A DNA stretch of 64,000 bases from Paracoccaceae bacterium (lineage in GTDB: Bacteria > Pseudomonadota > Alphaproteobacteria > Rhodobacterales > Rhodobacteraceae). The notes under the pieces were generated by a model. That model worked only from the letters and a program-made list of their open reading frames with translations, had not been told where the DNA came from and ran no database searches. The stretch's first letter is position 1; the number at the start of each line of letters is the position of its first letter. Positions 1-64,000 of the stretch are shown piece by piece. The position numbers and the translations under genes are program-made. The stretch covers positions 1 to 64,000 of the forward strand of contig JACSRN010000150.1 in assembly GCA_014879735.1 (NCBI GenBank), in the 5' to 3' direction.

Positions 1-334
1 CGCGCGCTACAGCCGCATCCTGGGCGTGCATCTGAACGACGGCTACGGCAAGCGCGATGACGGGCTGATGGCGGGGTCGGTGCATCCGGTGCAGACGGTG
101 GAGCTTTTCGTCGACCTGATCCGCTGGGGCTATGACGGGGTGATCTATTTCGACACCTTCCCTGACCAGGGCGGCCTCGACCCGGTGGAAGAGGCGCGTG
201 GCAACATTCGCCTGACCGACCGGCTGCGAGAGATTGCCGCCGGCCTTGCCGACGATCCGGCGCTGGCCGAGGCACGGGGGCGGCAGGATGCGGCGGCGGT
301 GGGCCGGATCGTCGGGCGGGCGCTTTATGGTTAG
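1..334 (+). CDS. Sugar phosphate isomerase/epimerase-like TIM-barrel protein (C-terminal part)
   Basis: The gene enters from the left edge in frame 2 and its start lies outside the window. The visible 110 residues resemble the C-terminal end of xylose-isomerase-like TIM barrels: a HLNDGYGKRDD strand and loop, GSVHP, then a helix followed by GYDGVIYFDTFP. Family members isomerise or epimerise sugars or sugar phosphates. The stop overlaps the ATG of the downstream ribokinase-like gene by 8 bases, so the two are probably co-transcribed in carbohydrate catabolism. The substrate cannot be read from this fragment. Confidence 0.8.
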   Translation, partial: ARYSRILGVHLNDGYGKRDDGLMAGSVHPVQTVELFVDLIRWGYDGVIYFDTFPDQGGLDPVEEARGNIRLTDRLREIAAGLADDPALAEARGRQDAAAVGRIVGRALYG

Positions 335-1244
335 GCCCGGTCCCTCTGGCGGCATATTGTCGCCGGTCATCCTGACGGCGGGGTCGCTGCATCACGATGT
401 GATCGTGACCGCCCCGCATCTGCCGGCCCCCGACGAGACGGTGACGGGCAGCGCCGTGCGCTACGCCTTTGGCGGCAAGGGCGGCAATCAGGCGGTGGCG
501 GCGGCGCGGATGGGGGCGGTGTCGCATATGGCGGGCGCGGTCGGCACCGATGCGGCGGCCGGCGTGCTGCTGGCGGCGCTGGATGCTGCGGGCGTCGACC
601 GGGCGGGCGTAGTGCAGGTGCCCGGCGCCTCTGGCATGTCGGTGGCCATCGTCGAGGCCGGCGGCAGCTACGGCGCCGTCATCGTCTCGGCGGCCAACCT
701 GGCCTTCGATCCGGCAGGGGTGGTCTTCCCGCCCGGCTGTTTTGCAATCGTCCTGCAGAACGAGATTCCCGAGGCGGCGAATCTGGTGCTGGCGCGGCGG
801 GCGCGTGCCGCGGGGCTGCGGGTGATCTTGAACGCCGCCCCGGTACGGGCGGGCAGCGCCGCGCTGCTGGCGCTGTGCGATCTGGTGGTGGTGAACCGGG
901 TCGAGGCGGCGGCGCTGGCCGGATCGGCGACGGCGCCCGACCGCGCAGTTGCTGCGCTGCGGGCGCTGGGCGCGGGGGCGGTGCTGGTCACGCTGGGGGG
1001 CGAGGGGCTTCTGGGCGAGGGTTTTGCCCAGCCCGCCTTTGCGGTGCCGGTGATCTCGACCCACGGCGCGGGCGATTGTTTCGTCGGCGCCCTTGCCGCC
1101 GAATGGGGCCGCGGCGCGGCGCTGCCCGAGGCGGCCCGCTTTGCCCAGGCCGCCGCGGCGCTGCATGTCGCCGCCTTGCCCGATGCCCGCGCCGGCGTGA
1201 CCGAAGCCGCCGTGCGCGCCCTTCTGGCCCGCGGCCTCGCTTGA
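327..1244 (+). CDS. rbsK: PfkB-family carbohydrate kinase, ribokinase-like
   Basis: A 305-residue PfkB-family kinase that would phosphorylate a sugar (ribose or similar) with ATP in the cytoplasm. Visible signatures are the N-terminal substrate-binding GGKGGNQAVAAARMGA and the C-terminal STHGAGDCFVGAL, which carries the anion-hole GAGD with the catalytic Asp. The reading frame is open further upstream, but ATG 327, overlapping the stop of the preceding gene by 8 bases, gives a normal ribokinase length. Pairing with an isomerase/epimerase-type gene suggests a short sugar-use operon. The symbol is a best guess, because PfkB specificities vary. Confidence 0.85.
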   Translation: MVRPGPSGGILSPVILTAGSLHHDVIVTAPHLPAPDETVTGSAVRYAFGGKGGNQAVAAARMGAVSHMAGAVGTDAAAGVLLAALDAAGVDRAGVVQVPGASGMSVAIVEAGGSYGAVIVSAANLAFDPAGVVFPPGCFAIVLQNEIPEAANLVLARRARAAGLRVILNAAPVRAGSAALLALCDLVVVNRVEAAALAGSATAPDRAVAALRALGAGAVLVTLGGEGLLGEGFAQPAFAVPVISTHGAGDCFVGALAAEWGRGAALPEAARFAQAAAALHVAALPDARAGVTEAAVRALLARGLA

Positions 1245-1294
1245 CCGCGATGCCGGCCTCTGGCATGGCCTAGGCAGGATAGGGATTTGATCAG

Positions 1295-3037
1295 ATGAAC
1301 CTGTTTGCCGAAGTCCGCGAGGCGGTGGTCGATGCGTTGGACCGCATGGCGGCCGAGGGCGCGCTGCCCCATGGTCTGGACCTTGCCGCCGTTGCCGTCG
1401 AGCCGCCGCGCGATCCGGCGCATGGCGACATGGCGACCAATGCCGCCATGGTGCTGGCGAAACCGGCCGGACAGCCGCCCCGGACCATTGCCGAGGGGCT
1501 GGCCCAGCGGCTGATGGACGATCCGCGGATCGAGGGCGCCGATGTGGCCGGGCCGGGGTTTCTGAACCTGCGCCTTGTGCCGGCGGTCTGGCAGGGCGTG
1601 GTGCGCGACATTCTGGCCGAGGGCACGGGCTATGGCCGCTCGGGCCTTGGGCGCGGCGAGAAGGTGAATGTCGAATTCGTCTCCGCCAATCCGACGGGGC
1701 CGATGCATGTGGGCCATGTGCGCGGCGCCGTGGTGGGCGATGCGCTGGCGAACCTGCTGGCCTTCGCCGGCTGGAAGGTGACGCGGGAATATTACATCAA
1801 CGATGGTGGCGCGCAGGTCGATGTGCTGGCGCGCTCGGCTTACGAGCGTTACCGCGAGGCCTGCGGGCTGGAACCCGAAATCCGCGAGGGGCTGTATCCC
1901 GGCGACTATCTGATCCCGGTGGGAGAGGCGCTGAAGGCGAAATACGGCACCAGCCTTCTCGACCAGCCCGAAGGGGTCTGGCTGGCAGAGCTGCGCGAAT
2001 TTGCCACCGCCATGATGTTGCAGATGATCCGCGACGATCTGGATGCGCTGGGCGTGCGGATGGATGTCTATTCCAGCGAAAAGGCGCTGTATGGCACCGG
2101 CCAGATCGAGGCCGCCATCGCCGAATTGCGCGAGAAGGGCCTGATCTACGAGGGCACGCTGGAGCCGCCCAAGGGCAAGGAGCCCGAGGATTGGGAACCC
2201 CGCGTGCAGACGCTGTTCAAATCGACCGAATATGGCGATGACGTGGACCGGCCGGTGAAGAAATCGGATGGGTCATGGACCTATTTCGCGCCCGACATTG
2301 CCTACCACTACAACAAGGTGAAGCGCGGCTTTGACCAGTTGATCGACATTTTCGGCGCCGATCATGGCGGCTATGTCAAGCGGATGAAGGCCGCCGTCGC
2401 GGCGCTGTCGCAGGGCCGCGTGCCGCTGGATATCAAGCTCATTCAACTGGTGAAGCTGTACAAGGGTGGCCAGCCCTTCAAGATGTCGAAACGCGCCGGC
2501 ACCTTTGTCACCCTGCGCGACGTGGTCGATGAGGTGGGCGCCGATGTGACCCGTTTCATCATGCTGACGCGCAAGAACGACGTGGCGCTGGATTTCGACT
2601 TCGACAAGGTGCTGGAGCAGTCGAAGGACAATCCGGTCTTCTACGTGCAATATGCCAATGCCCGGATCAATTCGGTGCTGCGAAAGGCGCGCGAGGCGGG
2701 AATGGCGGTCGACGATACCACGCTGCTGGCCGCCGACCATTCCACGCTGTCGCACCCCGCGGAACTGGCGCTGCTGAAGAAGGTGGCGGAATGGCCGCGT
2801 CTGGTGGAAATCGCCGCCCGCAACAACGAACCGCACCGGGTGGCCTTCTACCTCTACGAGCTGGCCTCGGATTTCCATGGCTTCTGGAACCGCGGCAATG
2901 ACGAGTCCTCCCTGCGCTTCGTGCAGGAGGATATCTCGCTTTCACAGGCGAAAATCGCGCTGGCGCGGGCCGTGGGCGTTGTCATTTGTGGCGGTCTTGC
3001 TATCTTGGGCGTGACGCCGGTCGAAGAAATGCGCTGA
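1295..3037 (+). CDS. argS: Arginyl-tRNA synthetase
   Basis: A class Ia synthetase of 580 residues, the usual length, that charges tRNA-Arg with arginine. The HIGH-type signature is HVGHVRG in the sequence [15 protein letters not shown], and the KMSKS loop is [12 protein letters not shown]. An Arg-tRNA-synthetase N-terminal (Add-1) domain precedes the catalytic core, and the C-terminal region is the helical DALR anticodon-binding domain ending in [10 protein letters not shown]. It leads the conserved argS-SPOR-nagZ-scpA-scpB run; the next gene begins 90 bases downstream. Confidence 0.98.
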
Positions 3038-3127
3038 CAAACCAGGCGCCTCGGCCGGGGTGTCGCGGGCAGATCGAACCCGCGGCAGGCAATGAGGGCG
3101 GGGCAAACCCGTCGGGCAGAGGCAGGC

Positions 3128-4051
3128 ATGACGCAGGCTGACGATAGCGATTACGGTGCATATCCCGCGGCCCATGCCGGCCGGGGGCAAAGGCTTGTGA
3201 CGCTGGCCGGAGCTTTCGGCTCGGTTGCGCTGGTGGCGGGTCTGGGCTGGTGGGGCTACGACCTTGCGGTGCGCGATGCGCAGGGCGTTCCGGTGATCCG
3301 GGCGCTGGAAGGCGCGATGCGCGTGGCGCCGAAGGATCCGGGCGGCGAGGTGGCCGATTATCAGGGCCTGGCGGTCAATGACGTCGCGGCCGAAGGCACG
3401 GCTGCGCCGCCGGCGGACCGGCTGGTGCTGGCGCCGCCGCCGGTGGAACTTTCGCTCGACGACGGGCCTGGGCTGGAGGGGTTGGCGCCGGCGCCCGTCG
3501 TTGCCGTCCCCGGTGAAAGCGCAAGGATGGATGCGCCGGTCGATGCCGTCCCGGTGATTGCCGGCGGGCAGGACGCCGCCGTCGAGGCGGCGCTGGCCGA
3601 GGCGCTGGGGCTGGACGAGGCCGTGCCCGAAAATGTGGTCGAGACCGCCGCGCTTGATGCCCAGGGCCTGCCGCCGCCGGAAGGCGCGATCACCCGCTCG
3701 CCCCGCCCGATGCCGCGACCTGAAACCCGGCCCGCCCAGGCGGCGGAGGTGGCGACGACCCCGGCGAAGCCAGAGATCGTCGATCCCGCGACGCTGCCGC
3801 CGGGCACGCGGCTGGTGCAGTTCGGTGCCTTCGACAGCGCCGAAGAGGCCGAGGCCCAATGGACCAAGCTGGCCGGCCGGTTCGGCACCTTGATGGAGGG
3901 CAAGAAGATGGCGATCGAGCCCGCCGAAAGCGGCGGCCGCACCTTCTGGCGCCTGCGGGCGGTGGGTTTCGAGGACGAAAGCGATTCCCGTCGGTTCTGC
4001 GCGGTTCTCGAAGCCGAGAACACCAAATGCATCCCCGTGGCCCAGCGATGA
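3128..4051 (+). CDS. SPOR-domain membrane protein
   Basis: A 307-residue protein with a cytoplasmic N-terminus, one membrane segment (about residues 20-40, LVTLAGAFGSVALVAGLGWW), a long Ala/Pro-rich periplasmic linker and a C-terminal SPOR domain (about residues 225-305, starting TRLVQFGAFDSAEEAEAQW). SPOR domains bind denuded septal peptidoglycan. ATG 3128 was chosen over the in-frame ATG 3092 because it places the charged N-terminus just before the membrane segment. The stop overlaps nagZ by 4 bases (ATGA), and nagZ also acts on peptidoglycan, so a cell-wall or division role is inferred. Confidence 0.9.
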   Translation: MTQADDSDYGAYPAAHAGRGQRLVTLAGAFGSVALVAGLGWWGYDLAVRDAQGVPVIRALEGAMRVAPKDPGGEVADYQGLAVNDVAAEGTAAPPADRLVLAPPPVELSLDDGPGLEGLAPAPVVAVPGESARMDAPVDAVPVIAGGQDAAVEAALAEALGLDEAVPENVVETAALDAQGLPPPEGAITRSPRPMPRPETRPAQAAEVATTPAKPEIVDPATLPPGTRLVQFGAFDSAEEAEAQWTKLAGRFGTLMEGKKMAIEPAESGGRTFWRLRAVGFEDESDSRRFCAVLEAENTKCIPVAQR

Positions 4052-5058
4052 ATGCCGGCCGGACCGCGGCGATCTTCGGCACGGCTGGCCCCGACCTGCT
4101 GCCCGAGGAACGCGATTTCTTCCGCGAGGCCGATCCCTTCGGCTTCATCCTGTTCGCCCGCAATGTCGAGACGCCGGAACAGCTGCGGCGGCTGACGGCG
4201 GCGCTGCGCGATGCGGTGGGGCGCGAGGCGCCGGTGCTGGTCGACCAGGAGGGCGGCCGGGTGCAGCGGTTGCGCGCGCCACATTGGCGCGAATGGGCGC
4301 CACCCTTCGATACGGTGGCGGCCTGTGCGACGCCTGGACAGGCCGAGGCGGTCATGGCGCTGCGCGCCGCGCTCATTGCCGCCGAACTGCGCGCGGTCGG
4401 CATCGATGCCGATTGCGCCCCGGTGGCCGATCTGGCGCGCGAGGGCACCCACCCCTTTCTGAAGAACCGCTGCTATTCTACCGATCCTGCGGTTGTGGCG
4501 GGGATCGGCCGTGCCATGGCCGACGCCTTCCTGGCCGGCGGCGTCCTGCCGGTGGTCAAGCACATGCCCGGCCATGGCCGCTCTGTCCTGGACACCCATC
4601 ACCAGTTGCCGGTGGTGACGGCGGGGCGCGACGAGTTGATGGCGACCGATTTCGCGCCGTTCCGCGCCCTGTCCGACCTGCCGATGGCGATGACGGCGCA
4701 TGTCGTCTTTCGGGCGATCGACGACCGCCCGGCCACGCAAAGCCCTGCGGTGATCGGCCTGATCCGCGAGGAGATCGGCTTTGGTGGCCTGCTGATGACC
4801 GATGATCTGAACATGGAGGCGCTCTCGGGCACGCTTGCCAGCCGGACCGCGGCGGCGATTGCGGCCGGCTGCGACATGGCGCTGCACTGCAAGGGCGACC
4901 TGGCGCAGATGCAGGAGGTGGCCGCGGCTGCCGGCGCGCCGACGGCCGCGGCGCGGCGCCGGGCCGAGGCGGCGCTGGCCGCCCGCCGGGCCGCGCCGGT
5001 GGTGGATGTCGCCGCGCTGGAGGACCGGCTGCGCGCCGCGGGCGGGCAGATCGCATGA
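4048..5058 (+). CDS. nagZ: Beta-N-acetylhexosaminidase (NagZ)
   Basis: A GH3 enzyme of 336 residues, the usual size for NagZ, which removes GlcNAc from GlcNAc-1,6-anhydroMurNAc peptides during cytoplasmic peptidoglycan recycling. The mobile-loop signature KHMPGHGRSVLDTHHQLP carries the Asp-His dyad, and MTDDLNMEAL carries the nucleophile Asp. There is no signal peptide. It starts inside the stop of the SPOR gene and overlaps scpA by 4 bases, so translation is probably coupled along the operon. Confidence 0.96.
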   Translation: MNAGRTAAIFGTAGPDLLPEERDFFREADPFGFILFARNVETPEQLRRLTAALRDAVGREAPVLVDQEGGRVQRLRAPHWREWAPPFDTVAACATPGQAEAVMALRAALIAAELRAVGIDADCAPVADLAREGTHPFLKNRCYSTDPAVVAGIGRAMADAFLAGGVLPVVKHMPGHGRSVLDTHHQLPVVTAGRDELMATDFAPFRALSDLPMAMTAHVVFRAIDDRPATQSPAVIGLIREEIGFGGLLMTDDLNMEALSGTLASRTAAAIAAGCDMALHCKGDLAQMQEVAAAAGAPTAAARRRAEAALAARRAAPVVDVAALEDRLRAAGGQIA

Positions 5059-5855
5059 CCGCGCCGCCGGTCGCCGAGGACTGGGGCGCGCCGGAACGCC
5101 TGTCGCCCGCCGATCGGCTGGCGGCCGAAGCGTTGATCGTCGATGTCGAGGGATTTGAAGGGCCGCTCGACCTGCTTCTGACCCTGTCGCGCACCCAGAA
5201 GGTGGATCTGCGCCGGGTGTCGGTGCTGCAACTGGCCGAGCAATACCTCGCCTTCGTCGACCGCGCCGCAAAGCTGCGCATCGAACTGGCCGCCGATTAC
5301 CTGGTGATGGCGGCCTGGCTTGCCTTCCTGAAATCGCGTCTTCTGCTGCCGCCGGAGCCGGGCGAGCAGGGGCCTTCGGCCGAGGATCTGGCGGCGCATC
5401 TGGCCTTTCAGCTGGAACGGCTGCAGGCCATGCGCGAGGCGGCATCGCAGCTGATGGCGCGCGACCGGCTGGGCCGCGATTTCTTTGCCCGCGGCATGCC
5501 CGAACGCCTGGGTCATCACCGCAAGGTGGTCTGGGCTGCGACGCTGATCGACCTGATGCGCGCCTATGCCCGGATCCGGACCAAGGACGAGTTTCGCCCC
5601 TTCGTGATGGACCGCCAGCACGTCTTCACCATGGAACAGGCACTTGACCGGCTGCGCGGGCTGATCGGCTTTGCCGGCGACTGGTCCGATCTGGCGGGAT
5701 TCCTGCCGCCGGGCTGGGACGGCACGCCCATGGCCCGCCGCTCGGCCACGGCTGCGCATTTTGCCGCGGTGCTGGAACTGGCCAAGCGCGGGCAGGTGCA
5801 GATCCGCCAGGGCGAGACCTTTGCGCCGATCCAGATCCGCCGGCGCGAGACATGA
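5055..5855 (+). CDS. scpA: Segregation and condensation protein A
   Basis: A 266-residue kleisin that bridges SMC heads in the SMC-ScpAB condensin, which organises and separates replicated chromosomes. The typical ScpA N-terminus is visible (VEGFEGPLDLLLTLSRTQKVDLRRVSVLQLAEQYL), as is the hydrophobic DYLVMAAWLAFLKSRLLLP. The C-terminus corresponds to the winged helix that contacts the SMC head. It overlaps nagZ and scpB by 4 bases at each end. Confidence 0.96.
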   Translation: MTAPPVAEDWGAPERLSPADRLAAEALIVDVEGFEGPLDLLLTLSRTQKVDLRRVSVLQLAEQYLAFVDRAAKLRIELAADYLVMAAWLAFLKSRLLLPPEPGEQGPSAEDLAAHLAFQLERLQAMREAASQLMARDRLGRDFFARGMPERLGHHRKVVWAATLIDLMRAYARIRTKDEFRPFVMDRQHVFTMEQALDRLRGLIGFAGDWSDLAGFLPPGWDGTPMARRSATAAHFAAVLELAKRGQVQIRQGETFAPIQIRRRET

Positions 5856-6484
5856 GCGAGGACAGCCTCTTTGACGCGCCGCCAATGGGCGAGCAGGAGC
5901 GCATGATCGAGGCGATCCTGTTTGCCAGCGCCGAGCCGGTGACGCTGGCCGACCTGCAGGCGCGGCTGCCGCATGGATCGGATCCGGCCGAGGCGCTGAT
6001 GCATCTGCGCCGGCGCTACGAGGGCAGGGGGGTCAACCTGGTGAAGGTGGGCGATGCCTGGGCGTTGCGCACCGCCCCCGATCTTGGCCATCTGATGGCC
6101 CGCGAAACGGTCGAGACGCGCAAGCTTTCGCGGGCAGCGATCGAGACGCTGGCGATCATCGCCTATCACCAGCCGGTCACGCGGGCGGAAATCGAGGAAA
6201 TCCGCGGTGTTGCCGTATCGCGCGGCACCATCGACCAGCTTCTGGAAATGGAATGGATCCGGCTTGGCCGCCGCCGGATGACCCCGGGCCGCCCGATCAC
6301 CTTCGTCGTGACCGAAACCTTTCTCGACCATTTCGGCCTCGAATCCGCGCGCGATCTGCCGGGGGTGAAGGAGTTGCGCGCCGCAGGCCTTCTCGACAGC
6401 CGCCCGCCGCCCGGTGCCGCCCTGCCGCGCGACGAGGACGAGGACGAGATTCAGACCGGCCAGAGCGAGCTTTTCGAGGATTAG
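5852..6484 (+). CDS. scpB: Segregation and condensation protein B
   Basis: A 210-residue ScpB made of two winged-helix domains; it dimerises and binds ScpA in the condensin complex. Family signatures are IEAILFASAEPVTLADL near the start and AAIETLAIIAYHQPVTRAEIEEIRGV in the middle, followed by GRPITFVVTETFLDHFGL. The acidic tail (DEDEDEIQTG) is poorly conserved. It is the last gene of the run; tatABC, which often follows in relatives, is absent and an RND efflux operon lies downstream. Confidence 0.95.
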   Translation: MSEDSLFDAPPMGEQERMIEAILFASAEPVTLADLQARLPHGSDPAEALMHLRRRYEGRGVNLVKVGDAWALRTAPDLGHLMARETVETRKLSRAAIETLAIIAYHQPVTRAEIEEIRGVAVSRGTIDQLLEMEWIRLGRRRMTPGRPITFVVTETFLDHFGLESARDLPGVKELRAAGLLDSRPPPGAALPRDEDEDEIQTGQSELFED

Positions 6485-6699
6485 GCCTCGACCCGGTATT
6501 CCCATCGATCCGGCGCAGGGTGCAGGCGATGCGGGTGGAGCGACGGCAGATCCGGGCGACAGCAAGACGCAGCCGGAAACCCGTCCATGGCGATCCCGGT
6601 CGGGAAAGGAGCTGCCCGGCCATCGGCCGGATCCCGGGATGGCCGCGGCTGCCGCGCATTCGAGATATCGTCAAAAATGATATACTGGGCGATGCAATT

Positions 6700-6716
6700 T
6701 TGCACAATCGGTGCAA
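6700..6716. promoter_or_regulatory. Inverted repeat, possible operator
   Basis: A perfect inverted repeat of TTGCAC and GTGCAA with a 5-base spacer, set in an AT-rich patch just downstream of a TATACT hexamer. Its size and symmetry suit a dimeric repressor. No regulator gene sits next to it, so the protein involved is unknown. Confidence 0.35.
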
Positions 6717-6871
6717 TGCGAGAGAGCCAGGCCCCCGGCTTCCGGTTGGAAAGCTGCATTTTCAGTGCAAGTTGTGCGACGGCCTGCCGCTCTGCGGCGG
6801 TGACGGGCGTCAGGGATCGGGCCCGGACGCACGGGCAAGCCGCAAATGCGGTTGACGATCCGCGGGGTTAG

Positions 6872-6884
6872 CATCAATTTGATG
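6872..6884. promoter_or_regulatory. Inverted repeat near the efflux adaptor start
   Basis: CATCAA and TTGATG flank a single T, a perfect 13-base palindrome about 50 bases before the adaptor start and 15 bases after a TTGACG hexamer. The position fits an operator or the promoter core of the efflux operon. This is inference from position only. Confidence 0.35.
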
Positions 6885-6932
6885 TGCTGGAGCGTGCTAG
6901 CGCTATCACCCTAGAATTCCGGGAGCGGTCCG

Positions 6933-8108
6933 ATTTTCAAGCGTCTCATCATTGCGATCCTTCTGTTGGGTGGCATCGTCGGCGGAATCGTCTGGTTCAA
7001 GTATTTCCGCGACGACATGATCGCGCAGTTCCTCGCGGGCATGACGCCGCCGCCGGTGCCGGTATCGGTCATCACGGTCGAGCCGGTGACATGGGAGCCG
7101 GGGATCGATGCCGTCGGCACGGCGCTGGCGGTCAAGGGCGTTGATCTGGCGGTGGAATCGGGCGGGCTGGTCCGCGCCGTCATGTTTGCGCCCAACGACA
7201 AGATTTCCGCCGACCAGCCCCTGGTGCAGATCGACGACGATGGCCAGACGGCCTCGCTGAATGCGGCAAAGGCGGCGCTGGTGCTGGCCGAGGCCGAGGC
7301 CAAGCGGGTGTTGACGCTGTCGGAACGCGGCGTCAGCGCGGCCTCGCAGGTGGAATCTGCCACCGCACAGGTTGAAAGCGCCCGGGCGCAGGTGGCGCAG
7401 GCGCAGACGATCCTCGACAGCAAGAAGATGGTGGCGCCCTTTGCCGGGGTCATCGGCATCAGCCATATCGAGGTTGGCGAATATGTCGTCGCCGGCACGA
7501 TCTTTGCCACGCTGCAGGATCTGAGCCGAATGCACGTCGACTTCTCGGTTCCAGAACAGCAACTTGCAGATTTGGCGCTTGGCGGCCGGGTGACTGTCAC
7601 CACCGAGGTCGGCGATGTCTCGGAAACCGGAAGCATCACCGCCATCGAACCCCGGATCGACCCGAATTCGCGCATGGTCTCGGTGCGGGCCGAAGTGAAC
7701 AACGAGGGCGGCCGGCTTTACCCGGGCCAGTTCCTGCGCGTCCGCATCGCCCAGCCCAAGGAAGATGGCGTGATTGCCGTGCCGCAAACCGCCGTATCCT
7801 CGTCGCTCTATGGCGACACGATCTTCGTCATCCGACCCGGCGATGCCGATGGTGAATTGAAGGCGGAACAGGTTTTCGTCACGCTGGGCCGGCGGGTCGA
7901 AGACCGGATCGAGGTGATCGAAGGGCTGCAGCCGGGCGACCAGATCGCCACCTCCGGCCAGAACCGGCTCTCGAACGGCTCTAAGGTCAAGATCGACGAT
8001 TCGGTCGAACTGGTGGAACCCGACGGTGCGGTTCGGCAAGAGCCACCTGCCAACGGCGAGGCTGCGGCCGGGGGCGCTGCGGCACCCGACGCCGCCGTCA
8101 ACGAGTAA
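6933..8108 (+). CDS. RND efflux periplasmic adaptor (membrane fusion protein)
   Basis: The adaptor links an inner-membrane RND pump to an outer-membrane channel. From the proposed start it has 391 residues: an N-terminal anchor (FKRLIIAILLLGGIVGGIVW), a lipoyl-like half (GTALAVKGVDLAVESGG), a helical hairpin with AEAEAKRVLTLSERGVSAAS, the second lipoyl half (MVAPFAGVIGISHIEVGEYV) and beta-barrel domains; the tail is Ala-rich. No ATG or GTG precedes the anchor. The first standard start is TTG 6966, which would remove half the membrane segment. ATT 6933 lies 7 bases after GGGAG and restores a normal N-terminus, so it is chosen here with caution. The pump gene follows after 8 bases. Confidence 0.9.
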   Translation: MFKRLIIAILLLGGIVGGIVWFKYFRDDMIAQFLAGMTPPPVPVSVITVEPVTWEPGIDAVGTALAVKGVDLAVESGGLVRAVMFAPNDKISADQPLVQIDDDGQTASLNAAKAALVLAEAEAKRVLTLSERGVSAASQVESATAQVESARAQVAQAQTILDSKKMVAPFAGVIGISHIEVGEYVVAGTIFATLQDLSRMHVDFSVPEQQLADLALGGRVTVTTEVGDVSETGSITAIEPRIDPNSRMVSVRAEVNNEGGRLYPGQFLRVRIAQPKEDGVIAVPQTAVSSSLYGDTIFVIRPGDADGELKAEQVFVTLGRRVEDRIEVIEGLQPGDQIATSGQNRLSNGSKVKIDDSVELVEPDGAVRQEPPANGEAAAGGAAAPDAAVNE

Positions 8109-8116
8109 GGACGGCC

Positions 8117-11100
8117 ATGCATTTCTCGGAGATATTCATCCGCCGCCCCGTCCTGTCGACGGTCGTTGCCGCGCTGATCCTGTTCCTCGGCCTTGCCGCC
8201 GCGGTGAACCTGCCGGTGCGCCAGTACCCCGAGGTCGAGGAGACGGTGATCACGATCACGACCGTCTACCCCGGCGCGGCGCCCGACCTGATCCAGGGCT
8301 TCGTCACCTCGCCGATCTCGGCCGCGGTCTCGACGACCGAGAACATCGACTACGTGTCCTCGACCTCGCGCCCCTCGGCCTCGGTCGTGACGGTGCAGAT
8401 GCAGCTTGGCGCCAACCCCGACATCGCCCTGACCGAGGTGATGTCGAAGGTGCAGCAGGTGCGCGGGCAACTGCCGCAGGATGCCGAAGACCCGGTGATC
8501 ACCAAGGGTACCGGCATGACCTTTGCGCTGATGTATCTGGCGGTGCAGAACCCCAACATGACATCGGAGCAGCTGACCGAATATCTGGAGCGCGTGGTGC
8601 GGCCGCGCGTGACCAATATCGACGGCGTGGCGCAGATGGAGATCATGGGCGCCGCCGAATATGCAATGCGGGTCTGGCTGGATCCGCTGCAGATGTCGGC
8701 GCGTGGCGTGACCGCATCGGAGGTGCTGGGGGCCATCCGGTCCTCGAACTTCCTTTCGGCGCCGGGCAAGACCGAGAACGACTATTTCGTCTATTCGCTG
8801 GCGCTGGATTCCACCGTGCAGACCGCCGATGCCTTTGGCGCCCTGCCGCTGGTACAGGGCGCGAATGGCGTGGTGCGGCTGCGTGACGTGGCGCGGATCG
8901 AACTCGCCTCCAGCACCACCGACGCCATCGTCACCTTCGCCGGCCAGCCCGGCATCTTCATCGGCATCATCCCGGCGCCGGGGGAGAACCAGCTTGATGT
9001 CGCGGCGAATGTCCTTGCCGACCTGCCCAATCTGAGCGCAACGCTGCCCACCGGCATGTCGATCGAACTGGTCTACGATTCGACCGAGACCATCTCGGCT
9101 TCGATCGACGAGGTGTTCACCACGATCAGCGAGGCGGTAGCCATCGTTATCGTGGTGATCCTGCTGTTTCTCGGCTCGTTCCGCTCGGTGCTGATGCCTG
9201 TCGTCACCATTCCGCTGTCGCTGATCGGCGTCTGCGCGATCATGCTGGCACTGGGCTATTCGATCAACCTTCTGACCCTGCTGGCCATGGTTCTGGCCAT
9301 CGGTCTGGTGGTCGATGACGCCATCGTCGTGGTGGAGAACATCCACCGCCACATCGACGAGGGGCTGACACCGGCCCGTGCGGCCATCGTCGGCATGCAG
9401 GAAATCACCGGCCCCGTGATCGCCATGACGATCACGCTTGCCGCGGTGCTGGCGCCGCTGGCCTTTACCGGCGGCCTGACCGGCTCGCTGTTCACCGAAT
9501 TCGCGATCACGCTGGCAGGATCGGTGGTGATTTCGGGGATCATTGCGCTGACGATCACCCCCACGATGTCGGCGCGCGTGCTGTCCGACAAGGGGGCGGG
9601 GCGGTTCGAAAAGATCGTCGAAAAGACGCTGACCGGCCTTGCCAACTGGTATGAGCGGCGGGTGTCGTCCTCGCTCGATTACCGGCCGGTGACGTTGCTG
9701 ATGGTGGTTTCGCTTTTTGGCGCCACCGGGTTCATGTTCATGAACACCTCCTCCGAACTTGCCCCCGAGGAAGACCAGGGCGCGCTCTTCGCCATCCTCC
9801 AGGCGCCGCGCTATGCGACGCTGGAATATACCGATGCCTTCACCAGGGAAATCGGCCGTCGCACCGCCGACATCGAGGAAACCCGCACCTCCTTCTCGGT
9901 GGCGGGCATGGGCGGTGCCACCAATACCGGCTTCTACATCTGGGCGCTGAAGGACTGGGCCGACCGTGAACGCAGCCAGGCCGAGATTCAGGCGGAAATC
10001 CAGGGCACGCTGGACAATGCGCCGGGCCTGCAGGGCTATGTCTTCGCGCCACCCTCGCTGCCGGGCGCCGGCGGCGGCCTGCCGATCTCGCTGGTGATCC
10101 AGTCGATCCACCCGCCGGAACGGGTGGCCGAAATCGCCGACGATATCCGGGCGCGGGCGATGCAGAGCGGCATGTTCATCGTCGTGCAGAACAGCCTCTC
10201 CTTCGACACGCCCCAGGTCCGCGTTACCATCGACCGCGACCGCGCCGCCGAACTGGGCGTGCCGGTGTCCGAGATCGGCAATACGCTGGGCCTGCTGGTC
10301 GGTGGCGGGGCCGTGGCACAATTCGACCGCGATTCGAACAGCTATGATGTGATCATGCAGGTTCCGCGGGAATGGCGGGACAATCCCGAACGGCTGATGG
10401 AGTTCTTCGTCCGCTCGGGCTCTGGCGAGATGGTGCCGCTATCCTCGGTCATCAAGTTGAACCCGGGGGTGATGGCCGCCGCGATCGAGCAGTTCAACCA
10501 GCTGAACTCGGCCACGCTTTCCGCCATGTCCTTCCCCGGCGTCTCCAGCGGCGATGCCCTGGCGCGGCTTGAGGAAATTGCCGCCGAGGTCCTGCCAGAG
10601 GGGTTCTTCATCGATTACTCCGGCCAGTCCCGGCTAGAGAAAAACGAAGGGAATGCCATCATCCTGGCCTTCGGCGCGGCGCTGATCGTGATCTATCTGG
10701 TTCTTGCGGCCCAGTTCGAAAGCTTTCGCGACCCGTTCATCATTCTGATGTCGGTGCCGTTGTCGATCTTTGGTGCCATGCTGCCGCTCTATTTCGGCGT
10801 CAGCACATTGAACATCTACACCCAGGTCGGGTTGATCACCCTGATCGGCCTGATCTCCAAACATGGCATCCTGATGGTCGAATTCGCCAACCAGCAACGC
10901 GAGGACCATCACCTGTCCCGCCGGGAGGCCATCGTGGTGGCGGCAAAGACCCGGATGCGGCCGATCCTGATGACCACCGCCGCCATGGCACTGGCCGTGG
11001 TGCCGCTGATCATCGCCGATGGCGCCGGCGCTGCCGCGCGGCAGGCGATGGGCCTGGTGATCTTTACCGGCCTGATCGTCGGCACGCTGTTCACGCTGTT

Positions 11101-11194
11101 CGTGGTGCCGATGTTCTACACCCTGATCTCGCGCAGCGATGCGTCCTATCTGCTGCATCACGCCCATGTCGAGAAGCAGTTCGGCGCCGCCTGA
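8117..11194 (+). CDS. RND multidrug efflux pump permease (HAE-1 family)
   Basis: A 1025-residue proton-driven RND pump of the AcrB/MexF type, the usual length. The N-terminus (FIRRPVLSTVVAALILFLGL) is the typical first membrane segment. The TM4 proton-relay motif GLVVDDAIVVVENIHRH has both essential Asp residues, and two large periplasmic loops separate TM1/2 and TM7/8. The C-terminal set of helices includes SKHGILMVEFANQQRE and TRMRPILMTTAAMALAVVPL. It forms a two-gene operon with its adaptor; no outer-membrane TolC-like gene is nearby, so a channel encoded elsewhere is presumably shared. Substrates cannot be predicted. Confidence 0.96.
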   Translation: MHFSEIFIRRPVLSTVVAALILFLGLAAAVNLPVRQYPEVEETVITITTVYPGAAPDLIQGFVTSPISAAVSTTENIDYVSSTSRPSASVVTVQMQLGANPDIALTEVMSKVQQVRGQLPQDAEDPVITKGTGMTFALMYLAVQNPNMTSEQLTEYLERVVRPRVTNIDGVAQMEIMGAAEYAMRVWLDPLQMSARGVTASEVLGAIRSSNFLSAPGKTENDYFVYSLALDSTVQTADAFGALPLVQGANGVVRLRDVARIELASSTTDAIVTFAGQPGIFIGIIPAPGENQLDVAANVLADLPNLSATLPTGMSIELVYDSTETISASIDEVFTTISEAVAIVIVVILLFLGSFRSVLMPVVTIPLSLIGVCAIMLALGYSINLLTLLAMVLAIGLVVDDAIVVVENIHRHIDEGLTPARAAIVGMQEITGPVIAMTITLAAVLAPLAFTGGLTGSLFTEFAITLAGSVVISGIIALTITPTMSARVLSDKGAGRFEKIVEKTLTGLANWYERRVSSSLDYRPVTLLMVVSLFGATGFMFMNTSSELAPEEDQGALFAILQAPRYATLEYTDAFTREIGRRTADIEETRTSFSVAGMGGATNTGFYIWALKDWADRERSQAEIQAEIQGTLDNAPGLQGYVFAPPSLPGAGGGLPISLVIQSIHPPERVAEIADDIRARAMQSGMFIVVQNSLSFDTPQVRVTIDRDRAAELGVPVSEIGNTLGLLVGGGAVAQFDRDSNSYDVIMQVPREWRDNPERLMEFFVRSGSGEMVPLSSVIKLNPGVMAAAIEQFNQLNSATLSAMSFPGVSSGDALARLEEIAAEVLPEGFFIDYSGQSRLEKNEGNAIILAFGAALIVIYLVLAAQFESFRDPFIILMSVPLSIFGAMLPLYFGVSTLNIYTQVGLITLIGLISKHGILMVEFANQQREDHHLSRREAIVVAAKTRMRPILMTTAAMALAVVPLIIADGAGAAARQAMGLVIFTGLIVGTLFTLFVVPMFYTLISRSDASYLLHHAHVEKQFGAA

Positions 11195-11598
11195 GGCAAG
11201 GCAGATCGGGATCAGGGCCGGGCCGGTAGCGGACAGGCCGACAAGACCGGGCGCCGGTGCAATCCTCTGCACTGGCGCCTTTCCATTCCTGGCGCCGGTT
11301 GCCGGTTCGCAGGCGCCCGGTCCGGTCGCTGCCGGCGGGCGGGGTCATGAAGGTCGGTTGCCGGCCCGGTGCTTCCGCCGTCCGCGATGCCGGCAATGCC
11401 GTCGCCGCGTCCTGTCCGGGGATCGACGCCGGCCGAGCCCAGCGGTTTCGATCAGGGTGCCGGCGATGGTGGCAGGCCTTCCGCCCGGCGCGGTTGGCGT
11501 ATCCGCGGCCCTGCAAACACGCGGGGCAGGTCGAACTGCGATGGCGGCCGCCATCCCGATGCCGAAGGGGCGGCAGCGACCGGCCGCCGGTCAGGCGG
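11195..11598. other. Intergenic region between the efflux operon and the signalling operon
   Basis: About 400 bases between two genes that end towards each other. It holds the terminator listed separately near its left end. The remainder is GC-rich and I see no gene, repeat or RNA in it. Confidence 0.5.
11250..11282 (+). terminator. Rho-independent terminator of the RND operon
   Basis: A 12-base stem (GGCGCCGGTGCA pairing with TGCACTGGCGCC, with one G-U pair) encloses a 6-base loop and is followed by TTT, about 55 bases after the pump stop. The T tract is short. Confidence 0.65.
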
Positions 11599-12015
11599 CT
11601 AGCCCTTGCGATGCAGGGCCAGCGCCATGGTCGCAAAGTCATGCGGATCGAAGGGTTTGGGGATCACGCCCGAGATATGCAGCCGCTTGATCATCTCGCT
11701 TTCCTCGTCGACGTTGCGGGCCGTCACCAGAATGACGGTTGCATCGCTGTCGCCCTGCACGTTTCGTACCCAGTCGGCCAGGTCGATCCCGGTCAGCCTT
11801 GGCATCTGCCAGTCGAACAGCAGGATCCCATAGGCACCCTTCTCGAACATCTGCTGGAACTTCTCGCCGTCCGAGTAGGTGGCAATCTCGGTGCCGCCGA
11901 AGATCTTGAAGCAAAGCTCGACCAGTTTCAGCAGGTCGCTGTCGTCGTCCACATAGACGATCGACGGTCTGGCCCTGGGCGCGTTACCGCCGCTGGGCGA
12001 ATCGTTCGATGTCAT
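11599..12015 (-). CDS. Stand-alone response-regulator receiver protein
   Basis: A single REC domain of 138 residues with no output domain. The acidic triad YVDDDSD, phosphoacceptor D68 (LLFDWQMPR), switch Thr (VILVTARN) and conserved K120 (GVIPKPFDP) are all present, so it should be phosphorylatable. The start at 12015 follows GGGAGA and overlaps the HlyD-like gene by 32 bases; an in-frame ATG at 12030 is possible. It is the last gene of the minus-strand operon. A CheY-like switch or phosphate sink in the relay is inferred. Confidence 0.9.
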   Translation of the reverse strand: MTSNDSPSGGNAPRARPSIVYVDDDSDLLKLVELCFKIFGGTEIATYSDGEKFQQMFEKGAYGILLFDWQMPRLTGIDLADWVRNVQGDSDATVILVTARNVDEESEMIKRLHISGVIPKPFDPHDFATMALALHRKG

Positions 12016-13045
12016 CGCTGTCTCCCGCAAGATATTTCTGGCTCAGGCTGTTCACCCGCTCGTACCAGGTGTCGGTGAGCCCGATCCGGACCCCCTGATC
12101 CATGACGAAGCCCGACGGGTCATCCATCATGATGCGCGCCAGCAGGTTGCGTCCGCGCGGCCTGAGCGAGTTGTGGAATTCGATAGGCAAGGCTTCGGAA
12201 TAGGGCAGGATCTCTTCGATCACGCCATTGGTGCTGTTCTGCTGGCCGATGATCCGGACCCGCAGACCCGGCGCGACAGAGAAGAAATACTGCTCGGGCA
12301 GATAGGCTATCACGTAGTGTTCGCCGTGCAGGACCGAGGCGAGACGCTCGCCCGTGGTCGCCACCTCGCCCAGGCTGATCAGATCCTGCCCCATCCTGCC
12401 ATCGCAGGGCGCCCGGACGATGCCGTCGCCGACCAGTGCGCCCAGCCCGGCAAGGTTGTGCTGAAGCAGGGTGGTTTCGTCGTCGCTGGCGAAGATCGTC
12501 CCGGCCCTTGCGGTGAGATCGGCAAGTTCGCGCCGGAGTTCCAGGATCTGGACGGAGAGGGTGTCAACCTCGCGCTGCGTCGACAATCCCCGGCTTTGCA
12601 GGTCTTGCAGGGTCTGCAACTGATGTTCGAGCGCTGCGATCTGCGCACGCACCAGGGGAAGCTGATCGGTGGCGCGGGCGCGATCCTGCCGGCGCTGGTA
12701 CTGGATATCCTTCAGCGAGGCCAACCGTTCGGCCAGCATGCTCATCTGGACGCGGGAATCGATCGAATCGAGCTGGAGCAGCGCATCGCCCTTGCGGACC
12801 GTCTGGCCGGGCCGCACGAAGACCGCAGTGACAAGCACGGTTGCCGGCGCCTCAAGCGTGACCATGGCATGTTTGATCACACCCTCCGACCGCAGGAACA
12901 GACGGTCGCCGAAGAGGTAGTTGCCAAAGCCCAGCACGCAGAGCAGAAGGAGGGTATAGTAGATCCTGCGCCCCAGGGCCCCGCCCGCCTTGCGCGGCGT
13001 GACCGGAAGTGTATCGGCGCGTTGTCTTTGCCGGATGCGTTTCAT
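11984..13045 (-). CDS. HlyD-like membrane fusion subunit of an exopolysaccharide unit
   Basis: A 353-residue inner-membrane protein. It has a basic cytoplasmic N-terminus, one membrane segment (about residues 28-46, IYYTLLLLCVLGFGNYLFG), a biotinyl-lipoyl-like half motif (VFVRPGQTVRKGDALLQLDS), a long coiled-coil hairpin (about residues 105-190) and a second lipoyl-like part (GIVRAPCDGRMGQDLISLGEVATTGE). It overlaps the GT2 synthase by ATGA. Synthase plus HlyD-like partner recalls Alg8/Alg44 of alginate synthesis, but no PilZ domain is seen here. A role in assembling or exporting the polymer across the periplasm is inferred. Confidence 0.85.
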   Translation of the reverse strand: MKRIRQRQRADTLPVTPRKAGGALGRRIYYTLLLLCVLGFGNYLFGDRLFLRSEGVIKHAMVTLEAPATVLVTAVFVRPGQTVRKGDALLQLDSIDSRVQMSMLAERLASLKDIQYQRRQDRARATDQLPLVRAQIAALEHQLQTLQDLQSRGLSTQREVDTLSVQILELRRELADLTARAGTIFASDDETTLLQHNLAGLGALVGDGIVRAPCDGRMGQDLISLGEVATTGERLASVLHGEHYVIAYLPEQYFFSVAPGLRVRIIGQQNSTNGVIEEILPYSEALPIEFHNSLRPRGRNLLARIMMDDPSGFVMDQGVRIGLTDTWYERVNSLSQKYLAGDSDDIERFAQRR

Positions 13046-14322
13046 GACGCCATTGTCCTCTTGGCGCCGGAACTGGCGCGTTTCACCTTGCTCGGGACGA
13101 AATCGTCAAGTTCGGAGGCGCGGAACAGCATCTCTGACGAATAGGCCAGAATGCGCAGCAGCCGGATAAGCAGCATGTTGTAGAGCGTATAGGCCGGGAT
13201 CAGCCGCAACGCCGCACCGCCTTCACCTTCGGCATTTGCCGCCCCGTCGAAGATGATGATGAGCCCGTCGAGCAAGGCATAGGCCATGAGAAACAGTGCC
13301 AGAAGCGCGAACACTTCCTGGCCGTAATACTCCACCATCGCGAGGATGAAGAAGGGCAGGATGATGACCGCCGTCAGGTCGAACAGGAAGAAGTCCAGCC
13401 CGCTGACCAGGTTGCGCATCGTGAAATGCGGCGACCTCGGGTTGAAGACCGCGCCGTGGCGGCGCATGCGCAGGGCGTAGGAATCCCGCTCCCAGCGATA
13501 GCGCTGGCGGATGAGGGTGCCGATCCGGGTGGGAACATCGGTGCGGCAGATGGCGTTGCGCGCAAAGGCGATGCGATAGCCCGCGCGGCGCAGGCGCAGC
13601 GAGAAATCCAGATCCTCGCCGCTGACCGCATCCATGCCCGAAACCCGCTGGATGGCGCTGCGCCGGTAGGCGCCGAAGGCACCGGAGACCAGAGAAAGCT
13701 GGTTGATCATGTCAAGCCCCGACCGCCCGGCGCCGATGCAGAGGCGGTATTCCAGGTTCTGGATCTCGGCCAGGAAGGATGCGCCGGCATTGCGCGCCAG
13801 GATATTGCCGGAAACGCCGGCAACCTCTGGGTCTTCCAGCCGGAAGATGATGTTGCGCATCGCGTGTCGGTCAAAGCTGGTGTCGGAATCGATCGAGACG
13901 ATCACCTCGTTGCGGGCATTCAGGCAGGCCAGGTTGGTTGCCGCCGACCGCCCGCCGCGCAGTTCCAGCCGGTGATAGGCCGCGATCCGCCCCGACGACT
14001 GCAGCGCCTTGAGCTTTGCCGGCATCTCGTCGGTGGAGCCGTCCGATACAACGATGATCTCGGCCGGCGGGAAGGATTGCTGTTCCAGCGACCTGACGCA
14101 ATTGGCGATCCGGTTGCCCTCGTTATGGCCGACCAGGGCTACGGTATAGGGCGGGGGGCGATAGCCCTGCGGCGGGCGCGGTTCCCGATACCAGATCAGC
14201 GCGAAGGCCATCAGCACGAAGCGCGGGAACTCGAAAAGGATCAGCGGCAGGATCAGCCCGGCGACGCCGATCATGCCCTCGCTGCGAAAGAAGGCGGCCA
14301 CCGAGAGGAAATAGCCGTCCAT
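13042..14322 (-). CDS. Processive family-2 glycosyltransferase (exopolysaccharide synthase)
   Basis: A 426-residue membrane GT2 enzyme of the cellulose/PgaC/Alg8 kind. Catalytic signatures in order are VVSDGSTDE (D94), SIDSDTSF (the DxD at 145-147), GEDLDF (E236-D237) and QRYRW (273-277), the Q-x-x-R-W polymer-binding motif. One or two membrane segments precede the catalytic domain and about four follow it. The start at 14322 shares one base with the upstream stop (TGATG); an in-frame ATG 11 codons earlier is less likely. Synthesis of a beta-linked polymer from a nucleotide sugar is likely, but the sugar is unknown. Confidence 0.92.
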   Translation of the reverse strand: MDGYFLSVAAFFRSEGMIGVAGLILPLILFEFPRFVLMAFALIWYREPRPPQGYRPPPYTVALVGHNEGNRIANCVRSLEQQSFPPAEIIVVSDGSTDEMPAKLKALQSSGRIAAYHRLELRGGRSAATNLACLNARNEVIVSIDSDTSFDRHAMRNIIFRLEDPEVAGVSGNILARNAGASFLAEIQNLEYRLCIGAGRSGLDMINQLSLVSGAFGAYRRSAIQRVSGMDAVSGEDLDFSLRLRRAGYRIAFARNAICRTDVPTRIGTLIRQRYRWERDSYALRMRRHGAVFNPRSPHFTMRNLVSGLDFFLFDLTAVIILPFFILAMVEYYGQEVFALLALFLMAYALLDGLIIIFDGAANAEGEGGAALRLIPAYTLYNMLLIRLLRILAYSSEMLFRASELDDFVPSKVKRASSGAKRTMAS

Positions 14323-16040
14323 CAGAAGATATCCCGTGCCGTCAGGATTTCGCATCTGGGTTCAAGATCCACGGCAGATTCCGTCGCGGCCTGTTTCAGC
14401 GCCGCCTCGGCACGGGCGCGCAGGTCGCCGGCATCCGCCTCGTTCGCGAGCAGATAGTCCGATGAACTGCCGCTGGCATGGATGTCGGGGTTGACCAGTT
14501 CGACCGCGCGCCGCAGCAGGTTGCGGCGCGTCCTGTCGACAAATCCGGCGCCGTGGTCGCGCTCCATCTGGCGCAGATTCGGATAGCTGATGACGGCCAG
14601 TCCGAAGGGGGCCTGCTCGCCATGGGTCGAGGCGAAACGGTTCAACTGGGCGATGATCTGGATCGGCAATTCCGAGAAGCGGAAGATGCGCCCAAAGGTC
14701 GACCGGCCCATGCGGCCGGTTTCGATGACGTCCCGGCCGCGCGGCGAGAGGGCGTAGCTCAGGATGTCGCGGGTGTGGATCGTCTCGCCGGTGGTGATCT
14801 GGCCGCAGTCGAGGCAGCGGAACGACACGCCGGGATCCGACATCGAGGCGCCGCAGGCCTTGCAGACCAGAACCACGCCCGGGCGATCATAGTCGACCCC
14901 GAAGCTTGTCAGTTCGCGCCTGCATTTCGGGCACAACAGATCGTCGCCGTGCCGAAAATCGGTCTCCGGTCCCTGATAGGCGCATTTGAAGTGATGGACA
15001 TAGGATTCCTCATGCAGATGCGCCGAGCCGCAGGCGCTGCAGATCTCGCGGACCATGAGCCGGGAACCCCGGCATCCCGGACAGACCTGAAGCCGGTCGA
15101 AGAAGGTTGCCGTGACCAGCCCGTCCTTTTCCAGCCGCGCCGCGGTCTGTTCGACGGCATCGGGATCGGCAAGAAGGGAATAGACCACGGTTTTCAGGTC
15201 GTCCGGGTTGAACCGCGGCTCGATCGCGCCGCCGCTGGCATAGGCGCGCGCCAGGATCCGCTCGTCGATGTCGGCCGGCTCGTTGAAGTCCGGGTGAATC
15301 CGCTCGCGCCGGTTGCGAAATTCGTCGATGATCCGGGTCAGGCGCTCGGCATGCACATCCTGGTTGCGCCCGCCCAGATCGGCGCGTCCGAACTGCCCGC
15401 TGGTCAGATCGACCACCGGGCTGAGATGCAGGGTCGGCAGGCTGAACATCGCCCGCGAAGACGCCGGATCGGGGTTGCGCAGCAGAAGGATGGCGTCGGG
15501 CGGGCCCTCCAGCTTGAGCCGCATCTGGGTCCTCCTCAGCCCCTCGGCATCGAAGTCATTGGGGAAATACAGGATATACCGATCAAGCTCGGCAAACGGC
15601 CGGTTCTCCCCGCTGTCACGGCTTGCATCCCTGACCCCGGGGGAAACGACCCTGTCTGTCGGGCCCGCGCCATCGGCGGCGATGATGGACACCAGCGTGT
15701 CGATGTCGATCGGCTTTGGCAGGACCTGCTCGAACAACTCGATCGTGCGGCCCGCAGCCAGAAATCCCTTGGTGTCCGCGGTCATCGCCAGCAGCCGCGG
15801 GATGCGTTTTCCGACGGCTGCGTCGACGAACCGGCGCACCAGCTCGACGCCGTCCAGCCCGGGAAGGTGATAGTCGATCAGCGCCACGTCGAAAGCCCCC
15901 GACAACAGCTTGTCGAGCGTCTCCGGGCCATCCGTGGCGATCGTCACGCTATGTCCCTGCCGGGTCAGAAAGAGCTTCACAATGTCGGAGATTACCGAAC
16001 TGTCCTCTGCGATCAGGACAGATTTTCCCTTGTCGGTCAT
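14322..16040 (-). CDS. Response regulator: REC, Cys-rich (TackOD1-like) and degenerate GGDEF-like domains
   Basis: A 572-residue regulator. Residues 5-120 are a REC domain with D56 as phosphoacceptor and K109. The middle (about 150-420) ends in an 11-cysteine metal-binding region: five CxxC pairs (320/323, 334/337, 370/373, 393/396, 409/412) plus C353, with HHFKCAYQGPE between them. This arrangement matches my recollection of the TackOD1 output domain, first described in thaumarchaeal regulators. Residues 455-560 look like a GGDEF fold, but the signature position reads SGSSSDY and the metal-binding Asp is missing, so cyclase activity is not expected. There is no DNA-binding domain. It lies 9 bases after the HPt gene and shares one base with the GT2 gene. 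Confidence 0.85.
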   Translation of the reverse strand: MTDKGKSVLIAEDSSVISDIVKLFLTRQGHSVTIATDGPETLDKLLSGAFDVALIDYHLPGLDGVELVRRFVDAAVGKRIPRLLAMTADTKGFLAAGRTIELFEQVLPKPIDIDTLVSIIAADGAGPTDRVVSPGVRDASRDSGENRPFAELDRYILYFPNDFDAEGLRRTQMRLKLEGPPDAILLLRNPDPASSRAMFSLPTLHLSPVVDLTSGQFGRADLGGRNQDVHAERLTRIIDEFRNRRERIHPDFNEPADIDERILARAYASGGAIEPRFNPDDLKTVVYSLLADPDAVEQTAARLEKDGLVTATFFDRLQVCPGCRGSRLMVREICSACGSAHLHEESYVHHFKCAYQGPETDFRHGDDLLCPKCRRELTSFGVDYDRPGVVLVCKACGASMSDPGVSFRCLDCGQITTGETIHTRDILSYALSPRGRDVIETGRMGRSTFGRIFRFSELPIQIIAQLNRFASTHGEQAPFGLAVISYPNLRQMERDHGAGFVDRTRRNLLRRAVELVNPDIHASGSSSDYLLANEADAGDLRARAEAALKQAATESAVDLEPRCEILTARDIF

Positions 16041-16049
16041 GCAAGCACC

Positions 16050-16388
16050 TTATGCGGCAATGTATTTCTGCCAAAGAAGCGAGTCCTGGGGTTTTATGAT
16101 CGACATGGCGGCCCGGAATTCATCAAGCAGTGCAAGGATTTCGGCATTCATGCCGCCGCCATCCCGGACCAGCAGCTTGAAGCTGTCATTCAGGGCAGAG
16201 GCGATACGGAATATCTCCATGAAACCGGCGGTGCCGCTTCCGCCCTTTATCTTGTGTGTGGCCTCACTTAGAAAGGCGATAGACGGATCGGGCCGGTCCG
16301 CCTCTTCGAGGATTGCCTGCGCCTCGCCGACGATCGTCGCGATATGCGAGGTCAGAATGGCCTGGATTTCTGCGGAAAGATTTGACAT
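16050..16388 (-). CDS. HPt (histidine phosphotransfer) protein
   Basis: A small helical protein of 112 residues with the HPt signature SEATHKIKGGSGTAGF, in which H45 is the phosphorylated His. It would carry phosphate between receiver domains in a relay. The start at 16388 gives a typical HPt length; in-frame ATGs at 16415 and 16472 would add 9 or 28 residues. It is the first gene of the minus-strand operon, directly before the two-domain output regulator, which makes that protein or the lone REC its likely partner. Confidence 0.85.
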   Translation of the reverse strand: MSNLSAEIQAILTSHIATIVGEAQAILEEADRPDPSIAFLSEATHKIKGGSGTAGFMEIFRIASALNDSFKLLVRDGGGMNAEILALLDEFRAAMSIIKPQDSLLWQKYIAA

Positions 16389-17312
16389 TGCACTCTGATC
16401 CTGCGGAGGTTGCATCCGGGTGGCGGTCCCGAGCCAAGATGTCATGCGCTTGGTAAATTTTTTATTTCGCATTCCTTGCTGCGATCTATTTGCATATCTA
16501 AGTTTTTATTTATCCATGCCTGCATCAGTTTTGTATCACCAGGATACAGATTTGTTGCAGCAGGCCCGATGCCATGTCGACCGGATGGAAGGTATGATAT
16601 ATTGCACGGCAGAGAATAAGTGCCGACCGGCCAAATCGCTGAAGATTGCAAAGGCTTTTGGCAGGCGACGCCTTTCATGCGGGGGCGATCCTGCAGTGTT
16701 TCGGTATGGGCGCGGGTATGTGGAACCCTTTTCGCAAGCAGAGGGTGGTGGCGTCGAAGGCCCTCGCTGCGATCCAGCCAAGTCATGCACCCGCCTGGCG
16801 GATAACCCGGAGAGGATGCGATCATGGCAGATTATATGCCTGCTTTGGTCCTGTCGTCGTCGATCCCGGCATCCGGTCCGGGGTCGGGCGCCGCCGCGCC
16901 TCGTCGGTGCAGCCGGGCCAGGCGACCGGGCAGGCCGCCGCCACAGGGGAATCAGCGGCGGAATCTGCGGGACCCAACAAAGCCAAAATTTTCGCAACCG
17001 TGAAGGCCCGGACAGATACGCCATTCGGCTGCACAACTTTCAGTTGTTTTTTGTTGCCCGCCCTGGCTGCGCGCCGGCCGGCACGCTTTGGAATTTGTCG
17101 CGGCAAAAGCCGGAGATTTCAACAGGCCGCCAGAGTTTTCGCGCGATACCCGGAACTATTCCGCCGGTTGTGATGGCGGATCTTAATCTTTCTTTTAATT
17201 TCATAAACTAAGATCATTTTAAGTTCACCATATGCCGGGCCGGCAAGTTCAGAGTGAATTTCTTAATTGACGGCCTGTATGGATTGCGGAACTGCCTCGT
17301 TGGAGGGTGAAG
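16389..17312. other. Divergent promoter region of the signalling locus
   Basis: About 920 bases separate the HPt operon from the sugar-binding-protein gene. Two stretches (about 16440-16560 and 17175-17270) are strikingly AT-rich against the local background and are the likely promoter zones. I could not fix convincing -35/-10 pairs. Long frames through the region lack coding character; one 59-codon frame with a good ribosome binding site is listed separately. Confidence 0.5.
16824..17003 (+). CDS. Possible small ORF (59 aa)
   Basis: The ATG lies 8 bases after GGAGAGG, a good ribosome binding site. The peptide starts MADYMPALVLSSSIPASG, turns Arg- and Pro-rich and has no recognisable family. 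It may be a leader or small protein in the promoter region of the sensor pair, or chance. Only the Shine-Dalgarno match supports it. Confidence 0.2.
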   Translation: MADYMPALVLSSSIPASGPGSGAAAPRRCSRARRPGRPPPQGNQRRNLRDPTKPKFSQP

Positions 17313-18521
17313 ATGCGACCTTGGAATTTTCTCTGCGCAGCACTGGGCCTTGCGGGACTGGCGGAGATGGCGCTGGCCGAGGATCTCCGGTTCATGCATT
17401 TCTGGGCTTCCCCCGGAGAATTGCGGGCGGTGGAGGAGATCCGAAAATCCGCCGCGCGTGCCGGCCTGACATTGACCGAGGCGCCGGTGCCGGGCGATTT
17501 CACCGATCTGCGCTCTGCAATGCTGGCAAGCGTGATTTCAAAGACCCCTCCCGATGCAACGCAATGGATGGTGGGCGATGAATTGGAAATCCTGATCGGC
17601 AGCGAGGTCCTCATCGGCGTGACCTCGGATCGGGTGGATTTTCCGACCGTGCTGCTGCCCGAGATTTATGACGCGGTGAAACGTCCGGGCGGGCTGACAA
17701 GTCTGCCTCTGGGCATCCATATCGAGAATTTTGTCGTGTTCAATACCGAGGCTTTCGCAAAGGTTGGCCTGCCGGTGCCGCGAAGCTGGGCAGAGCTTCT
17801 CGATGCCGCCCCCGCGCTTGACCGCGCCGGCATCCAGCCGCTGGTCATGTCGAGCCAGTCCTGGCAGATGCAGAACCTCTTTCCCAATATCCTCAGTTCG
17901 TTGCTGTCGGCCGAGGATTTTCGCGGCTATCTGAACGACACCCTGCCGCCCGAGACGCTGCGCCCGCAGATGGAGGAAACCTTCCGGATCCTTGCCGGGC
18001 TGCGGGCCTATGCGCCGACACCGCTGCCCGACATCGGCCATGTCGCCGGGGCCGAAATGGTGTCGCGCGGCGAGGCTGCGGCCTATGGGCTGGGGGATTT
18101 TCTGGTGCCGGAACTGCTGCCCAGCGCGGCGCTGTTCTGCACCCTTTCGCCCGGTGCGTCGGTCGTCCTCATGGGCGTCGATGGCATGGCCTTCGTGAAC
18201 AGGCATGACGCCGGGAAGGAACGCCTGATCGAGGCATTCGTCTACGATTTCTACATGAATGGCGGCGCAACCGATTATGTCAGGGCCAAGGGCGGCGTCT
18301 CGGTGCTGGCCGCGGACCAAGGAAAAGCGCCGGATGGCAGTTGTGCCAGCCAGTCGCAACGCGGCTGGAATGAAGCGACCGCGCATCTGCTGCTCAGTGG
18401 CGATGCCTGGCAGAATCACCTGCGCATCGTCGGGAAGTTCACTGCCGATTTTGTCGCCGATGGCACGATGCCCCCCGCCCAAGCGGCCGATACGCTGCTG
18501 CGGCTGATGGGCAAGATGTAG
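17313..18521 (+). CDS. Orphan ABC-type sugar-binding periplasmic protein
   Basis: A 402-residue extracellular solute-binding protein of the MalE/UgpB kind. The signal peptide is about residues 1-24, with cleavage after ALA (MRPWNFLCAALGLAGLAEMALA). Family features include LPLGIHIENFVVFNTEAF, VGLPVPRSWAELLDA and SPGASVVLMGVDGMAFV. GGAGGG sits 5 bases before ATG 17313. No permease or ATPase gene is nearby and a histidine kinase starts 10 bases downstream, so it probably presents a sugar to the kinase, as ChvE does to VirA. Transport with distant permeases remains possible. Confidence 0.88.
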   Translation: MRPWNFLCAALGLAGLAEMALAEDLRFMHFWASPGELRAVEEIRKSAARAGLTLTEAPVPGDFTDLRSAMLASVISKTPPDATQWMVGDELEILIGSEVLIGVTSDRVDFPTVLLPEIYDAVKRPGGLTSLPLGIHIENFVVFNTEAFAKVGLPVPRSWAELLDAAPALDRAGIQPLVMSSQSWQMQNLFPNILSSLLSAEDFRGYLNDTLPPETLRPQMEETFRILAGLRAYAPTPLPDIGHVAGAEMVSRGEAAAYGLGDFLVPELLPSAALFCTLSPGASVVLMGVDGMAFVNRHDAGKERLIEAFVYDFYMNGGATDYVRAKGGVSVLAADQGKAPDGSCASQSQRGWNEATAHLLLSGDAWQNHLRIVGKFTADFVADGTMPPAQAADTLLRLMGKM

Positions 18522-18531
18522 CGGGCGCAGG

Positions 18532-20835
18532 ATGATGGCGGAACTTGCCCTGACCGGAGCCTGGCCAAGATCACTGCTGCCGCGATGGCGGAAAATGGAT
18601 CTCGACCGCCGCCTGACGATGACCACCGGCGCGCTGTCGATGTCGATCGCCATCTTCGCCATCTGCGTCCTGACCGTGTTCTCGGTGCGAGCCATCATCG
18701 AGCTGGAGCGGCGCGAAGCGCTGAAGGAGATGGCAACGATCGGCAGCCTGATCGCGGAAGAGGCGCAGCATATCGAGGCGCTGACCCGGTCCTTTGCCGA
18801 TGTTTTCATTCGCCGCGGCGACGCTGAAACCTGGCGCAGCCCCGCCGCCCTTGTCGACCGGATGGCCGAGGACATGCGCACGATGCAGTTCGTGTTCCCC
18901 GGCTTGCGGAATGCACGCCTGATATCGCTGAACCCGGACACCGGGACAAAGATCGGCGGCGAGATTGCGTTCATGTCGCCCGACGGCAGCAGCATATGGC
19001 GTCTGTCGCCCTCGCTGCTGGACACATCCTACAACATGGCCTTCGTGCTTGCGACCGCGCGGGCGGAAAAGGGCGCCGTGATCTTTGACATATTGCGGGT
19101 CCTGGACGATCAGGACGATCAGGACGATCAGGACGGAAAGGCGATTGTGGTCAGTTCGGTCGCGACCATCATCACCTCGCCGACCGGCGAGAATCTTGGC
19201 CTGCTGATGCTGGACATCGACGTGACGGATCCGCTGGCGCGCATCGCGAACAAGCTGTCCGACCAGGAGCAATATGCGATCTGGCCGGTGGATACCACGC
19301 TTGAGGTGCCCGGTATCGTGAGCATGCGGGGACAGCCGCCGCGCAGCGCATCCTGGAGCGAATATTCCGCCGCGATTGCTGCGAATGACAACCTTGACTG
19401 GTTCGAGAGCGTTGTCGGGCGCAGCGACGCCCCTGGCGATGAGTTGTTGCGTCTCACCTACGTGCGCCAGCGCAGCAACCTCGGTTTCCACGCTGCGGCA
19501 CTGCTGTCCCTGACCGTCGTGATCATTCTTCTGTCCATGGGCCTTTCGCTTGTGCTGGCCCGTTTCGTGTCGCGGCCGATCACCGAATTGATCGGCGTCG
19601 CCCGCGATGTCGCAAGTGGCAACAAGAGCATCGAGGACCTGGAAGTTCTGGCGAAATCCTCGGAGGAGAACATCCTTGTCGATGCGATGGAGGAGATGCG
19701 GCGAACCCTGGACGACAGGGGTGCCGTCATCATCCGCATCGCCAAGCGTCTCGACATGGCAACCTCGGCGGCCCGGATCGGCATCTGGGAGCGCGTGACC
19801 GACCGGCAGAAGCCCGAATTCTGGAACGAGGCGCTGGTCAAATCCCTGCTTGGCAACGCATCCCCCGGGGACAGCGCGCCGCAGACCGACAGCCATCTGC
19901 GCAACCATGTCCATCCCGACGATCTTGCCGCCTTTGACCTGATCCTGACCTGGGAGGATGGTCAGGATCCGGCCTTCAGCATCATGCTTCGGCTTTGCAT
20001 GGCGGATGGGAAATACCGGAGCCACCAGATGATCGGCCATCAGTATCAACGCGATACCGGCCCGGTTTCCATCATCGCCGCCCTGATCGATATCGAGGAG
20101 TTCAAGCGTCTGGACCGGATGAAGAACGAGCTTCTGTCGACCGTGGGCCATGAGATGAAGACGCCGCTCACCTCGATCATCGGCGCCATCGGCATCCTGT
20201 CCGCGGTTTCAGGCACCAAGTTCAACGATCAGGAACGGCAACTGATCGAGATGGCGACAAAGAACGGTGCAGCGCTTCGGCGGATCATCGACGACATTCT
20301 TGATCTTTCGCGCGTCGATGCGGGAAAGTTCCGGTTGAATTCGGTCGCCATGGATCTTGGGGTCTGCGTGCGACAGACATTGCAGGAATGCGGCAGCTAT
20401 CTGCCCGAAAAGCGGGTGAGGCTTGTCTGCGACAGCGCCGCGCGGGACTGGCCGATCTGCGCCGATGCCGCACGTCTGGCGCAGGTCCTGCGCAACCTGT
20501 TGTCGAATGCGATCAAGTTTTCGCCCGACGGCGCGGAGGTTCGGGTGACGATCGAAGAGCGCGGGTCGGAGATCCGCGTTTCGGTCCGCGATTTCGGCCC
20601 GGGCGTTCCGCCCGAGGAGGAACGCCGGCTTTTCAAGCGGTTCAGCCAGATCGACGGTTCCGACACGCGCGCCCAGGGCGGCACCGGGCTTGGCCTTGCG
20701 ATCTCGATGGCCATTGTCCATGCCCATGGCGGCACGATGGGCTATGAACGTTCGGATCCGGGCGCGACCTTCCATTTCAGCCTCCCCGATCCCGCCCGGT
20801 CGGACGGCAGACAGGCGGGTGGGGTTTCCAGCTGA
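18532..20835 (+). CDS. Transmembrane sensor histidine kinase
   Basis: A 767-residue kinase. TM1 is at about residues 33-57, a periplasmic sensor region spans about 58-320, and TM2 is at about 321-342, followed by HAMP (RFVSRPITELIGVARDVASG). A PAS-like segment precedes HisKA, where H540 lies in TVGHEMKTPLTSIIGAIG, and the ATPase domain has NAIKFSPDGAEV, FGPGVPPEEE and GGTGLGLAIS. There is no receiver or HPt domain, which fits the separate HPt and REC genes encoded divergently. The sensor region contains a 9-base tandem repeat. The start is uncertain; ATG 18595 would trim 21 residues. Confidence 0.93.
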   Translation: MMAELALTGAWPRSLLPRWRKMDLDRRLTMTTGALSMSIAIFAICVLTVFSVRAIIELERREALKEMATIGSLIAEEAQHIEALTRSFADVFIRRGDAETWRSPAALVDRMAEDMRTMQFVFPGLRNARLISLNPDTGTKIGGEIAFMSPDGSSIWRLSPSLLDTSYNMAFVLATARAEKGAVIFDILRVLDDQDDQDDQDGKAIVVSSVATIITSPTGENLGLLMLDIDVTDPLARIANKLSDQEQYAIWPVDTTLEVPGIVSMRGQPPRSASWSEYSAAIAANDNLDWFESVVGRSDAPGDELLRLTYVRQRSNLGFHAAALLSLTVVIILLSMGLSLVLARFVSRPITELIGVARDVASGNKSIEDLEVLAKSSEENILVDAMEEMRRTLDDRGAVIIRIAKRLDMATSAARIGIWERVTDRQKPEFWNEALVKSLLGNASPGDSAPQTDSHLRNHVHPDDLAAFDLILTWEDGQDPAFSIMLRLCMADGKYRSHQMIGHQYQRDTGPVSIIAALIDIEEFKRLDRMKNELLSTVGHEMKTPLTSIIGAIGILSAVSGTKFNDQERQLIEMATKNGAALRRIIDDILDLSRVDAGKFRLNSVAMDLGVCVRQTLQECGSYLPEKRVRLVCDSAARDWPICADAARLAQVLRNLLSNAIKFSPDGAEVRVTIEERGSEIRVSVRDFGPGVPPEEERRLFKRFSQIDGSDTRAQGGTGLGLAISMAIVHAHGGTMGYERSDPGATFHFSLPDPARSDGRQAGGVSS
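19105..19134 (+). repeat. Tandem 9-base repeat inside the kinase sensor region
   Basis: Three exact copies of GACGATCAG plus a partial fourth encode a DDQ run (about residues 192-201). Because the unit is a multiple of three, copy-number change would lengthen or shorten an acidic loop without shifting the frame. Confidence 0.9.
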
Positions 20836-20900
20836 GCCGGACGCCCGGGCCCTGGCGTGTTTCCGGGGCGGGCCTGAACCCCTGCAAACCGTACCCTCTG

Positions 20901-20930
20901 GGTGAAGGGCGAACAGTGAACGGTGAAGGG
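20901..20930. repeat. Short GTGAA-rich direct repeat
   Basis: GGTGAAGGG occurs at 20901-20909 and 20922-20930, with further GTGAAC-type units between and a purine-rich tail after. It lies between the converging kinase and thyX genes. No function is evident. Confidence 0.4.
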
Positions 20931-20994
20931 GGACGAGGGGCGAAGGGAGCCTCTCGGCGGGCCGGAGGGCCGGCCGCGGCGAGAGGCGCCGGAT

Positions 20995-21900
20995 TCATCC
21001 CCAAAGTTCCACGAACTCCCGCCATTCGCCCTTCGACATGCCCGAGGAGTCCTGATCGACCGTTTCGCCTGCAAGACGCCGTTTCAGCAGCGATATCGCC
21101 CGGGACGACAGCGTCACGCCGCCCATGCGGTAGTCTTCGAAGGCGGCGAAGGCCAGGGGAACCCAGTCGCGCACGGTGGCCGCGATCGCCTCGGCGTAGA
21201 TGCGGATCTCGTACTGGGCATGGGCATCGGCGCGCAGCCGCAGGAAATGGAACAGGTTGTGCAGGTCGGTCTTCCAGTACCATTGCGTATAGATGTTCAT
21301 CGGCAGGTTCATCCGCGCCAGTTCGCGGGCAAGGCCCTGCTGGCCCTCTTGCGACAGCATGTCCTCGTAATGGTCATAGGCGGTGGCCGCGTCGCGCTTC
21401 AGCGTTTCCAGCACGCGGGCCGCCTCGGCCCCCTGCAGCACCGCGCCGCGGCCCTGGTTGTTCACCGTCGATTGCGCCGCCAACTGTGCGGGATCGGGGA
21501 TGTAGAACTCCCGGTCGAGGATCGAGTAGCGGGCGGAATATTCGTTCACATTGGCGGTGCGGTGGCGGATCCACTGGCGGGCCACGAAAACCGGCAGCTT
21601 CACATGCAGCTTGACCTCGCACATCTCGAACGGGGTCGAGTGCCAGTGCCGCATCAGATAGCGGATCAGCCCGGCGTCGTTCGATACATGCTTGGTGCCG
21701 GCGCCATAGCTGACGCGGGCGGCCTGCACGATGGCGCTGTCGTCGCCCATATAGTCGACCACCCGGATGAAGCCATGGTCCAGTACCTCATGCGCGCGGT
21801 AGAGATGGGCCTCCATCCCGTCAGAGACTGCGCGCAGCGTCGGGCGCGGGGACTGGCGGGCGGCTTCGATTTCGGCACGCTGGTCGGGGGTAAGCGGCAT
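20995..21900 (-). CDS. thyX: FAD-dependent thymidylate synthase
   Basis: A flavin-dependent thymidylate synthase of 301 residues that makes dTMP from dUMP using methylene-tetrahydrofolate and reduced FAD. The ThyX motif is complete: RHRTANVNEYSARYS, with R112-H-R114 and the conserved Asn, Glu, Ser, Arg and Tyr-Ser. The C-terminal half contains the tetramer-forming helices (TDLHNLFHFLRLR). It is monocistronic; a VOC-family gene diverges upstream. No thyA is seen in the window. Confidence 0.97.
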   Translation of the reverse strand: MPLTPDQRAEIEAARQSPRPTLRAVSDGMEAHLYRAHEVLDHGFIRVVDYMGDDSAIVQAARVSYGAGTKHVSNDAGLIRYLMRHWHSTPFEMCEVKLHVKLPVFVARQWIRHRTANVNEYSARYSILDREFYIPDPAQLAAQSTVNNQGRGAVLQGAEAARVLETLKRDAATAYDHYEDMLSQEGQQGLARELARMNLPMNIYTQWYWKTDLHNLFHFLRLRADAHAQYEIRIYAEAIAATVRDWVPLAFAAFEDYRMGGVTLSSRAISLLKRRLAGETVDQDSSGMSKGEWREFVELWG

Positions 21901-22052
21901 GGGACGGGGCCTTTCGCTGTGAGTCGCCAGGCGGCGGGTCCGCGCAAGTTAGCCGCCCGGGCGCCGGTTTGGAACGCGGCATCGTGCGGCGGGCGGGGCT
22001 GGCGCGCTGCGGTGGCCCCGCTATGATCGGCGCGCAAGACGGGAGGTTTCCG

Positions 22053-22481
22053 ATGACGATCCGCTATCTGCACACCATGCTCCGCGTGCTGGACCTGGAC
22101 AGGTCCATGGCCTTTTACCGCCTTCTGGGGCTGGAGGAGATCCGGCGCTACGACAATGAGCAGGGCCGCTTTTCCCTGATCTTCATGGCGCCGCCCGGCC
22201 AGCCCGATTGCCCGGTGGAACTGACCTGGAACTGGGACGGCGATCCGGGCCTGCCTTCGGACAGCCGGCATTTCGGGCATCTCGCCTATGAGGTCGACGA
22301 TATCCACGCCACCTGTGCGCATCTGATGGCAAACGGCGTGACGATCAACCGGCCGCCGCGCGACGGGCGGATGGCCTTTGTCCGCAGCCCCGACAATGTG
22401 TCGGTGGAACTGTTGCAGAAGGGCGCGGCGCTCCCGCCGGCGGAACCCTGGATCAGCATGGACAACACCGGCCACTGGTAG
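22053..22481 (+). CDS. VOC-family protein, lactoylglutathione-lyase-like
   Basis: A 142-residue protein of the glyoxalase I/VOC fold. RYLHTMLRVLDLDRSMAFYRLLGLEE is typical of glyoxalase I N-termini; HFGHLAYEVDDIHATCAHLMANGV and DNVSVELLQKG follow. His of HTML, Glu of VELTW, His of HLAYEV and Glu of VELLQ are the expected metal ligands. It probably detoxifies methylglyoxal as its glutathione adduct, but VOC specificities vary. GGGAGG precedes ATG 22053; in-frame ATGs upstream have no such site. Confidence 0.85.
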   Translation: MTIRYLHTMLRVLDLDRSMAFYRLLGLEEIRRYDNEQGRFSLIFMAPPGQPDCPVELTWNWDGDPGLPSDSRHFGHLAYEVDDIHATCAHLMANGVTINRPPRDGRMAFVRSPDNVSVELLQKGAALPPAEPWISMDNTGHW

Positions 22482-22495
22482 GCGCCGGCAAGGGC

Positions 22496-23596
22496 CTAGC
22501 CCAGGGACCAGAGCGTCAGGATGTCAGGCCCGAGGGGCCGGGTTTCCCGCAGGGTCAGGCGGGGCGCGTCCTTCAGCGCCGCCAGCCCGAGCGGGCCGAG
22601 GACGGGCCGGCCCTCGGCGCCAAGGGCAAGCCCGGCGGTGTAGAGGGCAAGCTCGTCGGCCAGCCCCCCGCTCAGCAATGCGGCGGCCAGCGTGCCGCCG
22701 CCTTCGCACAGGATGCGTGTCAGCCCCTCGCCTGCCAGTGCACGCAGCCCGGCAGATAGGTTGATCCGGCCCTGCGCCGTGGCAGGGCAGGGAATCAGCC
22801 GGGCGCCCCTGGCCTGCCAGGCCTGGCGGGCGGTGTCCGCCGCCGCTGCGGTATGCAGGATCCAGACCGGCACCTCATGCGCCGTTCGGCCAAGCCGGCT
22901 GTCGGGCCGGTGGGACAGCCGGCTGTCGAGCAGGATGCGCACCGGCTGTCGCGGCGCGCCGAGGTCGCGCACCGTCAGGTCGGGGTCGTCGGCGGTGGCC
23001 GTGCCCGAGCCGACCATCACCGCGTCATGCGCCATCCGCAGGGCATGGACGTGCCGCCGCGCCGCCGGGCCGGTGATCCAGCGGCTTTCGCCCGTAGCGG
23101 TGGCGATGCGGCCGTCGAGGCTGGCCGCAAGCTTCAGCGTCAGGAAGGGCAGGCCCTGCGTCACCCGTTTCAGGAAACCGGCCGTCACCCGGGCGGCCTC
23201 GGGGGCAAGGACGCCCTCGGTCACGTCGATTCCGGCCCGGCGCAGGATGGCATGGCCACGGCCGGCGACGCGGGGGTCGGGGTCGGTCAGCGCGGTGACG
23301 ACACGGGCGATGCCGGCCTCGACCAGCGCCTCGGCGCAGGGCGGCGTCCGGCCATGATGGGCGCAGGGCTCCAGCGTCACATAGGCGGTTGCGCCCCGCG
23401 CGGCACCGCCGGCCTGCGCCAGCGCGATCCGCTCGGCATGCGGCCGCCCCCCCGGGGCGGTGGTGCCGCGGCCAAGGATCACGCCCGCCTTCACGATCAC
23501 GCAGCCGACGGCCGGGTTGGGCCAACAGGCGCCGTTTCCCCGCGCTGCCAGCCGCAGCGCATGGGCCATGTGGCGCGCATCTTCGGCCGCGCTCAC
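22496..23596 (-). CDS. ribD: Riboflavin biosynthesis deaminase/reductase
   Basis: A bifunctional enzyme of 366 residues that deaminates and then reduces the pyrimidine intermediate of riboflavin synthesis. The N-terminal deaminase has zinc ligands in [12 protein letters not shown] and [13 protein letters not shown]. The C-terminal reductase shows [23 protein letters not shown] and [14 protein letters not shown]. It overlaps nrdR by 4 bases (ATGA), a common alphaproteobacterial pairing. The rest of the rib pathway is not adjacent. Confidence 0.96.
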
Positions 23597-24060
23597 TCCT
23601 CGGCCTTCTCCGCGGGCCGCAACTCGCTGACGAAGCGATCGAAATCGTCGGCCGCCTGGAAGTTCTTGTAGACGCTGGCAAAGCGCACATAGGCCACGGT
23701 GTCGATCCGGGCCAGGCTTTCCATCACGATCTCTCCGATCTGCTTGGACGAGATATCGGTTTCGCCCAGGCTCTCCAGCCGCCGCACGATGCCGGAAATC
23801 ATCTGGTCGATGCGTTCGGGGTCGATCGGGCGTTTCTGCATCGCGATGCGGATCGAACGCTCCAGCTTGCCGCGGTCGAAATCCTCGCGTTTTCCACTGG
23901 TCTTGATCACCACCAGGTCGCGCAGCTGCACCCGCTCATAGGTGGTGAAGCGCCCGCCGCAGGCCGGACAGAACCGGCGCCGACGGATGGACACATGGTC
24001 CTCGGCCGGGCGGGAATCCTTCACCTGCGTGTCGATATTGCCGCAGAATGGGCAGCGCAT
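23593..24060 (-). CDS. nrdR: Transcriptional repressor NrdR
   Basis: A 155-residue repressor of ribonucleotide reductase genes that senses ATP/dATP. The zinc ribbon is [17 protein letters not shown] with [16 protein letters not shown], followed by the ATP-cone ([30 protein letters not shown]). The start at 24060 places the first zinc Cys at residue 3, as in the family. It leads an operon with ribD. No nrd gene lies in the window, so its targets are elsewhere. Confidence 0.97.
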
Positions 24061-24290
24061 TGGCTCCCTCCTTGCTTGTTCTTGTTGGCCTGCCTCTATG
24101 TCCGGATGTTTCCCCCGGATCGCCCACAGACTATAGGGCCAGCCGCAGGATGCTGGCCAGCGCGATATGTGCGCCACCGTATTTTGCGTAGCCAGGGTGT
24201 GGCGCGGCGGACTCAGCCGCGGCAGGGCGGTAGGGCCGGGGACAGGACGGCAAAGGCGGGGCGGCGAAGGGCGCGAGACGGGGGCGCGCC

Positions 24291-24788
24291 TCAGGGGCAG
24301 GCGGATTGCCAGCGCAGATTGTCAAAGCTCCAGCACTGGCCGGCGGCCTCCTTTGCCGCAAAGATCGCGGTCAGGTCGTTGGTGACGCTGCCGGCCGCGC
24401 AGGTCAGCTCCGCCTGCAGCGCCTCGCCCTTCAGGACATTGATGCCGCCTTCCCACAGCGCGGCGGGGTCGTCGCGGTCGATCGAGGTCCAGACCTCATA
24501 GGTGATGCCGCCGTTGAAAAGCTGCACCGAATCCCAGATCGTGCGGCCGACGCCCGGCCAGGGCTGATAGGCCGCCTCGGTGACGGGCACGGCCAGCTTC
24601 AGTTCCGGATTGCCCTTCGGGCCAAAGCTGTAGAGCACGGCCTCGGGCGTCAGGCACAACTCAAGATGCTTCCTGCCGATCGGACAGGACAGCAGCACCT
24701 CTCCCGGGCAGGCGGCAAGCGCGACGGCGGGCAGCATTGTGGCAAGGACAAGCGGGATGGCGGCAGCGGCGGCGATGGCGGGGCGCAT
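24291..24788 (-). CDS. Secreted cysteine-containing hypothetical protein
   Basis: A 165-residue protein with a signal peptide (residues 1-24, ending AVALA, with the mature protein starting ACPGEV). The mature part has six cysteines, which could form disulfides in the periplasm, and recognisable stretches such as [20 protein letters not shown] and TWSIDRDD-like acidic turns near [11 protein letters not shown] do not recognise the family. The start at 24788 is chosen because it begins the signal peptide; the frame runs further upstream. It diverges from the AbrB-type gene. Confidence 0.7.
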
Positions 24789-24999
24789 GGTTTTTCCCGG
24801 GACCAGGTTTCGCGCCGAATTGGGGCACAGCTCTGCCGGTATCGCAAGGGGGCTATGCATGACCCGAACGGTTGCCATGTCCGGTATGCCGCTGCATACT
24901 GCGGCGACGGGTGGCGCGCCCTTCGATCCCCGCGATCCGCCGGAGCGCGGGCCGGCCGTGCCGCCTGCCCCTGCCCATGGCAACCCGGAGAGCCCGCCC

Positions 25000-26040
25000 G
25001 TGTCCCAGACCCGCCGTCTCGTCCTTGGCCTGATCATAGGCCTTGCCGGGGGGGTGGTGTTCTGGCTGCTGTCGTTGCCACTGCCCTGGATGCTGGGCGC
25101 GTTGTTTGCCACGATGATTGCCGGGGTGGCGCGGCTGCCGGTGCGCGGACCGGACCGGATCCGGCCGCTGCTGGTGGCGGTGATCGGCGTCATGCTCGGC
25201 GCGCGGTTCCAGCCGGAACTCCTTGACCGGATGGCGGTCTGGACCGGAACCCTGTCGCTTCTGCTGGTCTATCTGGTCGTGGTGGGGGTGGTGATCGTGC
25301 CCTATCATCGCTTTGTCGGCCGGATGGACTGGACCACCGCCTATTTCGCCGGAATGCCGGGCGGGCTGGCCGAGATGATCGAGATCGGCGAGGCCAATGG
25401 CGCGAAGGTGCGGCCCATCGTGCTGGCCCATTCGCTGCGCATCGTCCTGACGATCTCGGCCATTGCGGTGTGGTACCGTGTGGTGCAGGGGTTGCAGGTC
25501 GGCTCGGGCACGGGGGGCGGACAGGGCTGGCCGGCCTGGGACGAGGCGCTGGTTCTGCTGGCCGCGGCCGTGGGCGGCAGCCTTCTGGGCCGCTGGCTGC
25601 GCCTGCCTGCGCCCACCTTCCTTGGCCCGATGTTCGTCTCGGCGGTGCTGCATGTGACGGCGGTGTCGGAAACCGCGCCGCCGATGGTGCTGGTCAATCT
25701 GGCGCAATTGTTGCTGGGCACCGTGCTCGGTTGCCGGTTCTACGGCGTCGCCCCGCGCGAATTGCGCGATGCCGGCGCGCTGGCCCTGGGGGCGACAGTG
25801 CTGACAATGGCGCTGGCCTTCGCCTTTGCCCGGGCGATGCAGGCGGTGGCCGGGGTGCCGGCCGATCAGGCGATGCTGGCGCTGGCCCCGGGCGGGTTGA
25901 CCGAGATGGGCCTGATCGCGCTGGCGATCCATGCCGACGTGGCCTTCGTCGCGCTGCACCATGTGGTGCGGATCCTTGCGATCATCGTTGCTGCCCCCGT
26001 GGTCTTTCGATTGCTGCGCCGCACTGCCGGCCGATCCTGA
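25000..26040 (+). CDS. AbrB-type polytopic membrane protein (PF05145 family)
   Basis: A 346-residue membrane protein with about ten hydrophobic helices. It has the internal duplication typical of this family: LPLPWMLGALFATMI in the first half is echoed by LPAPTFLGPMFVSAVL in the second, and MPGGLAEMIEIG by APGGLTEMGLIAL. Databases often call the family AbrB transcriptional regulator, but there is no DNA-binding domain. Function is unproven; a transporter is likely. GTG 25000, after GGAGAG, gives the family length; in-frame ATGs at 24859, 24877 and 24886 would add a Pro-rich extension. Confidence 0.8.
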   Translation: MSQTRRLVLGLIIGLAGGVVFWLLSLPLPWMLGALFATMIAGVARLPVRGPDRIRPLLVAVIGVMLGARFQPELLDRMAVWTGTLSLLLVYLVVVGVVIVPYHRFVGRMDWTTAYFAGMPGGLAEMIEIGEANGAKVRPIVLAHSLRIVLTISAIAVWYRVVQGLQVGSGTGGGQGWPAWDEALVLLAAAVGGSLLGRWLRLPAPTFLGPMFVSAVLHVTAVSETAPPMVLVNLAQLLLGTVLGCRFYGVAPRELRDAGALALGATVLTMALAFAFARAMQAVAGVPADQAMLALAPGGLTEMGLIALAIHADVAFVALHHVVRILAIIVAAPVVFRLLRRTAGRS

Positions 26041-26116
26041 CGATCTGCAACAGCCGGCTAGGCGCGGGTTGCGTTTCCTGCAAGGATGCGGGCGACTACA
26101 GGTTTCGGGGCATCGG

Positions 26117-27094
26117 ATGAGTGGACTTCTCGCACTTCTCGACGACGTTGCGGCGATCGCCAAGGTGGCGGCGGCGCAGTTGGACGACATCTCGGCGGCG
26201 GCGGCCAAGGCCACGGCCAAGGCAGCCGGCGTCGTCATCGACGATGCCGCGGTCACGCCGAAATATGTGACCGGGTTTTCCGCCAGCCGTGAACTGCCGA
26301 TCATCTGGCGCATCGCGCTGGGATCGTTGCGCAACAAGATCATCCTGCTGATGCCGGCGCTTCTGCTGCTGCAGGCTGTCCTGCCCGGGGCGATCACACC
26401 CTTGCTGATGCTGGGGGGGTGCTATCTTTGTTTCGAGGGCGCCGAGAAGCTGTTCCATTCCTTCCTGCCGCATGCGGATGAAGGGGTTGAGGCCGATTTT
26501 CACACCGGCGATACCGCGGCGCTGGAGGAAGAGCGCGTCGCCGGCGCGATCAAGACCGATTTCATCCTGTCGGCCGAGATCATGACCATCGCGCTGTCCG
26601 TGGTGCATGAGCCGACGCTGTTCATGCAGGCGGGAACGCTGGCGCTGGTTGCGGTGTCGATCACCGCGGGGGTCTATGGCGCGGTGGCGCTGATCGTGAA
26701 GATGGATGACATCGGCCTGCATATGTCGAAACACGCGCTGACCGGCTTTGGCCGGGCGCTCGGGCGGTTGCTGGTGAAGGGCATGCCCTGGGTGATGCGG
26801 GTGCTGTCCACGGTGGGGACGGCGGCCATGCTCTGGGTCGGTGGCAATATCGTTCTGCACGGGCTGGCCCAAATCGGGATCTGGTCCGCACCCTATGACG
26901 CGATCCATCATGTTGCGGCCACGGCTGCCGCCGCCATGCCGCAATGGATTGCCGGTTTCACCGAATGGCTGGTGACGGCGGCATTCGACGGCGTGGCCGG
27001 GCTGGCCATCGGGCTGTTGCTGATTCCGGTGGCGACGCGGGTGATCGGCCCGCTCTGGGCGCGGCTGACCGGCGCGAAGCCCGCGGGGCATTGA
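26117..27094 (+). CDS. DUF808-family membrane protein
   Basis: A 325-residue inner-membrane protein of the DUF808 (YedI-like) family. The conserved N-terminus MSGLLALLDDVAAIAKVAAAQLDDISAAA, the segment PLLMLGGCYLCFEGAEKLFH and several hydrophobic helices are all present. The biochemical role of the family is unknown. It lies 76 bases after the AbrB-type gene and may be co-transcribed with it. Confidence 0.88.
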   Translation: MSGLLALLDDVAAIAKVAAAQLDDISAAAAKATAKAAGVVIDDAAVTPKYVTGFSASRELPIIWRIALGSLRNKIILLMPALLLLQAVLPGAITPLLMLGGCYLCFEGAEKLFHSFLPHADEGVEADFHTGDTAALEEERVAGAIKTDFILSAEIMTIALSVVHEPTLFMQAGTLALVAVSITAGVYGAVALIVKMDDIGLHMSKHALTGFGRALGRLLVKGMPWVMRVLSTVGTAAMLWVGGNIVLHGLAQIGIWSAPYDAIHHVAATAAAAMPQWIAGFTEWLVTAAFDGVAGLAIGLLLIPVATRVIGPLWARLTGAKPAGH

Positions 27095-27158
27095 AACGGT
27101 CCCCGCCAGTGCTGGTGCCAGCGTCAGTGCTGGTATCGAAGGTGGCGCCGGCACGGCA

Positions 27159-28625
27159 TCAGGCGGAAAGGCCCAGGCGACGGGCCGCCATGCTGGCCAT
27201 GGCCTCGGCCAGTGTCATCGACCAGTGATCGCGGCAGTAACCTTCGAAATCGAAGCAGGGCAGCCCGGGGCAGATCTCGAATTCGATCAGGTGAACGGTG
27301 TCGTCGGGCTCGATGCGCAGATCGATCGAGAAGACATCGCGCAGGCCCAGACCCTGCATCAGCGCGGCGGCAAGGGCGCGCACCCTGGCATCGGCGCGGG
27401 GCTGGAATGCGGCGACCGGCACAAGCCCCGGTTCACGATAGGTTCCCGCCGCCCGATGCGCCGCGCCCGCCTCGCCGTAAAGCGCGATGCTGTCGGCCAT
27501 GGTCTGGAAATCGCCGGAAGAGTCCACGAAGGACAGGCCCAGATCGCCGGCATCGCCGCGGCCGCCGAGGTCGAGAAAGCTGGCTCTGGCATTGCGGCCG
27601 GGAACATAGGCCTGCACGATCGCATCGTCGCCATAGGCGGCCTGGATGCGGCGGCTCAGATCCAGCGCTGCCGCGGGATCGGTGCAATGCGACCCCGACC
27701 AGATGCCGATCTTGGCGCCAAGCCGGTTGGGCTTGACGAACCAGCCCTGCGGCGCGGGCGGCGGCGGCACGATCCAGGCCCCGCCCCGCGCCAGTCCGGC
27801 CGGTGGCACCGGCAGTCCCAGCGCTGCCAGAACCGCGCCGGAGCGGAACTTGTCCTGGCACAGCGCAAAAAGCGTGTCGTCCGAGCCGATGGTCGGCAAT
27901 CCGTAGAGCCGCGCCAGCGCCGTCGCCCGGTCCATGGCCGGTCCATGGCCGCCACAGCTTTGGGAAAACTCCAGCCGTGCCATCCTGGCGTGGCTTGCGC
28001 GCAATGCGATGCGGTCGGCGCCGGGAATGTCGTCGTAGATCAGTCCCGGCAGCAGGACGTCGCCGCAGAACAGGGTTCCGGTGGCGCTGTCGCGCAGACT
28101 GATCGAGCCGGGCGAATGGCCGGGGGTGTGAAAGACCTCGAGCCGGCGCCCACCCAGATCGACGGACATGCCGTCGTCGAGAAACCCCGTCAGCGGGCAG
28201 CGCGCCTGGGCCATGGTCGCGACATCAAGCCGGCCGCCCCGCGCAAGAATCGGCCGGTCCAGCAGAAACGGCATGGCCTGGGTCGCCTCGGGCGTGGGTG
28301 CGGCAAGGATCGCCGCTTCGGCCGCATGGCCCAGCCGTTCGACCACCCGGTGAAGATGGCCGATGTGATCGTAATGGCTGTGGGTGGCCACCGCCAGAAG
28401 ACCGGGGCCGGCACGGGAGGTGCCAAGCACGGCGGCCGGGTCGGCGCCGATCCCCCAGCCGCCATCGATCAGGCAGCGGCGCCTGTCACCCTCGACCAGG
28501 TAGAAGAAGCTCCGCTCCTCGGGGCAGAGCGCGGATTCGGACAGACGCAGAAGGCCCGGTCCCAACGGCTCGGCCAGAATCTCTCCCCGGCCGACCAGGG
28601 TCGGCCAGGCGATGGTCTCGGGCAT
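27159..28625 (-). CDS. Metallo-beta-lactamase-fold hydrolase fused to an ATP-grasp (D-Ala-D-Ala-ligase-like) domain
   Basis: A 488-residue two-domain cytoplasmic protein. Residues 1-235 are a metallo-beta-lactamase fold with the metal-binding HSHYDH (82-87), H170 (HTPGHSPGS), D189 (CGDV) and H227. Residues about 245-485 look like a D-Ala-D-Ala-ligase-type ATP-grasp: GWFVKPNRLGAKIG with K298, a Val-Gln-Ala-Tyr-Val hinge strand, and IDLRIEPDDTVHLIEFEICPGL with D435 and E448/E450 as magnesium ligands. GGAGG lies 5 bases before the start. It follows the SDR gene in the same direction after a 117-base gap. The pairing of hydrolase and ligase is unusual and its substrate is unknown. Confidence 0.85.
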   Translation of the reverse strand: MPETIAWPTLVGRGEILAEPLGPGLLRLSESALCPEERSFFYLVEGDRRRCLIDGGWGIGADPAAVLGTSRAGPGLLAVATHSHYDHIGHLHRVVERLGHAAEAAILAAPTPEATQAMPFLLDRPILARGGRLDVATMAQARCPLTGFLDDGMSVDLGGRRLEVFHTPGHSPGSISLRDSATGTLFCGDVLLPGLIYDDIPGADRIALRASHARMARLEFSQSCGGHGPAMDRATALARLYGLPTIGSDDTLFALCQDKFRSGAVLAALGLPVPPAGLARGGAWIVPPPPAPQGWFVKPNRLGAKIGIWSGSHCTDPAAALDLSRRIQAAYGDDAIVQAYVPGRNARASFLDLGGRGDAGDLGLSFVDSSGDFQTMADSIALYGEAGAAHRAAGTYREPGLVPVAAFQPRADARVRALAAALMQGLGLRDVFSIDLRIEPDDTVHLIEFEICPGLPCFDFEGYCRDHWSMTLAEAMASMAARRLGLSA

Positions 28626-28742
28626 GGCGACCTCCGTCCTGCGCCGGCCCGGCGCACTCCCCATGATCTTCACCGCGCCGCAACCGTTTGGGAAGGGCCG
28701 TGCCGCAATGGCCGATGGCCGGCCGGTGCCGGCAGGCCGGCG

Positions 28743-29486
28743 TCAGTCCATATGCAGGCCGCCGTTCATGTCCACGATCTCGCCGGTGATGAAACCCGCA
28801 TTCGGGCCGGCCAGATAAGAGACGAGATGGGCCACCTCGTCGGCGCCGCAGAACCGGCCGACGGGGATTTCGCGCAACAGCTTCTGGCGCTGGTCCTCGG
28901 TCAGTTGTTCCGTGACCATCGGTGTCAGCACATAGCCCGGCGCGATGCCGTTCACCGTGACGCCGAAGGGTGCTGTCTCGCGGGCAAGCGAAAAGGTCAG
29001 CACCCCCAACCCGCCTTTCGAGGCGGCATAGGCCGTGCCCGCGGTCAGCCCGCCGGTCTTGATTCCCAGCGAACAGATGTTGACGATCCGGCCCCAGCGC
29101 GCCTGGCGCATGTCGTCAAGGACCAGCCGCGACAGGTAGAACGCGCCGTCGAGATTGACCGACATGATGCGCCGCCATTCCTCTGGCGTGGTCTGGACCG
29201 CCTTGTTGTTCGACAGGACGCCGGCGTTGTTCACCAGAATCTCGACCGGCCCCTCGCTGGCCAGCAGCCCGGCATAAACCTCGGCCAGCGCCTCGGCATC
29301 CGAGATGTCGGCGCCGACCGGGATGATCCGCCCCGGCAGGTCGCCGGCAAGCCGGCTCATCCGGCCGGCATCAAGATCCAGCGCGATGACCCGGTGGCCA
29401 TCCGCCACAAGCTGGCGGGCGATGGCCTCGCCCATGGTTCCGGCCGCGCCCGTGACCAGCGCAAGACGGGATTTGGTATCTGACAT
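28743..29486 (-). CDS. Short-chain dehydrogenase/reductase (SDR)
   Basis: A classical SDR of 247 residues. The nucleotide-binding motif is TGAAGTMGEAIARQL, followed by NNAGVLSNN, the catalytic Ser in NICSLGIKTGG and the Tyr-Lys pair in YAASKGG. The C-terminus (GFITGEIVDMNGGLHMD) is typical. LDLD after the second strand suggests NAD rather than NADP. It sits 16 bases after the epimerase-like gene and probably oxidises a polyol or sugar imported by the neighbouring TRAP system. Confidence 0.9.
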   Translation of the reverse strand: MSDTKSRLALVTGAAGTMGEAIARQLVADGHRVIALDLDAGRMSRLAGDLPGRIIPVGADISDAEALAEVYAGLLASEGPVEILVNNAGVLSNNKAVQTTPEEWRRIMSVNLDGAFYLSRLVLDDMRQARWGRIVNICSLGIKTGGLTAGTAYAASKGGLGVLTFSLARETAPFGVTVNGIAPGYVLTPMVTEQLTEDQRQKLLREIPVGRFCGADEVAHLVSYLAGPNAGFITGEIVDMNGGLHMD

Positions 29487-29502
29487 GTCCAACCTCTTTC
29501 TG

Positions 29503-30366
29503 TCAGGCCGGGTGCCCGGCGGTTCCGAAGATTTCACCGATCAACGCGCGGGCCTGGCGCGCCAGGGCAGTGCCGTCCTCGAACTGGTCGCGCCAGATCG
29601 CCAGCGCATCCGCATGGCCGGGCGCCAGCCGCGAGCGGGCAAAGGCCTCGACACCGACCAGCCCCTGATAGCTGCCGGCGATGGGGGCGGCCATGGCGCG
29701 CAGATCGAGCGACCCCTCATCCAGCCTGCCGCGATGGCTTTGATCCAGTTCGAAATATCCCAGGACGGGCAGGGCGCGGCGCAGCGCCTCGGCCGGGCGC
29801 CGCTCCTCGATCGCCATGTGATAGGTGTCGAGATGCAGCCGCAGGTTGGGATGGTCGACCAGCGCAAGATAGTCCAGCGCCTGGTCCACGGTGTTCAAAA
29901 GCGCGGTCTCGTAGCGGTTCACCAACTCGGCGCAGAGCCGTACGCCGGCGGCCAGCGCCGCCTCGGCGATGCGGTGCAGCACCTCGGCGCTGCGGCGCGG
30001 GGCATCGGCATCGGGCAATGTCGGGGCATGGCCGAGCGTGGCATAGAGGACGCCGTTGATCTGCTCGATCCCGATTTCGGCGGCCACGGCAACGACGCGG
30101 CGCAGATGCGCCTCGCCGCGCTGGCGCTCTGCGGGATCGGCGGATGAGATATCCGCGCCACTCGGCATCCCCGCGGTGCCCAGGGCCGCCATGCCCGCGG
30201 CGCGAAAGGCCGCGCCCAGGGCCGGGGCCTGCAGCGCGGCGGGATCGCGCAGCGGCAGGGCCAGCGCGTCGAAACCGGCCCCGGCGGCCAGATCGAGAAT
30301 CCGTGCGACCGAGGCGGGGGCGGGGTCGGTAGACCAGACCCCCGCGTGAATTGCTGTCCTGACCAT
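29503..30366 (-). CDS. TIM-barrel sugar isomerase/epimerase (tagatose 3-epimerase-like)
   Basis: A 287-residue xylose-isomerase-like TIM barrel. The two expected metal/catalytic Glu residues appear in LCAELVNRYE and GVEAF, with HLDTYHMAIEE carrying the metal-binding Asp and His, and ELDQSHRG downstream; this pattern is that of ketose 3-epimerases. Two ATGs lie in tandem after AGGAGG; the second (30366) is better spaced. A LacI-type operator lies about 40 bases upstream. Together with the SDR it probably interconverts the imported sugar. Confidence 0.85.
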   Translation of the reverse strand: MVRTAIHAGVWSTDPAPASVARILDLAAGAGFDALALPLRDPAALQAPALGAAFRAAGMAALGTAGMPSGADISSADPAERQRGEAHLRRVVAVAAEIGIEQINGVLYATLGHAPTLPDADAPRRSAEVLHRIAEAALAAGVRLCAELVNRYETALLNTVDQALDYLALVDHPNLRLHLDTYHMAIEERRPAEALRRALPVLGYFELDQSHRGRLDEGSLDLRAMAAPIAGSYQGLVGVEAFARSRLAPGHADALAIWRDQFEDGTALARQARALIGEIFGTAGHPA

Positions 30367-30407
30367 CATTCCTCCTGCGGCGGGTCCGGTGCTTGACTCT
30401 TGCAAAA

Positions 30408-30421
30408 TGTAATCGGTTACA
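30408..30421. promoter_or_regulatory. LacI-type operator between epimerase and kinase genes
   Basis: TGTAATCGGTTACA is a 14-base near-palindrome with perfect TGTAA/TTACA arms and a central CG, the classic LacI/GalR-family form. It lies in the divergent region and 9 bases after TTGACT (30393-30398), a possible -35 for the kinase gene. A near-identical site precedes the TRAP operon. Confidence 0.75.
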
Positions 30422-30505
30422 CAAGATGGAACCGGATGTGACCCAAACCTGCGGCCGGCCGGAAAACGGCCGGGACGCGGCCCGACGCTCGAAGGAGACA
30501 GGAAG

Positions 30506-32119
30506 ATGACAGGAACAGGCACCAGCTTTGCCGCCAGCTTGCCGGCCAGGGCAGGCAGGGAGACCGATCTCCTCTGCATCGGCCGCGGGATCGCCGATCT
30601 CTATGCCGATCAGCTGGGCGGCCGGCTCGAGGATGCGATCTCGTTCTCGGCCTATATCGGCGGCAGCGCGACGAATATCTGCGTCGGCGTCCAGCGGCTG
30701 GGGTTGCAGACCGCCATGGTGCTGCGCGTGGGCGACGATCACATGGGGCGGCTGGTGCGCGAGACGCTGGCGCGCAACGGGGTCGACACGCGGCATGTGC
30801 TGTCCGATCCCAAGGCGCCAACGCCGCTGTGCATTCTGGGCGTCCGCGATGCCGGGACCTTCCCGCGCGATCTGTTCACCGAAGGTGGCGCCTATCTGAA
30901 CCTCGCCGAGACCGACCTCGACACGGTGTCCTTCGATGGCGCGCGCGCGCTTCTGATCAACGGCTCGTTCTTCGCGACTGATTCGTTGCGCCGCACCAGC
31001 CGGCTGGCCATCGATCGGGCGCGCGCGGCGGGCTGTGCCGTGGCGCTCGACATCGACTATCGCCCGGCGCTCTGGGGGCTGGTCGGGCATGGCAGCGGCG
31101 AATCGGCCTATGTCGAATCGCGCCATGTGACCGAAGCCTTTGCCGATTTCCTGCCGGAGTTCGACCTGGTCGTCGGCACCGAGGAAGAGATCGCCATCGT
31201 CGGCGGGTCGCGCGACGATCTGGCCGCGCTGCGGGCGATCCGCGCACGCAGCGGCGCGACCATCGTGCTCAAGCGCGGCCCGCTGGGCTGCGTCGCCTTC
31301 GAAGGCGAGATTCCCGATGATCTGGAACAGGGCCTGGTCGTTCCGGGCTTCACCATCAAGGTGATGAATACCGCCGGTGCCGGCGACAGCTTCATGGCCG
31401 GTCTGGTTGCGGGCTGGCTGAACGGGCAGGGGCTGGCCGAAAGCTGCCGGCTTGGCAATGCCTGCGGCGCCATCAACGTGGCGCGGCACGGCTGTTCCGA
31501 TTCGGCCCCGTCGGATCGCGAGATCGCGGTGTTTCTGGCACAGGGCGGCATCGTCCGGCCCGACAGCAACCTGCAGATGCGCAACCTGCACGCCAGCCTT
31601 GCACCGGCGCCGAAGACCGTGCCGACGGCGCTGGCCGATCTGCGGCTGGAAGGCACCGCGATCGAGGTGGTGCAGCAGGGCGTGGACCAGGGGCGCATCG
31701 ACGGGCTGATCTGGCCCGCGACCGAAGATTTCGCCCGGCTGGCACCGTTCAGCGGCCGCGGCCTGTGGCTTGCGCGGGGCATCGAGGTGGGGTCGGGGCT
31801 TGCCGACGGCATCCGGCTGATGCGGCAGATCCGCAGCTGGCCGCGCGACCATGTGATCCATCTTGGCGGCGCCACGGTCGAGGACGCTGAGACAGTTGAA
31901 AGCATTGCGGAAATTGCACGGGAAACCCGGCATGAACTGGTGATCGACCTGACGCGGGCCGCCCATCCGCCGATGGTGGCGGCGGCGATCCTGCGGCGCG
32001 GCATCCGGCCGGAATGGTGGATGGTCGCGGCGGCGGATGCGGAACTGGAGGCGGTGCTGTCGGCACAGGATCCGGCGCCGCGCGGGATGATCGACCTGGC
32101 GAAGGTTGCCGCCCCCTAG
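30506..32119 (+). CDS. PfkB-family sugar kinase (IolC-like) with a shortened C-terminal domain
   Basis: A 537-residue protein. Residues 1-355 form a PfkB kinase close to IolC (5-dehydro-2-deoxygluconokinase): TDLLCIGRGIADLYADQLGG, YIGGSATNICVGVQRLGL and the active-site MNTAGAGDSFMAG. The remaining 170 or so residues resemble the DUF2090 aldolase-like domain often fused to IolC, ending with HPPMVAAAILRRGIRPEWWMV, but are shorter than usual. No other inositol genes are present, so a different sugar is possible. It diverges from the epimerase gene at a LacI operator and its stop overlaps the LacI gene stop. Confidence 0.85.
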   Translation: MTGTGTSFAASLPARAGRETDLLCIGRGIADLYADQLGGRLEDAISFSAYIGGSATNICVGVQRLGLQTAMVLRVGDDHMGRLVRETLARNGVDTRHVLSDPKAPTPLCILGVRDAGTFPRDLFTEGGAYLNLAETDLDTVSFDGARALLINGSFFATDSLRRTSRLAIDRARAAGCAVALDIDYRPALWGLVGHGSGESAYVESRHVTEAFADFLPEFDLVVGTEEEIAIVGGSRDDLAALRAIRARSGATIVLKRGPLGCVAFEGEIPDDLEQGLVVPGFTIKVMNTAGAGDSFMAGLVAGWLNGQGLAESCRLGNACGAINVARHGCSDSAPSDREIAVFLAQGGIVRPDSNLQMRNLHASLAPAPKTVPTALADLRLEGTAIEVVQQGVDQGRIDGLIWPATEDFARLAPFSGRGLWLARGIEVGSGLADGIRLMRQIRSWPRDHVIHLGGATVEDAETVESIAEIARETRHELVIDLTRAAHPPMVAAAILRRGIRPEWWMVAAADAELEAVLSAQDPAPRGMIDLAKVAAP

Positions 32120-33180
32120 GCGGCCTTTGCCGGCGGGGGCGGCGCGGTCGACTGGCGGACCACCAGATCGAATTCCAGCTTGGTGGAGCGGCGGAAGTCC
32201 TCGCCCTCCAGTTGCGCGACCAGAATGTCGGCGGCAAGCTCGGCCATCCGCCCCCAGGGCACGCGCACCGTGGTCAGCGCCGGCTGCAGGTGGCGGGCCC
32301 ATTCCAGATCGTCGAATCCCGTCACCGACACGTCGTCGGGCACGGCCAGCCCCATGGCCTGCAATTCCAGGATCGCGGCAAAGGCCTGAACATCGTTGTG
32401 GCACAGGATCGCGGTCAGGCCGGGCACCTGCTGGACCAGTTGGCGGCAGGCTGCGCGCGACGAATCCATGGAATGGTCGCTATAGGCCACCCGCGTCTCG
32501 TCCAGCGCCAGGCCGGCCTCGGCCATGACCTGGCGGGCGCCCTGAAGGCGCAGCCGGGCACGGTCGCTGGCCCGGGCCTCGGCGGTGATCGCGCCGATGG
32601 CGCGGTGGCCAAGGCTGAGCAGATAGCGGGTGGTATGGGCCATGGCGGCGCTGTTGTCGAAACCGACGGTGGGATGGACGGAATCCGCATCCCAGACGCT
32701 GGTGTTGACATAGGCGATCTCGCGCGATTCCAGCAGGTTGTAGACCTCGGGCCGATGTTCGGCGCCCACCAGCATGATGCCGTCGATGCCGTTGCGTACC
32801 ATCTGGCGGACCTGTTCCGCCTCTCCCGCCGGGGTAAAGCCGGAATGGGCGACGAAAAGCGTGTAGCCATGGGTCAGGGCGCGGCGCTGCAGCGATTCGA
32901 CCTGTTCGGCGAAGATCGAGTTCTTGACGGTGGGAATGACGATGCCCAGCGTGCGCGATCGCTGCGACGACAGCGCCCGTGCCGCGTTATGCGGAATGTA
33001 GGACAGATCGCGCGCGGCCTGCTCGACCCGCAGGCGCACCTTCTCGCTCACACTGTCGGGTGCGTTGTAGACGCGCGAGACGGTTGCCGTCGAAATCCCG
33101 GCCCGCTGCGCCACATCGCGAATTCCCGCCGCATTCGAACTGCGCCGGTTGCGTGGGATCCGCTGGTCAGCCTCTGTCAC
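32116..33180 (-). CDS. LacI-family transcriptional regulator
   Basis: A 354-residue repressor. The helix-turn-helix and hinge are IRDVAQRAGISTATVSRVYN and KVRLRVEQAARDLSYIPHNAARAL; the periplasmic-binding-protein-like effector domain follows (GIVIPTVKNSIFAEQVESLQ ... ILCHNDVQAFAAILELQAMG). It lies between the kinase gene and the TRAP operon, and matching operators sit in both flanking divergent regions, so it is the likely local repressor, released by a sugar ligand. Its stop codon and that of the kinase gene share a CTAG. Confidence 0.95.
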   Translation of the reverse strand: MTEADQRIPRNRRSSNAAGIRDVAQRAGISTATVSRVYNAPDSVSEKVRLRVEQAARDLSYIPHNAARALSSQRSRTLGIVIPTVKNSIFAEQVESLQRRALTHGYTLFVAHSGFTPAGEAEQVRQMVRNGIDGIMLVGAEHRPEVYNLLESREIAYVNTSVWDADSVHPTVGFDNSAAMAHTTRYLLSLGHRAIGAITAEARASDRARLRLQGARQVMAEAGLALDETRVAYSDHSMDSSRAACRQLVQQVPGLTAILCHNDVQAFAAILELQAMGLAVPDDVSVTGFDDLEWARHLQPALTTVRVPWGRMAELAADILVAQLEGEDFRRSTKLEFDLVVRQSTAPPPPAKAA

Positions 33181-33260
33181 CGCATCATTCCCGCATTGCT
33201 GTTCCAGGTCTGATCAAAGCGGGAAATTCCCCGCTTGGCAACAGAACCGGGAGGACTGTC

Positions 33261-33289
33261 TTGACAGGAAATGTAAACGGTTACAGTCT
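33261..33289 (+). promoter_or_regulatory. TRAP operon promoter with embedded LacI operator
   Basis: A consensus -35 TTGACA (33261-33266) is followed by TGTAAACGGTTACA (33272-33285), a LacI-type operator with perfect TGTAA/TTACA arms that occupies the spacer and -10 zone. A bound repressor would block polymerase directly. The -10 is weak (TACAGT or CAGTCT, depending on spacing). The site also lies upstream of the repressor gene on the other strand, so autoregulation is possible. Confidence 0.75.
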
Positions 33290-33336
33290 GCGATCAAGAT
33301 ATCCCATCGTATTGCGGCCAGCAGGGAGGGCACAGG

Positions 33337-33831
33337 ATGACGGAAAAGCCCCGCCATAACCTCGAAGGTGTTTTCGCGGCCGTGCTTCTGGCTGCCCTGC
33401 TGGTGACGATGACAATCCAGGTCGTCCTGCGTGCGGGATTCAGCATGACGGTGTCCTGGCTGGAAGAGGCGATCCGAATCATCTTCGTCTGGGCGGTCTA
33501 TGCCAGCGTTCTGGTCGCCGCCGTCGACGACAAGCACATCCGCGTGGCCCAGCATCTGTGGCTTCTTCCGGTCACGGGGCGGCGCGTCGTGCTGACCCTG
33601 GCCGATCTGGGCTGGGTTGCCTTCAATGCGGTGCTGATCTACGGCGGCACGGTCTATTCGCTGTCGCTGATCGAGTTTCCCTACCGGCTGCCGACGACCG
33701 GCGTGAACCTTGCCTGGGTGTTCTCGATCATCCCGATCGCATTCACCCTGTTGTCGATCCGCATCCTCTTCAACATCCGCCGGCGCTGGCGCGGCGAGAT
33801 AGACATGTCCGATGCGCAGAAGGAAATGTGA
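33337..33831 (+). CDS. dctQ: TRAP transporter small permease (DctQ-type)
   Basis: A 164-residue protein with four hydrophobic segments, the standard DctQ build. VVLRAGFSMTVSWLEEAIRIIFVWAVYAS contains the conserved W-x-EE of the second segment. It forms the membrane complex with the large subunit and uses a sodium gradient with the periplasmic binding protein. It is the first gene after the operator-controlled promoter; the large permease starts 3 bases later. Confidence 0.93.
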   Translation: MTEKPRHNLEGVFAAVLLAALLVTMTIQVVLRAGFSMTVSWLEEAIRIIFVWAVYASVLVAAVDDKHIRVAQHLWLLPVTGRRVVLTLADLGWVAFNAVLIYGGTVYSLSLIEFPYRLPTTGVNLAWVFSIIPIAFTLLSIRILFNIRRRWRGEIDMSDAQKEM

Positions 33832-33834
33832 CCA

Positions 33835-35124
33835 ATGTCGGCAACCCTGATCATTGTCCTTGCCTTCATTGCCGCGCTGCTGATCGGGATGCCGGTCGCC
33901 GTGGCGCTTGGCGCCGCATCGATCGCGGCACTTCTGACCCTGGGGCTGCCGCTGGAATATCTGGCGCAGAACGCCTTCAGCGCCATCGATTCCTTCACGC
34001 TGATCGCCATTCCGATGTTCATCTTTGCCGGCACGCTGATGGAGCGCGGCGGGCTGACCCATGATCTGATCGCGCTGTCGCGTGCCATCGTCGGCGACCG
34101 CAAGGGCGGGCTGGGGACTGTCACGGTGCTGGCCTGTTCGCTTTTCGCAGCGATCACCGGCTCGGGCCCGGCGACGGCGGCGGCCATCGGCTCGATCATG
34201 ATCCCGGCGATGATCAAGGACGGCTACAGCCGCAGTTTCGCCACCGGGCTTACCGCCTCGGCCGGCGGGCTGGGCGTGGTCATCCCACCCTCGATTCCGA
34301 TGATCATCTACGGCGTCTCGGCCGAGGTCTCGATCACCGGCCTGTTCGTCGCGGGCATCGTGCCGGGGATCCTGCTGGCCGCCGTGATCTTCGGCACCTC
34401 GAAATTCATCAGCCACCGCAACGGCTTTGGATCGGCCCGGATCGAGGGCGACCGCGGCCGGCACATGCGCGACGCGCTGATCCGCGCCCGCTGGGCCATC
34501 CTTGCCCCGGTCGTCATCCTGGGGGGCATCTACAGTGGCCTTGTCACCGTGACCGAGGCCTCGGTGCTGGGCGCGCTTTATGCGCTGTTCGTGGGGGCGG
34601 TGGTCAACCGCCGGCTTGACCTGCGGGGCTTCTATGCCTGCCTTGTGCAGACCGCCAAGATCGCCGGCACCGTGCTGATCATCCTGTCGACCGGCCTTGT
34701 CTTCGGCCGGCTGATGGCGATGCACCAGATTCCGCAGGAGGTGACGGCACTGCTGAGCGGAACGATCACCAGCCCGACGCTGATGATCCTGCTGATTGCG
34801 GCGCTGCTGCTGTTCATCGGCATGTGGATGGAGACGATCGCCCAGATCGTGATCCTGACGCCGCTCCTGCTGCCGCTGGCGGTGGATGCCGGCCTGCATC
34901 CGCTGCAGTTCGGCCTGATGTTCGTGATCGCCTGCGAGATCGGCTTTCAGACCCCGCCGCTGGGCGTGAACCTGTTCGTCGCCGGAGAGATCGGCAACAC
35001 GCCCATCGAAGAGGTGTCGCGTGGAGCCATCCCCTTCGTCATCACCGAATCCGCAGTCATGCTGCTGGTGGCCTTCGTGCCCTCGCTGTCGCTGTGGTTG
35101 CCGTCCGTTATGGGCTATATCTAA
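33835..35124 (+). CDS. dctM: TRAP transporter large permease (DctM-type)
   Basis: A 429-residue translocating subunit with about twelve membrane segments. Typical DctM features are LLIGMPVAVALGAASIAALL, FIFAGTLMERGGL, ITGSGPATAAAIGSIMIPAM, GLGVVIPPSIPMIIYG and ACEIGFQTPPLGVNLFVA. It performs sodium-coupled uptake of the solute delivered by the binding protein. Its position between dctQ and dctP is the usual order. Confidence 0.95.
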   Translation: MSATLIIVLAFIAALLIGMPVAVALGAASIAALLTLGLPLEYLAQNAFSAIDSFTLIAIPMFIFAGTLMERGGLTHDLIALSRAIVGDRKGGLGTVTVLACSLFAAITGSGPATAAAIGSIMIPAMIKDGYSRSFATGLTASAGGLGVVIPPSIPMIIYGVSAEVSITGLFVAGIVPGILLAAVIFGTSKFISHRNGFGSARIEGDRGRHMRDALIRARWAILAPVVILGGIYSGLVTVTEASVLGALYALFVGAVVNRRLDLRGFYACLVQTAKIAGTVLIILSTGLVFGRLMAMHQIPQEVTALLSGTITSPTLMILLIAALLLFIGMWMETIAQIVILTPLLLPLAVDAGLHPLQFGLMFVIACEIGFQTPPLGVNLFVAGEIGNTPIEEVSRGAIPFVITESAVMLLVAFVPSLSLWLPSVMGYI

Positions 35125-35136
35125 GGGAGGAAGAGA

Positions 35137-36129
35137 ATGATTCTGAAAGCCGGCGCCCTGGCGCTTTCCCTGTTTGCGCTTGCGTCGACCGCATTCGCGC
35201 AGGAATACACGATCCGGCTGTCGCATGGCGACAACGAGACCAACCCGACCCATATCACCGCGCTGGCCTTTGCCGAGCGGGTGGCCGAATACACCGGCGG
35301 CCGCGTCGAGGTGAAGATCTTCCCGGCCAACCAGCTTGGCAGCGAGGAAGAGGTCATCCGCGCCGTCCGCAACAACACGATCCAGGCGCAGATCCCCGCC
35401 ATGGCCAACGTGCATCCGGTTGCACCCTCGGTCGGCGTGCTGCTGCTGCCCTATCTCTTCAAGAACAGCGAAGAGGCCCATGCCGGGCTTGATGCCGTCC
35501 TTGCACCGATGAACGACCGGATCACCCAGGAAGGCGGCATCCGCTTCCTCGGCATCCTGGAAAAGGGCTTTCGCGTCCTGACCAATTCGGTGCGTCCGGT
35601 CGAGACGCTGGAAGATCTGCAGGGGCTGAAGATCCGTGTCTCGCCGAACGAGATCGTGATCAACACCTTCAAATCCTGGGGTCTGGACCCGATCCCGATG
35701 GGCTGGGGCGAGGTGTTCACCGCGCTGCAGCAGGGCGTCATCGACGGGCAGGAAAACCCCTATACCACCGCGCAGACCTCGAAATTCTACGAAATCCAGA
35801 AATACATCACTGAAATCCACTACATGGTCTGGACCGGCCCGCTGCTGATCAGCGAGCAGTTCTACCAGAGCCTGCCGACCGACCTGCAGGAAGCGGTCAG
35901 CCGCGCCGGACAGGAGGCGGTCGTGGTCGGCCGTGCGGCAAATGCGGTGCAGACCGAGGAAGCCATGGTCTTCCTGAAGGAGCAGGGCATGGTTCTGTCG
36001 GGCGCCCCGAAGGACGAGGAAAAGTGGATCGAGGCCGCGCGCGGCATCTGGCCCAGCCTCTATGCCTCGGTGGGTGGCGAGGAATGGGTCCTGTCGGCCA
36101 CCACGCTGATGTCCGAAGCCGCCAAGTGA
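35137..36129 (+). CDS. dctP: TRAP transporter solute-binding protein (DctP-type)
   Basis: A 330-residue periplasmic protein with a signal peptide (residues 1-22, cleaved after AFA). The DctP core is visible: GRVEVKIFPANQLGSEEEVIRAVRNNTIQ, LKIRVSPNEIVINTFKSWGLDPIPMGWGEVFTALQQGVIDGQENP. The Arg in KIRVS is the usual carboxylate-binding residue, suggesting a sugar acid or other acidic ligand, though some family members bind sugars or polyols. A strong terminator follows. Confidence 0.94.
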   Translation: MILKAGALALSLFALASTAFAQEYTIRLSHGDNETNPTHITALAFAERVAEYTGGRVEVKIFPANQLGSEEEVIRAVRNNTIQAQIPAMANVHPVAPSVGVLLLPYLFKNSEEAHAGLDAVLAPMNDRITQEGGIRFLGILEKGFRVLTNSVRPVETLEDLQGLKIRVSPNEIVINTFKSWGLDPIPMGWGEVFTALQQGVIDGQENPYTTAQTSKFYEIQKYITEIHYMVWTGPLLISEQFYQSLPTDLQEAVSRAGQEAVVVGRAANAVQTEEAMVFLKEQGMVLSGAPKDEEKWIEAARGIWPSLYASVGGEEWVLSATTLMSEAAK

Positions 36130-36181
36130 TCTGACCGGCGGGCGCGCCCCGTGCGCCCGCGCCGGAGATGCAGGAAACCAA

Positions 36182-36210
36182 CCCCGGCCGCGCCCCGCGG
36201 CCGGGGTTTT
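36182..36210 (+). terminator. Rho-independent terminator of the TRAP operon
   Basis: An 11-base perfect GC-rich stem (CCCCGGCCGCG with CGCGGCCGGGG) around a CCC loop, followed by TTTT, about 50 bases after the dctP stop. Confidence 0.88.
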
Positions 36211-36274
36211 CGCTTGCCGGGGCATCGGGCCACGCCCGGCGGCGGGGGCTCTCGCTTGCCAGGGCATCGCGCCA
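36211..36274. repeat. Imperfect 22-base direct repeat
   Basis: CGCTTGCC-x-GGGCATCG-x-GCCA occurs at 36211-36232 and 36253-36274 with two mismatches and a 42-base period, just after the terminator. No function is evident. Confidence 0.5.
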
Positions 36275-36542
36275 TTGAAGGATGCAGGGCGGGGCCGCCT
36301 GCCGGATGCCGCCTGCGTGGCAGGCCCTCGACGCGACATCGCTATGGCGGGCGGGACCGCGGTGGCCGGGCCGGGGCATCGCTCTTGCAAGGGGGGGCGG
36401 ATCCATCCGATCGGGGCAGGGCGACGGCCAATCGCGCAGCACGAGTCGACCGCCCGCCTGCCAGGCGGCAGAACCGGCGGCAGGCCACGGAAACATCACC
36501 GTCAGGCTTGCCAAGCGTTTGATTTTTCGTGATGAAATCAAC

Positions 36543-36617
<75 letters not shown>

Positions 36618-36696
36618 ACCGTGCGGCGCTGTTTAGCGGGTGGGTTTCGCGGCTGCAAGGGGGGCTGGCGGAAAAAATGTGTGCGGAGATGGGCGG

Positions 36697-37866
36697 ATGA
36701 CCTGGGATGTGGTCGTGCTGGGCGCCGGCGCGGCGGGAATGCTGGCCGCGGTCGAGGCGGGGCGGCGGGGGCGGCGGGTTCTGCTGGTCGACCGTGCGGC
36801 CAGGCCGGGCGAGAAGATCCGCATCTCGGGCGGCGGCCGGTGCAATTTCACCAATCTCGGCATCGCCGTGGATCGGTATCTCGGGCGCAATCCGCGCTTT
36901 GCGCTGTCGGCGCTGAAGCGGTTCACGCAATGGGATTTCATCGACCGGATGGATCGCGCCGGAATAGCCTGGCACGAAAAGACCCTGGGGCAGCTGTTCT
37001 GCGATGGTTCGGCGAAGCAGATCGTCGACTGGCTGTCGCGCGAGATGGCGGCGGCGGGCGTCACCCTGTGGACCGGGACCGAACCCGGGGCGGTGACGCG
37101 CGGGCCGGCCGGCTTTGCGGTCGAGACCTCGCGCGGGGTGCAGGCGGCGGCGGCGGTCGTCGTGGCCACCGGCGGCAAGTCGATCCCGAAGATGGGCGCC
37201 ACCAGCCATGGCTACCGCATCGCAGAAAGCTTCGGCCTGCCCGTCACCGAAACCCGCCCCGGGCTGGTGCCGCTGACCTTTGCCGAACAGGAGCTTGGCT
37301 GGATGCGGCCGCTGGCCGGGGTTTCGCTGCCCGTGCGCATCGCCTGCGGCCGGACCGCCTTCGACGAGGCGGCGCTGTTCACCCATCGCGGCCTGTCGGG
37401 GCCGGCGGTGCTGCAGATCTCCAGCTACTGGCGCGAAGGGCAGGGGATCGCGCTGGATCTGCTGCCCGGGCAGGATGCGGCGGCGCTGCTGCGCGCGGCG
37501 AAGCAGGCGGCGGGGCGGGCGCAGCTTGCCACCGTGCTGGCGCGCCACATTCCCGAGCGGCTGGCGCGCCATCTTGCCGCGGGGGATCCCGGGCCGATGG
37601 CCGGGCTGGCGGCGGCCAGGCTTGACCAGGTGGCCCGGCGGCTGGCGGACTGGCCGCTGCTGCCGGTGGGCAGCGAAGGCTATCGCACGGCCGAAGTCAC
37701 GCTGGGCGGCGTCGACACCGACGCGCTGGATGCGCGTACGCTGCAGGCGCGGGCGGTTCCGGGGCTGTACTTCGTGGGCGAGGTGGTCGACATCACCGGC
37801 TGGCTGGGCGGCTACAACTTCCAATGGGCCTGGTCGAGCGGCTGGGCGGCGGGGCAGGCGGCCTGA
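36697..37866 (+). CDS. HI0933/BaiN-family flavoprotein (NAD(P)/FAD-dependent oxidoreductase)
   Basis: A 389-residue flavoprotein. The FAD-binding Rossmann start is VVVLGAGAAGMLAAVEAGRRG; the family motif GEKIRISGGGRCNFTN and the second signature AEVTLGGVDTDALDARTLQ follow, and the C-terminus is GLYFVGEVVDITGWLGGYNFQWAWSSGWAAG. These mark the HI0933 (YhiN/BaiN) family, whose physiological substrates are mostly unknown. ATG 36697 directly precedes the Rossmann fold. The gene converges on the TSUP permease, with stops 6 bases apart. Confidence 0.93.
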   Translation: MTWDVVVLGAGAAGMLAAVEAGRRGRRVLLVDRAARPGEKIRISGGGRCNFTNLGIAVDRYLGRNPRFALSALKRFTQWDFIDRMDRAGIAWHEKTLGQLFCDGSAKQIVDWLSREMAAAGVTLWTGTEPGAVTRGPAGFAVETSRGVQAAAAVVVATGGKSIPKMGATSHGYRIAESFGLPVTETRPGLVPLTFAEQELGWMRPLAGVSLPVRIACGRTAFDEAALFTHRGLSGPAVLQISSYWREGQGIALDLLPGQDAAALLRAAKQAAGRAQLATVLARHIPERLARHLAAGDPGPMAGLAAARLDQVARRLADWPLLPVGSEGYRTAEVTLGGVDTDALDARTLQARAVPGLYFVGEVVDITGWLGGYNFQWAWSSGWAAGQAA

Positions 37867-37872
37867 CGCCGG

Positions 37873-38643
37873 TCATCCGCCACGCAGCACCCCGTCCAGC
37901 GCCGGCACGCTGACCAGGGCGGCGCCGGCGATCAGCGCATAGGTGATGCGGCGGAAGGTGCGCTCGCCGGCCATGCCGAACATCCGGCTGCCGAACCAGA
38001 CACCCAGCCCGTAGAGCGGCGCCACCGCCATTGCCGCCGCCAGGATCGGCAGGGTGAAAAGCCCGCTCGACAGATAGCCCAGGGCCGAAATTGCCGAGGA
38101 CAGCGCGAAGTAGAACACCACATTCGCCCGCACGGTTCGCGGCGGGATCGGCCCGCCCAGCCAATAGGCCACGACCGGCGGTCCGCCGATCTGTGCCGCG
38201 CCGGAAAACAGGCCGGAGACTGCGCCCACCAGCACCGTCAGCGCAGGCCTCGGCCGGCCGTGATAGCGCCAGCCCGACACCAGCAGCGCCAGCAGCGCCA
38301 CCACCACGACCACGATCGACCAGCGGATGGTCTGTGGCGCAAGACTGGTCAGCAGCCAGATCCCGGCCGGCACGCCCACCAACGCGCCGGCCGTCATGGT
38401 CAGCACCTCGCGGCGGTCGGCGGCGCGAAAGGCGGGTGGAATCAGCCCCAGCGTCATCACCCCGTCCGCGACCAGCAGCAACGGCACCGCGACCTGCGGT
38501 CCGACCGCGGCGCTGGCCAGCGGAATGAAGATCATCGCGCCGCCAAAGCCCGAAAAGCCACGGGCCAGCCCGCCGATCAGGCTGCCTGCGATCATGAAGC
38601 CAAGGGCAAGCGGGGTATCCGCGGGTCCTGGAATGTCGAACAT
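37873..38643 (-). CDS. TSUP (TauE/SafE) family permease
   Basis: A 256-residue membrane protein with about eight segments and the two repeated TSUP motifs, GLARGFSGFGGAMIFIPLAS near the start and SGLFSGAAQIGGPPVVAYWLGG in the middle. Family members export sulfite, sulfoacetate or other small sulfur-containing or organic anions. No neighbouring sulfur gene indicates a substrate. Confidence 0.88.
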   Translation of the reverse strand: MFDIPGPADTPLALGFMIAGSLIGGLARGFSGFGGAMIFIPLASAAVGPQVAVPLLLVADGVMTLGLIPPAFRAADRREVLTMTAGALVGVPAGIWLLTSLAPQTIRWSIVVVVVALLALLVSGWRYHGRPRPALTVLVGAVSGLFSGAAQIGGPPVVAYWLGGPIPPRTVRANVVFYFALSSAISALGYLSSGLFTLPILAAAMAVAPLYGLGVWFGSRMFGMAGERTFRRITYALIAGAALVSVPALDGVLRGG

Positions 38644-38706
38644 GCCTCTGTCCCGTCAGGTCGCCGCCAGATTGCACGTCCGCGCGCCGGCGGCAATGTC
38701 GGGAGG

Positions 38707-39348
38707 TCAGTTTTCCCCGTCCTGCGGCGCTGCCCTGCGAAACAGGCTGTACTGGAAGGGCTGCGGGCTGCCCCAGGGCGTGCGGTGCAGGTACCGGCGC
38801 TCCGCCAGGAGGCGGTAGCCGGGGCCGAGCATCCGGGCCAGATCCCCCGGGCCATAGCGCAGAACCGGCAGGCCGCTGCAGCGGTCAGGCCCGTCGGGGG
38901 CGAAGGTGGCGATCAGCGCATGGCCGTCTGGCGCCAGCGCCCGCTCCAGCCGGTCGAGATAGGCCGCGCGCGCCGCCGCCTCGACCAGGAAATGCAACAC
39001 CGCGCGGTCGTGCCACAGGCCATAGCGCCGCGCGGGCATCCAGCGGGTGACGTCGGCCGCGATCCAGTGCACCGCCTGCGCGCCCTGCGCCTCCAGCCGG
39101 TCGCGCGCGGCACCGATCGCCACCGCCGACAGATCCAGCACGGTGACATCGGTAAAGCCGCGCCCGGTCAGCGCCCCGGCCAGGCGCGAGGTGCCGCCGC
39201 CGATGTCGATCACCGCGCTGTCCGGCCCGATCCCCGCCAATGCGATCAGCTTAAGCGAGCCGGCGGGATCGTCCTCATGCCAGCTCAGCTCCGCCTCGGC
39301 CTTGCGGCGGTAGATGTCATTCCAATACGACGCCTGGTCGGGATCCAT
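38707..39348 (-). CDS. Class I SAM-dependent methyltransferase
   Basis: A 213-residue methyltransferase. Motif I is AVIDIGGGTSRLAGALTGRG, the acidic end of strand 2 is VTVLDLSAVAI, and motif post-I is WIAADVTRW, followed by WHDRAVLHFL. The N-terminus (SYWNDIYRRKAEAELSWHEDDP) resembles proteins often annotated as thiopurine- or tellurite-resistance-type methyltransferases. The substrate is unknown. The start at 39348 puts the typical N-terminus first. Confidence 0.88.
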   Translation of the reverse strand: MDPDQASYWNDIYRRKAEAELSWHEDDPAGSLKLIALAGIGPDSAVIDIGGGTSRLAGALTGRGFTDVTVLDLSAVAIGAARDRLEAQGAQAVHWIAADVTRWMPARRYGLWHDRAVLHFLVEAAARAAYLDRLERALAPDGHALIATFAPDGPDRCSGLPVLRYGPGDLARMLGPGYRLLAERRYLHRTPWGSPQPFQYSLFRRAAPQDGEN

Positions 39349-39502
39349 CGCCCTGCTCCGTTGCCGGCCTGGCGGCCATCCTAGCACGCGGCGGGCAGGG
39401 TGTCGTCGCCCCGGTGCGGCGGGGGCCGGGCGGCACCGGATCGCCCCGGTGCCGACTGTGGCCGACTTTTGGCCCGACTGTGGTCGGCGCGGGCCGGCCG
39501 GC

Positions 39503-40069
39503 TCAGTCCTTGGCGCGTTCCACGTAGGAATCGTCGTCGGTATTGATGACGATCCGGGTCCCCACGTCGATATGCGGCGGCACCATCACGCGCAGCCCGT
39601 TCGAGGTCATCGCCGGCTTGTAGCTGGACGAGGCCGTCTGCCCCTTCACCACCGGCTCGGTCTCGGTGATCTCGACGGTGATCTTCTGCGGCACCTCGAT
39701 GGCGATCGGCACGCCCTCGTAGGTCTTCAGATAGCAGCGCATGCCTTCCTGCAGATAGGGCTTGTTGCCGCCCATCACATCCTCGGTCACGACGACCTGT
39801 TCGTAGCTGACCGGCTCCATGAAGTGGAAGCCCTCGCTATCCTCGTAGAGGAAGTCGTATTCCCGCTCGTCCACGGTGGCCTTTTCCACCTGATCCGTGG
39901 TCTTCCAGCGTTCCGCGACCTTCACCCCGTCCGAGATGCGGCGCATGTCGACCGATGTGGTCGGCGTGCCCTTGCCGGGCCGGTAGGTTTCGGCAAGCAG
40001 GACGACATAGAGCTTGCCGCCCATCTCGACGACATTGCCCTTGCGCAGGGACGAGGCGATGACTTTCAC
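39503..40069 (-). CDS. efp: Elongation factor P
   Basis: EF-P of 188 residues, the exact usual length from a GTG start at 40069 (AAGGAA upstream). It relieves ribosome stalling at polyproline stretches by binding near the E site. Three beta-barrel domains are readable. The loop RPGKGTP presents K33, equivalent to E. coli K34, the residue modified by beta-lysylation. The modifying enzyme gene epmA diverges from it 92 bases away. Confidence 0.97.
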
Positions 40070-40161
40070 GCGAGGCGTTCCTTGTGATATGGCGGCCCGA
40101 AAGGCCGGATGGCGGCGCTGGTAGCGCATCCTTGGCCATATTTCCAGACGGAAAGCCCGAA

Positions 40162-41202
40162 ATGAGCGATACCCCCTGGTGGCACCCCGACCGCCACGCC
40201 GACCGCCGGCCGCTGCTGCTGGCCCGCAACCGCATTGCCGCGGCGATCCGCGGCTGGATGGCCGCCCGGGATTTCGTCGAGGTCGATCCTGCCGCGCTGC
40301 AGCGCAGCCCGGGCAACGAGGCGCATCTGCATGCCTTCCGGACCCTGGCCATCGGCGAGGACGGGGTGGGGCGGGAGCTCTATCTGCACACCTCGCCCGA
40401 ATTTGCGATGAAGCGGCTGCTGGCCGCGGGCGAGCGGCGGATCTTCTCGCTGGGCCATGTCTGGCGCAACCGCGAGCGGGGGCCGCGGCACGAGCCGGAA
40501 TTCACCATGCTGGAATGGTATCGCGTCGGAGAGCCCTATGCCTGGCTGATGCAGGATATCGCAGACTGGGCGCGGCTGGCCTGCGGCGATGGCGTGATGC
40601 GCCACCGCGACCGGATCTGCGATCCAGCGCTGCCGTTCCAGCGCATCACCGTGGCCGAGGCCTTCGCCGCCCATGCCGGAATCGACCTTCTCGCCACGGT
40701 CGATGCCGCGGAGGATGGCGCAGGCGCGACCGATGCGCCCGCGCTGGCCCGGCAGATGGACCGTGCCGGGATCGCGCATATGCCGGGGGAAAGCTGGTCC
40801 GACCTGTTCAGCCGGATATTGTCGGAGCGGGTCGAGCCGCATCTGGGCCTGGGGCGGCTGACGGTGCTTGACCATTATCCCGCGGCCGAGGCGGCGCTGG
40901 CGCGACGGGTTCCGGGGGATGGGCGGCTGGCCGAAAGGTTCGAGGTCTATGCCTGCGGCGTGGAACTGGCCAACGGCTTTGGCGAATTGACCGATCCCGA
41001 CGAACAGCGCCGGCGGTTCCGGGCAGAGATGGCGGTCAAGGCCGAGCGCTATGGCGAGACCTATCCGATCGACGAGGATTTCCTGGCGGCGCTGGCGCTG
41101 ATGCCGCCCGCCGCGGGCTGTGCGCTCGGCTTCGACCGGCTGGTGATGCTGGCCACCGGCGCGCCGCGGCTGGCCGATGTCCTGTGGGTTCCTGCGGGCT
41201 AG
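40162..41202 (+). CDS. epmA: EF-P--(R)-beta-lysine ligase
   Basis: A 346-residue class-II lysyl-tRNA-synthetase-like protein lacking the anticodon-binding domain. It joins beta-lysine to the conserved Lys of EF-P. Class II motif 2 is [27 protein letters not shown] and motif 3 is [30 protein letters not shown] is family-typical. ATG 40162 gives the known N-terminus. Divergent pairing with efp supports the call. No epmB (lysine aminomutase) lies in the window. Confidence 0.95.
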
Positions 41203-41264
41203 GCGCTTGCATCGGGCGGGGTTTCGCGTAAGGAGATCGGCAGTTTTCCTGCCGGAGACATCGG

Positions 41265-42293
41265 ATGACCCATCGCATCGCCATTCTGGGCGCCTCGGGC
41301 TATACCGGGGCGGAACTTGTCCGCCTGATCGCGACGCATCCCGGGATGCGCATCACCGCGCTTTCGGCCGATCGCAAGGCCGGCATGACCATGGCCGAGG
41401 TCTTCCCCTTCCTGCGCCATCTTGACCTGCCGCGGTTGGTCAAGATTGACGAGATCGATTTTTCCAGCATCGACCTGTGCTTCTGCGCCCTTCCTCATGC
41501 GACGACGCAGGAAGTGATCGCAAGGCTGCCGAAAGACCTGAAAATCGTCGACCTGTCGGCCGATTTCCGTCTGCGCGACCCGGCCGACTACCAGAAATGG
41601 TACGGCCAGCCGCATGCGGCGGTGGATCTGCAGCAAGAGGCGGTCTACGGCTTGACCGAATTTTACCGCGACGAGATCCGTGCGGGCCGGCTGATCGCCG
41701 GCACCGGCTGCAACGCGGCAACCGGGCAATATGCGCTGCGGCCGCTGATCGCGGCGGGGGTGATCGATCTCGACGACATCGTGATCGACCTCAAGGCCGG
41801 GGTCTCGGGCGCCGGGCGCAGCCTGAAGGAAAACCTGCTTCACGCAGAATTGTCCGGCGGGACTTACACCTATTCCGCCGGCGGAAAGCACCGCCATCTG
41901 GGCGAGTTCGACCAGGAATTCTCGAAACTGGCCGGCCGGCCGGTGCGGGTGCAGTTCACCCCCCATCTGCTGCCGATGAACCGCGGCATCCTGGCCACCG
42001 TCTATGTCAGGGGCGAGGCCGGCGCGGTGCACGAGGTGCTGGCCCGCGCCTATGAAGATGAACCATTCCTGCAGGTTCTGCCCTTCGGCACGCTGCCGTC
42101 CACGCGCGATATCGCAGGGTCGAACTTCTGCCATCTCGGTGTGATCGGCGACCGGATTGCCGGCCGCGCAACGGTCGTGGCGGTGCTGGACAACCTGACC
42201 AAGGGGTCGTCGGGCCAGGCGATCCAGAATGCCAATCTGATGCTGGGCCTGCCGGAAACCGCGGGGCTGATGCTCGCGCCGATCTTTCCCTGA
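41265..42293 (+). CDS. argC: N-acetyl-gamma-glutamyl-phosphate reductase
   Basis: A 342-residue ArgC that reduces N-acetylglutamyl phosphate to the semialdehyde with NADPH, the third step of arginine synthesis. The NADP-binding start is [19 protein letters not shown], the active-site Cys is in [14 protein letters not shown], and the C-terminal half has [18 protein letters not shown] and [16 protein letters not shown]. It has its own promoter region after epmA; ccmE follows 74 bases downstream. Confidence 0.96.
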
Positions 42294-42367
42294 GGATTGA
42301 TTTCGGTCAAGGTGGCGCGGTGCGGCCGGGGTTAACAGACCCGGGAAATCACAGCAGGAGCGATGCC

Positions 42368-42859
42368 ATGCAAAGCACCGCCACGATCCGGGGCCGGGCG
42401 CAGATCCGCGGCCTCAAGGGATTGAAGAAGAAGCGGCGGATCCAGATCGTCCTTCTGGCCTTCGCGGCGTTGATCCTGGCCACCGGGCTGATCGGCTACG
42501 CGCTGCAGGATGGGATCAACTTCTTTCGCAGCCCGACCCAGGTGATCGACGAACAGCCCGCAGCGGACGAGACGTTCCGGCTGGGCGGGCTGGTGAAGGA
42601 AGGCTCCATCGTGCCGGGCGAGGGGATGGCCTTCACCTTCGTCGTCACCGATGGCGGGGCCGAGATTCCGGTGGCCTATGTCGGCAGCGATCCGAAGCCC
42701 GACCTGTTCACCGAGGGGACCGGCACCATCGCCACCGGGCGGATGGTCGACGGCACGTTCCAGGCCACCGATCTTCTGGCCAAGCATGACGAAAGCTACA
42801 TGCCGCGCGAAGTGGTGGATGCGCTGAAGGAACAGGGCGTCTATCAGCCGGCGGAATAG
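42368..42859 (+). CDS. ccmE: Cytochrome c-type biogenesis protein CcmE
   Basis: The periplasmic haem chaperone of system I cytochrome c maturation, 163 residues. A basic cytoplasmic N-terminus (LKKKRRIQ) precedes the membrane anchor (about residues 28-45), then an OB-fold domain. The haem-binding motif LLAKHDESYMP carries the His that covalently holds haem and the following Tyr. The other ccm genes are not adjacent. A stable hairpin follows the stop. Confidence 0.95.
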   Translation: MQSTATIRGRAQIRGLKGLKKKRRIQIVLLAFAALILATGLIGYALQDGINFFRSPTQVIDEQPAADETFRLGGLVKEGSIVPGEGMAFTFVVTDGGAEIPVAYVGSDPKPDLFTEGTGTIATGRMVDGTFQATDLLAKHDESYMPREVVDALKEQGVYQPAE

Positions 42860-42878
42860 CGCGGCGAGAGGACGCCTG

Positions 42879-42898
42879 GCGCCGGCACCGGCCGGCGC
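42879..42898 (+). terminator. Stable hairpin after ccmE
   Basis: An 8-base perfect stem (GCGCCGGC/GCCGGCGC) around ACCG, 20 bases after the ccmE stop. There is no T tract, so it may protect the mRNA end or assist Rho rather than act as an intrinsic terminator. Confidence 0.4.
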
Positions 42899-43471
42899 AT
42901 CGCGGCCTGACTTCCCTCAAACTGCCGATATTGCCGCCACCGCCGGTGCGGCGGCCTGCGACGGATCGGCGCAGATCGGGGGCAGGCGGCATCGCCGGAT
43001 CGGCCCGGGCCCCGTGCCGCAATGCGGCGCAGGGGCAGGGCGCGGGCTTCGACGCCGGCGCATCGCGGCGCGGCGTTCCGGCGTCGGCGGGCCGATGGGC
43101 CAGGTCGGGCGGGGCCTGGCGGCGCGGGGTCGGGCGCGGGGCTGGGTGCGCCCTTCGCTGCGCCGCAGCGGATGCCCCGGCGCCGCAGCGGCCGGCGCTT
43201 TCTGGCGGAAAGCCGCGAGAAACCGCCCGTCCGGGCCGAAAGCAGGGTCGAAGGTCGGGTTGTGTGGTCGTGGCGTCGCAGCCCGGCTTGCGCGGATGCC
43301 GGGTTCTGCCCGGCGGGGGTGAAATGACAAAGAGATTCTGTCGGACATTTCCGCTGCCGTTCTGCGCCGCTGCTGCGAAGTCAATGCCGTCGTTGCAGAA
43401 TTTTCCGCATGCCGCCCGGTGCGAATGCCGGAATCGACCGAAGTGCCAGTCGCTTTCGCGCCGCCTCTCGG

Positions 43472-43500
43472 TTGACCGCGCCAAGGGCGAAAGGTAAAGC
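43472..43500 (+). promoter_or_regulatory. Probable nuo operon promoter
   Basis: TTGACC (43472-43477) and TAAAGC (43495-43500) are separated by 17 bases and lie about 70 bases before the nuoA start. The -35 matches consensus at five of six positions; the -10 is weak. Confidence 0.45.
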
Positions 43501-43516
43501 GGAACGTGTAGTGCAA

Positions 43517-43536
43517 GCGCGCCGCGAAAGGCGCGC
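43517..43536 (+). promoter_or_regulatory. Hairpin in the nuo 5' leader
   Basis: A 7-base perfect stem (GCGCGCC/GGCGCGC) with loop GCGAAA lies about 17 bases after the proposed -10 and 32 bases before the nuoA start. It could stabilise the long message or affect initiation. Confidence 0.4.
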
Positions 43537-43568
43537 AGGCTCGCTGTCGCCAGCTGAAGGAGCATCTC

Positions 43569-44458
<890 letters not shown>

Positions 44459-44461
44459 GAG

Positions 44462-45067
44462 ATGAGCGACGCCCTTCGCGAACTGGTCGCGCTGATCGAG
44501 TTGAAGCGCCCCGATGCCGTGGTGACGACCAAGATCGCCTTTGGCGAACTGACCGTCGTCACGACCCTGACCGAGATGGAAGCGCTGGTCGAGTTCCTGC
44601 GTGACGATCCGGCCTGCCGCTTCTCGACACTGGTCGACATCACTGCCGTCGACTATCCCGAGCGGCCGGCGCGCTTCGACATGGTGTGGCATTTCCTGTC
44701 GATGTACCGCAACCACCGCATCCGGCTGAAGGTTGCGGTGCGCGAGGACGAGCTGGTGCCCTCGATCGTGGCGCTGCACCCTTCGGCCAACTGGTTCGAG
44801 CGCGAAGTCTTCGACATGTTCGGGATCCTGTTCTCCAACCACCCCGACCTGCGCCGCATCCTGACCGATTACGGTTTCCGCGGCCATCCGTTGCGCAAGG
44901 ATTTCCCGACCACCGGCTATGTCGAGGTCCGCTATGACGAGGTGCAGAAGCGGGTCGTCTATGAGCCGGTGAAGCTGGTGCAGGAATACCGCCAGTTCGA
45001 CTTCATGTCGCCCTGGGAGGGTGCGGAATATATCCTGCCCGGCGACCAGAAGGCGGAGACGAAGTGA
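44462..45067 (+). CDS. nuoC: NADH-quinone oxidoreductase subunit C
   Basis: A 201-residue hydrophilic subunit of the quinone module. The 30-kDa-subunit signature is [25 protein letters not shown] followed by [29 protein letters not shown]. It is separate from nuoD, unlike the E. coli nuoCD fusion. Its stop overlaps the ATG of the inserted GFA-like gene by one base. Confidence 0.97.
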
Positions 45068-45498
45068 TGGGCGCGGGTCTCACCGGCCGCTGCCTGTGCG
45101 GGGCCAGCCGCTTCATCGCCGAACCCGTCTCGGACGAAGCGGGCGTCTGCCATTGCAGCATGTGCCGCAAGTTTTCCGGCGGGGTCTTCATCGTGGTCGA
45201 TTGCTCGGGTTCGCTCGTCTTCGCCGATGACGCGCCTGTCACGCGCTTCCAGTCCAGCGAATGGGGCGAGCGGGCCTTCTGCGCGCGCTGCGGGTCTTCG
45301 CTGGCCTGGCTGTCGCGCGATGGCAGGATGGCCTTCGCCTCGGTGCAGGCCTTCGACGATCCCGGCCGGTTCCCGGTGAAGCACGAGATGTTCATCGACT
45401 GCAAACCCGGCAGCTATGGGCTGGCGGGCGAGACGACGACCATGACCGAGGCCGAATTCATGGCCCAATACGCACCCAATCCCGAGGGGTCTGCATGA
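45067..45498 (+). CDS. GFA-family (DUF636) zinc protein inside the nuo operon
   Basis: A 143-residue protein of the Gfa-like family (glutathione-dependent formaldehyde-activating enzyme fold). The zinc-binding Cys pattern is [22 protein letters not shown] and FCARCGSSL. Many family members have no confirmed activity. It shares a base with the nuoC stop and 4 bases with nuoD (ATGA), so it is translated as part of the operon. It is not a known complex I subunit. Confidence 0.88.
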
Positions 45499-46739
45499 TG
45501 GACGGCGATATCCGGCGCAACAGCTATGACGACGGCTCGGTCGATATCGAGACCCCGGAACAGCGCATCCGCAACTTCAACATCAACTTCGGGCCGCAAC
45601 ACCCGGCTGCGCACGGCGTTCTGCGTCTGGTGCTGGAACTGGACGGCGAGATCGTCGAGCGGTGTGACCCGCATATCGGCCTGCTGCATCGCGGCACCGA
45701 GAAGCTGATGGAAAGCCGCACCTACCTGCAGAACCTGCCCTATTTCGACCGGCTGGACTATGTGGCGCCGATGAATCAGGAACATGCCTGGTGCCTGGCG
45801 ATCGAACGGCTGACGGGCACGGTGATCCCGCGGCGGGCCAGCCTGATCCGGGTGCTGTATTCGGAAATCGGCCGCATCCTGAACCACCTGATGAACCTGA
45901 CGACCGGGGCGATGGATGTCGGCGCGCTGACGCCGCCGCTCTGGGGTTTCGAGGAACGCGAAAAGCTGATGGTCTTCTACGAGCGGGCCTGCGGGGCGCG
46001 GCTGCATGCCGCCTATTTCCGGCCCGGCGGCGTGCATCAGGACCTTACCGGGCAGTTGATCGACGATATCGACACTTGGGCCGAGGCATTTCCGAAGTTC
46101 TGCGACGATCTGGCCGAACTGCTGGTCGAGAACCGCATCTTCAAGCAGCGCACGGTGGATATCTGCATCGTTTCGCAGCAGGACGCGCTGGACTGGGGCT
46201 TCTCGGGCGTGATGGTGCGGGCCTCGGGCATGGCATGGGATTTGCGCCGCTCGCAACCCTATGAATGCTATGACGAGTTCGATTTCCAGATCCCCATCGG
46301 CAAGAACGGCGACTGCTATGACCGTTTCCTGTGCCGGCTGGCGGAAATGCGGGAATCGGCCAGGATCATCCGCCAGTGCTGCATCAAGCTGCGCGAACCC
46401 GCAGCGCAGACCGATGTGCTGGCGCGCGGCCGCGTCGCGCCGCCGAAGCGCGGCGAGATGAAGACGGCGATGGAAAGCCTGATTCACCATTTCAAGCTTT
46501 ACACCGAGGGCTTCCATGTGCCCGCGGGCGAGGTCTATGCCGCGGTCGAGGCGCCCAAGGGCGAGTTCGGCGTCTATCTTGTGGCCGATGGCACGAACAG
46601 GCCCTATCGCGCCAAGATCCGCGCGCCGGGTTATCCGCATCTGCAGGCGATGGACTATCTGGCCACCGGCCATCAGCTGGCCGATGTCTCGGCCATCATC
46701 GCCACGCTGGATGTGGTGTTCGGGGAGATCGACCGGTGA
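45495..46739 (+). CDS. nuoD: NADH-quinone oxidoreductase subunit D
   Basis: The 414-residue 49-kDa-type subunit that forms the quinone cavity with NuoB. Signatures are [23 protein letters not shown], the [12 protein letters not shown] segment and [14 protein letters not shown], with a hydrogenase-like but ligand-free core. ATG codons at 45495 and 45498 are both possible; the first overlaps the GFA-like stop. Confidence 0.97.
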
Positions 46740-46852
46740 TCGAGGTCTCGCCCCTCGGCGATCTTCACGGGCTGGTCACGGCCCTGCCGGCGGCGCCTGC
46801 GATCCTGGTCTGCCTGCCTCTGTTTCTTCTTACCGCCATGCTGGGGCTCTGA
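46736..46852 (+). CDS. Small putative membrane protein (38 aa)
   Basis: A short frame starting GTG inside the nuoD stop (GTGA) and ending on the base before the nuoE ATG. The peptide has an acidic N-terminus and one hydrophobic helix ([18 protein letters not shown]). The exact fit between two genes and the helix argue for a real product, possibly a small complex I-associated protein; homologues were not checked. Confidence 0.5.
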
Positions 46853-47986
46853 ATGCTTCGCCGCCTGTATCACGACCAACCCGCCTCGTTCGCCTTCACG
46901 CCGGCCAATCTTGCCTGGGCCGAGGGCCAGATCACCAAATATCCTGAGGGCCGCCAGGCCTCGGCCGTCATTCCGCTGCTGTGGCGCGCGCAGGAGCAGG
47001 AGGGCTGGCTGACCCGACCCGCCATCGAATATGTCGCTGACATGCTGGGAATGGCGCATATCCGGGCGCTGGAGGTGGCGACCTTCTATTTCATGTTCCA
47101 GCTTTCGCCGGTCGGCCGCATCGCCCATGTGCAGATTTGCGGCACCACCTCCTGCATGATCTGCGGCGCGGAAGAGTTGATCGCGCTCTGCAAGGAACTG
47201 ATCTCGCCCTATCCCCACACGCCCTCGGCCGATGGCCGGTTCTCCTGGGAAGAGGTGGAATGCATGGGCGCCTGCGCCAATGCGCCGATGGCCCAGATCG
47301 GCAAGGACTATTACGAGGATCTGACGCCCGAGAAGCTGCGCGCGCTGATTGCGCGCTTCGCCGAGGGCGAGGTGCCGGTGCCTGGCCCGCAGAACGGCCG
47401 CTATGCCTCGGAGCCGATCACCGGGCTGACGGCGCTGAAAGAGTTTGAATCCGGCCGCCGGCAGTACAATGCCAGCGCCGAGCGCGCCGTCGAGATCGGC
47501 GAGACGGTGAAGCGGATCGACGGGACCGAAGTGGCCCTGCGCACCCCCTGGGTCGAGGCGCGCAGCCGCGCAGCCGCGCCGGCCGCCGCGAAGGGGACTG
47601 TGCCGGAACCGGCCGCCGCCGCCGCCAGCCCGGCCGCCGTCGCCCCGGCGCCGCCTGCTGCAGCCCCGGCTGCCGCCGCCGCGGCAGCGGTTCCGGCCGA
47701 GGGGCGCCAGCCCGAAGGCCTGGCCGGCCCACGCGGGGGACAGGCCGACAATCTGAAGGAAATCGAGGGTATCGGGCCGGTGCTGGAAAAGCTGTGCCAT
47801 GAGCTGGGCTTCTTCCACTTCGACCAGATCGCGAACTGGAGCGACGCGGAAGTCGCCTGGGTCGACCAGAACCTGAAGGGGTTCAAGGGTCGCGTCACCC
47901 GCGACAGATGGGTGGCGCAGGCAAGGATCATCGTCGCCGAAGGGCTGGAGGCGTTCCGCATCCGGGCCAAGACCAACGATTACTGA
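46853..47986 (+). CDS. nuoE: NADH-quinone oxidoreductase subunit E with C-terminal helix-hairpin-helix extension
   Basis: A 377-residue form of the 24-kDa subunit. Residues 1-165 or so are the thioredoxin-like domain with the [2Fe-2S] N1a ligands C96, C101, C137 and C141 (CGTTSC and CMGAC). Then come an Ala/Pro-rich linker (about 235-290) and a C-terminal domain (about 300-375) with [20 protein letters not shown], a helix-hairpin-helix-like motif. The core alone is the usual E subunit. The role of the extension is unknown; similar extensions occur in related alphaproteobacteria. Confidence 0.95.
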
Positions 47987-47999
47987 GGCGGGCAGGGCC

Positions 48000-48221
48000 A
48001 TGGGCACGCAACGGGGCAGCAGCGGCAGGGACGGGGCGCAGGCGCGGCTTGTGGCCCTGGTCATTGCCGCGACCATGCTGCTGTGGATGGGTGCCCAATG
48101 GCTGGGAGGCGAACAGGGCTGGGATGCCCGATACGTCTTCCTCTTCGACTTTGCCGCCATCGCCGCCTTTGTCTGGGCGCTGGTGGTGACGTTTCAGATC
48201 TGGCGCAAGCGCCGGGGTTAG
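48000..48221 (+). CDS. DUF5337-like small membrane protein
   Basis: A 73-residue protein with a charged N-terminus, two hydrophobic helices (LVALVIAATMLLWMGAQWLGG and FLFDFAAIAAFVWALVVTFQ) and a basic tail (WRKRRG). It looks like the DUF5337 family found in Rhodobacterales nuo operons. It lies between nuoE and nuoF; a role in complex I assembly or stability is inferred only from position. Confidence 0.75.
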   Translation: MGTQRGSSGRDGAQARLVALVIAATMLLWMGAQWLGGEQGWDARYVFLFDFAAIAAFVWALVVTFQIWRKRRG

Positions 48222-48233
48222 GGAGAGCAAGGG

Positions 48234-49532
48234 ATGCTCAAGGATCAGGATCGCATCTTCACCAACCTCTACGGGATGCACGACCGCAGCCTGGCCGGTG
48301 CAAGGAAGCGCGGCCATTGGGACGGTACGGCCGCAATCATCGGCCGCGGGCGCGACGCCATCGTCGAGGAGATGAAGAAGTCCGGCCTGCGCGGCCGCGG
48401 CGGTGCGGGCTTTCCGACCGGGCTGAAGTGGAGCTTCATGCCCAAGGCTTCGGACGGCCGGCCGGCCTATCTGGTGATCAATGCCGACGAATCCGAACCC
48501 GCGACCTGCAAGGATCGCGAGATCATGCGCCACGACCCGCATACGCTGATCGAGGGCGCGCTGATCGCCTCCTTCGCAATGGGGGCGAATGCCAGCTACA
48601 TCTACATCCGCGGCGAATACATCCGCGAGCGCGAGGCGCTGCAGGCCGCCATCGACGAATGCTATGACGCCGGGCTTCTGGGGCCGAATGCCGCCGGCTC
48701 CGGCTGGGATTTCGACCTCTACCTGCATCATGGCGCCGGTGCCTATATCTGCGGCGAGGAAACCGCGCTCCTGGAAAGCCTTGAAGGCAAGAAGGGCATG
48801 CCGCGGATGAAGCCGCCGTTCCCGGCCGGCTCGGGCCTCTATGGCTGTCCGACCACGGTGAACAACGTCGAATCCATCGCCGTCGTGCCCACCATCCTGC
48901 GCCGCGGCGGGGAATGGTTCGCCTCCTTTGGCCGGCCGAACAATGTCGGCACCAAGCTTTTCGCCATGTCGGGTCATGTGAACGCGCCCTGCGTCATCGA
49001 GGAATCGATGTCGATCGGCCTGAGGGAACTGATCGAAAAGCATGGCGGTGGCGTGCGCGGCGGCTGGAAGAACCTGAAGGCAGTGATCCCCGGCGGCGCC
49101 TCCTGCCCGATCCTGACGGCCGAGCAATGCGAGAACGCCATCATGGATTTCGACGGCATGCGCGAGGTGAAGTCGAGCTTCGGCACCGCCTGCATGATCG
49201 TGATGGACCAGTCGACCGATGTCATCAAGGCGGTCTGGCGGCTGTCGAAATTCTTCAAGCATGAAAGCTGCGGCCAGTGCACGCCCTGCCGCGAGGGCAC
49301 CGGCTGGATGATGCGGGTGATGGAGCGGATCGTCCGCGGTGATGCCGAGATCGAAGAGATCGACATGCTGTTCGCCGTGACCAAGCAGGTCGAAGGCCAT
49401 ACGATCTGTGCCCTTGGCGATGCGGCGGCCTGGCCGATCCAGGGTCTGATCCGCAACTTCCGGGGCGAGATCGAGGACCGCATCAAGGCCAAGAAGGCCG
49501 GCCGAATCTCGGCGGCGCTGGCGGCGGAATAA
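48234..49532 (+). CDS. nuoF: NADH-quinone oxidoreductase subunit F
   Basis: The 432-residue 51-kDa-type subunit that binds NADH, FMN and cluster N3. The nucleotide-binding loops are [20 protein letters not shown] and [19 protein letters not shown]; the N3 [4Fe-4S] ligands are in [14 protein letters not shown] and the later [13 protein letters not shown]. With nuoE and nuoG it forms the NADH dehydrogenase module. Confidence 0.98.
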
Positions 49533-49534
49533 CC

Positions 49535-49951
49535 ATGATCCGTGCCGCCGCCCTTCTTGTTGCGCTGCTTCTGGCTCCGGGCCTTGCCCGGGCCGACGAG
49601 GCGGTTGCGCCCGAGGGCGGGCAGGATGACGGCAGCGGTCCGGCGGTTGCGACGGGCCGGGTCATCGTGGTCGATGCACCGGCGGTGGCGGAAACTGCCC
49701 CGGGCGAGGCAAATGTGCTGGCCTTCGATCTGATGCTCGACGGCACCGGCTATGGCGCGTCGCTGACCCCGGGCGATCTGGGCATCGCGCTGCGGATCTG
49801 GCGGGCGGATCACAACTCGATGGCGGACGAGGGCTATCTTGTCGCCGACTTGGGCGAGGCCACCTGCCGGCAGGCCGGCCGGGACTTCGACACCGGCGCG
49901 GCGATGATGCTGGATCGCGGCACCTGGCTGATCGAGGGGGGCTGCAAGTGA
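49535..49951 (+). CDS. Secreted hypothetical protein
   Basis: A 138-residue protein with a signal peptide (residues 1-20, MIRAAALLVALLLAPGLARA). The mature part has two cysteines and the stretch ADHNSMADEGYLVADLGEATCRQAGRDFDTGAAMML. I do not recognise a family. It starts 2 bases after nuoF and overlaps the next gene by one base (TGATG), so it is part of the operon. Confidence 0.65.
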   Translation: MIRAAALLVALLLAPGLARADEAVAPEGGQDDGSGPAVATGRVIVVDAPAVAETAPGEANVLAFDLMLDGTGYGASLTPGDLGIALRIWRADHNSMADEGYLVADLGEATCRQAGRDFDTGAAMMLDRGTWLIEGGCK

Positions 49952-50316
49952 TGCCGCCGCGTACCGCCCGTCTGGCTCCCGTTCTGGCACCCGCCGTGCT
50001 GGCGGCCTGTGTCGCGCTGCAGGGTCCGGCGATGCCCGACGGCCCGCTGCGGCTGGACCTGGACGGTGCCGTCTTCCAGGCCGAGATTTTCCCCGGCGCC
50101 CCCGGCGCGATGCTGACCGCCGATGGCGCGCGTCCGGTGCCCGGCGCCACGCTGCGGCTGACGCGCGAGGGCCGGGCGCTGGCCAGGGATGAGGGCGCGC
50201 TGGCCAAGAAGGCGGCGCGCGCCGGCTGCACCGCCGCCGGCGGGCGATTTGCCGAGGCGGCGCTGGGTCGCTTCGACGGGGCCGGCGCCTGGGTCTTTCC
50301 GGGGGGCTGCGCATGA
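49951..50316 (+). CDS. Putative lipoprotein, hypothetical
   Basis: A 121-residue protein with a lipobox-like LAAC near residue 20 (VLAPAVLAACVAL), so a lipid anchor is likely. The mature region is rich in Ala and Gly, with two further cysteines near the end (RAGCTAAGGRF and FPGGCA). No family is recognised. It resembles its upstream neighbour in size and in its C-terminal GG-Cys ending, so the two may be partners or distant duplicates. Confidence 0.6.
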   Translation: MPPRTARLAPVLAPAVLAACVALQGPAMPDGPLRLDLDGAVFQAEIFPGAPGAMLTADGARPVPGATLRLTREGRALARDEGALAKKAARAGCTAAGGRFAEAALGRFDGAGAWVFPGGCA

Positions 50317-50471
50317 TCACGGCATGTTTCAGCGCCGGCGGCTCACGGAAACGACACGGCAGCGTGCGTTCGGCTGGCCGCAGCGGTCTGGCAGGATGGC
50401 GGCGCCCGGGCGGGGCGGGGCGACGGCCCCGGTTCGCGCGGGCGGGCCAACCCAAGGAGCAGACCGCATGA
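50313..50471 (+). CDS. Possible small ORF (52 aa) in the nuo operon
   Basis: The frame starts at an ATGA overlapping the upstream stop and ends at an ATGA overlapping the DUF5333 start, so it would be coupled at both ends. However, the translation is Arg- and Gly-rich with no recognisable feature, as expected of noncoding GC-rich DNA. It may be only a spacer. Confidence 0.22.
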   Translation: MITACFSAGGSRKRHGSVRSAGRSGLAGWRRPGGAGRRPRFARAGQPKEQTA

Positions 50472-50869
50472 CCCGCCTTTCCCTTCTCGCCGCGCTTTTT
50501 CTCGTCGCTGGCCCCGCCTTCGCGCTGGAGCCGCTGGCGAGCGAGCGCCACATCAACGACTCGCTGCGCGCCGGCCGCATCGGTGACGTGATCCGCAAGA
50601 CCTGCCCGACGATCAAGGCGCGGATGTTCGTGGTCATGGCCAAGGTCGACGACCTGAAGTCCTATGCACTGAAGAAGGGCTATAGCCGCGACGAGGTCGA
50701 GGCCTTCCTGAAGGATCCCGCGCAGAAGAACCGGCTGAAGGCCGAGGCGGCCGCCTGGCTGAAGGCGCAGGGCGCGGTCGAGGGCAATACCGAAAGCTAC
50801 TGCCGCGTGGGCGAGGCCGAGATCGCCCGGGGCAGCCTGGTCGGCAGTCTGCTCAGGAGCACGCGATGA
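50468..50869 (+). CDS. DUF5333-like secreted protein
   Basis: A 133-residue protein with a signal peptide (residues 1-20, ending PAFA). The mature part contains IRKTCPTIKARMFVVMAKVDDLKSYALKKGYSRDEVEAFL and a second Cys in ESYCRVGEAEIARGSLVGSLL, matching what I recall of DUF5333, a Rhodobacterales family located in nuo operons. Function is unknown. AAGGAGC precedes the ATG. Confidence 0.75.
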   Translation: MTRLSLLAALFLVAGPAFALEPLASERHINDSLRAGRIGDVIRKTCPTIKARMFVVMAKVDDLKSYALKKGYSRDEVEAFLKDPAQKNRLKAEAAAWLKAQGAVEGNTESYCRVGEAEIARGSLVGSLLRSTR

Positions 50870-51054
50870 CCGGCCGGCTGCATCCTCTTGCCCGGCGCGG
50901 CACCACCACCGCCCGCGTGCTGGCCCCGACGGCTGGCCTGTCCGCGGATGGGCGGAGACACCGGCCAGACCTTCGGCCGGCCGCCTCCGAAACAGGTGCA
51001 GGCCCGGAAGGACCGCGGCGGCAGGCGCGGGGCGGCGGGGCAGTGGAGTGCGGG

Positions 51055-51495
51055 ATGGCGGCAGGTGCTAGGGTTTCGTTCCCTGGATCCGCCCGGAGGA
51101 AAATCCTGGCCGCCGTGATGCTGGGTGTCGTGGCCGGATGCGGCCCATTGGCGCCATCGACCGTGAGGACGCCGTTTCCAACCGAGATGATCGAGTTCGC
51201 GTTCAACGCGGCGATGGCTAGCGCGATTGCGCATCGCTGCCCGGCCATGTTTCAGACCAATCAGGTTGAAATGACCCGAATGACGAACATGCTGGCATAT
51301 AAGTACACGCCCAGTCCAGTGTGGCCCAGGCGGAACCTGTACGAGGGGTTGGATGAGGCAGCCCAGCGCGACATGATCGCAAAATACTATCAGAAGCGCA
51401 AAATCGTTCCGGGCAAGCGCAGCACATGGTGCGCCGCCGGGAGTTCGGAAGTGTCTGAAAAGACGGGTATTGGTAGACTGCTGACCGTCCGGTAA
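51055..51495 (+). CDS. Diverged DUF5333-like lipoprotein
   Basis: A 146-residue protein with a signal peptide ending in the lipobox-like VVAGC ([10 protein letters not shown]). The mature part parallels its upstream neighbour: [19 protein letters not shown], then a Lys/Tyr-rich middle and [21 protein letters not shown], with the same two Cys positions. Its GC content is visibly lower than that of the genes around it. ATG 51055 is chosen because it precedes the signal peptide; the frame opens as far as 50866. It is probably a second DUF5333-type copy, duplicated or acquired. Confidence 0.65.
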
Positions 51496-51565
51496 TCCGG
51501 CTTGGCGGGCATGGAATGCGCGAGGCACTGCAAGGGCTTCGGGTCGGGATGATGGGTACTGCGAA

Positions 51566-53587
51566 ATGACCAACCTTAAGAAAATCAGCATCGACGGCCA
51601 GGTGGTCGAGGTTGACGGGGCGATGACGATCATCCAGGCGGCCGAGATCGCCGGGGTGGAGATTCCCCGCTTTTGTTATCACGAGCGGCTGTCGATCGCC
51701 GGCAATTGCCGGATGTGCCTGGTCGAGGTGGTGGGCGGCCCGCCCAAGCCCGCCGCCAGCTGCGCCATGCAGGTGCGCGACCTGCGGCCGGGCCCGAACG
51801 GCGAGCCGCCGGTGGTGAAAACCAATTCGCCCATGGTCAAGAAAGCCCGCGAAGGGGTGATGGAGTTCCTGCTCATCAACCACCCGCTCGACTGCCCGAT
51901 CTGCGACCAGGGCGGCGAATGCGACCTGCAGGATCAGGCCATGGCCTTCGGCGTCGATTTCAGCCGCTACCGCGAGCCGAAACGCGCCAGCGAGGATCTG
52001 GATCTCGGCCCGCTGGTCAAGACCGCGATGACGCGCTGCATCTCCTGCACCCGCTGCGTGCGCTTCACCACCGAGGTGGCGGGGATCACCCAGATGGGCC
52101 AGACCGGCCGCGGCGAGGATGCCGAGATCACCAGCTACCTGAACGAGACGCTGCATTCGAACCTGCAGGGCAATATCATCGACCTCTGCCCGGTCGGCGC
52201 GCTGACTTCGAAACCCTATGCCTTCACCGCCCGGCCCTGGGAACTGACCAAGACCGAGAGCATAGACGTGATGGATGCGCTCGGCTCGAACATCCGCGTC
52301 GACACCAAGGGGCGCGAGGTCATGCGCATCCTGCCGCGCAACCACGACGGCGTGAACGAGGAATGGATCAGCGACAAGACCCGCTTCATCTGGGACGGGT
52401 TGCGCCGGCAGCGGCTGGACAAGCCCTATATCCGCGAGAACGGCCGCTTGCGCCCGGCCAGCTGGGCCGAGGCGCTGGAGGCTGCGGCAAAGGCGATGAC
52501 GGGGAAGAAGGTGGTCGGGCTTGTGGGCGATCTGGCCCCGGTCGAGGCTGCCTACAGCCTGAAGCTGCTGGTCGAGGGGCTGGGCGGGCATGTCGAGTGC
52601 CGCACCGACGGCGCCCGGCTGCCGGCGGGCAACCGCTCGGCCTATGTCGGCACGGCGCGGATCGAGGATATCGACACTGCGAAGACCATTCTTCTGATCG
52701 GCACCAACCCGCGGGTCGAGGCGCCGGTGCTGAACGCCCGCATCCGCAAGGCCTGGGCGGCGGGCGCGCAGATCGGGCTGATCGGCGAGGCCGCGGATCT
52801 GACCTATGATTACAAGCATATGGGCACCGACCGCGCCGCGCTGACCGAACTGGTCGGGCGGGTGACGGCAAAGCCCGACACGCTGGTGATCCTGGGGCAG
52901 GGCGCATTGACCGAGGCCGATGGCGAGGCGGTGCTGTCGCAGGCCATGGCCTATGCCGAAGGTGCAGGCGGCAAGCTTCTGGTGCTGCATACCGCCGCGG
53001 GCCGCGTCGGCGCGATGGATGTGGGGGCCGTGACCGAGGGCGGGCTGGCGATGGCCACCGATGGGGCGCAGGTGGTCTACAACCTCGGCGCCGACGAGAT
53101 CGAGATCAGCCGCGACGGCACGGCCGCGCCCGTCGTGATCTATCAGGGCAGCCATGGCGACCGGGGCGCGAACCGCGCCGACATCATCCTGCCGGCGGCC
53201 GCCTATACCGAGGAGAACGGCCTTTTCGTCAATACCGAGGGCCGGCCGCAACTGGCGTTCCGCGCCGGCTTTGCGCCGGGCCAGGCAAAGGAGAACTGGG
53301 CCATCCTGCGCGCGCTTTCGGCCGAACTGGGGGCAAAGCTGCCCTGGGACAGCCAGGCCGGCCTGCGCGCCGCGCTGGTCAAGGCGCATCCCCATCTGGG
53401 CCGCATCGATGCGGTGCCCGCGAACACCTGGACCCCGCTGGAGCTGCGCGCGCCGGCGAAGGCCACGTTCCGCAATGCGATCAAGGACTTCTACCTGACG
53501 AATCCGATCGCGCGGGCCTCGGCGGTAATGGCCGAGTTGTCGGCCATGGCCCGGGCGCGGACCGCCGGGAAAGTGGCGGCGGAGTAG
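51566..53587 (+). CDS. nuoG: NADH-quinone oxidoreductase subunit G
   Basis: The 673-residue 75-kDa-type subunit carrying several Fe-S clusters. N-terminal [2Fe-2S] ligands are in [21 protein letters not shown]. The N5 signature is [19 protein letters not shown], and the N4 ligands are in [10 protein letters not shown] with a Cys in [13 protein letters not shown]. The C-terminal half is a molybdopterin-oxidoreductase-like scaffold without cofactor. Its length matches that of Paracoccus-type proteins. Confidence 0.97.
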
Positions 53588-53592
53588 CCCGG

Positions 53593-53994
53593 ATGCGTCA
53601 CCTGCCCCCCCTCGCGTTTCTCGCGGCCGCCTCTGCGGCGGTCGGGGCTTGCGCGCCGGAGCGGGAGGTGACAACAGGTCCGGCAAAGGCGGAATACCTG
53701 GGGATCCAGACCGTGCTTCTGGACGGTGACATGGTCAGTTTCCGGGTCGCCATGCGGGGTGCCCGCAACCAGGCCGATGTCGAGGCCTATGGCCGCTGCG
53801 CGGCCGCGCAATATGCGCTGATCCGGGGCGCCGGTTTTGCGCGCCATGTTCGCACGAATGTGGCAAGAACGGGGGATACCTGGCGGGGGGATGGGGTCTA
53901 TCTCATCTCGGCCGCCCTCCCCGAGGGGTTGCAGACGATAGACGCCGAGGTGACGGTGCAGGACTGCGGCGCTCTTGGGATACCGACGGTGTGA
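53593..53994 (+). CDS. Putative lipoprotein between nuoG and nuoH
   Basis: A 133-residue protein with a signal peptide and lipobox (SAAVGAC, Cys at residue 20). The mature domain shows [44 protein letters not shown] and a later Cys in [10 protein letters not shown] cannot name the family with certainty. It lies 5 bases after nuoG and 16 bases before nuoH. A periplasmic role linked to complex I is suggested only by position. Confidence 0.7.
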
Positions 53995-54010
53995 GGGGAC
54001 GGAAACGAAG

Positions 54011-55048
54011 ATGGAAGCCTTTCTGAACACGAATCTCGGCATGCTGCTCATCATGGTGCTGCAGAGCCTGGCGATCGTCGCCTTCGTGATGATCTCGCTC
54101 CTTTTCCTCGTCTATGGCGACAGGAAGATCTGGGCGGCGGTCCAGATGCGGCGCGGTCCGAACGTGGTGGGCCCCTGGGGCGTGCTGCAATCGGTGGCGG
54201 ATGCGCTGAAATTCGTGCTGAAGGAAATCGTGGTGCCTGCCGGCGTCGACCGGCCGGTCTATTTCCTGGCGCCGATGCTCAGCTTCGTGCTGGCGATCCT
54301 GGCCTGGGCGGTGGTGCCCTTCGATGCCGGCTGGGTGATGTCGGACATCAATGTCGCCATCCTGTTCGTCATGGCGATCTCCTCACTGGAGGTCTATGGC
54401 GTGATCATGGGCGGCTGGGCGTCGAACTCGAAATACGCCTTCCTGGGCAGCCTGCGTTCGGCGGCACAGATGATTTCCTACGAAGTGTCGCTGGGCCTGA
54501 TCATCATCGGCATCATCATCTCGACCGGTAGCATGAACTTCGGCCAGATCGTGGCGGCGCAGGACGGGGCCTATGGCCTGTTCAACTGGTACTGGCTGCC
54601 GCATCTGCCGATGGTGGTGCTGTTCTTCGTCTCGGCCCTGGCCGAGACCAACCGCCCGCCCTTCGACCTGCCGGAAGCGGAATCCGAACTCGTCGCCGGC
54701 TTCATGGTGGAATATTCCTCGACGCCGTATCTGCTGTTCATGGCGGGCGAATACATCGCCATCTTCCTGATGTGCGCGCTGATCTCGGTGCTGTTCTTCG
54801 GCGGCTGGCTCAGCCCCATCCCCGGCATCGCCGATGGCTGGTGGTGGATGGTGGGCAAGATGTGGGTGTTCTTCTTCATGTTCGCCATGGTGAAGGCCAT
54901 CGTGCCGCGCTACCGCTACGACCAGCTGATGCGGATCGGCTGGAAGGTGTTCCTGCCGCTGTCGCTGGCCTGGGTCGTGCTGGTCGCCTTCCTCGCCAAA
55001 TTCGAAATCCTTGGCCATTTCTGGGCCCGTTATGCAATGGGGGGCTGA
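54011..55048 (+). CDS. nuoH: NADH-quinone oxidoreductase subunit H
   Basis: A 345-residue membrane subunit with about eight helices that joins the peripheral arm to the pumping arm and lines the quinone channel. Signatures are [34 protein letters not shown] and [26 protein letters not shown], containing the conserved acidic residues. ATG 54011 is preceded by a purine-rich stretch. Confidence 0.97.
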
Positions 55049-55050
55049 CC

Positions 55051-55730
<680 letters not shown>

Positions 55731-55736
55731 GGAACA

Positions 55737-56300
55737 ATGCCCGCCATGTCGAAGGTCCAGTCAGCAGTATTCGGAGCGTTGGGCGGTGCCGCGGTGCTGC
55801 TCGTCGCGCTCTGGGCGGGTGACTTGCTGCGCGGCGGGGCAGGACCCGAGGGCCCGGCCGGGCCTGCGGGCCTCGCCGGCGCGGTGGGGTCGCAGGGGGC
55901 ATCCGGACCGCAGGGTGCGCCCGGGCTGCAGGGTGCGCCGGGGCCGCAGGGGACGGTCGGCCCGCAGGGCATGGTCGGCCCCGCCGGGCCGCAGGGTGCC
56001 GCCGGGCCGCCGGGTCCGCAGGGGCCTGTGGGCGAAACCGGCCCGCAGGGCGAGCCGGGCAGCCCCGGTCCGCAGGGCGTGGCCGGAACCGGCGATCCTG
56101 GATCGGGGGCGGTGCTTCTTGTCCGTTCGGCCGAGCTTTGCCCGCAGGGCTGGCTTGCGGGGGGCGAAGTCGTGCTGAACACCTCGCCCGACTATGTCAC
56201 AGCCGCCGGGCAGGGGCGCAGCAACCCGGGCATCATGACCTCGGCCACGGCCGGGTTCCAGAACGTCAACTTCTATCTGTGCCTGCGGGGGGCGGAATGA
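55737..56300 (+). CDS. Collagen-like repeat membrane protein in the nuo operon
   Basis: A 187-residue protein with one N-terminal membrane segment (about residues 12-28, [17 protein letters not shown]). A run of 27 unbroken Gly-X-Y triplets covers residues 36-116 and is rich in GPQ and GAP. A C-terminal domain of about 65 residues has two Cys (ELCPQGW and YLCLRG). It should form a trimeric collagen-like stalk on the periplasmic side. It starts 6 bases after nuoI and overlaps the next gene by 4 bases. The membrane segment could instead be an uncleaved signal. A function in complex I is not known. Confidence 0.85.
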
Positions 56301-56704
56301 CCGAAGCCTACACCAGGATGATCCAGCAGATGATGGAAAGCGGGCAGGAGATGCTGCGCGCGTTCAATCCTGGGCTGGAGACGTTCAAGGTCGGCGGCTT
56401 CGACAAGATGTTCCCGACCATGCCGGCCGATGTGATGGAGATGTGGTTCGGCAAGACCTTCAACCGCGACGGGCTGGATGCCAAGACCCGGCTGCTGGTC
56501 ACGCTGGCCGGGCTGACGGCGATGGGCGCGCTGGCCGAGCCGCAGTTGAAACTGACCGTGCGCCATGCGCTGGAGGCGGGTGCCACGGAGCGCGAGATCG
56601 CGGAAGTGATCTGGCAGATGAGCATGTTCGGCGGCCTGCCCGCCATGCAGAAGGCACTGGAACTGGCCCAGGCGGTCTTCGACGAAAGGAATGACGCGAA
56701 ATGA
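56297..56704 (+). CDS. Carboxymuconolactone-decarboxylase-like (AhpD-like) protein
   Basis: A 135-residue all-helical protein of the CMD family. The pattern [29 protein letters not shown], then [36 protein letters not shown], is typical. The CxxC of peroxidase-type AhpD is absent, so peroxidase activity is unlikely. It overlaps the collagen-like gene and nuoJ by 4 bases each. Its role in the operon is unknown. Confidence 0.85.
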
Positions 56705-57309
56705 CGGTGGCAGTTTTCGCATTCTATGCCTTTGCCCTGATCACGCTGATTGCGGGCCTGATGGTCACGGTCAGCCGCAACCCGGTGCATTCGGTCCTTT
56801 GGCTGATCCTTGCCTTCCTGTCGGCCTCGGGGCTGATGGTGCTGATGGGGGCAGAGTTCGTGGCCATGCTGCTGATCATCGTCTATGTCGGCGCGGTTGC
56901 GGTGCTGTTCCTCTTCGTCGTCATGATGCTCGACATCGACTTCGCCGCGCTCAAGGGCGAGATGGCGCGGGCGATGCCGCTGGGTCTGCTGATCGGCGTT
57001 GTGCTGATCATGGAAATCACCATGGGCCTTGGGGCCTGGACCACGGCGCCGCAGGCCGAGGCGCTGCGCGCGAACCCCCAGCCGGCGGATCTCGACAATG
57101 CCCGCGCCCTGGGGATGGTGCTTTACGACAAGTACATCTACCTGTTCCAGGCCTCGGGGCTGGTGCTTCTGGTGGCGATGATCGGTGCGATCCTGCTGAC
57201 GCTGCGGCACCGCAAGGACATCAAGCGCCAGAACGTGCTGACCCAGATGTGGCGCGACCCGGCCAAGACGATGGAGTTGAAGGATGTGAAGCCGGGGCAG
57301 GGACTCTGA
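56701..57309 (+). CDS. nuoJ: NADH-quinone oxidoreductase subunit J
   Basis: A 202-residue membrane subunit with five helices. [56 protein letters not shown] includes the third helix whose pi-bulge rotates during turnover. It starts in the ATGA of the CMD-like gene. A 97-base gap without a gene precedes nuoK. Confidence 0.96.
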
Positions 57310-57406
57310 CCCGGCCGCTGCGCGGCGACACGCGGCGGGACGGAACCGCGGGCGGCAACGCCCGAAAGCAAGGACAACGGGCGAAGAAGGCCCCGAGGGA
57401 CGTGAG

Positions 57407-57712
57407 ATGGTAGGAATCGAACATTACATCACGGTGGCGGCGGTCCTGTTCGTCATCGGCATCTTCGGGATCTTCCTCAACCGGAAGAACGTGATCGTCA
57501 TCCTGATGTCGATCGAGCTGATGCTTCTGGCGGTGAACCTGAACCTCGTGGCCTTCTCGACCCATTCGGGCGACCTGACGGGGCAGATCTTCACGCTCTT
57601 CGTCCTGACGGTGGCCGCGGCCGAGGCCGCGATCGGCCTTGCCATCCTGGTCGTCTTCTTCCGCAATCGCGGAACGATCGACGTCGAAGACGTGAACGTG
57701 ATGAAGGGCTGA
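57407..57712 (+). CDS. nuoK: NADH-quinone oxidoreductase subunit K
   Basis: A 101-residue, three-helix antiporter-like subunit, the usual length. Conserved acidic residues lie in [19 protein letters not shown] (the proton-path Glu) and [24 protein letters not shown]. It lies 6 bases before nuoL. Confidence 0.97.
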
Positions 57713-57718
57713 CCAGAT

Positions 57719-59968
57719 ATGGCGACGATCATCCTCCTTGCCCCGCTGGTGGGCGCCATCCTCTGCGGCTTCGGCTGGCGGTTCCTGGGCGAAAAGCCCG
57801 CAATGGTCCTGACGACCGCCTCGGTCTTCCTGGCCGCGGTGCTGTCCTGGGTCATCTTCCTCGGCTTCGACGGCGAGACGCAGCACATCACCCTGTTGCG
57901 CTGGATCGAATCCGGCAGCCTGTCCACGGAATGGGCGATCCGGGTCGACCGGCTGACCGCGATCATGCTGGTCGTGGTGAACACGGTCTCGGCGCTCGTG
58001 CATCTCTACAGCTTCGGCTACATGGCGCATGACGAGAACTGGGCCGAGAACGAACCCTACCGGGCGCGCTTCTTCGCCTATCTGTCGTTCTTCACCTTTG
58101 CCATGCTGGCGCTGGTCACGTCCGACAACCTGGTGCAGATGTTCTTCGGCTGGGAGGGCGTGGGCGTCGCCTCTTATCTGCTGATCGGCTTCTACTATCG
58201 CAAGGCCAGTGCCAATTCCGCGGCGATGAAGGCGTTCATCGTCAACCGTGTCGGCGATTTCGGCTTTGCGCTGGGAATTTTCGCGCTGTTCTACCTGACC
58301 GATTCCATCCGCTTCGACGATGTCTTCGCTGCGGCGCCGGCGCTTGCCGAAACCCAGATCCGTTTTCTCTGGACCGACTGGAATGCGGCGAACCTGATTG
58401 CGGTGCTGCTGTTCATCGGCGCGATGGGGAAATCGGCGCAGCTGTTCCTGCACACCTGGTTGCCGGATGCGATGGAAGGCCCGACGCCGGTTTCGGCGCT
58501 GATCCATGCCGCGACCATGGTGACGGCGGGGGTGTTTCTGGTCTGCCGCATGTCGCCGGTCTTTGAATATGCGCCGCAGGCGACGGCCTTTGTCACGGTG
58601 ATCGGCGCCACCACCGCCTTCTTCGCGGCGACCGTGGGCCTGGTGCAGAACGACATCAAGCGGGTGATCGCCTATTCCACCTGTTCGCAGCTGGGCTACA
58701 TGTTCGTGGCGGCCGGGGTGGGGGCCTATCCGGTGGCGATGTTCCACCTTTTCACCCATGCCTTCTTCAAGGCCATGCTGTTTCTCGGTGCGGGTTCGGT
58801 CATTACCGCCACCCATCACGAGCAGGACATGCGCAACTACGGCGGCCTGCGCAAGAAGATCCCGCTGACCTTCTGGGCGATGATGATCGGCACGCTGGCG
58901 ATCACCGGCGTCGGCATCCCGCTGACCCATATCGGCTTTGCCGGCTTCCTGTCGAAGGATGCGGTGATCGAGAGCGCCTATGTCGGCTCGACCTACGGTT
59001 TCTGGATGCTGGTGATCGCGGCCGGCTTCACCAGCTTCTACAGCTGGCGGCTGATGTTCATGACGTTCTACGGCGAAAGCCGCGCCTCCGGCCATGGTCA
59101 TGGCCATGGCCACGATGCCCATGGCGGCCATGATCACGAGCCGCATGAAAGCCCGATGACGATGCTGATTCCGCTGGGCGTGCTGGCGCTGGGGGCGACC
59201 TTCGCCGGGATGCTCTGGTACAATGTCTTCTTCGGCAACGAGGAGAAGATGCGCGACTGGTTCGCGATGGAACCCGCCGCCGTGCATCATGCCGGAGACG
59301 CGGCCGCGGCCCATGACGGGGCGACGGCAGAGACCACCGGCGAGGCGGCGCAGGGCGCAGAAGCGACCGCGACCGCGGATACGCAAGAGGCGGCGGGCAC
59401 CGCCAGCGCGGAACCCGGCCATGCCGCGGCCGTGGCGCCGAAGGGGGCCGTGCTGATCCTGCCCTATGGCGCCGAGGAACAGGCCGTCGTCGACGCGCGG
59501 CTGCATTACGATCCGGCCCATGCCGGCGAAGGCGCGCATGCGCCGGTGAACATCATCGCCGCGGCCCATGCCGTGCCAAGCTGGGTGAAGGTCTCGCCCT
59601 TCATCGCCATGCTGGTCGGCCTTGCCGTCTCGTGGCTGTTCTACATCCGCAATCCCGCCCTGCCGGCACGGCTGGCGGCGCAGCAGCGGCCGCTCTACCT
59701 GTTCCTGCTGAACAAGTGGTATTTCGACGAGATCTACGACTTTCTCATCGTCCGGCCGACCCGCTGGCTTGGAAACTTCCTGTGGAAGGTGGGCGATGGC
59801 AAGATCATCGACGGCACCATCAACGGGATCGCAATGGGCATCATCCCGTTCTTCACCCGCCTCGCCGGCCGGGCACAGTCGGGCTATGTCTTCACCTATG
59901 CTTTCGCCATGGTGGCCGGGATCGTCGTTCTCGTCACCTGGGTGACGCTCAGCGGCGGCGCCAGGTAA
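57719..59968 (+). CDS. nuoL: NADH-quinone oxidoreductase subunit L with His- and Ala-rich insertion
   Basis: A 749-residue antiporter-like subunit that pumps protons and carries the long lateral helix. The core motif [17 protein letters not shown], the discontinuous-helix region [27 protein letters not shown] and [16 protein letters not shown] are intact. It is longer than the usual 610-700 residues because of a His-rich loop (about residues 456-478, repeated Gly-His) and an Ala-rich stretch (about 515-600) before the C-terminal helices. Confidence 0.96.
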
Positions 59969-59984
59969 GGGGGCGCGACGGACC

Positions 59985-61526
59985 ATGGCACAACAGCTTC
60001 TCTCGATCGTCACCTTCCTGCCGCTGGTTGCGGCTGCCATCATGGCGCTGTTCCTGCGCGGCGGGGATGCCGCGGCACAGCGCAGCGCGAAATGGCTTGC
60101 CATGTTCGCGACGCTGGCAACCTTCCTCGCCTCGCTGTTCCTGCTGGCCGAGTTCGATCCTTCGGACCCGGGGATGCAGTTCGTGGTGGAACGCCCCTGG
60201 ATTCTGGGCTTCACCTACAAGATGGGCGTCGACGGGATTTCCATCCTGTTCGTGATGCTGACCACCTTCCTGATGCCGCTGGTGATCTGGTCGGCCTGGG
60301 AGGTGGACCGCCGCGTCAAGGACTACATGATCGCCTTCCTGGTGCTGGAGACGCTGATGATCGGCGTGTTCTGCGCGCTCGACCTCGTGCTGTTCTACCT
60401 GTTCTTCGAGGCGGGCCTGATCCCGATGTTCCTGATCATCGGCATCTGGGGCGGCAAGGAACGCATCTATGCGGCGTTCAAGTTCTTCCTCTACACCTTC
60501 CTCGGCTCGGTGCTGATGCTGGTCGCGATGATCGCGATGTATATGGATGCCGGCACCACCGACATGGTGAAGCTGATGGCGCATGACTTCAGTTCGGCGC
60601 CGATCCCGCTGCTGGGCTTCCATATCGCGGGCGGGATGCAGACGCTGCTGTTCCTGGCCTTCTTCGCCAGCTTCGCGGTGAAGATGCCGATGTGGCCGGT
60701 GCATACCTGGTTGCCCGATGCCCACGTTCAGGCGCCCACGGCGGGTTCCGTGGTGCTGGCGGCGATCCTGTTGAAGATGGGGGGCTACGGCTTCCTGCGC
60801 TTCTCGCTGCCGATGTTCCCCGTGGCCTCGGATCTGATGTCGGACTTCATCTTCTGGCTTTCGGCCATCGCCATCGTCTACACCTCGCTGGTCGCGATGG
60901 CGCAGTCCGACATGAAGAAGTTGATCGCCTATTCCTCGGTTGCGCATATGGGCTATGTGACCATGGGTATCTTCGCGGCGAACCAGCAGGGCATCGACGG
61001 CGCGATCTTCCAGATGCTGAGCCACGGCTTCATCTCGGGGGCGCTCTTTCTCTGCGTCGGCGTGATCTACGACCGGATGCACACTCGCGAGATCGACGCC
61101 TATGGCGGCCTGGTGAACCGGATGCCGGCCTATGCGCTGGTCTTCATGTTCTTCACCATGGCCAATGTGGGCCTGCCCGGCACCAGCGGGTTCATCGGCG
61201 AATTCCTGACGCTGATGGGCATCTTCCAGGTCAATACCTGGGTGGCCATGTTTGCCACCTCGGGCGTGATCCTGTCGGCCTCCTATGCGCTGTGGCTGTA
61301 CCGCCGCGTCGTCTTCGGGCCGCTGATCAAGGAGGCGCTGAAATCGATCGCCGACATGTCGGGCCGCGAGAAGGCAATCTTCGCGCCGCTGGTCGCGATG
61401 ACGCTGATCCTTGGCATCTATCCCAGCCTTGTGACCGACATCATCGGCCCGTCGGTATCCCAGCTTGTTGAGACCTATCACGCATCGATTCCGGCGGCCG
61501 AGACCGCCGAAGTCGTGACGCACTGA
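59985..61526 (+). CDS. nuoM: NADH-quinone oxidoreductase subunit M
   Basis: A 513-residue antiporter-like proton-pumping subunit with about fourteen helices. Signatures are [19 protein letters not shown], the [18 protein letters not shown] segment with the essential Glu, and [36 protein letters not shown] with the channel Lys. It lies 16 bases after nuoL. Confidence 0.97.
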
Positions 61527-61536
61527 GGACCGGACC

Positions 61537-62973
61537 ATGACCGCAGCAGATTTCAACACCGTCCTGCCCGAGGTCATCCTGGCGATCTACGCCATGGCCG
61601 CGCTGATGTTCGCCGTCTACACCGGCAAGGATCGGGTCGCCGCGGCGCTGACCTGGGCCACGGTGGGGCTGTTCCTTGCGCTGGCGCTCTGGATCGGCCT
61701 TGCGGGGCAGGGCGAGCGCAGCGCCTTTGGCGGCATGTTCGTCGACGATCCCTTCGCCCGTTTCGCCAAGGTGACGATCCTCGTCTCGGCGGCGGCGGTG
61801 CTGGCGATCAGCCAGGACTACATGTCGCGCCGCGGCCTGCTGCGGTTCGAATTCCCGGTGCTGGTCGCGCTTGGCACGCTGGGCATGATGATGATGGTCT
61901 CATCCGGCGATCTGATGGCGCTTTACCTCGGGCTGGAACTGCAGTCGCTGTCGCTTTACGTCGTGGCGGCGATGCGGCGCGACAGCGTCAAATCCTCGGA
62001 GGCCGGGCTGAAGTATTTCGTGCTCGGTTCGCTGTCGTCGGGGATGCTGCTCTACGGCGCCTCGCTGGTCTACGGCTATGCCGGGACCACGCTGTTTTCC
62101 GGGATCATCACCACGCTGGCCGATGGCGTGCCGCTGGGGCTGCTGTTCGGGCTGGTCTTCATGCTGGCGGGGCTGGCCTTCAAGGTATCGGCCGTGCCCT
62201 TCCACATGTGGACGCCCGATGTCTATGAGGGCAGCCCGACGCCGGTGACGGCCTTCTTCGCCACCGCGCCCAAGGTTGCGGCCATAGCGCTGATCGCGCG
62301 CCTGGTGCAGGATGCCTTCGGCACCATCCCCGGGCAATGGGGGCAGGTGCTGGCGGTGCTGGCCGTGCTGTCGATGTTCCTTGGTGCCGTGGCGGCGATC
62401 GGCCAGCGCGACATCAAGCGGCTGATGGCCTATTCCTCGATCGCGCATATGGGCTATGCGCTGATCGGCCTGGCCGTGGGCACCCCTGGCGGGATCGAGG
62501 CGACGCTGATCTACATGGCGATCTATGTCACGATGAACGTCGGCACCTTTGCCTTCATCCTGTCGATGGAGCGCGATGGCCGCCCCGTCACAGATATTGC
62601 CAGCCTGAACGATTTCGCCCGGACCGAGCCGCTGAAGGCGCTGGCCGTGCTGATCCTGATGTTCAGCCTGGCGGGCGTGCCGCCGTTCCTGGGCTTCTTT
62701 GCCAAGTTCGCGGTGCTGATGGCCGCGGTCCAGGCCGGCATGGTCTGGCTTGCCGTCCTGGGCGCCATAGCCTCGGTCATCGGCGCCTTCTACTACCTGC
62801 GGATCGTCTATTACATGTATTTCGGGCAGGAGCAGGATCCGGTCGAAAGCCGCATGGCGCCGGTGCAATGGGCGATGCTGATCGCCGTGGCCGCAGTGAT
62901 GGTGCTGGGGGCGATCAACCTCTTCGGGATCGAGCCGGTGGCACGGGTCGCGGCCGAAGCTCTTGTCCGCTGA
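61537..62973 (+). CDS. nuoN: NADH-quinone oxidoreductase subunit N
   Basis: The 478-residue third antiporter-like subunit. [46 protein letters not shown] and [37 protein letters not shown] are the family signatures, including the channel Lys. It is the last complex I gene; birA begins 11 bases before its stop. Confidence 0.97.
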
Positions 62974-63700
62974 GGCGGCGGCGTCGCCGGGTCGGGTGAT
63001 CCTGGCTTCGGTCGATTCCACCAATGCCGAAGGTTTCCGCCGGGCCCTGCATCTGTCGGGGCCCCTGTGGATTCTGGCCGAGGTGCAGACCGCTGGCCGT
63101 GGCCGGCGCGCCCGGCCCTGGGTCAGCCCGCCCGGCAATTTTCACGCCACGCTGGTGCAGCGGCTGCCCGGTGCCCCGGCCGAGGCGGCGCTGCGCAGCT
63201 ATGTCGCGGCGCTGGCGCTGTTCGACACGGTCGAGGCGCTGACCGGCGCCGGCGCGGCCCTGGCGCTGAAATGGCCCAACGACCTGCTGCTGAACGGCGG
63301 CAAGGTCTCTGGCATCCTGCTGGAGGCCACGGGCGACCTGCTCTGCATCGGCATCGGCGTCAACCTGATCGCCGCCCCCCCGCCGGAGGCGGTGGAGCCG
63401 GGTGCCGTGCCGCCGGTCTCGGTCCTGGCCGAAACCGGGGTGCGGCTGACGCCGCCGGCCTTTCTCGATGCCCTGGCCGCGGCGATGGCCGGGCGCGAGG
63501 CGCAGTTCCGCAGCGGCGGCTTTCCGGCCCTGCGCGCCGACTGGCTGGCCCGCGCCGCACGGCTGGGCCAGACGATAAGGGCGCGGACCGGCGCGGAAAC
63601 CCGCGAGGGCGTCTTCGAAACCGTCGACGACAGCGGCAACCTGATCCTGCGCACCGCGGCGGGGCGAGTGGTCCTGCCGGCGGCGGATGTGTTCTTCTGA
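62963..63700 (+). CDS. birA: Biotin--[acetyl-CoA-carboxylase] ligase
   Basis: A 245-residue class I (non-DNA-binding) biotin ligase that attaches biotin to BCCP and other carboxylases. The motif [22 protein letters not shown] binds biotinyl-AMP, and [21 protein letters not shown] holds the catalytic Lys. There is no N-terminal helix-turn-helix. The proposed start is TTG 62963, overlapping nuoN by 11 bases; the start is the least certain part. Confidence 0.94.
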
Positions 63701-63710
63701 GGGGAAGGCG

Positions 63711-64000
63711 ATGCTTCTTGCCATCGACTGCGGCAATACCAACACGGTTTTCTCGATCTGGGACGGCGAGAAATTCCTGTCCACCTGGCGGATTGCCACC
63801 GATCACAAGCGCACGGCGGATGAATATTTCGTCTGGCTGCACACCTTGATGACGCTGCACCGGATGGATGTGCGGATCACCGAGGCGATCATCTCCTCGA
63901 CCGTGCCGCGGGTGGTGTTCAATCTGCGCGTGCTGTGCAACCGCTACTTCGACTGTCGCCCGCTGGTGGTGGGCAAGCCCGAGACCCGGCTTCCCGTGGC
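63711..64000 (+). CDS. coaX: Type III pantothenate kinase (5' part)
   Basis: The first 96 residues of CoaX, cut by the right edge. MLLAIDCGNTNTVFSIWDG is the ASKHA phosphate-1 loop and RIATDHKRTADEY is typical of the family, as is SSTVPRVV. It catalyses the first step of coenzyme A synthesis from pantothenate. It follows birA by 10 bases after a GGGGAAGG ribosome binding site. Confidence 0.94.
   Translation, partial: MLLAIDCGNTNTVFSIWDGEKFLSTWRIATDHKRTADEYFVWLHTLMTLHRMDVRITEAIISSTVPRVVFNLRVLCNRYFDCRPLVVGKPETRLPV

Follow-up and report, generated by a model that had tools for sequence, protein, structure and literature searches.

A putative TackOD1 exopolysaccharide-synthase locus in a Paracoccaceae bacterium joins an Mxd-type core to a predicted phosphorelay

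The described system closest to the locus analyzed here is the Mxd biofilm machinery of Shewanella. Its MxdA is reported to be an effector that binds both c-di-GMP and the receiver CheY3, whose phosphorylated form is required for biofilm (PMC7666153; PMC11395469). In the first of these papers MxdA is treated as an effector, not a transcription factor, with activation of the Mxd machinery as its probable role; CheY3 (SO3209) is encoded away from MxdA (SO4180) (PMC7666153). A separate line of work concerns TackOD1 (PF18551), a zinc-ribbon domain whose function was termed "obscure" in 2018 (Galperin et al., PMC5847659). It is known from REC-TackOD1 regulators of the archaeal TACK group, for which the available part of that paper reports no function and no link to a synthase; it locates certain TackOD1 proteins in loci for type IV pili. 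No connection of TackOD1 to MxdA or to a synthase was found in the open literature, and neither "MxdA" nor "Shewanella" occurs in the available part of PMC5847659 (0 mentions each).

The window is a stretch of 64,000 nucleotides from a Paracoccaceae bacterium (assembly GCA_014879735.1, contig JACSRN010000150.1, positions 1 to 64,000), seven genes of which form the locus in Table 1. A sequence-only reading had set out this gene set and its motifs; the coordinates were confirmed, and Pfam bore out the domains. Its further statement that the minus-strand genes are coupled by overlaps of 1–32 bases holds for three of the four junctions: the REC and HlyD genes overlap by 32 nt (REC ATG at 12015), HlyD and GT2 by 4 nt, and GT2 and REC-TackOD1 by 1 nt with the ATG at 14322 or 34 nt from the first ATG, but HPt and REC-TackOD1 are separated by a 9-nt gap. 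Overlap lengths depend on the start codon picked from the translations. On the other side of the divergent intergenic region, which presumably holds promoters of both directions and has no Rfam match at gathering score, the kinase gene starts 10 nt past the binding-protein gene.

Table 1. Features of the locus, in window coordinates
Feature	Coordinates	Strand	Basis and remarks
Free REC protein	11599..12015	-	138 aa from ATG at 12015; open frame from TTG at 12030 (11599-12030)
HlyD-like membrane-fusion subunit, MxdC-type by homology	11984..13045	-	Pfam HlyD_3 41.8 bits
Membrane GT2 processive-type glycosyltransferase, MxdB-type by homology	13042..14355	-	Pfam PF13632 93.0 bits
REC-TackOD1-degenerate GGDEF, MxdA-type regulatory subunit by homology	14322..16040	-	Pfam REC 50.7 bits, TackOD1 162.1 bits
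HPt phosphotransfer protein	16050..16472	-	Pfam Hpt 26.8 bits (cut-off 24.6)
Divergent intergenic region (834 bp) between minus-strand operon and binding-protein/kinase pair	16473..17306	.	Gene order
Orphan solute-binding protein	17307..18521	+	Pfam SBP_bac_1 36.5 bits
Membrane histidine kinase	18532..20835	+	Pfam HisKA and HATPase_c above cut-off

The GT2 retains intact SDGS, DSD, GED, and QRYRW motifs; it occupies a long tree branch (1.59), and its best NCBIfam match, PgaC, reaches 128 bits, far under that family's cut-off of 422. A closer identity emerged from Shewanella oneidensis, whose mxd locus was located by the published mxd promoter primer, matched exactly in one of 117 genomes. The first gene past the primer site, encoding MxdA, scores 241 bits to TackOD1; behind it come a GT2 and an HlyD gene, homologs of the window's own. 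By blastp, the window REC-TackOD1 protein is 28% identical to MxdA over 209 aa (E 1e-25) and the GT2 29% identical to MxdB over 405 aa (E 1e-46); the HlyD-like protein matches MxdC weakly (27% over 95 aa, E 3e-5), and a profile seeded with it reaches MxdC at 261 bits. These matches make MxdA itself one of the TackOD1 proteins, and the core of three genes can be assigned to an MxdA-MxdB-MxdC-type synthase, a kinship that the sequence-only reading had overlooked. The locus may make a biofilm exopolysaccharide. The mixed-linkage beta-glucan pair BgsA/BgsB had been a candidate for nearest kin, by title rather than by sequence comparison, and was set aside once MxdABC matched by sequence.

The two loci share overlapping genes and the order of TackOD1 with degenerate GGDEF, membrane GT2, and HlyD-like subunit. 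Unlike the S. oneidensis locus, the window adds a phosphorylatable REC fused to the MxdA-type subunit, with an HPt, a free REC, and a kinase alongside, and its subunit is without RxxD; the gene past HlyD encodes a REC, whereas in S. oneidensis it is MxdD, a protein of 122 aa for which Pfam gives nothing at E up to 0.1. What is new, then, is the phosphorelay wiring of an MxdA-type subunit; the core is Mxd-type and already known. Because the window shows a receiver fused to an MxdA-type protein, the reported binding of CheY3 to MxdA in Shewanella gains a parallel. Receivers are also tied to GT2 enzymes in methanogens, where they are fused into the GT2 itself (e.g., MTH_548; PMC5847659), unlike in the window.

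The output that the sequence-only reading had called unusual consists of TackOD1 followed by a degenerate GGDEF domain, the complete order being REC, a possible pseudo-receiver (residues ~150–250), TackOD1 zinc ribbons (256–431), and degenerate GGDEF (~457–572). The TackOD1 domain holds 11 Cys with five CxxC plus HxxC, features that the window protein, together with its REC, shares with the archaeal TACK regulators as described in the available part of PMC5847659. The C-terminus of the predicted structure matches a GGDEF fold (Z 12.2, rmsd 2.4, 115 residues). Searched as a whole with Foldseek, the model matches PleD best (E 3.4e-9), with low TM-scores (0.21/0.26) in searches that mostly see REC and GGDEF and barely probe TackOD1 and the pseudo-receiver region. 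PleD, a REC-REC-GGDEF protein, resembles the window protein in its succession of REC, adaptor-like region, and GGDEF fold, while the window protein differs in having TackOD1 before the GGDEF domain and no GGDEF motif. The motif occurs in none of 40 aligned members, the window among them, and lacking any GG(D/E)EF motif the window protein is not an active diguanylate cyclase. Catalytically dead GGDEF domains also regulate polysaccharide synthases in PelD, BcsE, and other such regulators, in systems that have other accessory domains and synthases and are not known to include a phosphorelay.

Zinc ribbons can bind nucleic acids, and the TackOD1 protein might accordingly be a transcriptional or RNA-level regulator of the operon, which would account for its place beside the synthase. 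The printed likeness of TackOD1 to the double zinc ribbon and the PriA helicase (PMC5847659) lends this some color. It is set against the GGDEF fold predicted for the C-terminus and against the description of MxdA as an effector probably activating the Mxd machinery (PMC7666153); moreover, Pfam at E up to 0.1 finds no DNA-binding family in the REC-TackOD1 protein or in any other of the seven, as had been claimed from the sequence. We regard such a role as very unlikely. The output instead likely acts after translation, as had been proposed, since MxdA, its homolog, is presented in PMC7666153 as an effector and not a transcription factor.

A HisKA kinase, a free REC, an HPt, and a terminal REC are all present in the window, each with its phospho-residue intact. 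The kinase has the H-box GHE and two hydrophobic segments (28–59 and 315–348, with 255 residues between them by hydropathy); it matches HAMP and PAS_3 only under their Pfam cut-offs and has no REC domain, in agreement with its earlier description as a membrane histidine kinase without a receiver. The phosphorylatable His of the HPt lies in an ATHKIKGG motif. The free REC (Pfam Response_reg 63.1 bits) keeps its D-D, D, T, and K residues, and the corresponding E-D, D, T, and K of the fused REC are intact in all eight fusions, the window included. In the Spo0 phosphorelay, phosphate passes from a kinase through a free REC and a phosphotransfer protein to a terminal receiver, the order proposed here; in the window the output would be a synthase regulator rather than a transcription factor, and the phosphotransfer intermediate is an HPt protein.

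Comparison of TackOD1 loci (numbered L) shows how regularly these parts travel together. Of the 39 proteobacterial loci fetched with 0.9 kb or more of downstream sequence, 34 have a GT2 as the immediate same-strand neighbor after TackOD1, an arrangement also seen in the window and S. oneidensis, and 33 have a same-strand HlyD-like gene within 3.5 kb. TackOD1 stands without a same-strand adjacent GT2 in L053–L056 (the L054 sequence ends 1.1 kb on) and without an adjacent GT2 in the haloarchaeal L072. A receiver is fused to TackOD1 in eight loci, counting the window, and every one of the eight has an HPt gene within 5 kb, as opposed to 0 of 31 loci without a receiver; Pfam confirms the HPt in all seven relatives. 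A kinase and a free REC lie within 8 kb in all five fused relatives with enough two-sided DNA, and in the window, versus 4/31 (kinase) and 2/31 (free REC) at loci without the fusion. L003 has neither in its 9.8 kb upstream and, with only 2.8 kb downstream, stands outside the kinase count. Such recurrence of core and relay partners in other genera makes the locus more than chance, and it supports, by comparative genomics, the proposed tie between a phosphorelay and a polysaccharide synthase. That the two are "physically joined" is apt for the gene order and for the fusion of REC with TackOD1, but not for the synthase itself.

These counts are not counts of independent events, because the loci with a fused REC are related to one another (GT2 clade 97/98); on the TackOD1 tree the REC label requires two changes, with one sufficing in just 3% of bootstrap trees. 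TackOD1 hits below cut-off (L010, L019–L024, L039, L040) were removed before counting, and L048, which shares a record with L047, and the archaeal L072 are outside the counts. L006, whose contig ends inside the gene, is outside the GT2, I-site, and tree counts, and L076, a split gene, is outside the I-site count. L076 is also a near-copy of L047, and the GT2 and HPt counts include both. A strict HPt motif search missed L002 (VHKINGSSGS), L006 (VHQISGLAGT), and the second HPt of L004 (THKMVGSGKT); Hpt matches were listed down to about E 7e-7. Two free or hybrid receivers deviate: L043_19428 carries F in place of T, and L043_16253 is without the Lys column.

From these parts we put forward, as probable although with no more than modest confidence, an Mxd-type synthase in which a receiver is built into the MxdA-type subunit and a dedicated multi-step phosphorelay drives that subunit, as a post-translational switch. 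The periplasmic binding protein, once bound to its presumed ligand, would alter the membrane kinase; the kinase would phosphorylate the free REC, a Spo0F-like intermediate between kinase and HPt; and the HPt would hand the phosphate to the REC fused with TackOD1 and the degenerate GGDEF domain. The phosphorylated protein may then contact the GT2/HlyD complex differently, turning synthesis and export of a putative polymer on or, less likely, off. This reading is supported by the parts present and their intact residues, the adjacency of TackOD1 and GT2, the homology to MxdABC, and the retention of all three relay partners (HPt, kinase, free REC) beside the fused REC.

It is common for HisKA kinases to phosphorylate receivers themselves, and the kinase might thus act on REC-TackOD1 without intermediates, leaving HPt and free REC as a phosphate sink or as members of another pathway. 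Both the lack of a receiver in the kinase and the position of the free REC gene, last in the operon and away from the kinase gene, would suit such direct wiring. The HPt, however, is retained by all the fused relatives even as its position shifts, lying upstream and divergent in L002, L006, and L042 and after HlyD in L003, L004, L005, and L043, which is more than a bystander would show. We therefore hold direct wiring to be unlikely, if worth keeping in view, and prefer the multi-step relay.

A further alternative leaves c-di-GMP as the real input to the TackOD1-GGDEF part, as for MxdA, with the REC only modulating it. Its attraction lies in the reported c-di-GMP binding of MxdA (PMC7666153; PMC11395469), in the three GGDEF proteins encoded by the source genome, and in L002, a fused relative with a PilZ-kinase nearby and a retained RxxD. 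This c-di-GMP I-site is present in MxdA and, across the aligned set, in 27 of 33 members without the fusion, yet in only one of seven fusions, being lost from the window protein and from five of the six fused relatives with a C-terminus; with the GGDEF motif in none, c-di-GMP input becomes rather improbable in our estimate, even allowing that another site could serve. The loss of the I-site is not tied to the gain of REC, since RxxD is also missing from six of the 33 non-fused members, including L044 and L075, which the TackOD1 tree places among the REC-fused members, and since the fused L002 keeps it. One relative, L057, has a PelD_GGDEF match below cut-off (18.2 bits).

More broadly, TackOD1 with a degenerate GGDEF may be a general subunit of a widespread GT2/HlyD (Mxd) family that was ancestrally switched by c-di-GMP at the I-site; one alphaproteobacterial line would have swapped this input for a receiver and phosphorelay with interchangeable sensor kinases, whose signal gates polymer synthesis directly and post-translationally. 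We advance this tentatively, judging it somewhat short of even. In any case, MxdA, a biofilm effector already under study, gives an orphan domain a context, and TackOD1 becomes a predicted synthase switch. The fused line offers a natural experiment, a line of c-di-GMP effectors that gained a receiver and phosphorelay and for the most part lost the I-site, and it lets the gating of an exopolysaccharide synthase by a receiver be tested with defined parts.

The input pair appears to be a local matter. The binding protein has a signal-peptide-like N-terminus by eye and matches the sugar-binding proteins 5xpj/5dvf (phmmer, E 2e-20) over residues 29–273 of 404 only, which makes a sugar its plausible ligand class. 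A search of plasmids with it gave 352 records, all below 60% identity and at 22–29% among the 15 matches listed; the kinase, used in the same way, drew at least 5000 records, too many to be informative. The binding protein was not found at the other REC-fused loci within the flanking DNA covered, which means that sensing of sugar does not belong to the system as such; the sugar signal claimed from the sequence is a suggestion from homology, for this locus. The pairing of kinase and relay in the window is suggested by position. For the periplasmic part of the kinase, the PDB offered no sequence relative (one match, E 2.1), and 394 family genomes gave only two weak matches behind the second hydrophobic segment, covering query residues 404–525 and 318–524, the latter beginning inside that segment. 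Sensor heads differ among the eight nearby kinases scanned.

The sequence-only reading had proposed looking for the gene order in other Rhodobacterales, and no order common to them emerged: TackOD1 above cut-off is absent from all 12 other same-genus genomes and present in two of 394 family genomes, the source genome included. Six same-genus regions, one of just 3.3 kb, were compared for an empty insertion site; they contain thyX, with neither the RND gene nor the module beside it. Relatives instead came from Stappiaceae, one Hyphomicrobiaceae MAG, and one Palleronia plasmid.

The regulator at the center of the locus is a 572-residue protein in which residues 256-431 form a TackOD1 domain (PF18551; 162 bits against a cut-off of 32) carrying 11 cysteines, arranged in five CxxC motifs and one HxxC. 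The same cysteine pattern was given for TackOD1 by Galperin et al. (2018; PMC5847659), who termed its function obscure and in whose main text MxdA, Shewanella and polysaccharide each occur zero times. The C-terminus is predicted by modeling to adopt a GGDEF fold. A partial model (residues 145-572, mean pLDDT 77.8) best matched GGDEF domains (5euh_A: Z 12.2, rmsd 2.4, 115 residues), its Foldseek hits being weak (best E 4.7e-3, the SadC GGDEF), and a full-length model (mean pLDDT 71.2) placed PleD on top (E 3.4e-9, low TM-scores). Pfam reported GGDEF above cut-off in three of ten scanned relatives (loci L057, L062 and L063 retrieved from other genomes or plasmids), below it in L051, L052 and L067, and no GGDEF family in L043, L044 or the window regulator. 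Because the GGDEF motif is missing from all 40 aligned members, this degenerate domain is likely regulatory rather than catalytic.

The identity of the core emerged from the Shewanella oneidensis mxd biofilm locus (L078), found through a promoter primer of mxdABCD (PMC3691769) that, across 117 genomes from a single genus, had an exact match in one, and had none in 7 from a second genus. The first gene past the primer, mxdA, encodes TackOD1 at 241 bits, and is followed by genes for a GT2, a HlyD-like protein and a 122-residue protein, in agreement with the published order mxdA, B, C, D. The window proteins align with MxdA, MxdB and MxdC at blastp E values of 1e-25, 1e-46 and 3e-5. By sequence, then, the window core reads as an Mxd system and S. 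oneidensis MxdA as a TackOD1 protein, an identity that goes unmentioned in the available text of the accounts of MxdA. There, MxdA is reported to bind c-di-GMP and the chemotaxis receiver CheY3, and solid-surface biofilm requires phosphorylated CheY3 (PMC7666153, PMC11395469).

This arrangement is widespread among the 39 retrieved loci with at least 0.9 kb of downstream DNA: a same-strand GT2 directly follows TackOD1 in 34, and a same-strand HlyD-like gene lies within 3.5 kb in 33, preceding TackOD1 instead of following GT2 in L062, L066 and L067. The GT2 exceptions are L053 and L055 (GT2 ~2.7 kb off, opposite strand), L054 (contig stops 1.1 kb further on), L056 (no GT2 found near TackOD1) and L076, where GT2 stands right behind the second piece of a split TackOD1 gene. 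L053 to L056 represent a TackOD1 lineage without a same-strand adjoining GT2. In two plasmids from Rhodobacterales the triad is followed by galE, which hints that the polymer there contains galactose.

Coordinates of individual features in the window and in retrieved TackOD1 loci
Locus	Coordinates	Strand	Feature
Window	13042-14355		GT2; unusually long branch (1.59) despite intact catalytic motifs
Window	20995-24177		Block of thyX, glyoxalase-like gene, ribD, nrdR
L078 (S. oneidensis)	4461-8767	-	Region noted for MxdA as a TackOD1 protein (241 bits)
L076 (Alisedimentitalea scapharcae)	6608-7917		TackOD1, apparently split in two annotated genes; annotated GT2, HlyD, galE downstream
L076	10276-11286		galE (UDP-glucose 4-epimerase)
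L047	10202-11212		galE
L003 (Breoghania MAG)	11773-13020		GT2 in two open frames; sequencing error or real decay
L002 (Hyphomicrobiaceae MAG)	14007-15227	-	PilZ-histidine kinase adjoining REC-TackOD1 synthase locus
L072 (haloarchaeal plasmid)	6977-7960		TackOD1 protein; no GT2 nearby; nosZ a few genes away

In the window, all seven genes put forward by the sequence-only reading are present where it placed them, and Pfam bears out their domains. The minus-strand operon runs HPt, REC-TackOD1, GT2, HlyD-like and free REC; the overlaps claimed for it hold at three of four junctions (1 or 34, 4 and 32 nt, by choice of start codons), the HPt junction being a 9-nt gap. The binding-protein and kinase genes, 10 nt apart on the plus strand, are separated from the operon by 834 bp and transcribed divergently from it. 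In both receivers the acidic pair and the Asp, Thr and Lys residues are retained, the HPt motif reads ATHKIKGG, the kinase has an H-box (GHE), and GT2 shows SDGS, DSD, GED and QRYRW. In keeping with the proposed lack of a DNA-binding output, Pfam finds no such family in any of the seven proteins (E up to 0.1).

A receiver is fused to TackOD1 in eight loci (the window, L002-L006, L042 and L043), with phosphorylation residues retained in all eight. Every one of the seven fused relatives has an HPt gene within 5 kb, above the Pfam cut-off, compared with 0 of 31 receiver-less loci having more than 7 kb of total flank (Fisher 8e-8, among related and hence non-independent members). Pfam Hpt occurs somewhere in 25/25 genomes (1-18 among the matches listed per genome, 2 in the window's own); in the other 24, none of the matches listed (down to ~E 7e-7) falls within 20 kb of TackOD1. 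HPt lies upstream on the same strand in the window, upstream and divergent in L002, L006 and L042, and downstream of HlyD in L003, L004, L005 and L043. All 5 fused relatives with sufficient flanking sequence on each side have both a kinase and a free REC no more than 8 kb away, L006 being too short to count; near receiver-less loci these occur in 4/31 and 2/31, respectively. L003 shows neither in the 9.8 kb upstream and 2.8 kb downstream that are covered.

In the GT2 tree, the seven fused members represented form one clade (97/98). In the TackOD1 tree, they fall in a supported group (100/98) together with L044 and L075, Phyllobacteriaceae members without REC, so that the REC label takes two changes there, and one in only 3% of bootstrap trees; constraining the seven together is not rejected (p-AU 0.237). 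The c-di-GMP I-site RxxD is kept in one of seven fused members (L002) versus 27 of 33 others, MxdA included (Fisher 0.0014, uncorrected for kinship). I-site loss appears to have begun close to receiver gain, though not exactly at it.

The simplest reading is a four-step phosphorelay that would end on an MxdA-type switch acting on the synthase. We hold it to be somewhat better than an even bet, tempered slightly by L003, where neither kinase nor free REC was seen, and by the bootstrap result; its order, direction and ligand we infer. Since the genome encodes three GGDEF proteins and the available accounts of MxdA do not give the binding site within it, c-di-GMP may also contribute to control of the window switch. 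For the relay itself, sensor heads differ among eight nearby kinases scanned from L002, L004, L005, L042 and L043: HAMP with PAS (L002, L004), MASE1 (L005), CHASE and PAS (L005, L043), 5TM-LYT (L042), HK_sensor_dom_bact (L043) and PilZ (L002), the last of which could feed c-di-GMP into the phosphorelay. For the head of the window kinase, a search of 394 family genomes gave no relatives, bar two weak matches to the part behind it. Similarity of the binding protein to sugar-binding proteins over its residues 29-273 (E 2e-20) makes a sugar signal a plausible input; within the DNA retrieved, the window alone among fused loci has such a protein, and sugar input would be a local feature of it.

The module is sporadically distributed. 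TackOD1 scores above cut-off in 2/394 genomes of the family, 9/385 of the class and 15/398 of the phylum, own genome counted in each, and in 0/12 other genomes of the genus. Several relatives are plasmid-borne, which suggests horizontal movement. The module sits at the edge of the thyX-glyoxalase-like-ribD-nrdR block, which recurs in one of six same-genus regions (L103; the others extend only ~2 kb on that side).
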